Shown piece after piece: positions 1-64,000 of a stretch of 64,000 nucleotides of DNA (positions are counted from its first letter, which is position 1; every line of letters begins with the position of its first letter). Where the stretch lies: contig NBBA01000010.1 of the NCBI GenBank assembly GCA_002794785.1, positions 1,054,001 to 1,118,000 on the forward strand, given 5' to 3'. Below the pieces are notes generated by a model. The model saw nothing but the letters and a program-made list of their open reading frames with translations. It had not been told where the DNA came from and ran no database searches. Both the position numbers and the translations under genes were made by a program. Source of the stretch: Coniferiporia sulphurascens. Lineage: Eukaryota > Basidiomycota > Agaricomycetes > Hymenochaetales > Hymenochaetaceae.

Positions 1-216
1 TCATACGACCATCCACCTTACTAAGTAAATGATAATGCAATGATAACGCCATACGATATAGGAGCTAGATAGATATAGTAGTACTAGCTCACGGAACGTG
101 TATATAAGGGGAGCTGGTCTCGCCCTAGAAATACATCGGTTTATGCTGATAACCCACCTTGCCTGAACTTCACCACTGCACCTCATTGTCTACCACAACG
201 TGCATAGATTTTAAGA
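1..216 (+). repeat. 5' LTR of the copia element (partial)
   Basis: Aligns base for base in length (216 bp) with 5179-5394 and differs by scattered, mostly C/T or G/A changes. It contains the TATA-like string TGTATATAAGGGGAG near 100-114, the likely promoter of the element. Confidence 0.93.
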
Positions 217-228
217 GGTTATGAGCCT
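217..228 (+). promoter_or_regulatory. Primer binding site, half-tRNA iMet type
   Basis: GGTTATGAGCC follows the LTR end directly. It is the reverse complement of the conserved anticodon stem-loop of initiator tRNA-Met (GGCTCATAACC), the primer type known for Copia and Ty5, which use a cleaved tRNA half rather than the 3' CCA end. Confidence 0.75.
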
Positions 229-285
229 TGACTCTACAACTAACGAAACGATTAATGAACATATACATTCTCGAATAACGAAATC

Positions 286-3200
286 ATGTCTGATGGACAG
301 AAACCAAACACTCGTGAGCAAACACGTTTGCAAAAATTATCAGGATTACGAATAATAGCTAATGAACTAAAAATAACGTATACACAGTCATCTACTATCG
401 AAGAACTCGAAGAAAAAATTCAAAAAGCTAAAGATAGCAAAAGGTTAGTCGACCTAATACTTCAATGTAACTTAAGACAAATACCTATTAACAGAACGGA
501 ACAACAAATACAAGATCAAATAAACAGGTATGATAACTCTACCAAAGACGAAAAATTAAAAATAAGAACTGATTATAAACTGGAACTAACGAATCATGCT
601 AAAGATCTAGGAATATCAGATCAAGGAAAATCATCCGAAATCAGATACTGAATAAGTACGTATTTGGGCATATCAGATCCGAACGAAAAAGCACAATTTA
701 AAATTGATAACCCTTATATTAAGCCAGAAGAAGAAAACAATAAGAAAGAAGACAACAATAAAGAAGATAATGAAGAAGAAAACTCCGAAGAATTTAAAAA
801 TAATCCATCACATGAGCCATCAGAACCATCTGATCCTGACGATTCAGATGCTAATGATACCGAGGAAGATGAACCGAGTATGGCAACTAAACTCGCAGAA
901 CTCCAGAAATTCTTCGACGGAATCGAGAAACTCGACGGGCACAGAAACTACAAACTCTGGAATTACAGAGTCCGCAGCGCCATCGAGAGTGCAGGTTATG
1001 GTAACCTGCTCACTAACTCCCCAGGAACTGGAGAGGCTGGTATATCAAGCGCTTTATATAACGGCATTATGCGCACTATGCCCGACAAAATATTGGCTTA
1101 TTATCTTAATTTTAACAAAGATATTCCAGCACTACTCAAAGTGCTTGACGGACGATATAACGTCCAGACAACAATTACAAAGGGCTTTAACGAGGCTGCC
1201 CTTTTTGATATCAGAGGTCATGTCAGCCATTTCAATGGAACGCTCGATAACCTCAGCAATAAATACGAGGAACTCATAGCCCAAGGGGTAAAAGTTTCAG
1301 AGTCGACATACATATCGGCTATTATGCAGGCAACGCCTGAACAATATCAATACATACTCACGCAGAGTGAGTTATATATTAAAACAATAAACGAAACAAA
1401 TCCAGACAAAGATGAAATTGAACTAACCCCTCAATTTTTACTAACGGCACTGAGAAACGCCTTCGAGGGGTGGCGTAAAAATCATCAGAGGACAGGAGCG
1501 GCAGCTAACCACCTGCCCAAGGACGAGTGGAACCACCCCTACTTTAGGGGCTGCGGACGCGGTAACAGCTGTGGAGTACAGCCACGAGGTTGCGGCTATA
1601 GGGGCTGTGGAGGATATATGCGAGGACGAGGACAAGGGGGATATTCCCCTAACCAACAATCACACATTATCAAATGCTACAACTGTAATAAGTTAGGGCA
1701 TTTTAGTCGAGACTGCTGGGCACCTAAAACGGAATGGACGAAGGCAGCTCAGAAGAAGAAAGAGGACGCAAACGATGAAAAAGGAAAAGGGAAGGAAATG
1801 GGTGCGTCAGCGGCACCGACAACGACTGGGGCAAGTGCGGCCCAGGCTAAACATACCGCAGCATCAGCAGCAACAAATGTAGCATCGAGCTCTCGAATCG
1901 AACTAAGCGCCATAATAGGCCAAGGCGAAATTGGAGCCTTCATAACCGAAGTTGACAATAACAATTTCGACATGGGAGAATTCCCAATATATTCCTATAA
2001 CGATTTCCTTGACAAAATAGGAAACTACGATAGCGCCATGGAAGACGTGGATGACAACAATCTAGACATAAGCATTAACGCTATAACAACAGAAAAATTT
2101 GCTAACAATATTTATTCCTCAATGGATATAATCGATACTGGTGCAACGATACATCTAACACCATACCTAAATCGATTACGAAACACATACAAAACCGACG
2201 CAATCATGATAACGGCCACAAATAAAACAACATTTATGGCAAACATAGTAGGGGATCTTAAGCTTTACATCCCCAATGGACACTCGGTAAGTGTCATAAT
2301 ATTATCAAACATATACTACAATCCTAAAATGAATATGACATTAGTCTCTCAAGGACTTCTATGTCAAGACGGCTACAAATTTATTTATAAAGAAAATGAA
2401 TGTACAATAAAGTATCCTAATGGATCTTTATGTGGAAAAATCATAAATAAAAATGGATTGTATAGTATATTTAACAATGATGTACAAGCGGCTACAAAAA
2501 ATGTAACATTATTTGAACTTCACAAAAAACTCGGGCATATAAGTTATGCTTACATAAAACGATTACTAAAAGAAAATCAAATAACAAATAACAAAATTTC
2601 AAATTATGACGAAACTCAATGCACAATTTGCCTTGAAGCAAATATAAAAAGAATGCAAATCCCAAAATTACGTATTTCAAAGTTAGCCGAAAAATTTGGC
2701 AATCATATACATATGGACATATGGGGTCCAGCATCCACACATGCTATAGGAGGATATAAATATCTTCTAACACTTGTAGATGACGCTACAAGATGGATAA
2801 AAATGATTTTATTAAAAACAAAAGATGAGGGTTTAAATGCTTATACGACTTGGGCTACTATGCTCAATACACAATTTAATATAAAAATAAAAATACTACA
2901 AAGTGATAACGACACAGTGTTTTTAAGTAAACAATTCACTGAATACCCAGAAAAACATGGAACAATACGAAAGCTGACTGTTCACGATATGCCACAACAA
3001 AATGGAGTAGCAGAACGATCACATCAAACAATTCTAAATAATACATGAGTAAATCTGCTACAAGCAAAATTACCACCCAGTTTATGGGGAGAAGCTGTAA
3101 AATACAGCACTTACATTTACAATAGAACGCCAAAGAGTGCTATTGATTTTAAAACACCATATTTTAAACGATATAACGAAAACTACAACATAGACGATTT

Positions 3201-5130
3201 AAAAGAATTCGGCCAATATTGCATATTAAAACAAGAAGACGTAAATAAATTACAACCAAAAGGGATATATGCACAATGGTTAGGATTTGATGAAGAAAGT
3301 AAAGGTCATAGAACCTATCACAATAGAAAAATTACAGTCGAACAAAACCTACAATTTTTAGATTCTCCTCCATCTAAAATTGAAGGGGAGAATATAACAG
3401 AAAAACAAAATGAGCAAATAAAAGAATTAACAAATGAAAGACCAGTACGAACAATTAAACCAACAAAATGATCATTAGGTCTAAACTTTGACGAACAAAA
3501 TACAGTCGCTTATCTTACGGAATTTAATCAATTCAATACGGAACTAATAGGCAATCCTAATTCATATCAACAAGCGATCAATAGAATTGACGCAAATCAG
3601 TGGATCACGGCAATGAAAGAAGAAATAAAAACGTTAATCGAAAGATCTACATGGAAAATCATTGATCCACCAAAAGAAGCAAACATAATTGGAACAAGAT
3701 TCGTTTATAAAACAAAAAGATTAGCAAATGGAGAAATAGAACATTACAAAGCAAGACTAGTAGTTCAAGGATTTGCCCAGAAAGAGGGTATAGACTACTA
3801 TTCAAACGATACATTCACTCCAGTAGCATGATTAGCTACAGTAAGAACTATATTAAGTTGGAGCACAACAAACAATTACGAAATTCACCAAATCGATATA
3901 AAATCAGCTTACCTATATGGTGAATTAGAAAATAACGAAAATATATACATTAAACCACCACCAGGAAATCTAATCAAAATAAAACCTGGACAAGTTTTAA
4001 AATTAAATAAAGCCTTATATGGATTAAAACAAGCAGGCAGACAATGGTATAAAAAATTATCAGAAATATTAATTGGAATAGGACTAACATGGGCAGTCCA
4101 AGATAACACAGTATTCCTAAGAAAAGTAAAAGGAAAAACAATCCTAATACTTTTCATACATGTTGACGACATAACAATATGTGGCTTAAATATATTAATA
4201 ATAAAAGCCTTTAAAGACGAAATTGGAAAACATGTAAAATTTACTGACAGAAACAATATACATTGGTTACTCGGCATTGAAATCGAAAGAAACCGAGATG
4301 AAAGAATTATAAAATTAAGACAAAAACATTATATTGAAAATATAATAGAAAAATATAAATTAAAAGACACTGCAACGGTACGAACACCAATGACACCTGG
4401 TCAAGTGTTAAAATCACTTGAAAACCCAACTAATGAAGAATTAAACTTCATGAATCAAATACTGTATATGAACATGGTTGGAGCATTACGATATGCAGCA
4501 GATTGTACGAGACCTGACATATCATTCGCAACAGGTCAATTTGCTAGGCATTTAAATAAACCTAGTATTGAACATTACAATGCAGTAAAACACTGTTTTA
4601 AATATCTAAAGGGAACGAACGATTATTGGTTAATACTCGGAGGCAAAGAACCAATCGAGTTAATCGGATATACCGATGCTGATGGAATGACACAAGAAGG
4701 CCATAAAGCAATATCAGGATATACATTCCAAATAGGAAATGCAACGATATCATGGTCAAGTAAAAAACAAGACTTAGTGTCATTATCAGTATGTGAAGCA
4801 GAATTACAAGCTTTAACTCATGGAGTAAAAGAAGCTATATGGCTAAGAAGACTGGTTGAAGAGGTACTGCAGACCTTGGATACACCTACGAAAATATTAT
4901 GTGATAATCAAGCAGCCATAACTATAGTAAATTCAACGGAACAAAAATATACGCAAAGAACAAAACACATTGACATACAAAAAGATTTTTTACAAGATTA
5001 TATTGAGAATGAAACCATATCAGTTTCATATATTCCAACTGGACAGCAAAAGGCTGATATTATGATGAAAGCGCTAACGATCGAATTAATCAAACGTTTT
5101 ACAAGTCTACTCCGCCTAGTAAAAGTTTGA
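286..5130 (+). pseudogene. Copia gag-pol polyprotein with four in-frame TGA codons
   Basis: A single frame runs from ATG 286 to the stop at 5128-5130 without a frameshift. It is broken only by TGA at 649, 3046, 3469 and 3829. Visible domains: gag with acidic N-terminal part and a CCHC knuckle (CYNCNKLGHFSRDC, near 1676); protease DTGA near 2136; integrase HHCC zinc site (HKKLGH to CTIC, 2520-2630) and the DDE core (HMDIWG, LQSDND); reverse transcriptase with GLKQAG and IHVDD (a variant of YVDD) near 4020-4170; RNase H with YTDADG near 4670. The stop at 3829 falls at the position where copia elements normally have PVAR, so it reads as a mutated CGA. The element is inactive as it stands, but its protein could be supplied in trans by intact relatives. 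Confidence 0.93.
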
Positions 5131-5137
5131 AGGGGAG
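5130..5137 (+). promoter_or_regulatory. Polypurine tract of the copia element
   Basis: AAGGGGAG lies immediately 5' of the 3' LTR and overlaps the pol stop codon, as expected for the plus-strand primer of reverse transcription. Confidence 0.8.
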
Positions 5138-5394
5138 TATTAAATAAATATAATGAACGATATAAATATAGTACATGGTCATACGACCATCCACCTTACT
5201 AAGTAAATGATAACGCAATGATAACGCCATACGATATAGGAGCTAGATAGATATAGTAGTACTAGCTCATGGAACATGTATATAAGGGGAGCTGGTCTTG
5301 CCCTAGAAATACATTGGTTTACGCTGATAACCCACCTTGCCTGAACTTCACCACTGCACCTCATTGTCTACCACAATGTGCGTAGATTTTAAGA
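5138..5394 (+). repeat. 3' LTR of the copia element, 257 bp
   Basis: Starts TATTAAATAAATATAATG and ends GATTTTAAGA. These same ends bound the solo LTR at 14726-14980, which has a 5-bp target duplication, so the boundaries are well defined. The termini are not TG..CA. Confidence 0.93.
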
Positions 5395-8300
5395 CTTTTC
5401 CAATCAATCTGCATTGTGTTGCCACGAGAAACCAATGGAATAATCATTTTGCACAGTGTATTGACTCCAAGTATACGGCTTCGATATTCATGCGGTACCC
5501 AGAGCAAGAGGTGTCCATCTGTATCTCTCAGCCATCCATCATCTGCAATTTCCTTTTTCACATTCCCTAGAAGACTATTTGAAATTGCACTTGCATCCCA
5601 AATCCTCAGGGTCTTGTCTTCTGCACAAGACACAATGTGCCTTCCATCAGGGGAGCAGGCAACAGATTGGACAAAATCTGAATGACCTGTAAGGGGCTCT
5701 CCCACAGCTTTCCCAGTCTGTGCATCCCAGATCATGAGGGTCTTGTCCCTTGAGCCAGACACAATGTGTCTTCCATCAGGGGAGTAGGTGACAGACTGGA
5801 CCCAATGTGAGTGGCCTGTGAAAGGTTCTCCCACAGCTATCCTTGTGTCAGTATCCCAGATCATGGGGGTATTGTCCCTTGAGCCATACACAATGTGTCT
5901 TGCATCAGGAGAGTAGGCAACAGACTGGACCCCATCTGAATGACCTGTGAGGGGCTCTCCCATAGCTATCCCTGTCTGTGCATTCTGTTAAGCTCAACGG
6001 TTACGTGGTGATCGACGTCGGGGCTTCCTGATCGTCGGAACTGATGGTACGGCAACGGGGCTTCCTAGATGTCGTAAGTCGAGAGGGGATCGTCGAGAGG
6101 GCTTCCTGATTGTCGATGTGGATGCGGTAGGCTTCTATAGTGAGTCGGGTTATGACAGAGCGATTGGTGGCTGGTAGACACTTAGTAGACTGGTGGTAGC
6201 AGATAATAGGCTTGTATGAACAAAGAGCACAAGCTTAGGGCTTGTGCTATGGAAGTTACATGCTTATATGCTACTCTATGTGTTTGCTACTGTAGCGACT
6301 TGGTTAGGTATGTTTACCAGACTATGGAAGGTCATGGAACTCAAGGGAATGCCTTGGTAATACAAGTACAGTGATCAGTAAGCAAAGCATGTCATGATGG
6401 TGCAAGAAGGTGTCATCATGGCGTCTTATGGTGCAAGGTGAAATAAGGATGAGTAAGGCAGAGAAATGGGGGAGTTGCGCTGACTGATGATGATGAAGAG
6501 GAAATGAGTCAGCGCATAAGGTAAAATAAAGGAAAATTGTAACACATTCCAGATCCTAAGGGTCTTGTCACCTGAGCCAGACACAATGTTCCTTCCATCA
6601 GGGGAGTAAGCAACAGAATTGACCCTATGTGAATGACCTGTAAGGGGCTCTCCCACAGCTTTCCCAGTCTCTGCATCCCAAATCCTGAGGGTATTGTCCC
6701 TTGAGCAAGACACAATATGTCTTCCATCAGGGGAATAAGCAACAGAATTGACATCCTTTGAATGGCCTGAGAGGGGCCCTCCTGCAGCATCATCAATGTG
6801 GTCATTCCTGACCAAGCCAGTGGGAGATTGATTAGAGAAATACTGATAGAACTGTTTGGCTATCAAGCCATCTGCAGATTCCCAAGATAGTGCTGAGATA
6901 TAGAGATGTGGAGTACTGGCAGCAATGGCTGAATAGCATGTAGAAACAAGCATATGCAGCTCTGTACATATGGCAAAGGCTTTGATGGATTTCTGATGAA
7001 CCTTTGTCAATAACCCATCTTGTAGAGTAAAAGCACAAAAATACTTACCTTAAAATATTCAGTACACTGCTTGAGTATGTCTATACCTGCATTTAGTTCC
7101 CCCATATTGCTCAGACATTCTAGCCAGTACAGGACCCTTGGACTGAGCAGGAAGCCATTCAGTAAACCTTGCAGTGATTGCTCAGTGGTGTCCAGGTTGG
7201 AAGCAGCAAGGTGTTTCATCCAATACAGGCAGCTATACTGAAGTTTCTGTGATATGCATTGGGATACTCTAGACTCCAGATCTGGGATGTCATCATTTGT
7301 GGCATGTGAGGATTCCAGTCCACACATGTTAAACTTCAGCTCAGAAACCAAGACTTGGATGCATCCTCTGGCCATTACAGACTCTATGTAATTGGGTGTA
7401 AACCACTGAGTCTGTTTGCCAATATAATCAAGGAAGGAAGAAAATTGGATGCATATGGCACCATCTTTAGATGAATCCCTGTACAGAACAGCATGCAGGG
7501 AGTCAATAATAATATTGAATTCTTTCAAGGTGGTTGTGTATCCCATCGCAGACAAGAAATGTAGAATTGTATTGCCAGAGAGTTGTCTGGTTTTGGATGA
7601 GTGAGCAATGATACCAAGCACAGCTCTCACAATCTGAGCATCGCCTACTTTCTCAGAGACGTTCCAAACAAAGGAAGCATAGGCACGGTCTAAATCAACC
7701 CCGGAACTGCCTTCCAGGGTTCGCAAGGGGGCATTAAAAGGTACATTGTGATCAACATCGACATCAATTTTGATAGCATTGATCCCAATAGTATTCTCAA
7801 GAAATGCCTGATGCACGCTAGGCATTTGCCCACTGCTGGTTATGAAAACCTTAAGCCATGGAGCAGATCCAACCAATTTCAGAAGAGCCTTGGCCAGATT
7901 ACTCCTGGAGCGCTCAACATCATCGTACCCACCAACGTCATGCTCGTCCAGGGCATCGAGGGCATCAATGACAATGATCAAAGGCTTCGGAGGCCTGACA
8001 AACTCAGATAGACGTGCCAACGGCTCTCCGAAGAGCAGTTCAGACTGCCACGTTATAGTCCTGCCTATCTTCATCTCATCCTCCCCCTGTATAACAGTAG
8101 CTAAATGCAAACGATAACCCATGTGCAACTTCGAGAATTGGTACGCCAGAGTAGGTATGACTTTTAGCGGGTCATGGTAATCCGGACTACTATTCCTTCT
8201 ACAAAAGAAACAGCCCGGAAGGCGTCCTTCCTGCTCAAACATATGCGCAACCGAGTGTGCAATAGATCCCCCCCCATGCTCCGTCACTCCGTGTAGCCAA

Positions 8301-9876
8301 AAGACCTTCGAGTCCGAGTCAGCCCACTCCTTGACCCATTCAAACACGGTTGAACTCGTCCCTCTCGGATAGACTCTTTCGTTGCTATAGAAAGCAAGTT
8401 CTGCTGGACGCAGCCGCTGCATCAAGGCATCCACCATATTCCTTTCTAAAAAGGACATTAGTTGTGTAAAGAAATAATGCGTCGCAAAGTACCTATTATG
8501 CGAGTATTTCTCTCTAAGAAAAGAAATCAGTGATGTTAGATACGAAAGAGTAGCGTCGTGAAGTACCTATTCTCGTGACAGCCCCCCAAACCTCCATCTT
8601 AATATACCAATCGTAGTTCTCCTTCAACCTCTTGAAATCATTCTTCGACGAGTCGATTTTCTCTTTATGAGAAGAGAGCAAGTCGCCTATAAAAGCTATT
8701 AGACACTAAGGCGAAGAATGTTTACATTCATACTTACCGAGAACTCCGTCCGAAGAATACTCCATGACGAGCCTAGAAATTTGGCAGAACATATCCAGCA
8801 TCTGCGTAACCAGCTGTCGGGTCCGTCCGTTCTCCACGAAGTCCTGCGGCACATCATTCGTGTATGGTAGAAAGGTCTCCAAGTCTTCCATGAGTTCGAC
8901 AGCAGCGGCGTGGCATTCTTTCTGCAGTTTGCATCTCTGTAACGAACATTAATATATGCATTTAAAAGGCTTACTTATCACATCACCTCATACAATGCAT
9001 TCACGGCTATGACAGCAGCTTTCACGGCGGGGTGCACCTATGATGGTTCAGGACGACAGTGAGTGGTAAAACCTCGACGAAGACTTACGTCAGACGCGAC
9101 ACGGGTGAATTTCATGAAGCCAGCCAGGATATCCGCAGTCTTCCCTAGAGACTCCAGAAGCACCTTCTTCTCCCCCAATTGCTTCTGCGCCTCCTTGACA
9201 AGGAGCTCGGTGAAAGCGTCGGTCTTCAATTGATTAATTGTACCGTTTCGCGTGACTTAAATTTAGCTAGCTCACCGGCGATATCGAGATACATGACAAC
9301 TTCAGCTGAACTCTACTTTTGCCTATGCCAGCGAGTGAGCGCTTAGGTATCACGCATGCTTAAAAACATACCTGTAGCCACGGCCTTAAAAGTGTCCTTC
9401 CCGATAGTATCCTGCGACTTTACTTCAAAAGTCGAAGAAACCTTGTTACGGATCGAATGGACCTCCTGAACGACGATAGAAAAATCCGTGGTCACCGGAA
9501 TATGTCTGGGGAACATCAGCGCGCTGGGTGGGGTCGAGTCTAAATATTCACTCACTGATAATCCTCCAGGTCCCAACAAACGAGACCATCCTTCCCGAAT
9601 CGACGCGACGTAAGCGTGTGCTCGCCTTTAACTTTAAATTCGACAAAGACAGGGTAACGCGGACGCTTGTCCGCGTACTTAATTTCGATCGCTTTAAAAT
9701 GATATCGCGCTTAACAGTCTAGTCGAGTTTGAAAGGCTTCACTTTACCTTCGATATGTACGAGCCTAGGCGATTCAGACGATCTCGCTTCAGAACGGATT
9801 CCATAAATGGAAAAAAATCAGTAACTCACTGTTGATCGAGAGATACAACAGCAATTTGGTTCTCGGGTTGAGACAT
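5395..9876 (-). pseudogene. NACHT-WD40 STAND (NLR-like) gene, disrupted
   Basis: Read on the minus strand from ATG 9876. Small exons at 9876-8600 have introns with GT-AG ends and encode a short N-terminal C2-like stretch and helical segments. A long exon (about 8510-7050) carries the NACHT core: a degenerate P-loop (GVTEHGGGSIAH, where fungal relatives have G-x-GKS), a good Walker B (PLIIVIDALDALD), and the downstream NACHT-type helical region. WD40 repeats follow (6810-6550 and 5963-5560) with the signature GHS-x-VxSVAYSPDGRHIVSGS-x-D-x-TLRIWD. A C-terminal cap (VKKEI-x-DDGWLRD-x-x-GHLLLWVPHEYR) ends the protein. Such proteins act in fungal non-self recognition; the partner here is unknown. 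A solo LTR interrupts the repeats at 5986-6544. The last residues are replaced by the copia 3' LTR. The missing Walker A lysine suggests ATP binding was impaired before or apart from the insertions. Confidence 0.85.
5986..6544 (-). mobile_element. Solo LTR-A (copy 1) in the WD40 gene
   Basis: 559 bp, TGTTAAGCTC to ATTGTAACA, flanked by CATTC at 5981-5985 and 6545-6549. Removing the LTR and one CATTC restores a continuous WD40 frame on the minus strand (RIWN joined to AQTG). Confidence 0.96.
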
Positions 9877-12269
9877 GTTTGAATTTAAAACGTATACAAA
9901 GTTGCTTGCGACTTGTGAGCTAGATGGTGGTGGTTCAAAAGCGAGTTGCGAGCAGCGTGTTCGCTATCGATTGTGATGACCCAAACTCGTGAACAGTAAG
10001 CACGCGTTTGGCCTACTTTGGATTTGCCGGCGGCATACTGCCCCTCAGCTCAGGCCTGAGCTCACTCGTCCTGGCAGTGTTGTCGTACAAAAAAGTACGT
10101 GTTAAAGCGGAAGACCACTGTACCTGCAGAAGTTATTTCTCCTCCACGTCGATAATATTAACTATCTATTAATACAAAATTTGAAGGATCCGAATTTTTT
10201 AATAACCGACCGCCCACGGCGCCGGATCCGCTCTCACCGACCGTTCATACCACGGCATAAAAAAGCCATCGAGTAAAACGTTGACATAATGAGAGCCGTC
10301 ATCCGTAGGGAGTGACTCTTGCATCCGGGTGCTAAAATTGAAAACTTCGAGTCACGTGTACCATAGTTTTGAGGAGTACGAGAGCAGACGCAGAGTGCGC
10401 AGTGACTCGACGACTGTTTCTGGATACGACGTTCTCTCGGATTGCTCAAATAACGATACGCATCGCTATCCATTTCGCGTAAATCGTAAGGCTCTCCGGG
10501 GAGCTCAGCTTCAACGACAGGATCGCACGCCGCGCAGTGCATTACTATGCACGACGAGCTGCTAATAGCAGGGTGGCCACAGTCAGCAAGTGACAAGTGG
10601 GAGAATCAGTTTTATAGTGTACTTACCTTGGCGCGTCGTTAGGGCTGGGGATGACCGGATGAGGGCTTCGGTGGTGAGTTGCCTCCGTTAACTGGTCTGC
10701 TCGTCCACTAAGGAACTTGAGGGCAGGGCTGTGGACATACCGGAGACTACCGACGCGGTTCTCCGCTGTTTCGCCGGCCTTGCACACTATGGCACATGCC
10801 AGTAAACGGGAACCGCTGCGATTATGCGACTCTGGGGCACACGCCATTTTTGTTCGGTCCTCCTCTGTACAAGCCATCGATCGTCCCATTTGGTCCATTA
10901 ATATTGCGATGTGCTAAATGCCACGTCGCTGTTTATGAACACTCCCAGGAAGATTTTTGGCCCGACGGAAAGACTACCATGGGGCTCATGTTGATGCTTG
11001 GATCTGGCAAAAAGCTCCCGACCGAGGGAAACGCCAGGAAACAAATCGGATTTCCATCTCCCGGTATCCGGCCTCGGGTTGAGTCGCCGGTAGCCGCCGG
11101 CGGGCGCCAATGCTGCCTGCCCGTCATTCTTTGCTTCCGTGTATGACTACCTTTGACAGAAATTCCTCTTCATTTAGTCTGTCCACCTGGTCTCCACCTG
11201 GTCCGACAAGTCCGTAAGACGGGCGTGGGGTCTGACGTACTCGTATCGGTCCCAGCGAAATGGTCGGAGTCTGACCCAGTACTGTGATAGGCGTACCAAG
11301 GTGCGAGGCGAGAGGGAGCAACGCAGACGATCCGATATTGGACTCGGACTACCGTTGCTTGCGAACGTGTCACTTACGTCCGAAATATCTGTACTCGGTT
11401 TTTCACCGCTACTAGCCGATAACAGCCCAATGCGTTGCAGTTCCACGCGTACACGGCCATGTGGGACGTCGGAAGTGTCGAAGCTCTTGGGGCGCATATG
11501 AGACCTAGAAAGCGCATTTGCGTCGACTCGCGTTCCCAACCAAGTACACGATCACCCTGGACAGAGTGATAAAAACTCGTAGCTCGTGAGCGCATAAATT
11601 CCGCCCGTCCGACACCGTACATACAAACAGATTGGATAACGGCAAAAGCGAAGGTCGAAGTGAGCCAAGATCTTCATAATTACATTCTGCCACCTGGGTC
11701 TGACTTTTCAAACGTCATACCCCCCCATGCCTGTACGACGCCTTAGTGGCTTGCGCAAAAACCCGTGACACATTAATCTGAATTATTTATTAGAAAGGTA
11801 ACCCATATAAAACCACATGTGTGCATGATAACTCATCACCTCATCTGAATGCTTGATCATACACTCATAGTTGCAAGTATGTATGAGATAATGGCAAGAA
11901 GGTCCACACTTATCAGATTAGGTCCAACCAAAACGGATTATGTTGTCACTCCGCCCACCCGGCTTCAGCTTCAGTCATCTGCATCTCAGCTTGATCAAGC
12001 TCGGACCACCCCTCAAGGTGGAATACGTAGTCCCTGGGCCCTAAATGCCTGTGCATGATGAAGTGTATAGTTTGGTACTATGGGAACGGTACCTTCCAGT
12101 GCGCCTTTCCAAGTAGCCAGACCAATTTGGGAGGCAACACGCAGAAGCCCCAGCGCAGAGCAAATACGCGACGTTGCGTTAATGACTGCCCGGGTACGTA
12201 GGCGCCTGACCTGCCTGACCGACGGAATGGAGCATCATCCGTCCCGAGCGCATCGTCGACCCCCTTGTG
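9877..12269. other. CpG-rich interval upstream of the NACHT-WD40 gene, no gene recognised
   Basis: The first few hundred bases should hold the promoter of the minus-strand NACHT-WD40 gene. The remainder is markedly richer in CpG than the transposon-filled flanks. Short ORFs occur on both strands but overlap each other and match nothing I know. I see no transposon termini here. Confidence 0.5.
11015..11115 (+). repeat. GC-rich diverged repeat, copy 1 (copy 2 at 13868-13975)
   Basis: The stretch from AGGAAACAAATCGGATTTCC through CGGTAGCCGCCGGCGGG resembles 13880-13970 (AGGAAGCAAATTAAATTCCC through CGATTGCCGCTGGCGGG) in the same orientation. Many C/T differences separate them. The nature of the repeat is unknown. 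Confidence 0.5.
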
Positions 12270-13860
12270 CGGTTTAGCCCGAACTGCGTGCGAAGCGGTA
12301 CGTTATCGCGCAGGAATAGTTTTGACGGCAAAAAGCAGACGCAGTCAGCGAGCACGCAAACAGCTGAGTCCGATGTGCAGCACGCTTATCTTGACGCAGT
12401 GTGGAGCTGGTAACCAAGTGTGCCAGAGCCTCAGCGGTCAACTCCTCTCCGCCCGTCGCCCTGCCCTCAACGCCCACGCCTTCCTAAAGCTTGCCATAGA
12501 GATCCGACCGGTTTGCCAGTGAAGATGCTTCGAGGCTGCCCCGGTGACGAGATCAGCAAGAACGTGCCTAACTGCCTTGCTGACGACCGTACACCAGAGG
12601 ATGCGCCGCGCGAACGGGCGCTACCAAGGTAATAGTACACCCATGGACACAGAGCGCTCGCAGCGGCCATTCAAGGTCTTCATGACAAGAATGTCCATGA
12701 CCTCGCGGACGGACGATGCTCGCGGATACACGTCCGTAGTCATCAACAGTCTCCTTCACGTTTCAACGCTGCACCCTTGCCTGTCTCGATCGTGCCAAAG
12801 GCCACGTCATCTACGCGCATTAGGTTGACCGTTCAGTTCGATGGTAAGAATTGGATGTTAATAACGTTAGAAACGAGAAAACCATACCATAGCGGACAGT
12901 CTAGCAGAAAACGGGCAGACCAGCCCTTTCATACGCTTTCGCCCTCCTCACCAGAAGGATCCGATCTATTAAGGTCGCACAGTCCATCCCAACGACCAGG
13001 AAGTACGCGTACGAGTTGCAGGATGCATAGTTCAAACTCGAGCACGCCACTCTACGAGAGCATGTGCGATGCGATCCTGCGCTTTCTGGCGTGCTCCAGG
13101 AGTTATCGCGTGCTGAAGAGTTCATAACGCAGGCGTTGTAGAAATCAGACTTGAGGATCACATTCTCATGGCCGTACGCGACTGGAGTGCAATTGGGTCG
13201 CTAGTTGACGCATGGTTGAGTGTCAGACGCAGGGACAAGCCTGACAAGGCAATGGTGTTAGTAGTTGAAGCGCATGCATAACACGAGGGCCGTAGTTGGA
13301 TCCTTTACGCGATAAGGGGCCACTACTACATCGCCCAATAAGGAAGAGGTTTGCCATCGAAAGGATACTCACCCGTATTCACTGTGGACGGCGTCCGTCC
13401 AGCCAGGCTGGACGTCGGAGAGCCTGGCCAGGAGTATGCACACGGGACGACCCGAGCCCGCCAATAAGGAGCAGCGCAGTGCAAAAAGAGAGCGGATCGA
13501 TGTTCAAAGCGCGTTGAGGACCGCTATGGCGCCGCAAGCCTTCGTCTCTCAGGCCTACAGACGAGTGCTTCGGACGGACCGCGGCCTATTCTCCGGGCTG
13601 AGCTTGACGACGTCTAACAGCATCGTAGTGGTCATCAGACAGCCGACCAACCCCTTGGGTTCAGTGCTAGCGTAAAGAGAAAGCCTCCAGGTACTCACCA
13701 TTACTGACCGATCCTCTAGCAGAGCGAGCAAACCCCCGGTGCTAGCCATCGCCACTTTACTGCTAGATCTAGACCACACGGATGCTTTCGAACACGCCCA
13801 GACTGTAGTCGCACTACTGCAAGAAGCCCAGACTGAAGTAGACGCTGTTTATCGGGACAG
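12270..13860 (+). pseudogene. Possible decayed multi-exon gene, unidentified
   Basis: Several plus-strand segments in different frames have protein-like composition: helical, leucine/glutamate-rich segments near 12995-13180 (including LEHATLREHV) and 13739-13855 (including TLLLDLDHTDAFEHAQTVV), and a segment near 12640-12840 ending in LTVQFDGKNW. In-frame TAG and TGA codons and frame changes prevent a clean model. The segments could be exons of a STAND-type or other helical gene. I do not recognise the family. Confidence 0.25.
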
Positions 13861-13867
13861 TTGGCCC

Positions 13868-13975
13868 GGGAATGGGACTCGAGGAAGCAAATTAAATTCC
13901 CACGCCAATGTCCGGCTTCGGCTTCGGCTGGGTTACCGATTGCCGCTGGCGGGGCCTGGGCCGCCTGGCGTCGAT
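13868..13975 (+). repeat. GC-rich diverged repeat, copy 2
   Basis: Partner of 11015-11115, about 2.8 kb away in the same orientation. Confidence 0.5.
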
Positions 13976-14352
13976 CCCTTCACCATGATCAGTGTCACCA
14001 AGCGACGACAGGCTCCAGAGCTGACTGCGCTGATAAACTCCAACATGTGCAGCTTAGCCCCGGTACCTAAATGGAGCACCACAGGCATAAAGTCGCAGGT
14101 ATGGAGCCCGCATTTATTTCCTCAAAAATTTCCATCGCCAACCTCCAAGTCCTCGTCTTGTGCACTCATCAAAAATTGAACCGGCACGGACATCTCTCAT
14201 TTTTGGGCTGCAGCAGTTGGTAATCTACAAATATCCGGTTTTTCCTCTTGTGATTTTAAGGTAGGCTCGGAGGGGCATGTGTGCTTCAACCTGAAAGACG
14301 TTGGCACCTGGTTGCATTTCCACTGGCAAAATCATGATGGACGTCTCATTAC

Positions 14353-15157
14353 TGTTAAGCTCAGCTGGATGGGGGAGTGATCAATGATGGGGCTTCCTGT
14401 GGTTGGTTAAATGGAGTGTACGGCAGTGGGGCTTCCTAATGCTGTTAATGAAGTTGATCAACAAAGGGGCTTCCTGATCATCAATGATACATGGTGTCTT
14501 CCTAATAGAGTCTGGTTAAGACAAAGTAGCTGATGACTAGATAGATAGAACATGCAGTAGCTGGTGAGGCGCATATAATGGGCTTGTATGAACAAAGAGC
14601 ACAAGCTTAAGGCTTGTGCAACCTAAGTTACATGCTTATATACTACTTCAAGTGTTTGCTACTGTTTGTAGTTAACTATGGTGGTGTTTGACTATGGAAT
14701 GTCACAGAAGTCCATAGAATGTGCATATTAAATAAATATAATGAACAATATAAATATAGTACATGGTCATATGAACAACCACCTTACTAAGTGAACGATA
14801 ACGCAATGATAACGCCATATGATAGGAGCTAGTTAGTTATAGTAGTACTAGCCCACAGAACGTGTATATAAGGGGAGCTGGTCTCGCCCTAGAAATACAT
14901 CGGTTTACGCTGATAACCCACCTTGCCTGAACTTCACCACTGCACCTCATCGTCTACCACAATGTGCGTAGATTTTAAGAGTGCATGAGTAAGCAAAGCA
15001 CACCATGATGGCACAATATGGCATCATCATGGAACCTTATGGAATGTCATGGAATGAAGATGAGTAATAAAGAGAAATGGGGGAGTTACGCTGACTGATG
15101 ATGACAAAGAAGAAGTGAGTCAGTGTAATAAGGGAAAATAAAGGGAAAAACATAACA
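14353..15157 (-). repeat. LTR-A (copy 2), 3' LTR of a gypsy remnant, with nested copia LTR
   Basis: On the minus strand this is an LTR-A copy (545 bp without its insert). In sense it is preceded by the same sequence that precedes the 3' LTR of gypsy-1 (GGGAGGCAA then TGTTA). It therefore represents a 3' LTR, and the flanks show no target duplication, as expected when the rest of the element is missing. Confidence 0.88.
14726..14980 (+). mobile_element. Solo copia LTR nested in LTR-A
   Basis: 255 bp with the same ends as 5138-5394, flanked by GTGCA at 14721-14725 and 14981-14985. A related empty site is visible at about 60805-60830, where the same LTR-A sequence runs without the insert. Confidence 0.96.
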
Positions 15158-15819
15158 TTGCCTCCCTGTTAGGATCAACAAGTCACCAAATTGTCAAAAT
15201 AAAACAAAAGAAATTAAGATGAAATGCAAAGATAAAGATAAAAACCCAGGTATATGAAAAAGCCAGAGTAGAAAGGTCTTTAAGTGTATATCTACTCTCA
15301 CTGCAGGGTCTGTTACCACACCCTTTGGTACCTAATCTAGAGGTCCCCCCAGGATTAATGGTATAATGTCAAAGACAGGGTGACAACAGAAAATGGGTGC
15401 AAGAATGATCCCCAGCCTGGGTTGTGAGTCATAGGCACCTATAGTGGCCAAGTGAAGGCCAATAAACAATAAGGAAAAGGCAAACTGCCAACAAAGACAA
15501 TAGCAAGTGGAGAAATAAGCATAAAAATGAAGAAGAAGAAAATGCACTGGTGGGCAGTTTAAGGTTGTACCCAGGAGTTCATAGTTTAGGGTCATTGTGG
15601 ACCAACACTAGTTTAATGTCATTGCAGACTAGAGTCACCTAGTTAGAGAGGTCATCATTATTGGACCCCAGGTCCATGTTGTTGGCCAACTGGTCATCAT
15701 GTTGCTCCTCATGCTCATGGTTATGGCAGATTTGGACAGGGATGTCATTAATGTACTAGGCTGCAAGAAGGCGGGCTCCCCTCGAGATAAGACAGCCCTC
15801 ATTGCTTGACATTGGTGGT
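15158..15819 (-). pseudogene. 3' internal remnant of an LTR-A gypsy element (end of ORF3b and 3' UTR)
   Basis: On the minus strand the segment matches 42340-42937 of gypsy-1: the C-terminal codons of the downstream ORF (ending NNDDLSN, stop at 15639-15641, versus NNNDNLSN in gypsy-1), then a shared 3' untranslated stretch with LTR-proximal GGGAGGCAA. The remnant stops abruptly at 15819 against element C. Confidence 0.85.
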
Positions 15820-17170
15820 TGTTAGATTCGCTCCCTGACTAAGGGGATTGAAGCAAGTGATAACAGATTCACACAATAATACTAGTTAGTTTAGGGTAGG
15901 CTTGTTACCCTCCACTCACTAGAGTGTTAGAGCTGATGATGGTGGTAAGAGACAAGAGATGAATTAAACTGCTTTTTACCGCAATTTTACATTGGGCTTT
16001 TATACCCTACATGTTGTAGTCTATTTACTATGTTCCAGTAGATACTACAACATACTACTCTCGCTTTATAAGTCATAAGAATGTTCCGGTACAATCCTGT
16101 ACATGCTATTTACTATTCTTAGCTTCTTATGAGTCAGTTACATATTCTGGTACATTCTACAGCCTACCATGCTATCTTTATCTTATGCCAGAACCTTCCC
16201 TGAGTTTCCATCAAGTCATACAGTGTAATACCTAAGTTAACCATTCTCAGATACTACTATACCTATGATGCTTCTCCTTATTTCCTAATCGGTTCTGCTG
16301 TGCGATGCACTATACTTGGCTCCCATCAATTGCATCTTCTAATTGATTGCCATGCTCCCATCAGCTAATCTTAGCCGAATGCTTAGATATACTTGTGTGG
16401 CTCAGCGATTATGCTAGCCTTCTTAATCTTATCTTATTGTGGCTTGTTACTTATTACCTTAGACTAAGATTGAGTCATTCCTTCCATGATATTGTTAAAA
16501 GGGGTTCATTCTGGTGTTCTATCATCTATTGGCATAAAGAGCACTTTGGGTCCTATAGCGTTTATATTTGTTATTCTGCTATACCCTGGTGTGACTCTAT
16601 ATGATGGTTCATCATTGAACCATCACATTATAATCTCTTTATCTATTGGTACTAACTCCTGTCTTAGATTTGGTTCCTTTCAATCTACTGTTGTGTGTCC
16701 TTTGGCTATGAAGTTGGCTTTGTATGCAAATAGTTGTTCTCGTAATTGTTTATTGATAGTATGTACTATTTGGTGTGCCGCTTCTGCATAATTGGTTGAT
16801 GTAATAACCGCCCTTTGATAACATAATTCATTATGTGGCTGATTATAAATCTTGGTTCTTGTGTAAGTGCTGATTACATATCTATTCAATTGGTATGAGA
16901 ACATAGTCACTCTATGTTCAATTATTACTTCCAGCCTTTCCGCCACTTGTTGTTCCCTTGTAGTATGATCAAATGTAATTTGACAGTTGTCATATCCTGC
17001 ATTCTGTCCTACTGTTGCGCATGCAATATTAAAAGCTTTCCATGCTACTTGATCTGCATCTTTACAGTGTTGGCACAGGTTCCTTGTATCAATTAAAGTT
17101 ATGGGTCTTGCCATGTTGATCTTGCTAATCTGTTGATCTGGCGATCACGATTTTCATCAATTTACTAACA
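15820..17170 (-). mobile_element. Element C copy 1, 1351-bp LTR-like unit with ORF
   Basis: Minus-strand copy, exactly 1351 bp like 56512-57862, ending TGTTAG..CTAACA. The sense strand has an ORF near the 5' end and TATAAAAGCCCAA about 185 bp from the 3' end, the layout of a long U3 followed by R-U5. The flanks differ (GTGGT and ACCCT): one side is a gypsy remnant, the other a WD40 gene. The copy is therefore probably a recombinant between two insertions. Confidence 0.8.
16680..17114 (-). CDS. 144-aa ORF of element C, function unknown
   Basis: Starts MARPITLIDTRNLCQHCKDA and ends at a TGA shared by all three copies in the window. It contains four cysteines, CxxC near residue 14, and a basic, helix-prone C-terminal half (REQQVAERLEVIIEH). 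The same protein is read at 56568-57002 and, interrupted, at 55433-54250. Amino acid changes between copies are few. The frame stays readable for about 70 more codons past the TGA (PIDKEII, SYRVTP), so the original protein may have been about 217 residues. I do not recognise a gag, protease or transposase motif. Confidence 0.6.
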   Translation of the reverse strand: MARPITLIDTRNLCQHCKDADQVAWKAFNIACATVGQNAGYDNCQITFDHTTREQQVAERLEVIIEHRVTMFSYQLNRYVISTYTRTKIYNQPHNELCYQRAVITSTNYAEAAHQIVHTINKQLREQLFAYKANFIAKGHTTVD

Positions 17171-17572
17171 ACCCTCAGGATCTGGGATGCACACACTGGG
17201 AAATCTGTAGGAGATCCCCTCACAGGACATTCAAATTGGGTCCAGTCTGTTGCCTACTCCCCTGATGGAAGACACATTGTGTCTGGTTCATATGACAATA
17301 CCCTCAGGATCTGGTATCCAAGTGCATTTTCAGCTAGTCTCCTACAGAATGTGAAAAAGGAAATTGAAGATGATGGATGGCTGAGAGATACAGAAGGACA
17401 TCTCCTGCTCTGGGTGCCACATGAATATCAACACCATATTTTTGGAATCACCACAGCATGCAAACTGTGCATCTCATGTAAAACCAGTGATCACCCTATA
17501 CATATCAATTGGAGTATACTGTTCACATGTAGTGGATTGTCCTGGGTCAATATTTTCGAGGATGAGGCTTAG
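17171..17572 (+). pseudogene. C-terminal fragment of a second NACHT-WD40 gene
   Basis: The plus-strand frame reads two WD40 units (LRIWDAHTGKSVGDPLTGHS, then VAYSPDGRHIVSGSYDNTLRIW) and the same C-terminal cap as the gene at 5395-9876 (VKKEIEDDGWLRDTEGHLLLWVPHEYQ). The repeat, NACHT and N-terminal parts are absent: element C begins directly upstream. It is a paralogue rather than a duplicate of the other gene, since the cap differs at several residues. Confidence 0.85.
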
Positions 17573-18358
17573 GCAAAGTGCATATTTGTGCATTTTGACT
17601 GGATTTGACATGATCACCACTTTTAGGGGGCTTGAGCCGAGTGTTTACTAAATATGTATTGGTCTGGATTTTCTTGAAGTGTTGCCCTTAATTATTGCTA
17701 TGTAGTTGATGCAATATAATTTTTTTCAGTGTTTCTGAAGGACAAAGGGTGCTGTGGAGTGATACTTACAAGGTAAAGGCGACACTGTAAGGAATAGTAT
17801 GCATTCTGGTGAGTAAAGTGTAGATGAGTAGCCGCAGTTGGACAATGCAATGAGACTAAGTATGCATTTCTGTAGTGGGGTTCAAAATTTCACAGACATT
17901 CAAGGGCAATTGTTTTGAGACTAGCCTGATCTTGCTTCCAATTTATAATGCTCCACTATCGATGTGTTCTAGCACACTGTACAATGGTTTGCCATCATCA
18001 AGATCAGGATCCCCAATTTTGGTCATGTCACCTCTTGACACTCAGCCGGATGAAAGAATTGGTTCCCTTGGCCCATATGTATATTCTTCAAGGTACAATA
18101 GGGGAATATTTTACTAACCTCATGGAGAGAGAATTTGTTAGCTTATAAGGGTCAAAGATTTTGTCCACTTACATATGCATATAGCATTAAGTGGGAGCGC
18201 TCTTTCCATCATGAGAGGACAAAAAAAGCTCGGCAGAGAACATTACTAAGTAGCCAATATGAATGCTGAAGTGTGTAAGGTGAACAAGTGGTTCATATCC
18301 TGAATTGATTTTCCAGGAGTCATGCACCAGCAACTTTGTAGACAATTGATTGGGGGTG
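17573..18358. other. Non-coding interval downstream of the WD40 fragment
   Basis: AT-rich sequence with short unsupported ORFs. It probably holds the former 3' flank of the WD40 gene. I see no repeat termini or RNA gene. Confidence 0.4.
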
Positions 18359-18916
18359 TGTTACAATTTTCCTTTACTTTCCCCTACTGCGCTGACTCAC
18401 TTCCTCTTCGTCATCATCAGTCAGCACAACTCCCCCATTTCTCTGCCTTACTCATCCTTATTTGCCTTGCGCCATAAGACGCCATGATGACGCCTTATTG
18501 CACCATCATGACGTGCTTTGCTTACTGATAGCCCTACTTGTATTACCAAGGCATTCCTTGGGTTTCCATGACCTTCCATAGTCTGGTAAACTACCCTACA
18601 CAGGCCGCTACAGTAGTAAACACATAGAGTAGCATATAAGCATGTAACTTCAGCAGCATAAGCCCTAAGCTTGTGCTCTTTGTTCATACAAGCCCATTAT
18701 CTGCTACCACCAGTCTACCATGTGCCTATTGGCCAGTTGTCGCTTCGTCGTAACCCGATCCCGCTAAGAAGCATACTGTGTCCACATCGTCAATCAGGAA
18801 GCCCCACCGACGATCACCTTCGACTTACGACATCTAGGAAGCCCCATTGCTGTACCATCAGTTCCGATGATCAGGAAGTCCCAATGTTGATCACCACGTA
18901 ACCGTTGAGCTTAACA
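18359..18916 (+). mobile_element. Solo LTR-A (copy 3)
   Basis: 558 bp, flanked by GGGTG at 18354-18358 and 18917-18921. It contains a TATAAG box near 18635 and three copies of a CAGGAAGCCCC module (18794, 18833, 18871), about 39 bp apart, in the R-U5 part. Confidence 0.95.
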
Positions 18917-19049
18917 GGGTGAAGCCCTCCAGTTATCCAGTTAAGGGCCTCCAAAAAGCTAGATTAGTCAGCAAAGTGTGGTGGCTGTGTGGCCCCCCCT
19001 GTGAGAACATGCTCTTAACCCCTTGAGCCAGCCTTAAAAGAAAGCCATC

Positions 19050-19470
19050 TGTCAGGAATCCCCTCATTTTTCCAATCATTTTCCATATTTTTACTTATTT
19101 TTCCCATCATTATTCATCGACTTACTGCATTAGGATTCCTGACATATGTGCACATGATCAGCAGTCACATGGTAGTTGGTATATAGTCACATGACACAGT
19201 GCACTGACTGATACTATACAGTAGCACTGCCTCAGTTCCCATGGGGGGCTGGGAGCTTATAAACCCGACCTTTTCGCTGTAGCAAGGTTTCCCACTTTTG
19301 ACCTCTTGTGGATTCCTTGCAGGTGAGTGTAGTAGATAGTGATTAGAGTACTGAATATTGACTTGTGGATTTCTTGCAGTTGCAAGTGCTCTATTGGTGG
19401 TTCGAAGTTTTGCAGGTCTTGAGCTTATATCAATTACTTGATCTCATCATTTGTGCTGCAAGTTGTGACA
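19050..19470 (+). repeat. LTR-D (copy 1), 421 bp
   Basis: Begins TGTCAGGAATCCCC and ends GTTGTGACA, with TTATAAACCCGACC as promoter-like box near 19257. It matches 61758-62176 over its whole length. The flanks CCATC and GTATC agree at only three of five bases, so a target duplication is not proven for this copy. Confidence 0.82.
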
Positions 19471-19650
19471 GTATCCAGCCATAGTCCCCGTAGGCATGTA
19501 GTCAAGTCCGAGGTACATAGTACTATGCAGATTGGTCAAAAGCTACATAGGACTATGTAGACAACCAATGTCTACATAGATGTTCTGTAGGCATGCATAG
19601 TAGCCCATAGTACATGGTAGTAGATCATGTAGTCAGGCCTATAGTACCTT

Positions 19651-19700
19651 GTAGTAACTCATAGTAATCTGTAGTAATCTGTAGTAATCCGTAGTAATCC
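19651..19700 (+). repeat. Short tandem repeat, 10-bp unit x5
   Basis: Five head-to-tail units of GTAGTAATCY with few substitutions. The surrounding 200 bp is also rich in GTAG and CATAG words. Confidence 0.85.
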
Positions 19701-19896
19701 GTATGTCAGGGTAGATCCTGTAGAAAAAGCCATACCATGTAGGAGGGAGCTATTATGATGTAGGCAATAATCATGCAATTTTTCCATTAAATAAATATTT
19801 TATTAATTGAAATGCAGCAGACAGATGAATGTTGTGCACAAGGAGGCAGTTGAATGCCATCTAGACACACAAATTTAAGAAAAAAACCCAGGTGAA

Positions 19897-22400
19897 TCAC
19901 ACCTGCCCACTCTTATACATGGCCAGGTACTCTCCATCCTCCTCCTCATCCGAAAACCCACACGATTCAGCAGCTTCGACATCAATTTCATCTATAACTT
20001 GACTGCAGTCAATGTCCATGACCCGTCAAATGAAGACCCCTGCAGCCTATCTGTTATATTTAGAGTAAGCACACATTCATTCCACTGTGTCAAAGGTCTG
20101 TAAGTAATTGTGAAACCACTCACAAAGCTTTTCAAGACATCCTGAGCAGGATTTTCATCATAAGCTTATTGTTGCTTGTTGCCTCTGCAAACTTCTCTAT
20201 GACAGCAAGATTCCTCACATATTTTTTACCATAATTGATGGCAGAAAATATGATGTGCTTGTACATGCCCATCTCATACTGCTCAAGACTGCACTGCACC
20301 TGTACATGATAATTAGCAATGGCATATGCATAGTGAGAATTCTTAAAAAGGTTGTACTGCTGTTGTTATGTTTTTCCTTTATTTTCCCTTATTATGCTGA
20401 CTCACTTCCTCTTTGTCATCACCAGTCAGCGTAACTCCCCCATTTCTCTCTATTACACCATGATGACGCCTTATTGCATCATCCTTTCTCATTCTTGCAT
20501 CATAGCATCACGATGATGCCATATGATGCCATCATTACACCTTTTGCTTACTAACAGTACTTCTATGTTGTTCCATGACCTTCCATAGTCATGTAAACCA
20601 TCCCAGACAAACCACTACAGTAGCAAACACCTAGAGTAGCATAAAAGCCTGTAAAGTCGATAGCACAAGCCCTAAGCTTGTGCTCTTTGTTCATACAAGC
20701 CCATCATATGCACCTTGCCCGCTACTATGTGCTTTAACCAAGTCAAACCATCTCCTCATTGTAACCCAACGACATCAAGGAAGACACTGCATATCATCAT
20801 TGATCAGGAAGCCCCTTTGTCGATCAACCTCATTAACAGCATCAGGAAGCACTGATGCCGACCACTCAGTTAACCGACATCAGGAAGCCCTGTTGTCGAT
20901 CATCCACATCCAGCTGAGCTTAACACTTCAAATGTGAAAGCGAGGCGGTCCAAGAGACTTGCGATGTCTTTGCGGTTTTCTTTTGCACAGTCCCTTGGTT
21001 CTTCCTCCTTCCTCGACAGGTCAGGCTTGGGTGCTGGACATCCAACTATGTATGCTAGGAAAGTTAGGGCTGCCACATTTGTCTTTACTTGGCCCACACA
21101 GTTGGGAGCCACAGTCTTTGATCTAAGTCTCTCATGTTATTTCCTCCTTGCGTCAGATTAATACAGAGCTTACCAGTTTCCACATATGCGGTTGCATCTC
21201 TATAGGCTCCCCAATCTCTTTGACAGCCTGTGCCCATGCAAACACAATGAAATCATTGCTCATTTTCTTGTCTGGGAACATGTAGATGGTTGATATCTGT
21301 GTACAGTAGTATAGTTCAGCAATAACCAAGGCATCATGGTCCTTCCCAATGAAGTTGCTGTTTTTCGGCCACTTGGGTGCAGCCTCTTGCCCATCTTATT
21401 CCTCTTCTGTCACTTCAGCCTTCCTTCTCCTGGGGGGGCTGGGCTTTTTCTGCACATGCACATGCATATGCATTTTGGTATCTGAAGTGTCTCTTAAGAT
21501 CTTGTATGTAAGTAAAGCCACATATATGCACCCTTGTCCGAGTCACCATCGCTGGACACATCAACATCATCCCCCTTTTCCAGTGTGTACTCACTTTCAC
21601 TGCTGTCTTTGCTGGACCTAGCACTTTTGTTGTTAGCGTCTGCAAGAAGACCCACAAGATGAGTTGAAGGTTTGAGTGATGGACAGGGGGCCCGGGCTTC
21701 ATCACTGTCATCGCTACTAGCTGTATCTTCATCCCCTGCAGTGGTCTCATTAAGAGACCTCTTAGCATTTGTATCTGCTTTGGCTTGCCACAAGTAAGTA
21801 TTCCACTTGGTTTTCATTGACAAACTCAAGGCATTCACATACATAGTGAGGCTTGCACATATGTCTTGTTTGTACTGCCTTGTGACATGGTGTGGTTGGT
21901 TACTGTTTGAAGTGCCACACATGTCAGCTGTGGCACAATGGACTTTCATTTTTGTATTTTTTTGGAAGCATCAGTAGGCGCTGCATGTGTTGTAAACTTC
22001 AGCAACATGTCAGCCGCACCTAACATGAAGTTAATGGGTTACACACTTACCATGTTGTCGGTAGCTGCGAGTCCTAGGTTCACTTGCAGAGAACCTATGT
22101 CCATGTCTATATAAAGGGATTAAATGGGTTTGAAAATATGTGAGGTACATGACCAACTGTGATGACTATACCATTGATACCATCTTCAGCTCTTTCCATC
22201 ATCAGACATTGCACTTTTGCTTGTTTTTGTACAGCCTTTCCCTTCCTCACCTCCACATGCTGCCGCTTTTCCTGTTTTTCAGCCTCTGAAAACAGGGTGA
22301 GCTATCACAATTAGGTATCAGTTATATTCAAATAAAGACACCTTGCCTAATGCCCTTATGGCCGCAGTCTTGATAATTTTCCACCCTGACATTGCCAAGT
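19897..22400 (-). pseudogene. Hypothetical multi-exon gene (minus), broken by LTR-A
   Basis: Minus-strand exon-like stretches can be read: a basic segment near 22310-22190 (including VRKGKAVQKQAKVQ), an acidic Ser/Asp-rich part (21760-21500), a longer globular stretch (21390-21180, including VIAELYYCTQISTIYMFP), then 21110-20935 and 20363-20150 (including KHIIFSAINYGKKYVRNLAV). It ends in an acidic tail (GFSDEEEDGEYLAMYKSGQV, stop at 19897-19899). LTR-A copy 4 separates the last parts. I do not recognise the family. It lies divergent to the Plavaka transposase start at 22899, so it could be a second gene of that transposon, but nothing in the sequence proves this. Confidence 0.45.
20364..20925 (+). 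repeat. LTR-A (copy 4), no target duplication
   Basis: 562 bp of the subfamily that begins TGTTATGTTTTTCC and ends CAGCTGAGCTTAACA. The flanks GCTGT and CTTCA do not match, although both sides appear to belong to the same minus-strand gene. Confidence 0.88.
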
Positions 22401-22414
22401 GCTCATTTGACGTC

Positions 22415-22543
22415 CATCAGCAAAAAACCATTAACCTATATTTTGCTATTTTTTACTATTTTTTACTATTTTTCACTATATAGCACTATATAGTGAAAAA
22501 TAGCAGAAAATAGCAAAAAATAGGTTAATGGTTTTTCCTGATG
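22415..22543. mobile_element. Foldback MITE with CATCAG termini, 129 bp
   Basis: The whole unit is an inverted repeat: CATCAGCAAAAAACCATTAA on the left pairs with TTAATGGTTTTTCCTGATG on the right, with CTATATAGCACTATATAG at the centre. It is flanked by TC on both sides. The termini and the CTATATAG words match the ends of the 9.9-kb element at 28860-38791, so the two belong to one family. Confidence 0.88.
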
Positions 22544-22616
22544 TCATAGGTGCTTCTGCCTGCAATGTTGCATTGGACCCAGCATGATCCAGGCTTGTTG
22601 CTTGTTGCATGGTGGG

Positions 22617-22682
22617 ACAATGCAAGGGGGGGGACAATGCAGGGGGGGACAATGCAGGGGGGTTGACACAGGGGAGGGGGGA
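22617..22682 (+). repeat. G-rich low-complexity run
   Basis: Repeated GGGGGGGACAATGCAG units. Several G-runs on one strand could form a G-quadruplex, but no function is evident. Confidence 0.6.
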
Positions 22683-22898
22683 TGAAGAGAAAAAAGGGAC
22701 AGTTTTTTCACTCAGAGACAAAAAAACCCAATGTTTTTATAGGGCTGACAGCCAGGCCGTCCACATGATGGCCCCATGCTGTGTGCATAGCTCGCCTGAT
22801 CGAATTATTGCACCTTGCCACATGAGTCGGTGGCTTATCGGTGCCCTGGGTTTCAGCTGTACATAAAATCATTCCATGTCTCTTTTTCTTTTTTGTGT

Positions 22899-23580
22899 AT
22901 GGAAATGACCAGGACGAAATGGAAGACACATTCCCTGCCATCCTGCCTGTTCTGCCATCGTGAATTTCCCACCAATGCTGGTCTCAATAGACACCTTGCT
23001 TTGAAGACCTCTTGTTGCATAGCAGAACAAGAAGCCTTTATCAATGCCCAAGTCAATGCTGATGACCAGGGCGATGCCAACAATATAGTTGACTACGATG
23101 TTGACAAAGGATTACAGACCTGCTTCGATGTAGAAGTCTTCCCTTTACATGTGGCCAGCCCTGCACCATCAGCCCCTGCATCTCACACTGGGACCGAGTC
23201 TGCACCAGACGAAGGCACCTTTAGATACTCCATCAAGCATGACTGTCAAGCAGGCGCTCCACTATCCAATGAATGTCGACCAACATGGTTTGATGACTTA
23301 ACACAAGAATTCCCAGTTGCCGATGGCACATGTGGTCTGTTCGCTGACAAAGACAAATGGGAATTTGCGAAGTGGTGTGCCAAAAATCTTGGAAAGGGGG
23401 AATGTGATGGTCTGCTCCAGATGGATTTTGTAAGGCTTTCCTAACAATGTCAGAGTCAGCCTGACCAAGCCATTCTACAGATATGCAATCACTGCCAGCC
23501 TTCCTTTCATAATGCTCATGCCCTCTACCAGCTCATTGATGACCTTCCTAAGGGTTGTGCATGGACCCGCTGAAGAGCTC
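22899..23580 (+). pseudogene. Plavaka transposase, N-terminal part
   Basis: From ATG 22899 the protein starts with a C2H2-type finger (CLFCHREFPTNAGLNRHLALK), then a variable linker and the W-rich block typical of Plavaka proteins (FADKDKWEFAKWCAKNLGKG, residues about 150-170). After a likely intron near 23425-23480, SFHNAHALYQLIDDLPKG continues it. The frame fades after 23580 and an LTR-B follows. The catalytic core is missing here; the C-terminal part reappears at 43497-45765 beyond gypsy-1. Plavaka belongs to the CACTA-like (CMC) group of cut-and-paste transposons known from fungi. Confidence 0.78.
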
Positions 23581-23869
23581 ACAGCTGTGCTGTGTAGCAA
23601 AGCTGGTTTGCAGACTGTATGTGCCGGAGCTCCCCTTTGTTCCCCCATTGTTCCCTGACATTCCTGGAACTCCGGAATGTCCAGAGTATGTAATGTAGCA
23701 TGCCAGAGTCGTCCTGGAAACATGCCCCCACTTGTGGAGCCATGAGGCCTATTGTATTTAGTGGTAGCAGGTCATTTTGATGAAAGAAAAAACTTTTCAT
23801 TCCCCCCAGTTTCTACCTATTGTGTGCATTGGAGTGTTTCATCTGAGCTCCCTGTCATTCCCCTCTTCA
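23581..23869. other. Degenerate Plavaka interior
   Basis: No clean frame. It shares the 20-bp word GACATTCCTGGAACTCCGG, and similar words around it, with 24330-24360 on the other side of LTR-B, so the two are partly duplicated. Confidence 0.4.
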
Positions 23870-24295
23870 TGTTACAAATTTCCCTTACTCATCGCTTTTA
23901 TCAACATTAGTCATCTCCACTGACTAATCCACTTTGTATGCTGACTGATCCTAGTCCCATGATCAGTCAGACTCTTCTATTAGCTTCTATCCCTTTCCAT
24001 GCTGACTGATCCTTGTCTTCACTCAGTCAGCCTTCCACCTTGTTCCATAGGGTTCTATGCATGTATATAAGGACTCGTTTTCAGAGCACTAAGCCTTAAG
24101 CTTGTGCTCTTCGTTCAATAGAGCCTACTCGTTTACTATCTCCTCTGTGGGATACTAAGTCACCAGTCACCAGTCTACCAGTCTACTAGTCCTTGGGGAA
24201 ACCCTTGCTCAATTGTCGTCTTGTCTCTACCTTGTCTTACTTGGTCGATCCTTGTTGATCGCTTATTAAGCTTTACCTAATCAGTAGGCTTAACA
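23870..24295 (+). mobile_element. Solo LTR-B (copy 1), 426 bp
   Basis: TGTTACAAATTTCCC to AGTAGGCTTAACA, with TGTATATAAGGACTCG as promoter box. The flanks are CTTCA (23865-23869) and CTTCG (24296-24300), a duplication differing by one CpG transition. It matches the 5' LTR of gypsy-2 along its full length. Confidence 0.92.
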
Positions 24296-24420
24296 CTTCG
24301 TTCCCTGTCGTCCCTGGTCCTCTGGACCACCCCCCTGACATTCCTGGAACTCCGGCACACCCCTCCTTGACACCCCAAGAGACCCCTAGTGGTCGAACTC
24401 ACCCTGGGATGGCTGCGCAG

Positions 24421-25535
24421 TGTTACAATTTTCCTTACTTCCCCTTATTGTGCTGACTCATTTCCCCTTCATCATCACTAGTCAGCACAACTCCCCCATT
24501 TCCCTTTCTTACCAATCCCTATTTCACCTTACACCATATGACGCCATATTGCACCATCATGACATGTGTTAAGCTCAACGGTTATGTGGTGATCGATGTC
24601 GGGGCTTCCTGATCATCGAGGCTGATGGTGATGACAGTGGGGCTTCCTAGATGTCGTAAGTCAAGAGTGATCGGTGATGGGGCTTCCTGATCGGCAATGT
24701 GGATGTGGTAGGCTTCTTAGTGGTGTCGGGTTACAACGAAGTGACTAGTGGCTCAGTGGCACACAGTGGACTGGTGGTAGCAGTTAATGGGCTTGTACGA
24801 ACAAAGAGCACAAGCTTAGGACTTGTGCTACTGAAGTTACATGCTTATATGCTACTCTATGTGTTTACTACTGTAGCGGCTTGTGTAGGGTAGTTTACCA
24901 GACTATGGAAGGTCATGGAAACCCAAGGACTAGCTTGGTAATACAAGTAGGGCTATCAGTAAGCAAAGCACGTCATGGTGATGTGATAAGGCATCATCAT
25001 GGTGTCTTATGGCATGAGGTGAATAAGGATGAGTAAGGCAGAGAAATGGGGGAGTTGCGCTGACTGATGATGATGAAGAGGAAGTGAGTCAGTGCAATAA
25101 GGGAAAGTAGAGGAAAATTGTAACAACGTGCTTTGCTTACTGACACCTTCCTGTGTATTACCAAGACATTCCTTGGGTTTCCATGACCTTCCATAGTCTG
25201 GTAAATGACCCTATACATGACCCTACAGTAGCAAACACATAGAGTAGCATATAAGCATGTAACTTTGGTAGCACAAGTCCTAAGCTTGTGCTCTTTGTTC
25301 ATACAAGCCCATTATATGTGCCTCAGTGCCCTCTGTGTGCTCTACCTCATCATCTGGCACTTCGTCATAACCCAACTCCTCTAAAGAAGACTATCGTGTC
25401 CACATCGTCAATTAGGAAGCCCCACCGACGATCACCTTCGACTTACAGCATCTAGGAAGCCCCATTGCCGTAACCATCAGCCTCGATGATCAGGAAGCCC
25501 CAACATCGATCACCATGTAACCGTTGAGCTTAACA
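24421..25535 (+). repeat. 5' LTR-A (copy 5) of gypsy-1, split by a nested LTR
   Basis: The two parts, 24421-24566 and 25131-25535, join to a 551-bp LTR-A that matches 42938-43496. Confidence 0.9.
24567..25125 (-). mobile_element. Solo LTR-A (copy 6) inside the gypsy-1 5' LTR
   Basis: 559 bp in reverse orientation, flanked by ACATG (24562-24566) and ACGTG (25126-25130). The single difference is a CpG transition. Confidence 0.93.
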
Positions 25536-26698
25536 CATTCGACTACTATATGTGGTTACAAAACGACTATGGGGAATACCAGTGGCACAAAGTTACCAAC
25601 GCTGACAAAGCACGCATTACCTTCGCGCAAAACATACCAGATTACCGCACCTGTTTCCCTCGTACCAAAACACCCTCACCAGATGACAACAAGGACATGT
25701 CATCTAACACAACCATACCCAAGGAAATCAACCTCGCCCGTCCTAACACTTTCAATGGGGACCGCAAATATGCCAGATGCTTCCTCTCAAGCTGTGAAGC
25801 ATACCTCCACATCAATTGTCATGTTTACAACACTGATGAGCTGAAAATCAACTTTGTCCTCTCCTACATGCAGACAGGCACTGCAGGAGACTGGGCTATC
25901 AACCGCGGGACTCTGGCATCCATGTTTGCCAAAGACAAGAACAGTCAGACCCTCACTACCATTGTAGGCTATGGGACCTGGGGCAACTTCAAGTGCGACT
26001 TCAGAAACACATTCATCACCACTGATGATGTCGCCGAAGCCTCCCAGGAGATCATGACCCTCCAGCAAACCGGCTCCATGGACAACTACAACAGTCGCTT
26101 CCAATCCCTCATCACCTGAGCCGGAATGTCTGGCAACAACAACCTCATTCCCATCTATGAGAGAGGCCTGAAACATGGTCTTCTGGCACACATTCTCTCA
26201 AACGCCAAACCACCCACCACCATAGAGGAATGGTATCATGAGGCCTCCAAACAGGACGCCGTCTACCAATGCCTCAAGGCCCTCCGTGGCCTGGGACAAA
26301 CTCCCATTAAACAAGAGAACCGTTTCTGTAATCTCGGAAACAACCAACAATGCCAACCCTACCAGCCTAACCAGCGGGATACGCAGGTTAATGCTACCAA
26401 CCATCCACCATGCCTCTCCAAGGAAGAGCGCACAAGGTATTTATGCGAAGGGCGTTGTCTTGCCTGCAGAGAGAAAGGCCACAATGCTCGCAATTGTACC
26501 AAGTACCAGCAAGGGCCCAGCCAACAACGCATGGTCTGTACCATTGATAACACGTTTCCCATTGTTGAAACACCCGAACCAACTCTGGAGAATACGACTC
26601 CCGAGCACATTGCGGCAAGCATCTGCAACTTACTCAGTCACTTCGATGAAACCAAGAAGGATGAGATCTTTGACATCCTGGACAAGCAGGGTTTTTAA
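25536..26698 (+). pseudogene. Gypsy-1 gag, 5'-truncated
   Basis: The frame is open from the LTR junction to TAA 26696-26698, broken only by TGA at 26117. It shows a capsid-like region aligned with gypsy-2 gag (TAGDWAINRG; FKCDFRNTFITTDD) and a CCHC knuckle (CLACREKGHNARNC, near 26458). The end DILDKQGF matches the gag end of gypsy-2 (EAFNGEDF). The first residues are lost at the LTR junction. Confidence 0.88.
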
Positions 26699-27923
26699 AG
26701 AGGAAGCTTAGACGGACGTTAAGTCTTCCTGTTACTATGTCTCCAATTGTAAATTCCAATCCTTCGCTTCCTGCAATGAAGATCCCAATCTCTATAATTG
26801 TCTATGACAAAACTGTCCCTACCAATGCACTCATTGATTCTGGGGCTGAAGGCCAGTTTATTGATGCAAAATTCGTTATCAAGCATCATATACCAACACG
26901 AACACTTGCCCGTCCCATTACTGTTCTTAATGTGGACGGATCCACCAACGAGCACAGCACCATCACCAAATATACATGGTGACTGGTCCGCATAGAGGAG
27001 AAATCCCTCACTATGAAACTCCTCGTAACATCCTTAGGCAAGGAGGACATCATCCTTGGCCTACCATGGTTAAAAAACCATAATCCGGTTATTGATTGGA
27101 ATAAAGGCACTCTCACTATCGCAAAGGTCACCACCGCCACCACACTTGCTCAGGAACAGGTTAAAGACATGAAACCTGTGGAGGACATCATCCCCCCTGA
27201 ATACCACCAGTACCTCAATATCTTCTGCAAGAAAGCTGCAGAACGATTCCTGATCTCCAGACCATATGACCACGCCATCGATCTCAAACCTGATTTCATA
27301 CCTCGTGACTGTAAGGTCTATCCATTAGCACCCAAAGAACTGGCAGCACTCGATGAATTCCTTGACGAAAATCTCCGTAAAGGCTATATTCACCCATCCA
27401 AGTCGCCCATGGCATCTCCTTTCTTCTTTGTTGGAAAGAAGGACACCAGCCTCCGAGGATGCCAAGACTATCGAGCTCTCAATGAGGGAACTATCAAGAA
27501 CACGTACCTGTTACCCCTGATCAGTGATCTCATGGATAAGCTCAAAGGGGCCAAATATTTCACAAAACTTGACCTTCACTCAGGCTACAACAACATTTGG
27601 ATAAAAAATGGCGATCAATGGAAAGCCACTTTTAAAACCCCTCGCAGACTATTCGAACCAACCATCATGTTCTTTGGCTTATGCAATTCACCGGCCACAT
27701 TTCAAGCCTTCATGGATGATACTTTCTGTTTCGTAATCCTCGAAGATGGAACCCTGATCTACATGGATGACGTTCTCATCCCGGCTAACTCTAAGGAGGA
27801 ACTTTATCAATGTACTTGCCGAGTTCTCGATATCTGTGCAGCCAATGATCTTTATTGCAAACCCAAAAAATGCCTTTTTGGTGTACAACGCATTGAATTC
27901 CTGGGCATGATCATCACCCTGGA

Positions 27924-28482
27924 TGTTACAATTTTCCTTTACTTCCCCTATTGCACTGACTCACTTCCTATTCCTCATCATCAGTCAGTGCAACTCCCCC
28001 CTTCTCTCCCTTACTCATCCTTATTTGCCTTACACCATAAGATGCCATGATGTTGCTATAAGCACACCATCATGACATGCTTTGCTTACTGATAGCCCTA
28101 CTTGTATTACTAAGGCATTCCTTGGGTTTCCATGACCTTCCACAGTCTGGTAAACTACCCTACACAGGCCGCTACAGTAGTAAACACATAGAGTAGCATA
28201 TAAGCATGTAACGTCAGTAGCACAAGTCCTAAGCTTGTGCTCTTTGTTCATACAAGCCCATTATCTGCTACCACCAGTCTCCTGTGTGCCATTGTGCCAC
28301 CAGTTGCTTTGTCGTAACCCGACTCCTCTAAAAGAAGCCTACCGCATCCACATCGTCGATCAGGAAGCCCCCTCAATGATCACCTTCGACTTACGACATC
28401 TAGGAAGCCCCATTGCCATACCATCAGCCTTGACAATCAGGAAGCCCCAACGTCGATCACCACATAACCATTGAGCTTAACA
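27924..28482 (+). mobile_element. Solo LTR-A (copy 7) in gypsy-1 RT
   Basis: 559 bp, flanked by CTGGA at 27919-27923 and 28483-28487. Excision rejoins the RT frame (MIITLD to NIHMDP). An LTR of the same family has thus inserted into a member of its own family. Confidence 0.96.
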
Positions 28483-28879
28483 CTGGATAACATCCACATG
28501 GACCCAGTCAAACTGGCCGGGATTGCCGACTGGCCCACCCCGTGCACCGTCAAACAGCTCCAAAGCTTCATGGGATTCTGTAATTATTACAGGAGATTCA
28601 TCCCCAGCTTCTCAGATATTGTATATCCACTTAACGAGCTCACCCACACCACTGAACCCTGGAAGTGGACACCGGAACGAGACCAAGCATTTACTAAACT
28701 CAAAACACTGTTTCTCGACAAACCGGCCTTACTCGTACCCGACCCCACCAAGCCATTCATCCTTGAAACGGATGCGTCTAAGGTTGCTTCTGGCGCCGTC
28801 CTCTATCAGACAAACTCCAATGGTGATCTTCAACCATGTGGCTATATTTCGGAGACTTTCATCAGCAAAAGCCTAAATG

Positions 28880-29080
28880 CTATATAGTGTGGCAGGATAA
28901 CTATACAGCACTATATAGCATTAAATAGGACTATTTTGTAGCTTTTGAGATAATATAGCATATATAGCACTATATAGCACTATATATTGGCCAATAGTGC
29001 TATATAGCAGTATATAGTACTATATACTGCTCAAGTAGTACTATATAGAATTACATAGCACTATATTACCTTCTGATAAG
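28880..29080 (+). repeat. Left subterminal CTATATAG repeats of the TIR element
   Basis: Dense irregular copies of CTATATAGCACTATATAG-like words, mirrored at 38620-38780. Confidence 0.85.
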
Positions 29081-29603
29081 TATTATGGCTATGTTTGAGT
29101 ATTTTGAGTATTTCAGATTATTTGAACTATTTTTTCAGTCCCAAATCCTCAAAGCATTGGAGTAGAAGCCGAATTCATCACACCCTCCTTTCAAGGCTAT
29201 GCCAAAAGGTGCACTCAACTGTGATGTACAAGCTGACCGACGGTACCCCACCTCTTTTTGCTTCAGTAATAATATCTCATCTTGCCCGTTATTTCCATAC
29301 CATTCAAGTTAAGGAAAAGCAGTACACTATTCCAACGAGATAAGTAATTACACAACAGAATCTAAGCGCATGTAGTAAAAGTGGGAGGACGGAGATAAAG
29401 AGACGGGAGGCGTACTTCAAGACGAGGAGACAGTTTGAGATAGAAAGATAAAAGTACGAAACGGAACGGACATAGCAGCCAGCACAGCACAGCAGAAACA
29501 CATGGACTTAAGGAGAGAAAGCAGAGGGGCTTGTCGTGCATGTAGTTAGAGTAGAGACGACGCGAATTTGAGTGATGGTAGTTGAAAAGGACTTGCGTGT
29601 CTG

Positions 29604-32490
29604 ATATCCATCACGGGGGCGCACCTTGTAATCGCATTTGCACCTTTGCACGATGCTGGCGATTTTTAAGGTGCACCTCGAAGTTTATGAGCGACTCGCC
29701 AGGACCTGGAGTATATACCTGTGCCAACGCCGATTGCTAAACAGTCAACATGCCATTCACAGCAACCGGCAGCAGGTGAAGATAAACACACCTTTCCAGG
29801 ACAATCAAGGCACCTCACACGCCACTCTGATGGGAAGCCGTTGGCCGCCCTGCGCAGGATTATATCAAAGCGATCTTCGGGATAGCGGGATTGCATTTCA
29901 GCAATTACACCTTTATGCCACTGGGGCCGCTGCGGTTCCGTGAGAACACCATACAATGCGTGATATAATTATATATATACTCACTAAAGTGGGGAGGTAG
30001 TGTTTCCTGGACGGGCGTTGCTTCAGGTGCAGGAGTAGCGGACGCTATGGACGCCGACGGGGGTTCGGACTGTGCCGACTCTCTGGGTGTTGGCGCTGAT
30101 GCCGAGGCCTCTGCCTGCACTGGTAACTCAGCTGCCGCCCTGGCCGGGGTAGTAGCAGAAGACACAGGTCTGCTTCCACTGGCACCACTACCTTGCAGCA
30201 CCGCCTGTGCAAGTGGACGCTCTGATGCACCTGAACTGACGCTAGAGGCCGGCGACAGTGGACATTCAAGAAGCTCAAATGCCTCCGATGCCGGTGATGG
30301 TGGCCGTGTCTTCTTCGCTGCCTTGATCTCAACCCACACCTCATGCTTCGGCACAGCCGGCGAAGATGTGCCGTCTGTAGGGGAGACAGGGGCCGGAGCT
30401 GCATCCTGCTGTAAATTGAGCGCACACATTGCTGCAGCGCCACCCCGCTTTTTCGCGCTGGCTTTAGCGCGCTTGGCCTCCATCTTGAGGTTGGTATGAT
30501 ATTCCACATCAGTACTATACTCCACCGGACGTGGACGACGATGGCGATGCCAAAATTTGCCTAAGAAATCATCATCAGAATTTCGTCAACCACAAGGGAA
30601 ATATATGATCCGTACCATGGGTGCCGCACTGCGACCTGTCACCCAGCGGACCCTTTCGTCTACCGATAGCGATACTGTCGGGACAGCCACAGTTGGAACA
30701 ATGCCAGACACCATCGATTATGTTCGTGTGCTGCCCATCTGCACACTCACGCTCTTTGGTTTCTTTCTCGAGCTCTCTCTGCCGACGGGCCGAGACAACC
30801 TTCGCCGCTTTTGAATCCAGCGCAGCTGTAGACAACGTTAGTGACACTGGTAACGGAAGATCGCCCTCCAACGGGGGCTCGTATGTTGCCACATCCGCCA
30901 CAGTCGATGGCATCGGTGTGGTGACATTTGCGTGAGCAGTCAACACGGACAAAGGGTACTTTGGTGCCTTGAAAGAGCCTTTCGCCTTCGGGATCTCTGA
31001 CAACGGAACTGCAGGTGCCGCCGGCATGCTCGAAACAGGCTGGATTATCGCCGTGCCGTTCTCTGAAGCGACCATATTCGCGATAGTGAGAGACGCCACT
31101 GCCGCAGCCGCCCAACGCGACGTCGGTGCAGCCGGTGCGGCTGCAGCAAGAGCAAGCATAGACGGATCGATCTCGGGGAACCCAATGGCCGGAGTACGAT
31201 GCACCTTGAGTGGCTCACGATCAGGTAAAGCAATTCCGCAACATCCACACGTATTACGTTTCCGTCATTTATTAGCTTCCTTTTCACGTTCTTTATCAAG
31301 CCTGTTGAGTTTTCCATCGCTCAGATAATTGATGATCAGCTGGAACAACTGCGTTTGATCGACAGACCGAGACACAGGAGCGATCGATAGCAAGGACATG
31401 TGCAAATCGTCATCTTGCACCGCCGAGCCGTCAGATGGGTGTCCAACCAAGAAGAGCGACTTCTGGTAGGCATTGACTTGCTCCCGTATTGAGTGTGCGA
31501 TGGTCGTTCTGTAAAATCAATTAGGATGTTATGCCGTCAGCGATCAGTGCTGTGCCACTCACTTAAATTCTCCAGCGAGGCCAAGATCACTGCTATAAAC
31601 CTCCACAAATTGTTCTGGCGACGAATCTTCATTTTCAATATCCCACTCAAATTGATCATCTAACTTCATCTCGCCCACAGTTATATCGAGCTGATAATAT
31701 CAACTAGTAAGCATTGCGTAGTTACGGAGCGCAACACATAATAAAGTTGACCCACCTTGATAACTATCCGCATCTCCTCATGCATCATGTCCTCATTCAC
31801 TTTGAACATCCCGATGTCCATCGATGAGTCTTCGTCGACAGGAGCCTTTTCCACGATGACGCTCGCTTCTGGGTTGCTCTTGCGGCGCTTCTTTGCACGT
31901 TCTGGCAGCTCCTGCACACTTTGAAATAGCGTGTGTGTGTGGACAAATCCATTACCCTTGCGTAAGCGTCGTCTCCAGGTTTTCCACCACGTTGCTTCGG
32001 CGTCCTGAAATCTGCTACACGTCAGTGCACCTTCTGGGTTACCTGTCGAGGGGTCTGCAAAAGTTGCAGTGTGAGCCTTGTAGTTGCTCAGCTGCTCCTG
32101 GATAGCTTTCGTGTTTGTTGAATGATAGCTCGAGGACAGTCTGTAGTCATCAATAACTAGCTGCGCAAACGCTTCTGCGGTGACAATAGGATCTAACACA
32201 TCAACAGGTTAGACGACGCGAATAAAAGAAACTCAGAAAAAAATCCCTCTCACCATTCAAGTTCCATACGAACATGTTGTGGTACTTGTGATGCTCGACT
32301 TCAAACTCTAAACGAATCGACACGAGCTGTTCTGGGCGATTTGCATCTGCGGGCTTCAACCGGCCAGGAATCTTCAAGTCCTTGTGGCGTTTCCTGCGTT
32401 TCCTCGCACCCGCCACATCCTGCACACCAGACATGCGCAGGTACTCAAGATTAAACTTCTCCTTTCTCTGTACGCATGCAACAGCAGCTT
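29604..32490 (-). pseudogene. SNF5: SNF5 (SWI/SNF core subunit) gene fragment, captured
   Basis: Minus-strand exons cover most of a fungal Snf5. First SNF5 repeat: VSIRLEFEVEHHKYHNMFVW, then over an intron near 32192-32256 VTAEAFAQLVIDDYRL and IQEQLSNYKAHTATF. Second repeat: MKLDDQFEWDIENEDSSPEQ and DLGLAGEF, continuing VGHPSDGSAVQDDDLHMSLL. Then comes an Ala/Pro-rich linker, a GATA-like finger (CSNCGCPDSIAIGRRKGPLG) and the conserved C-terminus (WRVRCLDCPGK; NFEVHLKNRQHRAKVQMRL, stop near 29605). Introns with GT-AG are retained, so capture was at DNA level. The frame is largely open. The N-terminal part is missing and replaced by a VPS35 fragment on the same strand, so a fused transcript is conceivable. 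Snf5 normally acts in chromatin remodelling in the nucleus. Confidence 0.88.
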
Positions 32491-32639
32491 CAGCCTGTGC
32501 ATGGTTTGGTAGGAGCTGATGGGAGCAACGAGGCCCCGAGGAGCAAGGCGAGGTTGTTTGTTGTTTGCATTGTGTGCAGGTCCGGGCTGAGTGGGTGTGT
32601 GAGTGAGTGGTAACAGTCAATTGAAGGGCATGTAGCTGA

Positions 32640-33640
32640 CCTGTCTGAGAATTCTTTGATGTTCTCGCTTTCGAAGCCTATGATCTGTTCGGCGTACATG
32701 GCGAGCCTGTCAATGAGCGTGATGACAATCTGCTTGATGTTGACGGACTGCTGGAGCTGAGCAGTGGCAGAGAGGAAGGGACCGAGAGAGTAGAGATGGA
32801 ACTCATCAGTGAAGACTTGGATGACGACTTCCATGAGGTACTCTTGGGTGATGATGTCTTTGCAGTTGACAACCTGCTCGAGGATGCTTGGGAGGATTGT
32901 ACGCTGATACATTCCGAGGTCGACGCTGTCAAGCGCGCTGAGCCGTACGAGGTTGGTACCGATGAGGATACACAGCTCACGTCGCTCCATCTCGCGCTTC
33001 TCGTGGTCACGCGAGAGTCCTTGGTGCTGCAACCGCACCCAGAGCTTGTTCATCTCGATGAAGTTGGTGAGTTCGAATGTGTTCGAGTCCTGCAGGTTTC
33101 CGACCGGGCTGTTACGGTGGAAATGAGGTCAGGGAGCAGAGCAGGGGTAGGACACGTACCCCTCGTCGTTGCCTACAGGGAGGTTATCCCGGGTCTGTCC
33201 GCTGAGGTAGTGGCAGAGGAAGAGACCACGGGTAGGGTGCTGTACGCCACGCGACGTCTGCATCATGTCCTTCATGATCTCCTTGACGGACACGTCAGGG
33301 ATAGACATGTAGACGGCGCCGACAGTGATCATAAGGTACAGACGCGGGACGATGTTGCCTGCATATTGAACGAGCTTGTAGAGGTCTGCGAGATGGTGCT
33401 TTCCCTGGTGTGTGCGTCATAGAGGTAATTAGTGAGGTGTCGGAGGGCGTCAAACACGGCCATGTCTGCGGAGGACGCGTGTCAGTGCTGCGGCATTGGG
33501 AGACAGAACAGTGGGAAACCATGCATGTACACAATTTGTAGTACTGCTTTGGAGAGAGTGAGGAGGATAGTGCTGGCGCTCTTGAGCGTGTCCATGAGCT
33601 GGTTGATCTCCTGCGGGCGATTGACTTCATTTGAGTCTAT
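32640..33640 (-). pseudogene. VPS35: VPS35 (retromer) gene fragment, captured
   Basis: Minus-strand exons encode the N-terminal third of Vps35: [34 protein letters not shown] then [30 protein letters not shown] then [10 protein letters not shown], and [20 protein letters not shown] with [20 protein letters not shown]. The normally conserved PRLYL and PTRGLF motifs are recognisable. The rest of the protein (Vps26/29-binding solenoid) is absent. A possible splice donor near 32644 would join it to the SNF5 fragment downstream. Retromer normally sorts cargo from endosomes. Confidence 0.88.
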
Positions 33641-33962
33641 AACCTAAAGCCTGTAATGTTAATTAGAAAGCATACTGTAAATGGAAATTGGGTCAGTAAG
33701 GTAGTCATAGGGAATGAATTTTGAAGAAATTTCATGGCCTGAATGGCTCAGTGGTTGAGTGGTTTCCGAACCATATGGAGGCTTGCTTAGAGTCAGGTGC
33801 TTTCGGGTTTCCGAACCTTATGCATCTGCCACTGGGATTGGCACAGATACCGTGATGATATTAAGTCTTGTTCTCTAGGTTCCCTAGGTTCCAGTGGTAT
33901 TGTGTATGGCATGAATAATGCTACACTTCTCTATTTCATTTTATTTTATCTTATGTTTTGTG

Positions 33963-34046
33963 GCTTTCACCCCCAGATGCTGCGGTGGGAGGGCCAAGTC
34001 CTGGGTTCGAGCCCAGTGAAAGCAAGTGAATTTTTATTATTTTTTC
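33963..34046 (+). other. tRNA-like module with Pol III-type signals (SINE-like)
   Basis: GCTTTCA (33963-33969) and TGAAAGC (34017-34023) can pair as an acceptor stem. Between them, CTGGGTTCGAGCCCAG forms a T-arm with a B-box (GGTTCGAGCC). A T-rich stretch follows at 34031-34046. A separate A-box-like string, TGGCTCAGTGGTTGAGTGG, lies at about 33742. At 61 nt between stem ends it is too short for a functional tRNA, so a tRNA-derived SINE or pseudogene is likelier. Confidence 0.4.
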
Positions 34047-35445
34047 CTAATAAATGCCACAATTCCCACGGCCAACTGTGCCGTGGGGGGGGTGTTGCAA
34101 CTGCAGTGGTTCGCAAGGCCCAGACGCATCCTCCCTCCCTCCACCCACCAAAGAGCCTGATGCTCACTCCTCCATCCGCTCTGTTGTGCCCTCGTTGTCG
34201 AACTCGACTGCCGCCCACACAAAATGCACCATGGTCCATGCATGGGTTTCACACAGGAGAGTGAACTGCCCTGTGGCAATTACTACTGCAGCAAGCGGTG
34301 CAAGCCAGAGAATCATGTAGAGTTGCTAAAGTGCATCACAGCCCTCCATACAATCCATGATTTTTCCTAACTATATCCCAGGAAGCTGCAAAGGCACCAG
34401 CGACAGAGCTCTGAGAAGTCTCTACACGCATCCCACCTCTCACTCACATTCTCCCACTCACTTCTTGAAAACAGCGAAGAGGCAAGACACAATGAATGTG
34501 GCTTATGAAGAAAGCATACAGGAACTTCTGGATGCAACAGTGGTAGCAGCAGAAGTGTTGCCTAACGGTGATGTAGTGAGCAAAAACTGGGCTATGAGTG
34601 TTGCAGAAACCAAAGAAGTAGTAGAAGAAGTTGCTGATGTGGTTTCCGGGGGGCGGAAGAAACGAAAATGAATAGATGAGGACATGTACGCATTCTTTCC
34701 TTGTTGAAATGCTGGCAGTATTTGACATCATCGTCCAGTGTGTCTACGAAGAGGAAGCGATCGTCTTCTATCGTTTCGGAATGCATAGCCACAACAGCAT
34801 CAGGTACCAAAAAGCCGGAGAAGATTGCAGAAATTACTACGACTCTTTTACCACCACCTCCACCCCCGGTGCATGGAAAATCACATGTCAGACACGCTGG
34901 AGGTCGGAAGAGTGCCATCACACAGGATGCCTCTGTTTTGGATGATGGCGAGGAAGGTTTGTAACTCCGGCTTGCTTTTACTATGGCATTGCTGGAGGCT
35001 AATGGTTAGTACAAGGGTTGTTAGCCACTAAGAAGCATCCAAATCAGTACACTTATCGAGGTAAATCTGGCTCTAATACCCAGAGTCGACGTGCACTGCA
35101 GTCGGCACTTGGACAAGGCCAACATAATTCGACAACGTGTGACCCATGGCACACGTTGAAACGCCAATAGCTCTGGGAACTCTGGTGGTCCATTGGGCTC
35201 CGGCTCGCGAAATACTCACAGCGCATACTACAATAACATGCAGCTCCCAGTGTTCACAATGTGGGGCATCTCAGACTACATCGCACGCCTCCAGTCCATC
35301 CTTCCCTCTGAAGTCCCACCACCTTTGCAACTTCATGGTGTGACCGGTTTCTTCTGCGATGAAATCCGTCCGATAAGCACGGCAGCCGATGAGAATATTG
35401 GTCCGAGCCTGCTTTCCAATGAAAGTACCGATGGTCAGACAGCAG
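34047..35445. other. Interior of the TIR element, unassigned
   Basis: It contains a 59-codon ORF (34492-34671, ending in a basic GGRKKRK) and a cysteine-rich stretch near 34230-34310 (PCGNYYCSKRC). Neither is recognised. Other pieces of genes may be present but cannot be named. Confidence 0.35.
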
Positions 35446-35446
35446 A

Positions 35447-35693
35447 CGCAACGCCTTTGACCCAGAAGAGGACAAACCTGTACTGGAGCTCACATGGCCC
35501 CACCTTCAAATTGTCTACAAGCTCTTCTTGCGTTTTGTCGAGTCGACTGATTTTAATACCAATATTGCAAAGCGGTTCATCGACCAGTCGTTTGTGCTGA
35601 ATCTGCTCGAATTGTTTGATTCGGAGGACCTGCGCAAGTGTGACTTCCTAAAGACAACATTACATCGGATCTATGGAAAATTCCTAGATCGTC
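35447..35693 (+). pseudogene. PP2A B56 regulatory subunit fragment, captured
   Basis: The plus frame reads [20 protein letters not shown], then [20 protein letters not shown], and [20 protein letters not shown] with HRIYGKF. This is the conserved central HEAT region of B56/PPP2R5 (yeast Rts1) subunits. Only about 82 residues are present. The match breaks after GKFL, where the family continues with LRAFIR. B56 directs protein phosphatase 2A to its substrates; this piece cannot do so alone. Confidence 0.88.
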
Positions 35694-37059
35694 TTCTGTG
35701 GAATCTGTCTTTGGTTGCGGTCAGTCCTTCTCGTGCCACAGGAGCTCTAATGCCAGTGTTCCAACCCTTATATCGGACATAGATCTCTCAGAATAATCGG
35801 AGGACATAGATCCCTTTGGCGTGGATGATGACAACGTAGATGATGCCTCCCTTGAACCTTCCTCTAAGAACACCACTGGGGCCGTGAATGAAAAGGCCAA
35901 GGAATCAACCACCAACTCTTCTGAAGTAGTCATCAAGAAGAAAGCAATCACAGAGCAGAGTGCCCAGGCAAAGAAGGGCTTCAGCTGGTTCAGCTGGTGA
36001 CTAAAAAGTAAGAAAGGGCTCACCACCCCCAGTAGGCGCAGCAGTGGCTGTACCAATAAGCTTGGTGATGCTGTAGGAGATGGACCCGAGTCGCGTCCTA
36101 CCCGTCTATTTTCTTCCGTCTACGGTGGATGTGGGAGTCGAGCATCGCCTTCGTGATGAATTGACCAATAATCTTGAATACATAGGTACACTTTTCTCCA
36201 CAGTCAGCTGTGGTATCAGATGGCCCCACTGGGGCGGAAAAGAGACCGGTGGGGTGCAGAACGTAAACACCAGGATGAGTAGTGTCAGCGTCTCGTCAAA
36301 TCTTCAAGTCCCGCCTTGCGAACTCCTTGGACACCATGGAATAGAATTCAAGTTTTGGACCTAATCCAGTTCCAACCTCATCAAAGTACTCGACCTCCAG
36401 AATCGATGAAGATGACCTGTAAAGCTCGAACACTTTGAAAGCGGATTCAAGTATTCAAGTATATGCTTTCTTGATATCCGAACCTTTTGCCTCTGCAAGC
36501 GCCCGAGGAAAGTAAATGTGTCGTCTCTCCAAGACGTCTCCTGGGCACGATTTTGGCTCTGTCATTTTAAAATAAGGCATGCATAACCGAAGGATGTTGA
36601 CTGTAGGAATGAGAAGCATGTAGAGAACAGGAATAAGAAAGGGAAATGAAGTAGGAGATCCAAGGCCCACTCCAGAATGCAGGAGCTGAAAACAAAATGA
36701 GAACACATAGCTAAAGCAATGTCAAATTACGCCGCACCTAGCTATGATCATCGGCTCTTCTAGCTGACAAGTCAACTTAGCGGTCAATCTATTATTAATA
36801 AAAGCTGTCTCAGGAAGTAGCTGGGCATCGAAAAGCTATCGTCATTAATGTCTGCATTCAGTCTGTGTAGGATGCACAAAAGCTTGAGAATTTTCGAGTA
36901 CAATGCCTCATCATGAAGGGAGGCTAGCAAAGAGACAGGTGATCTTGCCCACAATGGGGAATCAACTGCGGCTTATGAGGATTGAGTCGAACGTAAATCA
37001 GGCCGAAGGGCACACCAGACTTACTTTTGGCAACCCATCGAGGGCTGGTTACTTTCTTG
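35694..37059. other. Interior of the TIR element, unidentified coding-like pieces
   Basis: The plus frame 35790-36080 is acidic then lysine-rich (SEDIDPFGVDDDNVDD; QAKKGFSWFSW) with TAA and TGA stops. A minus-strand segment at 36500-36620 (including TVNILRLCMPYFKMTEPK) also looks protein-like. Neither could be assigned. Confidence 0.3.
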
Positions 37060-37331
37060 TATTTCACAGTATACACTCCTTGCCAGATCATATTTGATGG
37101 GACAGTGCCCCCTGGAGACTTGCGAGCCTCATGTTGGTGTACAGCCCCATAGATACTCATATCCAAAGGGAGAATATGACCATCCATGTTGAATTCCAGA
37201 TGCCAATTGCTGCCTTTGTTCTTGAGTGCAGCTGTGTAAGAAGGCTTCCAATCTGACAAGCCAGACATTGGTCCCAGGCCTGTAGCACCCAATGCAGGAT
37301 TAGGCATTGCCACACAGGTTCTGTCCAGCAT
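37060..37331 (-). pseudogene. Ufd4/TRIP12-like HECT E3 ligase fragment, captured
   Basis: The minus frame contains WHLEFNMDGHILPLDMSIYG then AVHQHEARK and IWQGVYTVKYKKV. This resembles the region before the HECT domain in Ufd4/TRIP12 proteins, where a D-x-x-LP-x-x-M-T-x-Y-x-A-x-x-Q block is followed by W-x-x-x-x-TI-x-YK. The HECT catalytic part is absent. Assignment is by memory of the family and moderately sure. Confidence 0.6.
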
Positions 37332-38459
37332 CTACACCTCCACCTTTGAACCATCTGTCAAGAAGACAGATCAGATATGACACAACTTATTTTGGGCCAT
37401 ATAAGCCATACTGGCAGCTACTGAGAGTGTGTCAGTCTTTTCTACAGAGCCATCGGAATCATCATCCAGATCCTCCTCAAATACCTGAGCACTATAAGTT
37501 ATACTAGAAGAGTGAGTTATTTGGGGACTGGTCAACTCCCAGAAAATATCCCAAAAGTAAAATGTCTATGTGAGGTAAGTCCCCAGTGAAGCAAGGGATT
37601 GAGGGCTTGTAGAAGCAATAAACAAGCTGGGCAGGTTTATGCAATATGTGAGAAATATTTCCTTATATATCTCTGTTTGTGGATATTTGCCTGTCATGTG
37701 ACAAACTTCTATAAATCTGACTCAGGGTCTCTTGCTTCTTTTCCTTTTACCACCATCATCCCATTTGCAAATATTCCACATTTGGGACTTTGGTCATCCT
37801 AGATCATAAAAATATGTCTTGGGAAGTGGAGAAGGAGACTGATAGATTATCCTACTTTCTCTTCTCCATATTCACTCCCACATATTATGTCTGCAATGCA
37901 TCATCTCTTAATTTCAGATTTCTACATCATTACTTCTTCCTCCCACAAGGACCCAATGCCTATCATGCTTGTTGATTTGCATGTCCTTGGGAGTACATCA
38001 TTCATGCCATATCTGGCCTGTCCCTCATTTGACTTTGGCATTGCTTTCTCAAATAGCCTTGCCATTGTCACCAGTGCATATCACATTTTTCAAACATTCT
38101 ATGATGTAATTCTTTCCATTTATTTTGACTGACTTATAGATTCATCCACCATTCCAGTTGAACATCTAGGAGGTCTACCCATATAGGTGAGTAATGTTTC
38201 ACAGATCTGATGAACATCTCTTTATAGCTGAGTTATTTATGCTTTCACTAACAAGACTCCTGCTACCATGCCCATAGAGTGTTTCTTTTTTTTAATTGCT
38301 TAGGATGTTTTGGTCCCACTGACCACTGATTTGCCAGTTTTATGCTTCTCTTCAGTCATACTTACATGCACCTGACTTGAAGAATAAGATGTCTATATAC
38401 TATAACCAATAGAACATATTTTCTCTGAAAGGAATAGACAAAGAATGTGATCAACCATA
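37332..38459. other. AT-rich interior of the TIR element
   Basis: No convincing coding region or RNA gene. Short ORFs are of biased, hydrophobic composition. Confidence 0.4.
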
Positions 38460-38791
38460 TGGCCAGGGAGATTATCAGTCAGAGATAGTGGGAAATAGTC
38501 AAATATAGTCAGAAATAGCCAGAAAATAGTAGTAGATAGCCATAAATAGTGAGAAAATAGTTGAAAATAGACACAATATAGTGAAAAATAGTTGGAAAAT
38601 AGTACAAAATAGTGGAGAAAGGGGGCTATATAGCATTATATAGTGCTATATAGTAAGGAGGCCTACTATATAGTACTATATAGTACTATATATGACCAAG
38701 AAGGGCTGGATTAACCTATTTTACCTATGGGCCCTATTTTAATTATATAGTGTTATATAGTACTATATAGCATTTTGGGTTTTTCCTGATG
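38460..38791 (+). repeat. Right subterminal repeats and TIR of the 9.9-kb element
   Basis: An array of AAATAGT/AATAGTC words (38470-38610) followed by CTATATAGTACTATATAG copies and the terminal inverted repeat. Confidence 0.85.
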
Positions 38792-39660
38792 TTCGGACTG
38801 GCCCAACAATGCTACAAAGTCTATGATAGGGAACTTCTCAGCATAATACGTGGCCTAGAAGCATGGCATCACTATTTACTTGGTAACCCACATACTACCA
38901 CAATCTGGTGCAACCACAAGAACCTTTCATATTTCCGCTCCGAATGCCGCTTAACGCCACGACAATCGTGATGGAACCTATTCCTGTCCCAGTTCAACTG
39001 TGTGATCATGCACTGTCCAGGAAAGTCCATCCCGGGCACTGATGCACTATCTAGATGCCCGGATCATGGCAAAGAACCACTGGAAGAATGCATTATGTTA
39101 CCAGAAACACTATTCATCAGAACCATCAACGTTGACCTCCACAACAGGATTCGGGATGCACAGGAACACGATTCCTTCACCAAAACTATTCAAGATGCCC
39201 GATCCCTGAAAATTCCATCCCCATTCCGATTCTCACTTGATGATTGGACCATCGACTCTGGTCTCCTCCGATACCAGAAACGCGTCTATATACCAGATAG
39301 CACCAATATCAAATGACAAATTTTGCAGATGTTCCATGATCTTCTGTCCTTCGGCCACCCCGGGGTATTCAAAACCTCGCAATTAGTGCGACAACACTAT
39401 TGGTGGCCCAGCTTAACTGTTTTTGTGGGAAACTACATCAAAGGCTGCGCCCCGTGTCAACAAATGAAAATCAACACACATCCGACCAAGCCGCCAATGC
39501 TTCCGATCCCCACGGATGCGTCCATGCTTCCATTCCAATTGGTCTCCATGGACTTCATCACCGACCTACCCACATCAAATGGATATGACTCCATAATGGT
39601 AGTAGTGGATCACGACGCTTCGAAAGGAATTGTCCTTATACCCTGTCATAAGACAATCAA

Positions 39661-40201
39661 TGTTACAATTTTCCTTTACTTTTCCCTTTAATGCGCTGAC
39701 TCACTTCTCCTTCATCATCATCAGTCAGCGCAACTCCCCCATTTCTCTGCCTTACTCATCCTTATTTGCCTTGCGCCATACGACGCCATGATGACGCCTT
39801 ATTGCACCATCATGACGTGCTTTGCTTACTGATCACCGTACTTGTATCACCAAGGCCTTCCTTGCATTTCCATGACCTCCCATAGTCTGGTAAACATACA
39901 TAACCAAGTCGCTACAGTAACAAACACATAGAGTAGCATATAAGCATGTAACTTCAGTAGCACAAGCCCTAAGCTTGTGCTCTTTGTTCATACAAGCCCA
40001 TTATCTGCTACCACCAGTCTACTGTGTGCCTATTGGCCATTAGTCGCTTCGTCGTAACCCGACTCGCTAAAGAAGACCCTCACGTCCACATCGCCAATCA
40101 CCTTCGACTTACGACATCTAGGAAGCCCCGTTGTCGCAACCATCAGTCCTGATGATCAGGAAGCCCCGACGTCGATCACCGCGTAACTGTTGAGCTTAAC
40201 A
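39661..40201 (+). mobile_element. Solo LTR-A (copy 8) in gypsy-1 integrase
   Basis: 541 bp, flanked by ATCAA at 39656-39660 and 40202-40206. Excision rejoins the integrase frame (KTI to NALGTAK, as in gypsy-2 KTVDALGTAK). Confidence 0.96.
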
Positions 40202-41156
40202 ATCAATGCTCTTGGAACAGCAAAGTGTTACCACAACAATGTTTATTGACGATTTGGACTCCCCAAGTGCATTATCTCTGACCGGGGACCCCAGTTTGCG
40301 TCTCAGGTATTCCAAACAGTGTGCAACTGCCTCGGGATCAAATCCAAACTGTCTACAGCATATCATCCCCAAACGGATGGACAAACCGAGCACACCAATC
40401 AAGAGGTAGAAGTGTATCTGCGCATTTATTGCAGCACATCACCTCACTCCTGGGCTGATTCAATCACAGACCTGGAATTCTCACACAACATCCAGACCCA
40501 TTCAGTCACCAAAACCTCACTGTTCACCATCATGCTTGGGTATAACCCTATACCCATCCCTGCAGTCATAGAAGACACAGACTTGCCATCTCTCTCACAG
40601 TGCCTACGCCTTCTTTCATCAATCAGAAAAGAAGCACTCGCCACCCATGACCTAGCCTGCGCCCATATGGCACATTTCGGAGCACGAGGCTTCAAACCAT
40701 TCAAACTTGGCGACAAAGTTTGGTTAGAAGCCACCAATTTGCATTTTCCCAACCGCTCCCACAAATTGTCACCTAAATGGGAGGGACCATTTCCCATAGT
40801 TCAGGTACTATCACCCCTGAATTATCGCCTCAAATTGCCAGACGCATGGCGTATCCACCCCATTTTCCACGCCTCGCTTCTTTTGGCTTATACAGAAACC
40901 GAGACGCACGGACCTCCATTCAGTCTACTGCCACCTGACTTGATCAAAGACCAACTGGAATATGAAGTCGAGGCTATTATGTCTCACAAAGGTGCCGGGA
41001 ACAGATGGTGATTCCTAGTCAAATGGACCGGCTATCCCTCTTCCGAGAACCAATGGTTAGCTGAAAAAGACCTATCACATGCCTTGGACATCCTCAAAAC
41101 ATATAAAACCCTCAAAAAAATCACCTAACATTCCTTCATCCGCTTCACCCCACTAC

Positions 41157-41867
41157 ATGATCACTGCCCACATCACCCATCACAATCATTTGTGGTATCT
41201 TGCCATTGTCATCCCTGGCGGTATCATCATCCTCATCTACGCAATCAACCTTGTCACCTGCCCTTGTCCGACACCGCCAGTCTCCCGCCTCCGCTTCCCC
41301 ACCATTGCCAGCCGCCATCCCATCTCCCCTCTGCTCCCTCTCCAAACCCCCCAACCATACATCTACCACAGGAACTTCCTACCCAGACCAACCGTCCCAA
41401 CCCGACAAGACATCCTTGCGCAACTCCAATGCACCTTCCCACAGGATTTCCCCACCGCATTGCACGTCTCCCACATCGAGGTCAACCCGGACAGACTGGT
41501 CTACACAATCCACCCCCTTGAAGTACCCCCCACTGAACTCCTCCTTACCCTCGCTGATATCCACACCCGAGCAGTTCACAGCCATGAACTCCTCCAACAA
41601 CAACGAGACCGACTTGGAATACCGGCGCTGGCACCAACGCACTACTCAGAGGCGTTACCCCCAGCCCCGCTGCCCCCTTATGAGTCTGCCACCGCAGACC
41701 ATCCTCCAGCATATCCTGGGGGCACCGGACATGGACACGGATGTCAACCGTCTCCTCGCCACACACCCGAGGGCACAACAGGTCAACTGGATGCACCAAC
41801 GTCTTCGAATGGTGGAGGACATGCAGCACCTGGCATGGCACGCCCAGGAGCTGACAGAAATGCTTGA
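41157..41867 (+). CDS. Gypsy-1 ORF3a, predicted membrane protein downstream of pol
   Basis: 236 residues beginning 28 bp after the pol stop. A short N-terminal part (MITAHITHHNH) is followed by one clear transmembrane segment (LWYLAIVIPGGIIILIYAIN), a CPCP motif, a proline-rich region, a mixed domain (LAQLQCTFPQDFPTALHVSH; ADIHTRAVHSHELLQQQRDR) and a Pro/Gly/His-rich tail with PPYE- and PPAYPG-like motifs. The position after integrase is where envelope-like genes sit in some gypsy elements, but I see no glycoprotein features. It overlaps ORF3b by 188 bp in another frame. Expression from a genomic or spliced RNA is unknown. Confidence 0.5.
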   Translation: MITAHITHHNHLWYLAIVIPGGIIILIYAINLVTCPCPTPPVSRLRFPTIASRHPISPLLPLQTPQPYIYHRNFLPRPTVPTRQDILAQLQCTFPQDFPTALHVSHIEVNPDRLVYTIHPLEVPPTELLLTLADIHTRAVHSHELLQQQRDRLGIPALAPTHYSEALPPAPLPPYESATADHPPAYPGGTGHGHGCQPSPRHTPEGTTGQLDAPTSSNGGGHAAPGMARPGADRNA

Positions 41868-42468
41868 GTCCCGCCTGGGCAATCTGGTTGACGACCTCCA
41901 GCTTCTGTGCAACACTGACTACGAGTTGCTTGAGGAGGAGGACATTCATACAGTACTCGTCCCTCTTCATCCCCAGGCTCACCTTTACCGCCCTGCCCCA
42001 TGCCCGCCTCTTGTCCCAACCGCACCCCCAACACCAGTCGTCACTCGCCACAACTCCGCCACTCAAACGGAACTGCGCCCCGTCCAAATCCAACCCCCGT
42101 CCCAGTCATCGTCCTCATCATCCTCACTCTTGCACTGCTCCGCATGCCTATCCATGGCTCACCTCACGACGTACTGTGCGCAGTACATCTGCCCATGGTG
42201 CAATGTGGCAGCCCCAGGTCACCCCCCCAGCAACTGCCCCCAGCACAGACGACAGTCAGCATCCCCACCTCCACCAGCGCCCGCCTCGACACCTGATGAA
42301 AATCAACCGCCACCCCACACAGCACCATCAGGGGGGAGACAAACAGTCCGGATCTCGGACATCAGGGCACGCATCCTCCTCCAGTCCTACATGGATGACA
42401 TGGTGGCGGGACTCGACCATGATGACATGGACATGGGGTCCAACAACAACGACAACCTCTCCAACTAG
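41680..42468 (+). CDS. Gypsy-1 ORF3b, double zinc-knuckle protein
   Basis: 262 residues from ATG 41680. The upstream part of this frame stays open, so the start is uncertain. A helical acidic N-terminal half (MHQRLRMVEDMQHLAWHAQE; SRLGNLVDDLQLL) is followed by a Ser/Pro linker. Two CCHC-like knuckles come next, CSACLSMAHLTTYC (C-x2-C-x4-H-x4-C) and CPWCNVAAPGHPPSNC (C-x2-C-x6-H-x4-C). The C-terminus is Asp/Asn-rich. The same end is found in the gypsy remnant at 15639-15819, so this frame belongs to the element. The family is not recognised; nucleic acid binding is inferred from the knuckles. Confidence 0.6.
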   Translation: MSLPPQTILQHILGAPDMDTDVNRLLATHPRAQQVNWMHQRLRMVEDMQHLAWHAQELTEMLESRLGNLVDDLQLLCNTDYELLEEEDIHTVLVPLHPQAHLYRPAPCPPLVPTAPPTPVVTRHNSATQTELRPVQIQPPSQSSSSSSSLLHCSACLSMAHLTTYCAQYICPWCNVAAPGHPPSNCPQHRRQSASPPPPAPASTPDENQPPPHTAPSGGRQTVRISDIRARILLQSYMDDMVAGLDHDDMDMGSNNNDNLSN

Positions 42469-42924
42469 AGAGGACTCTCATCCGCAATGACAAAAAACTA
42501 GCGTGTGTCCGCAATGACCCTAAACTACTACTCCTGGGTACGACCTTAAAAGGCCCCTCAGTGCGTTTCTTCTTCTTTTTTTTACATCCATTTCTCTGCT
42601 TGTTATCATCTTTGTTGGCAGCTTGCCTTCCCCTCATTGTGTATTGGCCTTTACTTGGCTGCTATAGGCACCTATGACTCACAATCTGGGTTAGGGATTC
42701 TTTTAGCATCTTTTTTCCACTTTTTCACCATCTTCGGACATGATACCATTAATTTTGGTGAAAGACCTGGATTAAGTACCAAAGGGCATGGTAACAAACC
42801 CTGTGGTGAACCTAGCATTACACTTAAAGACCTGCTAGGCCGGCTTCTTGATACACCTGGATTTTTTTTTCCCTTCTTTCTTTCTTCATTTTTATTTTTG
42901 ACAATTTGGTGACTTGTCGGTCCT
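42469..42924 (+). other. Gypsy-1 3' untranslated region
   Basis: Non-coding. It aligns with 15170-15640 (reverse strand), for example the shared words TAGTACCAAAGGG / CACTTAAAGACCT / GACAATTTGGTGACTTGT. Confidence 0.7.
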
Positions 42925-42937
42925 AAATGGGAGGCAA
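42925..42937 (+). promoter_or_regulatory. Polypurine tract of gypsy-1
   Basis: AAATGGGAGGCAA lies directly before the 3' LTR; the remnant at 15158 has GGGAGGCAA at the same place. Confidence 0.7.
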
Positions 42938-43496
42938 TGTTACAATTTTCCTTACTTCCCCTTATTGCGCTGACTCATTTCCCCTTCATCATCACTAGTC
43001 AGCACAACTCCCCCATTTCCCTTTCTTACCAATCCCTATTTTGCCTTACACCATACAATGCCATGATGATGCCATATCACACCATCATGACATGCTTTGC
43101 TTACTGACACCTTCCTGTGTATTACCAAGACATTCCTTGGGTTTCCATGACCTTCCATAGTCTGGTAAATGACCCTATACACGACCCTACAGTAGCAAAC
43201 ACATAGAGTAGCATATAAGCATGTAACTTTGGTAGCACAAGTCCTAAGCTTGTGCTCTTTGTTCATACAAGCCCATTATCTGCTACCACCAGTCTACTGT
43301 GTGCCACTGAGCCACTAGTCGCTTCGTCGTAACCTGACTTGCTCTAAGAAGCCTACCGCGTCTATATCGTCGATCAGGAAGCCCCATCAACAATCACCCC
43401 CGACTTATGACATCTAGGAAGCCCTGTTGCTGTATCATCAGTTCTGACGATCAGGAAGCCCCGACATCGATCACCATGTAACCATTGAGCTTAACA
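42938..43496 (+). repeat. 3' LTR-A (copy 9) of gypsy-1
   Basis: 559 bp, TGTTACAATTTTCC to TTGAGCTTAACA, following the polypurine tract. This fixes the sense orientation of the whole LTR-A family. Confidence 0.93.
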
Positions 43497-45765
43497 GTAA
43501 GGAACGCTACTGCCCAAAATGTACTGTGCCACAGGACAACCTTTCTTCAGTGACCGACTTTCCTCTATGTGACCCAACTCACACATTGCAAGCCTTGCTA
43601 TGAAACACCGACCCTCAGCGGTTGGAGCACCCACCTGTGTTTGTGAATGAGGGCTTGCGACCCGTAAAAAACCCATTTTGGAGTGACCTTCCCTACTGTG
43701 ACACATTTTCTGCAATTACACCCAACATCCTACATCAACTTCACAAGGGTGTCTTCAAGGATCATCTCATGGACTGGTGCATGACTATCATGACAGAAGC
43801 CGAAGTAGATGCACACTTCAAGTCCCTGCCCTCATTTCCCACACTCTGCCATTTTAAGAAAGGCATATCTGGTGTATCCCAGTGGACTGGCACAGAGCAC
43901 AAAGAGATGCAGTGCATTTTGTTGGCCCTTATATTGGGTAGCATTCCTCCACAGCTTACACAGGTTGTTCGGGCTGTCATTGACTTTATTTATTATGCTC
44001 AATTTCTCTTGCACACATCGCACACCCTACAAGAAATGCAGGGCACACTTGATGATTTCTATGATAATAAGGACAAAGCCATTCAACTGGGGATCAGGGA
44101 GCACTTGAATATCCCAAAGCTTGTGTCATTGAAGCACTACATCATGGCGATATGCAAATTGGGGACTGCAGATGCTTTCAATACTGAATGGTCGGAGCAC
44201 CTGCATATTGATTTCGCAAAAAAAGGATACTGCGCAAGCAACTGCAGGGACTTCTTCCCACAGATGATGATGTGGCTGAGGTGACAAGAGTCTATGCATC
44301 TTTTTACATGTTATGTGCTGTGGATGGAGAAAGGAAACTCCAGGAACAATGACACTTCTGATGAAGAAGGTACAGACAATGGCACTGTAGATTCAGGGGA
44401 TGATGGCCAGGATTCCGGCACACAAGACATGTTTTTTTCAGCACCAGGGGCAGCTCTGTCACATTATCATATAGCAAAGACCTGTCCTTTTCCACACAAA
44501 ACGATACAGAGTGTCACCGAGGACCATAAGGCACCTTTATTCTTACATGCTTTAACTGAATTTCTTCGAAAGCAAGGCCCTGTTCATAGCACTCTAAGCA
44601 TATTTGATACACTGCCAGTATACAAGGTATTCAAGCTGCACCTTCTGCGAATCCCCCAAGTGGCCGATAACAAACAACTGTTGACAATGCGCACAATCCC
44701 TGCTGTACCAAGACGACTTCCATACACAGGGCAAGCTGAGCATTTTGATACCATCCTCGTAAGGAAGGGAGGGGCTGTTAAGCTCAACAGTTATGTGGTG
44801 ATCAACGTCGGGGCTTCCTGATCGTCGAGAGATTGAGTGGGCAGCTATGGGGCTTCCTGATGCCGTTAACGAAGTTGATCGACGATGGGGCTTCCTGATC
44901 ATTGCTAAGGTATGCGGTATCTTCCTAGTAGAGTCTGGTTAAGATGAAGTAGCTGGTGACAAGGTAAAGCACACAGTATTTGGTGAGGTGCATATAATGG
45001 GCTTGTATGAACAAAGAGCACAAGCTTAGGGCTTGTGCGATCTATGTTACATGCTTATATGCTACTTTATGTGTTTGCTACTGTAGCGGCTTGTGTAAGG
45101 TCATTTACATGGCTATGGAAGGTCATGGAAACCCAAGGAGTGTCTTGGTAATACAAGTAAGGCGATCAGTAAGCAAAGCACATCATGATGGTGCAACATG
45201 GCATCATCATGGCATCTTATGGTGTAATGTGAATAAAGATGAGTAACAAAGGGGAATAGGGGAGTTGCGCTGACTGGTGATGATGAAGATGAAGTGAGTC
45301 AGCGCAATAAGGGAAAAGTAAAGAGAAAAATGTAACAGGGGCAACTTCATTGCCGACTAGGACAATGGAAGGTTAGTCCAGCAACATTAGATGGATACAG
45401 TAATCTCACCATGGCTTGTTCACAGGACTTCACCTTGCAAGAGTGAAGGTAATATTTACTCCCCCCCCCAGTTTTCAACAGTGCCATTAAGGCTGGCATA
45501 CATAGAATGGTTCAGGCCCTTCCAGAACGAAGACTGAGACACAGGGCTTCACATATTGACTTGGGCAACTAGCTGTGGACAGCATCAGGCCGAGATAATC
45601 CCACTGGATGATGTTGAGCAAAGTGCCCACTTGGTTCTGAAATTTGGAAAGAAAATGGATGTGTCCTGGAACAATAGCAACATCTTTGATGAGTGTCAAC
45701 AGTTTTTCGTAAACCGCTTCATAAACACACACACCTTTGTTCTCATGTGCACATATAAGAGATAA
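43497..45765 (+). pseudogene. Plavaka transposase, C-terminal part, broken by LTR-A
   Basis: The frame begins RYCPKCTVPQDNL, with [20 protein letters not shown] and [19 protein letters not shown], the hallmark Plavaka block. It continues through [15 protein letters not shown] and [12 protein letters not shown], then after a short gap the acidic stretch at 44340-44420. FDTILVRKGG is broken by LTR-A (44776-45337). Frameshifted C-terminal pieces follow (LHLARVKVIF, then AEIIPLDDVEQSAHLVLKFG to about 45765), which in Plavaka proteins form the small C-terminal domain. A TGA near 43602 also interrupts it. Together with 22899-23580 it forms a transposase that lacks its middle part. Confidence 0.85.
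44776..45337 (-). mobile_element. Solo LTR-A (copy 10) in the Plavaka gene
   Basis: 562 bp, flanked by GGGGC at 44771-44775 and 45338-45342. Its end sequences look mixed between the two LTR-A subfamilies. Confidence 0.95.
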
Positions 45766-46850
45766 CATTACAAAGGTCCCATGTTCTCTTGACAAGGTGA
45801 ACATGTACTGTGCTCAGTATTCACAAGGTGAACTCTCATTGCAGCCCTACTGGCAAGGTTACTGTGGAAATGGCTGGACTGCAGTGGTATACTATCCTCC
45901 GCAGTCCTCATCTTCATGGAGTCATTGAACAGTTAGGACAGTAACATCGACTGGACTGTATGCTTGTCTCCATATTCTTGATCCTCATGGCGTCAATAGA
46001 CAGTCATAGTGGTAAACACTGACTAGACATGATGACCACAATTGTAGATGCGACTTGAAGAAAGATCGCCCCATATTCGCTAACTGCAATCAACATGGAC
46101 CGCTTAGATGGCCGATCATGTGACCATGTGTCTCTGTCAATGACAATGCAAGATGATGATCCTTCATCAATAACATGAGCACACGAACAGCAGAACCCCA
46201 ACATCCTCTCGGTGATACTGTGATGATTGAAAGCAGAGCCTGCGGAAGAGAAGAAAATAATTGTGTATTGGTTGTACCCATTCACCCTCCAAATCGACAC
46301 CATCACGATTTCTGGCAGTCCAGAGCTGAAACCAGCACTGCTTCAACTCTGCAGTCTTCTGAATGTGGCTGTTCTGTGGAGACCGATTCTCATCAAGAAG
46401 TCGCCCACAGTTTAAGGTGAAGCCCTGCACTTCTGTAAATCATCATCACACAAAGCTTACAATTGTATGCACACAGACTCATCTGGATTCAGCCTCCTTC
46501 TAAAGTCAAATCTCGCAAGTCAAATCCGATCTGCATTTCATCTTCGTGTTATGAAGACAAGAAGCCACACTGCACATACACCCCATATGTTATGATATAT
46601 ACATTTTTTGATTCATGTTTCATCTTTTATTATATAATAATGGATTAGTCATTAGGTATGCTTTGTCTGATCAGTAGTAAGCGGGCACAGACAGTTCTAG
46701 ATCTATGACGTCACAGTAGAAGGTTCTAGAGCAATATGCCATATTGCATCAGTATGGTGACATATTACATAGTAATGGCGTCATGACTGTTTCATGCTTC
46801 TGATTGGTAGTTTATTATAGATTTGACCTACCCTTAAGTAGTTGAATGTG
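45766..46850. other. Non-coding interval after Plavaka
   Basis: Short ORFs without support. It probably contains the 3' end of the Plavaka element, whose terminus I could not define. Confidence 0.35.
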
Positions 46851-46858
46851 TATAAATA
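46851..46858 (+). promoter_or_regulatory. TATA box, promoter-like (or LTR-like) sequence
   Basis: TATAAATA, 160 bp upstream of the ORF at 47020. The surrounding 300 bp (GTTCTAGA repeats, pyrimidine-rich region after the box) also resembles an LTR, but no terminal pair or duplication was found. Confidence 0.35.
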
Positions 46859-47019
46859 GCAACCAATGCAGACCTGGGGAACTCAGTCGAGTTCTCTTAG
46901 GATATCCACTATCTCTGTGTGATCCCTCCTTGTCAACTTGTGTATCCCTTCCCTAAGTTGTTCCACTGGTAGAACCTGTGTGCTGTGTTGGTGTATAGTG
47001 TTGCCATAACACCATAGGC

Positions 47020-48574
47020 ATGGAGACATTGTGTGGAAATGCAAACACGTCACATTCCCTACCCACAGCCGCATTATTCCCAGACAGGAGGATGGTGGTA
47101 GTCAAAGACAGCAATGTGTATGTCACTTACAATGCCATCCATGCCCCAGATGTCCCCACAAATGCAAGTGAAGACTTCTTGAACATGAAAAAATTTCCCC
47201 AGACATCCAGGGTGTTGAACAAATACCCTTTCATGGGCTGGGCCCCTTCCGATTCATTATTCGAAGGCCTCATCATGGGTAGATTAAGGACTACCACAGG
47301 CCTGTTCCCATTTGAGAGGGAAGGTAATTTTTTTTTCCTGGCACAAGCTATGCAACAGCACTGGAGGATGCTAGAGGAAGGACTCAAGGCCCTCATTCCT
47401 TTACTAAACAGTTGCCTACCTAGCAATCTGAATGTCTGGCCGCTGGAGTGGCAGATGCCGAAGTGCCTGTCGGAGTATGGCTACAGCGTCAAACATGCGT
47501 CACTGGAGACTGCACGGTGGGCCGCAAAGCGCTCCAGAAATGCCTTTGTGCCCCTCATGGCAGAGGTGATGGGTCTCATTATGCTGAATAGGATGCACAC
47601 CCTCAACAATAAATGGCACGAAGACCAGTGGGCATGGTGTCTGCAGGATTCAGGAAAAGTGCATGCAGCCTGGCTGCAAGATGTCATAGCAAGTCAAATC
47701 GGTAAACAACAGACCCAGAGGGTGGGAGTCATTGTCAGCCTGGACACCTGCAAATTCTTGGAGAAGATACAGAGTTATATCCAGATGGGATTGCCAGTAT
47801 GGTTCATCTGGGATGTTAAAAACCCGGAGTACATGTGCAAACATGAATGGGCAGATATTGTGAGACCCACCAATGCGGAACTCGTTCAACTGAAAGACAC
47901 CATGCACAGAAAGGAACCAGACTTGATCATGGTGGAAACATTGTGTCTGGTCCCCTTCGCAAACAGTGGGCAGAAGGTTGGGGAGACATGGAAGGACTTC
48001 TTTGCAAGATGAGAAATGTCAAATGCAGTGTGATTGGTGAAAGAGACACCTGAGGCTAGACAGACGCATTTGAACTGAGAGAGGGAAGCACAATCCATGT
48101 CCCCTCCAGGGAAAAAAGGGGTGGTCATTTTCATGTGGAAAGAGATATGGCCTGGTCAGCTTTTATGATACCGTTGCCCTTGCAATGATGTCAAGGATGT
48201 ATGGGAGATGTTCGCAGCCACACAGATGCGGTTCGATTCATTCCGCAATGAATGGGACCTATGTGAAGCTCTGGACCCAACAGCCAAAAACTCGACGTAT
48301 GGGTCAACAATTATGATGATGACAAATATGTCAATAGCATAAATACATTGGACAATGAAGCTGAACCGATCTATCCACAAGAGGGGAAGTCACTGCTGGC
48401 AGACATTATGGGGCTGAACCTATTTATCAAAGACATAAGGCAACAGACAACTGTGGAGAGCGATTTCGACAGGCTAATATTCGATGACATTCACACTGTT
48501 GCTGTTGGACAGTTTGGGCTAAGTACTCACTCGTACAATAGCTCCAAGCCCCCTTGTTGTGGTCTACTGCATGT
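47020..48574 (+). pseudogene. Agaricomycete hypothetical protein gene, truncated by gypsy-2
   Basis: An open frame of 330 codons (47020-48012) ends at TGA and continues in fragments to 48574. Readable blocks: FLAQAMQQHWRMLEEGLKAL, AKRSRNAFVPLMAEVMGLIM, LPVWFIWDVKNP, ETWKDFFAR, then CPLQGKKG, MRFDSFRNEWDLCEALDP. This order (plmA block, PVWF-W, GETW-FFA, SFRNEWDLC) is one I associate with a widespread Agaricomycete protein family of unknown function; the link is from memory. The 5' LTR of gypsy-2 cuts off the C-terminal end at 48575. Confidence 0.6.
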
Positions 48575-49000
48575 TGTTACAAATATCCCTTACTCATCGC
48601 CTTTATCAACATTAGTCATCTTCACTGACTGATCTACCTTGTACACTGACTGATCCTAGCCTCATGATCAGTCAGACTCTTCTATTGGTTTCTATTCCCT
48701 TCCATGCTGACTGACCCTTGTCTTCACTCAGTCAGCCTTCTACCCTACTCCATAGGTTTCTATGCATGTATATAAGGACTCGTTTTCAGAGCACTAAGCC
48801 TTAAGCTTGTGCTCTTCATTCAATAGAGCCTACTCGTTTACTATCTCCTCTGTGGGATACTAAGTCACCAGTCACCAGCCCACCAGTCTACTAGTCCTTG
48901 GGGAAACCCTTGCTCAATTATTGTCTCATCTCTACCTTGTATCACTTGGTCAATCCTCATCAATTGCTCATTAAGCCTTACCTAATCAGTAGGCTTAACA
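48575..49000 (+). repeat. 5' LTR-B (copy 2), 426 bp
   Basis: Same length and ends as 23870-24295. The flanks CATGT and CTAGC differ, as expected for an LTR joined to internal sequence on one side. Confidence 0.92.
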
Positions 49001-49085
49001 CTAGCACAAGCTTTCCAAATACTTTGCCAACACATCTGTGTTTAGGTGACCCCAATAGCCCAACACGAGTTCAAAATCAATCCCA

Positions 49086-50318
49086 TTGCCTCCTGAAGAT
49101 GTTGTTTGGGATCCTGGTTTTGAAATTTTCATCCTACCTAAAAAAGGAACATTAGGAGTCAACAAATACTATTACTTTAACATCAAAGACAACAAGTGGA
49201 GATATCACAATGACCCAGCTACCACCAGGAAGGACCTCCTCCTTCATACCCCAAATTACCAGGAACATTGGCCAGAAACTCGAACTATATCAGTACTTGG
49301 AGGAGGGAAAGGAAAAGGCATACTCTCTAGACCACCATCACCTACACCACTGCCAACACCTCTGACTCTACCAGCTACACCAGTCATGGCTGATAAAGAA
49401 CTCAAAATTGGAGCTCCTAAAGCTTTTGATGGAGTCAAATCTGAAGACGCATGTGCATTCCTGCATATATGTCAAGATCAATTTTTGTTAGCACCCAAAA
49501 AATTCGATGATGACCAGAAAAAAATTCTATACACACAATCATTCATGTATGATGGGAAAGCCACCTCCTTCGCCAATGATATGTCAACTGTCACCCATGA
49601 ACTAGATGAAAACAAAAAAATGATTGGATACAGCACATGGGACACATGGAAAAAGGCATTTATGGACACATTCATCACTACCAGCAAGGCTGAAGATGTC
49701 AGACCAGAACTTCTCCATATCAGACAAGGTCAAGATATGGCAGACAACTATATCAGTCGCTTCAAATCTGCTGTAATCAAATCTGAGGTCAAAGGTGAAA
49801 AAGCCCTCATCACCATGTTTAAAGAAGGACTTAACAGAGGCTTGCATATGCGCTTTTACAGTTGGGATACTCTCCCTGATAAAATCGCAACTTGGTATGA
49901 AGTTTCATCTTGGATGGATAACCAGTGGCATCAGGGCACTACAGAGCGAAAATTAGCCCAACCCAGGGAAAATCGTTTCAGAAAGGCATTCAATAAAACC
50001 AACTGGCCCTCCAAACTCACAGATGAAGAAAGGGCACATTGTCTTGCAGAAGGTAGATGTCTTGTCTGCAGAGAAAAGGGGCACAATGCAAAAGACTGCC
50101 CTAAATATCCTTGAAGCGGCAAAGCAACAGGAATCACCCAGACTGTGGTCTGAAAAGTGGAAGAACCCACTCCTCATGTCATTGAAACACCTCCACCTCC
50201 ACCCCCTAAGGAAGAGACCCCAGAAGATGTTGCTGCCACAATCAAGTGTCTTATGTCATCTCTCTCAAGGAAAGAACAGGAAAAGGTTTTCGAAGCATTC
50301 AATGGAGAGGATTTTTAA
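49086..50318 (+). pseudogene. Gypsy-2 gag
   Basis: The frame is open from upstream of 49086 to TAA 50316-50318 apart from TGA at 50112 and 50151. No convincing ATG is visible at the start; ATG 49386 (MADKELKIGAPKAFDG) would open the capsid part. It contains the capsid-like region (FINTS-type motif TFITTSKAEDV) and the CCHC knuckle CLVCREKGHNAKDC. A proline-rich stretch precedes the end EAFNGEDF. Confidence 0.88.
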
Positions 50319-50329
50319 GTGGAGGATCA

Positions 50330-53300
50330 GACAGACACTGTCCCATCCAATTTTCATATCGACTGTAATTAATGGGGATCCAAATTCTAAATCAATAAAA
50401 ATACCCATTGAAATTCAGTCGTATGATAAACTCATCCCCACCCAAGCACTCATTAATTCTGGAGCTGAAGGACAATTCATTAATTCATCCTTTATCATCA
50501 AACATCGAATCCCAACTCACAAACTTGCTAATCCTATTCCAGTCCTTAATGTGGATGGAACCCCCAATAAACAAGGACAAATTACGGATTATACATGGCG
50601 ATGAATGGTTATGGGCGATAAGATGTTTACAGCCAAACTCCTGGTTACAGCACTCAGAAGTGAAGACCTCATTCTAGGCACCACTTGGTTAAAAAATCAT
50701 AACCCCCAAATCAATTGGCGACAGGCTATGCTTCAAATCGATAAAATTAACCCAGCAACTCAAGTGGCACAATGTACCACAAAAAAGGAACTTCCATTAG
50801 AACAACTGGTACCACCACAATACCATGAGTTCCTTCCTTTGTTTAAAAAGAAGAAATCAGAATGATTCCCTCCTTCTCGGCCATATGATCATGCTATTGA
50901 TTTGAAACCAGACTTCATACCTCATGATTGTAAATTATATCCCCTACCTGTGCATCACCAACAGGCCTTAGATGACTTTTTAGAAGAAAACTTGTGGAAA
51001 GGGTATATTCAACCATCCAAGTCCAGAATGGCTTCACCATTTTTCTTTGTTGACAAAAAAGATGCATCATTGCATGGAATCCAAGACTATAGGGCACTCA
51101 ATGAAGGGACCATTAAAAATGCATATCCCCTTCCCCTTATCTCAGATTTAATGGATCAACTAAAAGGCGCCAAATACCCCACTAAACATGATCTGCGTAA
51201 TGGCTACAATAATATTCGCATCAAGGAAGGCGATCAATACAAAGCTGCCTTCAAAATGAATTGTGGGTTATTCAAACCCACTGTCATGTTTTTCAGTCTT
51301 TGCAATTCACCAGCTACATTCCAAGCCTTCATGAATGACATCTTTCGCATTGTTATCATTGAAGATCTCATCTTGATATATATGGATGATATCTTGATCT
51401 TTTCAGATAATCTCGAAGACTTATGTCGGAAAACTAGATGTGTTCTCCAGATACTCAAAGATAACAATCTCTATTGCAAACTGGAAAAGTGCCTTTTCAA
51501 AGTCAAAGAAGTCGAATTTCTCAGTGTTATTATTTGCCCTGACACCATCTCCACTGATCCCACCAAACTTGCAGGAATTGTCGATTGGCCCACACCAAAA
51601 ACAGTCAAACAATTGCAAAGTTTCCTCAGATTTTGCAATTTTTACTGACACTTCATTCTGAATTTCTCAGAAATCACACACCCCCTACATGAATTAACTC
51701 GGAAAGAGATTCAATGGCAATGGACTCCAGTTTGACAACAAGCATTTGACCAGTTAAAAAAGCAAATTTTGTCACAGCCTACCATCCTGATCCCTGATCC
51801 ATCCAAACCCTTTGTCATTGAGACAGACACATCTAAAGTCGCTACAGGTGGAATGTTACTCCAGGCTAATAGCAATGGTGATCTCCAGCCTTGTGGATTT
51901 ATTTCAGAATTGCTTGGCCCTGCACAACAGCAATATGAAGTTTATGATAGAGAATTCCTTGGCATCATTTGAGCCCTTACTGCATGGCATCATTACCTCC
52001 TTGGATCACCTCATACCACAACCATATGGTGCAATCACAAGAATCTGTCATACTTCAGAGCAGCCAGACATTTAACTCCTCGGCAATCTCGATGGAATCA
52101 ACTCTTATCCAAATACAATGTTGCTATCACACATAAACTGGGTAAATCAATTCCAGGGTCAGATGCACTATCCCACAGACCGGATCATGGTGAAGAACCA
52201 CCAGAGGAATGTGTCCTTCTTCCAGATGCCCTGTTCATCGGCATAATTGATATATCACTCAGAGATGAAATAAAACAGGAACAAGCATTGGATTCATTGG
52301 CTAAATCGATTTGCCTTGCAAAACATCATAAACTCCCTTCACCTTTTCGTTTTTCCCTAGAGGAGTGGGAAGAGAACCAAGGTGTTCTCACCTTCAGAGG
52401 GAAAGTCTATGTTCCAGATAATGCAGAATTAAAGTGAAAGATCTTACAGTTATTCCATGATTCACTGTCAATTGGACACTGCAGTGCATTTCAAACCACC
52501 TCAGTCATTTGACAACACTACTGGTGGCCAGGTTTAATTGTCTTTACTCGGAATTATGTTGCAGGTTGTGCCTCATGTCAACAGATGAAGATCAATACTC
52601 ATCCCATGGCACCATCCTTATCTCCAATCCCAGCCCATAAGGAAGCACTTCCCTTCCAACATGTCACAATCGACTTTATCACCAATTTACCAAGCTCACA
52701 ATCATTTGACTCAATAATGGTAATTGTTGACCATGATTTGACGAAAGGTGTTATCCTGGTACCTTGTAACAAGACAGTTGATGCACTTGGAACTGCTAAA
52801 CTGTACCATGACAATGTGTACAAGCACTTCAGATTACCCAAGACAATCATATCTGATCGAGGACCACAGTTTGCCTTGCAACTTTTCCAAAAGTTGTGTG
52901 AAAGGCTTGGGATCAAATCATGGTTATCAATGGCATATCATCCACAGACAGATGGGCAAACCGAAAGGACAAACCAAGAAGTCAAAGCATACCTTCGGAT
53001 ATATCGTGGAAATTCCCCAACTCAATGGGTTGATGCACTTCCAGACCTTGAATTCTCTCACAACATCCAGGTACAATCTGCAATCAAAACTTCTCCATTC
53101 ATGGTGATGTTCAGATACAATCCAACTCCGATTCCACCAGTGATAGAAGAAACTGTCATTCCCACATTATCAGACAGACTTCAACTCCTGACATCCATAA
53201 GGAAAGAAGCACTTGCAGCACATGATCTGGCCAGACAACACATGTTGTGAATTTGGTCTCAGAACTTTAAACCATTCAAAAAAGGGGACAGAGTTTGGCT

Positions 53301-53335
53301 AGAAGCAAAGAATCTTCACTTTCCAGGACAATCCC
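50330..53335 (+). pseudogene. Gypsy-2 pol: PR-RT-RNaseH-IN (partial)
   Basis: The protease active site reads NSG where gypsy-1 has DSG (ALINSGAEGQFI), so the catalytic aspartate is lost. RT is recognisable (FFVDKKD, YMDD near 51382). RNase H (IETDTSKVATGG; YDREFLGII) and integrase (CASCQQMK; TIDFITNLP; SDRGPQF; HPQTDGQTERTNQE) follow. In-frame stops are TGA only: 50602, 50863, 51646, 51733, 51970, 52435, 52510 and 53248. Gypsy-1 has CGA at the positions of 50863, 51733 and 52510, and arginine (other codons) at 51646 and 51970. Confidence 0.9.
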
Positions 53336-54465
53336 TGTTAGATTCACTCCCTGAGTAAGGGATTGAAACAAGTGATAACAGATTCACACAATGTACTAGT
53401 TAGTTTATGGTAGGCTTAGTACCCTTGCACTCACTAGAGTGTTAGAGCTGATGATGGTGGTAAGAGACTGAGATGAATTAAACTGCAATTACTGCAGTTT
53501 TACTTGGGCTTTTATACCCTACATGCTGTAGTCTATTTACTACATTCTAGTATGTACCACTACATACTACTATGTATTCGTAAGTCATAGGAATGTTCTG
53601 GTACAATCCTGTACATGCTATTTACTATTCTTAGCTTCCTATGAGTCAGTTACATATTCTGGTACGTTCTACAGCCTACTGTGCTATCTTTATCCTTACT
53701 AGAACCTTCCCCTAGTTTCCATTGAGTCATAAAACATAATACCTAAGGTAACCAGTCTTGGGTACTACCTTTACTTAAATGCTTCTACTAGTTTCCTAAT
53801 TGGTTCTCCTGTGCAATGTGTTATTTGTGGCTCCCATCAATTATATCTTCAATTGATCACCTTAGCTCCCATTGGTTATATTACCAAACACTTAATTCAG
53901 ATGTTATATTTATATTAAGGTTATGGCCCTTGGCATCTGTAACCTTATCTAGTGCTTCTTTGTGGCTTCACACTTCCTTCCATCAATTGTGGCTTGAGCC
54001 TTGATATTACCTTTCTGGGATACTTGGGATGCTGTACTGGACTTATTTTAGATGTTCATTATCCCTAATATTGGTGTCTCCTGTGGTGTCCTGTCGTCTA
54101 TTGGCATAAAGAGCTCTTCAGGCCCTGTAGCATTTATATTTGCTATCCTACTATACCCTGGTGTAATTCTATACAAAGGTTCATCATTGAACCATCATAT
54201 TATGATTTCTTTGTCTATGGGTACTAACTCCTGTCCTGGTCTTGGTTCCTTTCAATCAACTGTTGTATGTCCTTTGGCTATGAAGTTGGCTTTGTATGTG
54301 AACATTTGTTCTCATAGTTGTTTTTTTAATTTTTATATTGATAGTGTGAACTATTTGGTTTGCCACTTCTGCATAATCGGTTGATGTAATAACTGCCCTT
54401 TGATAACATAATACATTATGTGGCTGATTATAAATCTTGGTTCTTGTATAAGTGCTGTACAGTAT

Positions 54466-55009
54466 TGTTAGCGAGTGGGTATGGTGATTGACGATGCTTC
54501 CTGAAGTCAGTTAACTGAGTGATTTGTTGTGCTTCTGATGCGTTAACAGGTTGATTGATGAAGCTTCCTGATTGTCGAAGTATGCAAGGTCTTCTTAATA
54601 GAGTTGGATTACGATGAAGTAGCTGATGACTAGATAGAGCACACAGTAGCTGGTGAGGCACATAAAGTGGGCTTGTATGAACAAAGAGCACAAGCTTAGG
54701 GCCTGTGCTTATCGACTTGTCAGGCTTTTATGCTATTCTATGTGTTTACTACTGTAGTGGGTTTGTCTGGGATGGTTTACATGGCTATGGAAAGTCATGG
54801 AATGATATAGAATACTATCAGTAAGCAAAAGGTATCATGATGGCATGATATGGCATCATCATGGTGTAATAGAGTGGGGGTGAGTAAGGATGACACAAGA
54901 AGGCACCATCATGGTGTAATAGAGAGAAATGGGGGAGTTACACTGACTGGTGATGACAAAGAGGAAGTGAGTCAGCATAAATGGGGGAAAATAAAGGAAA
55001 AATGTAACA
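54466..55009 (-). mobile_element. Solo LTR-A (copy 11)
   Basis: 544 bp, flanked by AGTAT at 54461-54465 and 55010-55014. Confidence 0.95.
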
Positions 55010-55191
55010 AGTATGTTTACTGGTAGCCACCGATTATGTCAGCATCATAGCCATTACCAGATTGTATGTAGTAGTGGCCCAGAGGTCACATGATAGACAG
55101 TGTATCTTGGGAGTGCACCACCATTTCCCCCAGAGGTCGGACAGTCCCAGGCATAGTTCTGTGCCCAGACATCCAGCCATGTTCAGCGCTG

Positions 55192-55433
55192 ATCACATAT
55201 CTGTTCAATTGGTATGAGAACATAGTTGCTCTATGTTCAATTACTAATTCTTGTCTTTCCACCACTTGTTGTTCCCTTGTAGTATGATCAAATGTTATTT
55301 GACAGTTGTCATATCCTGTATTCTGTCCTACTGTTGTGCATGCAATATTAAATGCTTTCCATGCTACTTGGTCTGCATCTTTACAGTGTTGGCATAGGTT
55401 TCTGGTACCAATTAGAGTTACAGGTCTTGCCAT
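55192..55433 (-). pseudogene. Element C ORF, copy 3 (N-terminal piece)
   Basis: Reads MARPVTLIGTRNLCQHCKDA onward for 80 codons, then is interrupted by the 179-bp insert. The remainder resumes near 54450 on the minus strand with a frameshift. It supports the same reading frame as the other two copies. Confidence 0.6.
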
Positions 55434-55467
55434 GTTGATCACCACGATTTGCATCAATTTACTTACA

Positions 55468-56511
55468 ATATGCTGATTTTTTTTGCTGTGGGAGATGAGG
55501 GAATGCTTACCTCAGGCTGAAAGCTTTGTTGGATGCCCAGGACAAGCTAAATTTGTGACTGAGCCCTTCTCCAGATACTTTCTGTTGAGGTCAGCACATG
55601 TAGACAATGCAGCACTGTGAAGAGCTGCTGCCACATGGACAGATAAACCAGCCTGGATGGATCCAATGATGTGGTTTTTTTGTGCAACATCAAGCTCAGC
55701 TCTTGAAGTCCCCTAGCCATAAAAAGTCCAGCCTAAGACATGAAAACCTTGAAGTAGGAGCACACAGAAAAAATTCGACACAACACAGCACAATGCAACT
55801 TGTCATGGTGACCAGTCACTTATGGGAGGCACAAGTAGTACATCCCGCTCCTATGTCCGATAACTGCTATCAAGAGCTTTCATTTATTTTTTCTATTTTC
55901 AGTTTCAATGGTGAGCAAATATTCTCATTCATGGACATCAAGTTTCGCACAAGCATGGATGTGATGGCAGGTGGAATGTATTTCTCATATGTGTAAAATC
56001 CCTTCGGTGTTTGCCCTCCTCCTGCCCGGTGTACCTTACTGTATTGAAGACTCACTGATGTTACTTCTGCTTTCACTTGCAAAATGGACAGGACCTTTTT
56101 CGGTGGGAGCAATAGCTCATGGGCAATGCCAAAGACTGTTCCCACCTATTTCCACAACTTCCAAATGTATGGTGGTGCAGGCATGGGAGGAGGGCTGTCA
56201 TCATCCGGCATGAACTCCACAACCCTGAGCTCTCGGTCTTCAACTTCTTCACGTTCCTCATCTTCATCTTCCTCTCACCCTTCAAGTATCAAACCCTCTA
56301 ATTAGGCTTGCCTAGCCTGGGGGAGAGCTGGTCCCAGAAATTCATCAGGGTCTCTTGTTAATTTACATATTACACAATCTACACTAACCACTGGAGCTAA
56401 TGCCAATGCATGTACAGTATTCATGTAAGTATTTATGTCTAGAGGTCTTTTGTACATGATTATATACTGTATATATATATATTCCTCAGTGAAAGAGAGA
56501 AGGAAAGTACT
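55468..56511. other. Interval between two element C copies, unassigned
   Basis: Short ORFs on both strands (for example a serine-rich plus ORF at 56084-56305). No family recognised. A TA-rich microsatellite lies at about 56464-56482. Confidence 0.35.
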
Positions 56512-57862
56512 TGTTAGTAAATTGATGAAAATCGTGATCGCCGGATCAATGGATTAGCAAGATCGACATGGCAAGACCCATAACTTTAATTGATACAAGG
56601 AACCTGTGCCAACGCTGTAAAGATGCAGATCAAGTAGCATGGAAAGCTTTTAATATTGCATGCGCAACAGTAGGACAGAATGCAGGATATGACAACTGTC
56701 AAATTACATTCAATCATACTACAAGGGAACAACAAGTGGCAGAAAGGCTGGAAGTAATAATTGAACATAGAGCAACTATGTTCTCATATCAATTGAATAG
56801 ATATGTAATCAGTGCTTATACAAGAACCAAGATTTATAATCAGCCACATAGTGAATTATGTTATCAAAGAGCAGTTATTACATCAACCGATTATGCAGAA
56901 GCGGCACACCAAATAGTTCATACCATCAATAAACAATTATGAGAACAACTATTCACATACAAAGCCAACTTCATAGCCAAAGGACATACAACAGTAGGTT
57001 GAAAGGAACCAAGACAAGGACAGGAGTTAATACCAATAGATAAAGAGATTATAATAAGATGGTTCAATGAGGAACCATCATATAGAGTCACACCAAGGTA
57101 TAGTAGGATAACAAATATAAATGCTATAGGACCTGAAGCGCTCTTTATGCCAATAGATGATAGGACACCAGAACGAACACCCTTCAGTGATATTATGGAA
57201 GGTATGACTCAATCCTAGTCTACAGTAATAGATAACAAGCCACAACAAGATAAGATTAAGAAGGCTAGCATAATCGCTGAGCCACACAAGTATATCTAAG
57301 CATTCAGCTAAGAATAGCCAATGGAAGCAGGGCAATCAATTAGAAGACGCAATTGATGGGAGCCAAGTATAGCGCATCGCACAGCAGAACCAATTAGGAA
57401 ATAAGGAGAAGCATCATAGGTATAGTAGTATCTGAGAATGGTTAACTTAGGTATTACACTGTATGACTTGATGGAAACTCAGGGAAGGTTCTGGCATAAG
57501 ATAAAGATAGCACAGTAGGCTGTAGAATGTACCGGAATATATGACTGACTCATAGGAAGCTAAGAATAGTAAATAGCATGTACAGGACTGTACCAGAATA
57601 TTCCTATGACTTATAAAGCGAGAGTAGTATGTTGTAGTATCTACCAGAACATAGTAAATAGCATACAACATGTAGGGTATAAAAGCCCAATGTAAAATTG
57701 TGGTAAAAAGCAGTTTAATTCATCTCTTGTCTCTTACCACCATCATCAGCTCTAACACTCTAGCGAGTGGAGGGTAACAAGCCTACCCTAAACTAACTAG
57801 TATTATTGTGTGAATTTGTTATCACTTGCTTCAATCCCCTTAGTCAGGGAGTGAATCTAACA
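56512..57862 (+). mobile_element. Element C copy 2, 1351 bp with intact target duplication
   Basis: TGTTAGTAAATTGATG to GAGTGAATCTAACA, flanked by GTACT at 56507-56511 and 57863-57867. A TATA box (TATAAAA at 57679-57685) lies 180 bp before the 3' end, and an ORF fills part of the first half. The structure and 5-bp duplication fit a solo LTR of unusual length. Confidence 0.9.
56568..57002 (+). pseudogene. Element C ORF, copy 2
   Basis: 144 codons as in copy 1 (MARPITLIDTRNLCQRCKDA), with one premature TGA at 56940 where copy 1 has CGA (KQLREQL). It ends at the TGA shared by all copies. Readable sequence continues to a TAG near 57219. Promoter and partner are unknown. Confidence 0.65.
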
Positions 57863-58259
57863 GTACTCCTCTGACACATGCTCCTGTCCTTAAAGTACGT
57901 AAGTAAATAAGTCGGCCTCAACCTAAATCCCGGATGCAAGTCGGCAGATGCACTTGGGCTTGGCTTGGACCTGGACTCTTATGCCCAGGCCGTGGGGGTT
58001 GAACTGTCAAAGTGTGGACTGGTGAGTACATACATGACCAGAAATAAGAGGTACAAAGGCTGGCTCCAAAATTTCTCACATAGAAAATGAACCCGTGTGT
58101 ATAAATCTGTGGCTTGGTGGCATACAGTGTGCAGTGTGCCTACATCCTACTGTAGTTAGTCAGCCATACCATGGGCTCATGGACCATTGTGCATATCAAA
58201 GTCTGGTCTGTTGGTGGGGGACATTACAGTTATGGTGTGATTTTTATTTAAGCAATATA
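57863..58259. other. Unassigned interval
   Basis: No gene or repeat recognised. Confidence 0.35.
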
Positions 58260-58881
58260 CAGTTGAACCTCCCATATCGGGCATCTCCCATAACGGATAT
58301 CCTCCCATAATGGATAGTTTGGGGTTCCCACTGAGTCGGTAGTCAGGAAATCCCTATGTCATAACGGATATATTTTATAATGGATAACAGATAGCCAAAT
58401 GAAGAAAATGTATTAGAAATATCCATTATAGGAGGTCAACTTGGCTGCAAAATTGCAAGTTTGTGTTGCCCTTTGTTTCCTTCCATCAAGTTCATAATGG
58501 TTGGGATCTATTGGACCCTCGAAAAGCCTAGCTCAGACCTTTCCCATCCTTCTGGAGAAATATTCCCACTCCCCATATCCTAATTTGGAGTTGTAATCAA
58601 AGATACCAGTGCCAGGGCAGCCTGCTGAGCAATTGCAGAACTCAACCGGCTCTGCCAGCACCGCTCTGAGCTTGAATTTCAGCAGGCTTGTATGCAACTT
58701 CATTTACTCAGGATGAAGTTTCAAGTGAAGTGCAAACCACCCGTTTTTGCTCCAGTACAATTTCGAAAAATTCACTTTTCATTATTACATAATAAACTCA
58801 GAACTCTTATAGTGGAATAACCTCCTATAATGGATATTTTAGGGTTCCACCGACCTCTACCCACTATGGGAGGTTCGACTG
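58260..58881. mobile_element. Pogo/Tigger-like MITE, 622 bp
   Basis: Left CAGTTGAACCTCCCATATCG and right ACTATGGGAGGTTCGACTG form terminal inverted repeats, with internal repeats of the CCTCCYATAATGGATA type. TA flanks both ends (58258-58259, 58882-58883). No transposase; a non-autonomous Tc1/mariner-pogo group element. Confidence 0.88.
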
Positions 58882-59186
58882 TACTAGGAGTACAAAAATG
58901 CCTACTTGCTCACTGTATAATTCACATTAGCCCTACTCAATTGCAAGTTATCATACAATTGTAGAATTTCTTCGGCATCATATGTAATCACAGGGTCCTT
59001 CTATATTAGTGTTTGCAAAATTTTTGAGAATTGAGGCATCAATTGTAACCATGAGTTGCAGCCATCCGGCATGCCAGGTGCCCAAGACTGTGTAAGCACA
59101 TCTAGAAATGGTAATTTTAGCCACAAGTGTTTGTAGGTAGACAAATGCTCAACAAAAATTTATCCCCTTAACCAGAAGAATTTAAC
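58882..59186. other. Unassigned interval upstream of the SANT gene
   Basis: Likely 5' flank or promoter of the gene at 59187; no motif stands out. Confidence 0.3.
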
Positions 59187-59365
59187 ATGAATCAAGATCA
59201 TACTGAAAGTATTCCCCAGACACCAATGCCTTCCGCAAACGGCCTGGGTGTGCACAACAAGCGCCCTGTGCTCACTTTTGGGGGAATACCAGATGCTGCA
59301 TTGGAGATGTCTCAGCTTGTGAGTGTTAAGCTCAGCTGGATGCAGGTGATCAATGATGGGGCTTC

Positions 59366-59922
59366 TGTTACATTTTTCCTTTATTTTCCCTTATTTATGC
59401 TGACTCACTTCCTCTTCATCATCACCAGTCAGTGTAACTCCCCCATTTCCCTCTATTGCACTATGATGATGCCTTATCACATCATCCTTACTCATTGCAC
59501 CATAAGATGCCATGATGATGCCATAGCGCACCATCTTGATGTGCTTTGCTTACTGATAGTCTCCTTGTGTTTCCATGACCTTCCATAGCCATGTAAATGA
59601 CCCTATACATGCCGCTACAGTAGCAAACACATAGAGTAGCATATAAGCATGTAATGTAGATTGCACAAGCCCTAAGCTTGTGCTCTTTGTTCATACAAGC
59701 CCATTATATGTGCCTCACCAGCTACTGTGTGCTCTACCTAGTCATCAGCCACTTCATCATAACCCAACTCTATTAAGAAGACCTTGCATATCTTCGATGA
59801 TCAGGAAGCCCCTTCATTGACCAACTTTGTTAATGGCATCAGGAAGCCCCATTGCCGATCACTCAGTCAACTGACTTCAGGAAGCCCTGTCATCAATCAC
59901 CCACATCCAGCTGAGCTTAACA
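59366..59922 (+). mobile_element. Solo LTR-A (copy 13), nested
   Basis: 557 bp, flanked by GCTTC at 59361-59365 and 59923-59927; orientation opposite to its host LTR. Confidence 0.96.
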
Positions 59923-60195
59923 GCTTCCTGAAGTCGTTTAACTGAGTGATTGGCAATGGGGCTTCCTGATGCCATTAATGAGGTTGCTCAATGAAGGGGG
60001 CTTCCTGATCATCAAAGGTACATGAGGTCTTCTTAATAGAGTTGGGTTACAATGAGGTAGCTGATGACTAGGTAGAACACACAGTAGCTGGTGAGGCACA
60101 TATAATGGGCTTGTATGAACAAAGAGCACAAGCTTAAGGCTTGTGCAACCTAAGTTACATGCTTATATACTACTCTATGTGTTTGCTTCTGTTTG

Positions 60196-60753
60196 TGTTA
60201 AGCTCAACGGTTACGCGGTGATCGATGTCGGGGCTTCCTGATCGTCGAGGCTGATGGTACGGCAACAGGGCTTCCTAGATGTCATAATTTGAAGGTGATC
60301 ATCGAGGGTGCTTCCTGATCGATGATGTGGACGTGGTAGGCTTCTTTAGAGGAGTCAGGTTATGACAAAGCGACTTAGTGACACAACGGTACACCGGGGA
60401 CTGGTGGTAACAGATAAGGGGCTTGTATGAACAAAGAGCACAAGCTTAGGACTTGTGCTACTGACGTTACATGCTTATATGCTACTCTATGTGTTTACTA
60501 CTGTAGCGGCCTGTGTAGGGTAGTTTACTAGACTGTGGAAGGTCATGGAAACCCAAGGAATGTCTTGGTAATACAAGTAGGGCTATCAGTAAGCAAAGCA
60601 TGTCATGATGGTGTGCTTATAGCGACATCATGGTGTCTTATGGTGTAAGGCGAATAAGGATGAGTAAGGGAGAGAAGGGGGAGTTGTGCTGACTGATGAT
60701 GAGGAATAGGAAGTGAGTCAGTGCAATAGGGGAAGTAAAGGAAAATTGTAACA
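60196..60753 (-). mobile_element. Solo LTR-A (copy 14), nested
   Basis: 558 bp, flanked by GTTTG at 60191-60195 and 60754-60758. Confidence 0.96.
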
Positions 60754-61757
60754 GTTTGTAGTTAACTATGGTGGTGTTTGACCATGGAAGGTCATGGAAG
60801 TCCATAGAACATACATGAGTAAGCAAAGCACAACATGATGGTGCAATATGGCATCATCATGGAACCTTATGGAATGTCACGGAATGAAGATGAGTAATAG
60901 AGAGAAATGGGGGGTGTTATGCTGACTGATGATGACAAAGAGGAAATGAGTCAGCATAGTAAGGGAAAAGAAAGGAAAAAATGTAACGGTGAGGGAACCT
61001 GAGACACCCAACATGCTCCTGATGACTTCGGATGTCATAACACCGTCCCTGAGAAACCATCAGCACTCACCAGCACTATATGCAAACATCCCGCCCCCTC
61101 CTCCTGGTCTTTTGAGGTTTGGGTCAATTGATGTAGGTGCACCAGAATTCAGACTGGAGGCCCATTACTACATCAACAATTTCGGTCATTGAATGTCACC
61201 TTGTCGCCAGAGGATCACTTCTGTCAATGTTGAATGGGTTCCCTTGAATCTTCAGGGGACAACAAGTACAGTCCAGATGACTGAAGCCATACAGGATGTC
61301 ACCGATGGAGACACAAAGAAAAATGGAAAGAAAGGAAAGACACCCAAGACAAAGGCTAAAGGAAAGGGAGCAAGGTCTGGAACGAACTCACATGCTGGGG
61401 GGAACTCCAATGACGAAATCAAAGCCCTTTTGGTAAAGGAACAGAAGGCAGCCGATATTGTCATCCCCCTGAAGGCAAAGAAATTCAAATGGACCGAGGC
61501 CCAAACCATTAGTCTTCTGGAGCATATAACATCTGCCGAGAACTGGGACAGTGTCCATATCCACACTACCAAGATTTGCAAAGAGGTATGGCATTTTTCT
61601 TCCACTATATGCGGATATATGCGGCTTACATGTATGCTTCCCTAAGGCCTTGCAGAAGATATTCAAGAACAAGATCAGTACAAAGCAGTGTGTCAGATGG
61701 TGGCAAGTACTTCTCCATCTGTACAAACAGTGCCAGTGTCTCTTGAGCCACATGGGA

Positions 61758-62176
61758 TGTCAGGAATCCCCTCATTTTTCCGATCATTTTCCATATTTTT
61801 ACTTATTTTTCCTGTCATTATTCATTGACTTACTGCATTAGGATTCCTGACATACACACACATGATCAGCAGTCACATGGTAGTTGGTATATAGTCACAT
61901 GACACAGTGCACTGACTGATACTATACAGTAGCACTGCCTCAGTTCCCACGGTGGGCAGTGAGCTTATAAACCCGACCTTTTCACTGTAGCAAGGTTTCC
62001 CACTTTTGACCTCTTGTGGATTCCTTGCAGGTGAGTGTAGTAGATAGCAATTAGGGTACTGAATATTGACTTGTGGATTCCTTGCAGTTGCAAGTGCTCT
62101 ATCAGTGGTTTGAAGTTGCAGGTCTTGAGCTTATATCAATTACTTGATCTCATCATTTGCACTGTGAGTCGTGACA
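61758..62176 (+). mobile_element. Solo LTR-D (copy 2) in the SANT gene
   Basis: 419 bp, flanked by TGGGA at 61753-61757 and 62177-62181. Excision restores the frame (LLSHMG to GGGGDD). Confidence 0.95.
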
Positions 62177-62847
62177 TGGGAGGTGGTGGTGGAGATGACA
62201 GTTCAGACCTCAGAGAGAACGATAGTGATGACAATGACAATGATGATGGTTCTCCCTCCAGAGGGATTGGAGACAAAGGTCATAAGACCCCAGGAAGAAA
62301 AAATATGAAAGATAAAAAAGGGTGTACCCATACAAAGCTTGAGCACTTCATGGATGGCCCTTTCTATCCACTTATAGACCCCATGTAGGTCCATTGGCTT
62401 CTTTGTGGCTTTGGTGATTGCCATGTTAATTCTTACTAATGAACTTCTTCCTATTAGAGCAAACAGATGAAAGGATATCATTTGCGATGTAGTATTTGGC
62501 TCTCACCATACGCCTACCGACATCAATGAAGATATCAAAGCCGAGGCAGACACCGACAGAGACAGCAGGTCCAGGCACAGGGGCCGTAAGCATGACAGAA
62601 GCGAGCTCAAGGACCTGATCAGTGATGCCATCAAGACTCTTGGTGATTGACAGATGGGGACTTCTCTGCATGAAGAGAATCACCTCACCATAGAGGGGGA
62701 ACACCTTGCTCTTGAATGCGAATGCAACATGCATGAGGTGTTAGGTGGCAGCTGGGAATAACTTGACAGGGCCCTGAAGAGACCAATGAAACACTGACTA
62801 GCGAGAAGGGGGCACCTAGTAATCTGAGAGGGGGCTCAGAGGGACTA

Positions 62848-63408
62848 TGTTAAGCTCAACGGTTACGTGGTGATCGGCGTCGGGGCTTCCTGATTGTCGA
62901 GACTAATGGTACGGCAACGGGGCTTCCTAGATGTTGTAAGTCAAGGGTGGTCGTTTGGTGGGGCTTCCTGATTGACAATAGAAGCGTGGAATGCTTCTTA
63001 GCAGAGTTGGGTTATGACGAAGTGACTAGTGGCCTCTTAGGCACACAGTAGGCTGGTGGTAGCAGATAATGGGCTTGTATGAACAAAGAGCACAAGCTTA
63101 GGGCTTGTGCTACTGAAGTTACATGCTTATATGCTACTCTATGTGTTTGCTACTGTAGCACCTTGGTTAGGTATGTTTACCAGACTTATGGAAGGTCATG
63201 GAAACTCAAGGAGGGCCTTGGTAATACAAGTGCGGTGATCAGTAAGCAAAGCATGTCATGACGGTGCAATAAGGCGTCATCATGGCGTCTTATGGCATAA
63301 GGCGAATAAGGATGAGTAAGGCAGAGAAATGGGGGAGTTGTGCTGACTGATGATGACGAAGGGGAAGTGAGTCAGCGCAGTAGGGGGAAGTAAAGGAAAA
63401 TTGTAACA
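62848..63408 (-). mobile_element. Solo LTR-A (copy 15)
   Basis: 561 bp, flanked by GACTA at 62843-62847 and 63409-63413. It lies between the SANT gene and the Harbinger transposase. Confidence 0.95.
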
Positions 63409-63622
63409 GACTATGCTCAGATCACACATAATGCTAAGTCAACATGACGGTAAGTAGATTGCTCAAAAATGAAAGACCATACAGGTAAATACCTAAGTTG
63501 ACACAACAGTAAGTAGAAGAGAAGAACAGGAAACAATAATGTTCGGCTCGACTACTTATAGGGCAATCAGAACATGTGAAGGTATTACCAAAAGTGAAAG
63601 GTCATGAGTCATAATGAGTCAT
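63409..63622. other. Intergenic part of the Harbinger element
   Basis: Two related words, CTAAGTCAACATGACGGTAAG and CTAAGTTGACACAACAGTAAG, recur at 63433 and 63492. Possibly subterminal or regulatory repeats. Confidence 0.35.
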
Positions 63623-64000
63623 TCAACTAAGGGGGATCAGGGAACAGGTGATCATGCCAAAAGGGGAAACATGAAAGGAAAGAACAGAAAGGAAAAAGGA
63701 TCGGAGGCAGACAAAAAAGGAAAGAAGATCGACTGCATCTAACACTATGAGGATGTTATGAATAACCATGAGAGCTTTGATTGAACAGTAAACAAAATTT
63801 AGTTTATTTCCAAACATATTCTGCAATGATGGGAAGTGCCCCTTCAGCATGCTAAACACATGCTCGATCTTGATACAAAGACCTGACAATTGGAAATTAA
63901 ATGATCGCCAGTGGTGGGCCTCGGCAGGATCATTTGTGAGATCGCTTGATGCAAACAGCCAAATTGTAAATTTAGTAAGTGGGTAGCCTGAAACCAATAC
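63623..64000 (-). pseudogene. Harbinger (PIF) transposase, C-terminal part, runs off the window
   Basis: The minus frame reads SGYPLTKFTIWLF, DPAEAHHWRSFNFQLSGLCI, then IEHVFSMLKGHFPSL and IKALMVIHNIL. This is the conserved C-terminal block of PIF/Harbinger DDE transposases (the YPL start, N-x-x-LS-x-x-R, IE-x-x-FG-x-LK-x-RF), including the last catalytic glutamate in IEH. The two earlier catalytic aspartates lie outside the window. The last codons are hydrophobic and possibly frameshifted. Convergent to the SANT gene. Completeness cannot be judged, so pseudogene status is provisional. Confidence 0.78.

What the first reader, a model, noticed from the sequence alone, without database searches (positions are those of the whole stretch)
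28860..38791. 9.9-kb TIR element with intron-containing pieces of at least four host genes
The insertion point is fixed to the base because it splits the gypsy-1 RNase H frame. Between inverted CATCAG termini lie fragments of SNF5 (nearly the whole 3' two-thirds, with introns and a largely open frame), VPS35, a PP2A B56 subunit and a Ufd4-like ligase, in both orientations and without a recognisable transposase. This is DNA-level gene capture by a cut-and-paste element on a scale rarely described in fungi. The VPS35 and SNF5 pieces lie head to tail on one strand with plausible splice sites between them, so a chimeric transcript could form.
Basis: partly seen in the sequence, partly recalled or inferred. 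Interest (0 to 1): 0.9.

Follow-up and report, generated by a model that had tools for sequence, protein, structure and literature searches.

The report
Fungal transposon carrying copied host genes
A 9.9-kb jumping DNA element in a fungal genome has copied in intron-containing pieces of at least four host genes and carried them to new places, a behaviour well known in plants but hardly described for cut-and-paste elements of fungi.

Summary
Window 28860-38791 is a non-autonomous cut-and-paste transposon: CATCAG..CTGATG ends, CTATATAG repeats near both, inserted in a gypsy RNase H frame. A full-length copy (C9, 98.3-98.9% identical) and half a copy (C30) sit elsewhere with other flanks. Ends, 2-bp target duplications and 17-19-kb relatives encoding a Plavaka transposase (5 of 5 long, 0 of 7 short) place it in PlavakaB. 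Parents lie elsewhere: SNF5 (C14), VPS35 (C1), B56 (C13) and a UFD4/TRIP12-like gene (C2), 84-94% identical, with SNF5 and VPS35 introns kept. Three further pieces match other loci. Secure host sequence is 61% of the element, 78% with the probable pieces. The SNF5|VPS35 junction is the same in 5 of 8 copies read, so in these it arose once. Two other elements carry nearly the whole VPS35. After correction for CpG>TpG bias, captured SNF5 evolves near neutrally (omega 0.68-1.28), against 0.12 on the host-element branch. So the pieces look like passengers; a VPS35-SNF5 chimeric frame is possible but untested. New variant of a known kind: a Pack-type Plavaka element in a fungus.

The parts
28860..38791 (.). 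whole non-autonomous PlavakaB element (9932 bp)
   Evidence: inverted CATCAG ends, 2-bp TSD, full-length copy at C9:155263-165457
28860..28887 (+). left terminal inverted repeat
   Evidence: 21 genomic matches with up to 3 mismatches, control 0
38763..38791 (-). right terminal inverted repeat
28860..29164 (.). left terminal region with CTATATAG repeats, shared by the short-family copies
   Evidence: query 1-95 hit in 7 of 7 fetched short copies and others; 5 CTATATAG in the left 350 bp
37516..38791 (.). right terminal region, shared by short-family copies, with CTATATAG repeats
   Evidence: alignments
29163..32502 (-). SNF5 fragment from inside exon 1 onwards to at least C14:239828 (whether it passes the gene's stop was not determined); parent C14:236485-239828
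   Evidence: 91.8% over 2740 bp, 94% over the outer 738 bp
32499..33619 (-). VPS35 fragment with one internal deletion (bases 1559-2074 of L062 missing); parent within C1:1197250-1200350
   Evidence: 84.5% and 89.4%
33730..34231 (.). repeat piece also found in the long, transposase-bearing elements
34240..35440 (.). probable captured piece of an unidentified locus, C3:1045700-1046917, 89%
   Evidence: no Pfam match over its cut-off
35448..35690 (+). PP2A B56 fragment; parent C13
   Evidence: 90.1% over 243 bp
35695..35844 (.). probable captured piece matching C3:1391135-1391284, 85%
35848..36128 (.). probable captured piece matching C6:1812815-1813098, 86%
36128..37515 (-). UFD4/TRIP12-like fragment; parent C2:2998448-2999817
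   Evidence: 91-92%
28468..28859 (+). gypsy RNase H frame, left of the insertion
38792..39316 (+). gypsy sequence resuming right of the insertion

Best explanation
This is a non-autonomous PlavakaB (CMCT/CACTA-like) DNA transposon, a fungal 'Pack-Plavaka'. Shown: it has the ends and target duplications of a family whose 17-19-kb members encode a Plavaka transposase; it carries copied, intron-containing pieces of SNF5 and VPS35 and pieces of B56 and a UFD4-like gene, whose originals remain elsewhere; it is found at three places with different flanks (the third seen only in half). Inferred: the long members' transposase, or that of a close relative, moves it by recognising the 28-bp ends and CTATATAG repeats. 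Host pieces entered when gaps inside element copies were refilled by DNA synthesis that switched to other templates, and later deletions and recombination between copies reshuffled them. VPS35 probably entered early and nearly whole, SNF5 was joined to it once, the small pieces came in other steps. The pieces are now close to neutral passengers that decay mainly by CpG>TpG change, as methylated DNA would.
For: Ends and TSDs: 11 of 13 pairs; published PlavakaB ends CATCA..TGATG with 2- or 3-bp TSD (PMC12730594, passages). Transposase: PF18759 E 3.4e-51, in 5 of 5 long and 0 of 7 short elements. CTATATAG: 105 of 115 occurrences lie within about 350 bp of an end in 12 elements. Parents and collinearity. 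All five SNF5 introns inside the captured stretch are present, 9 of their 10 splice sites intact. One joining event: junction SNF5 1343 | VPS35 1369 is the same in 5 of 8 copies; the other 3 fit later deletions. Template switching: BLAST ends overlap by 4 and 7 bp at two junctions. Recombination between copies: ours matches C2/C12 at 21 of 23 informative sites below VPS35 position 700 and C3 at 6 of 8 above it (Fisher P 0.0009; the cut at 700 was chosen after seeing the sites). Near-neutrality: spectrum-corrected omega 0.68-1.28 in seven SNF5 lineage tests against 0.12 for the host-element branch.
Against: No transposition was observed. The short family's ends resemble but do not equal the long family's, so the partner may be another, unfetched member. 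Raw Ka/Ks between SNF5 copies is below 1 (0.36-0.51 apart from the very young pairs). One VPS35 lineage (C15) stays below neutral after correction (omega 0.47, P 0.036); SNF5 ours-clade (0.68, P 0.079), SNF5 C6old (0.69, P 0.107) and VPS35 C6old (0.52, P 0.091) lean the same way. Intron divergence is lower than Ks; I attribute this to CpG content but did not test it. C3_2046 lacks a TSD. The PlavakaB branch was not tested with a tree.
Confidence: 0.9

Rival explanations
1. The captured SNF5 (or a VPS35-SNF5 chimera) is a working gene of the element or host, kept by selection.
For: C30 copy: 0 stops and no frameshift over 807 codons; 0 stops has probability 0.019 given all 179 differences from the host shared by ours, C9 and C30; ours-clade corrected omega 0.68; an in-frame chimeric splice is available in ours (581 codons, acceptor 32465).
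Against: Probability of 0 stops is 0.21 when only the 68 clade-specific changes count; omega not different from neutral (P 0.079); ours has a stop, C9 a 2-bp deletion, and the fifth donor is GA in all three; the VPS35 frame is broken by a shared 17-bp deletion, with three stops before its long open stretch. About one acceptor in three would be in frame by chance (reasoning, no call).
Confidence: 0.07
2. Repeated independent captures of the same genes rather than one capture that spread.
For: SNF5 identity to the host differs (83-84% in two C6 copies, 91-93% in the others); the VPS35 and SNF5 trees place C15 differently (support 46 and 98).
Against: Same junction in 5 of 8 copies; the other three junctions lie inside the same pieces and fit deletions; five of ten VPS35 copies compared share the same 17-bp and 1-bp deletions.
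Confidence: 0.1
3. Helitron or other rolling-circle capture, or a Starship-type cargo element.
For: Large size and multi-gene fragments.
Against: Inverted repeats at both ends and 2-bp TSDs in 11 of 13 pairs; relatives encode a Plavaka transposase.
Confidence: 0.01
4. The capture happened in a related species and the element then came by horizontal transfer or introgression.
For: At 50 exon sites all copies that have a letter (at least four) agree against the host SNF5, mostly synonymous (39 of 50), so the donor sequence differed from today's host allele.
Against: The same pattern arises if the capture is old and the host gene evolved since under constraint.
Confidence: 0.08

Closest known systems
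PlavakaB DNA transposons of Agaricomycotina (Kojima 2025, PMC12730594, passages seen)
   Same: CATCA..TGATG ends, 2-bp TSD, PF18759 transposase in the long members; some published ones carry an extra TET/JBP gene
   Different: Here the cargo is pieces of several housekeeping genes, with introns, and the short members lack transposase. The passages shown (12 of 26 places) mention no such capture.
Pack-TYPE elements of plants, with Pack-CACTA and Pack-MULE (PMC8903248, listing only), and Pack-TIRs of animals (PMC8277862, passages)
   Same: TIR elements holding host gene pieces, some multicopy, some transcribed as chimeras
   Different: other kingdom and another transposase lineage; here pieces of at least four and probably seven loci in one element, up to 3.3 kb each
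hAT transduplication of histone H3 in Pyrenophora and Pseudocercospora (PMC3538342, PMC6710886, passages)
   Same: a fungal DNA transposon that captured and amplified a housekeeping gene
   Different: hAT with 8-bp TSD; one gene; in Pseudocercospora intronless, thus a transcript or retrocopy. Here DNA-level with introns and several genes.
Helitrons of Pleurotus (PMC4289320, passages)
   Same: fungal transposons carrying extra genes
   Different: rolling circle, no TSD; [quoted passage not shown]

Membership tests
PlavakaB | termini 5'-CATCA..TGATG-3' | tested here: met
   definition from PMC12730594
PlavakaB | 2- or 3-bp target site duplication | tested here: met
   11 of 13 end pairs exactly 2 bp; this copy TT/TT (one extra base, or imperfect 3 bp)
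PlavakaB | Plavaka transposase (PF18759) in the family | tested here: met
   5 of 5 long members
PlavakaB | Plavaka transposase in this copy (autonomy) | tested here: not met
   0 of 7 short members; hence a non-autonomous derivative
PlavakaB | transposase falls in the B branch of the Plavaka tree | not tested
   no reference sequences fetched for a tree; best relative is from Phellopilus nigrolimitatus, 68%
Pack-TYPE (TIR) transposon | host gene fragments between TIRs with parents elsewhere | tested here: met
Pack-TYPE (TIR) transposon | introns retained (DNA-level copy) | tested here: met
   for SNF5; for VPS35; not examined for B56 and the UFD4-like piece
Pack-TYPE (TIR) transposon | moved as a unit (several copies, distinct flanks) | tested here: met
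hAT transduplication | 8-bp TSD | tested here: not met
   8 bp stated in PMC6710886
Helitron | no TIR (recalled), no TSD (PMC4289320) | tested here: not met
Starship | tyrosine recombinase captain (recalled) | not tested
   no search with a captain profile; ends and TSDs argue otherwise

The most novel reading that the evidence does not exclude
PlavakaB elements of mushroom-type fungi are a general gene-shuffling system: by template switching and recombination between copies they assemble multi-gene chimeras, and in the ours clade a VPS35-SNF5 fusion kept its SNF5 frame open long enough to be expressed, possibly as a truncated SNF5 that disturbs the SWI/SNF remodeller, or as antisense or small RNA against the parents.
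Probability: 0.08. Interest if true: 0.85.

Novelty: new variant of a known kind. Interest (0 to 1): 0.66.

Why it matters
Gene capture by cut-and-paste elements is well documented in plants, while the fungal examples I found are one-gene hAT cases and Helitrons that, in Pleurotus, do not tend to take host genes. Here a fungal transposon family copied large, partly intron-bearing pieces of several basic cell genes. One gene (VPS35) gives matches over the Pfam cut-off at 17 places besides its parent (my grouping), a trap for gene annotation and a natural series of capture steps. Young copies and transposase-bearing relatives in the same genome make the capture mechanism testable.

Tried and rejected
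Rejected: raw Ka/Ks below 1 as proof of function; after correction for the CpG-rich spectrum only one of the twelve element-lineage tests with enough changes stayed below neutral at P < 0.05 (VPS35 C15, P 0.036). Rejected: C30 as an unmerged haplotype of the C9 copy; flanks differ. Rejected: the outer end pair of C6_715 as one element; the inner start at C6:715920 gives the matching TSD, so it is nested. Rejected: assembly join.

Led nowhere: identity of 34240-35440, 35695-35844 and 35848-36128; Pfam on 10 ORFs of this and neighbouring parts gave only matches below the cut-offs. VPS35 lineage tests had too few changes in 4 of 9 cases, the host branch and ours among them. The tree of SNF5 copies has weak support (64, 70) near the host branch.

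Literature searches behind the statement that this was not found in print: (open-licence PMC texts only). Of the papers that hold 'Plavaka' (11 held, 10 listed) I saw passages of two; the rest only as listings. PMC8277862, PMC6710886, PMC3538342 and PMC4289320 were seen as passages, PMC8903248 only as a listing. No paper was read whole.

Full report
What is there. The interval 28860-38791 begins CATCAGCAAAAGCCTAAATGCTATATAG and ends with the inverse of CATCAGGAAAAACCCAAAATGCTATATAG. The 28-base pattern, with up to 3 mismatches, occurs 21 times in the 39.3-Mb genome (0 for the pattern read backwards), and the 14-base core 63 times against 4. The interval splits a gypsy RNase H frame; six of the seven other gypsy copies that I aligned run straight through the site (one that aligned badly was dropped, and the search had scored 40 matches in all, this copy included). 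I fetched or had twelve elements by pairs of facing ends: seven short (8.2-10.6 kb, this one included) and five long (17.2-19.3 kb). One more pair on C15, 25 kb, was fetched only in part, and one on C1, 24 kb, not at all. Many ends without a facing partner were left aside. Eleven of 13 end pairs show exactly 2 bp of target duplication. The two misses are C3_2046 and the outer pair of C6_715, which is a nested insertion whose inner pair matches. At this copy the duplication is TT, with one base more than other gypsy copies have, or an imperfect 3-bp TTT/TTC.

Which family. A long-element ORF of 667 aa matches Plavaka transposase PF18759 (E 3.4e-51). By tblastn that protein is present in all five long elements and in none of the seven short ones. 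Kojima 2025 (PMC12730594, passages) describes PlavakaB with ends CATCA..TGATG and 2- or 3-bp duplications, in a CACTA-related group called CMCT there. The ends of short and long copies are alike over the first 50 bases, and 105 of 115 CTATATAG words of the 12 elements lie within about 350 bp of an end. The element is therefore a non-autonomous PlavakaB. That the long members move it is inferred.

What it carries. SNF5: window 29163-32502 corresponds to C14:236485-239828, 91.8% over 2740 bp and 94% over the outer 738 bp. A host gene model with five GT..AG introns is open over 1255 codons, incomplete at both ends of the fetched DNA. These five introns all lie inside the captured stretch and are present in ours, with 9 of 10 splice sites intact; the fifth donor is GA. 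VPS35: 32499-33619 corresponds to parts of C1:1197250-1200350 with one internal deletion and both introns of the compared part kept. B56: 35448-35690, parent C13, 90.1%. UFD4/TRIP12-like: 36128-37515, parent C2:2998448-2999817, 91-92%; the name rests on a weak hit to TRIP12. Three further stretches match one place each outside the copies of the family that I know: 34240-35440 (C3:1.046 Mb, 89%), 35695-35844 (C3:1.391 Mb, 85%) and 35848-36128 (C6:1.813 Mb, 86%). I count these as probable captures only, because I could not read those loci. The four named pieces make about 6.1 of 9.9 kb; with the three probable ones 7.7 kb.

History. C9_155 is 98.3-98.9% identical over the whole length with the same junctions. 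C30 holds about half of a third copy, identical to C9 over the compared SNF5 exons (0 differences in 806 codons) but with other flanks, so movement is recent. The SNF5|VPS35 junction (SNF5 1343, VPS35 1369 by BLAST ends, 4-bp overlap) is the same in ours, C9, C30, C3 and C6_960. In C15, C6_1988 and C6_715 the junctions lie deeper inside the same two pieces and fit later deletions. Two short elements, C2_675 and C12_725, carry about 2.96 kb of VPS35, nearly the whole gene. The Pfam profile finds VPS35 over its cut-off at 17 places besides the parent, by my grouping of the 57 matches; 15 of these 17 lie inside an element or within 16 kb of a family end (the two others are C1:32 kb and C11:412 kb). 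Ours shares a 17-bp and a 1-bp VPS35 deletion with C2 and C12 but not with C3, yet shares the SNF5 junction with C3. Along VPS35, single-base changes switch from C2/C12-like (21 of 23) to C3-like (6 of 8) near parent position 700-750 (P 0.0009 with the cut chosen after seeing the sites). So copies appear to recombine or to serve as templates for each other. Long elements also hold host pieces: stretches of the B56 locus in four of five and, in one scanned, a glycosyl hydrolase 5-like ORF below the Pfam cut-off.

Is it functional? Raw Ka/Ks between SNF5 copies is 0.36-0.51 except for the very young pairs, which looks like constraint. But changes on element branches are rich in transitions at CpG (34 of 65 in the ours clade, 33 of 54 in C3, 15 of 60 in the older C6 pair). 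Redealing the same kinds of change among like sites gives corrected omegas of 0.68 (ours clade, P 0.079), 1.20, 0.95, 1.28, 0.69 (C6 pair, P 0.107), 0.86 and 0.99, against 0.12 for the branch between host and elements (39 synonymous of 50). For VPS35, 4 of 9 tests had too few changes; the others gave 1.36, 0.65, 0.47 (C15, P 0.036), 0.52 (C6 pair, P 0.091) and 0.80. So mostly neutral, with a few weak signs the other way. The C30 SNF5 frame is wholly open. Zero stops has probability 0.019 given all shared differences from the host, but 0.21 given clade-specific ones; the first figure is the less fair one, because part of those differences arose in the constrained host. In ours the spliced SNF5 frame has one stop, and in C9 there is a 2-bp deletion. 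A VPS35-SNF5 transcript using the old VPS35 donor near 32640 and an acceptor at 32465 would be open for 581 codons; about one acceptor in three would be in frame by chance.

Mechanism. Gap repair with template switching is a published model for Pack-TIR elements of animals (PMC8277862, passages). The overlaps of 4 and 7 bp at two junctions and the mosaic of copies fit it. Capture itself was not observed, and only these two junctions were measured closely.

Known or new. Fungal precedents found are the hAT/histone H3 transduplications and Helitrons, which in Pleurotus do not tend to take host genes. Full-text searches for Plavaka, alone and with capture, listed the TET/JBP cargo paper as the only related material that I recognised; other Plavaka papers were seen as listings except one. 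I rate it a new variant of a known kind.

Host. The transposase and SNF5 are closest to proteins of Phellopilus nigrolimitatus, 68% and 73%, order Hymenochaetales.

Noticed in passing
window 43604-44821: Fragment of a second, distant Plavaka transposase (34% identical to the long family's), a different Plavaka group in the same window.
   Followed up: partly
window 22415-22543: Two CATCAG-type ends lie about 100 bp apart (one with a mismatch), close to an ORF at 22800-23444 with zinc-finger-like matches below the cut-offs; perhaps the stump of another family member.
   Followed up: no
window 27926-28463 and near 39660-39690: A short sequence interrupts the gypsy frame between its reverse transcriptase and RNase H parts; similar peptide-like strings (VTIFLYF) recur at other frame breaks in the window. 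Looks like a small non-autonomous element (by eye).
   Followed up: no
window 33735-34050: Repeat piece with tRNA-like A and B box words (recalled motifs; ARAGORN found no tRNA), overlapping a stretch shared with the long transposase-bearing elements; possibly a SINE inside the family.
   Followed up: partly
window 7007-8566 and 17129-17572: An NPHP3_N (NACHT-like) ORF and a WD40 ORF; with similar-looking ORFs at 5361-7049 (by eye) they resemble pieces of NACHT-WD40 genes of mushrooms (recalled).
   Followed up: no
G000 contig ends C30:1 and C9:1: Both contigs begin inside copies of this element, in parts that hardly overlap, so the assembly may be broken at a copy here.
   Followed up: partly
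L037 (C22:324499-325341): A second SNF5-domain locus, full-length to the Pfam model with one stop or intron inside; not the parent of the captured pieces.
   Followed up: no
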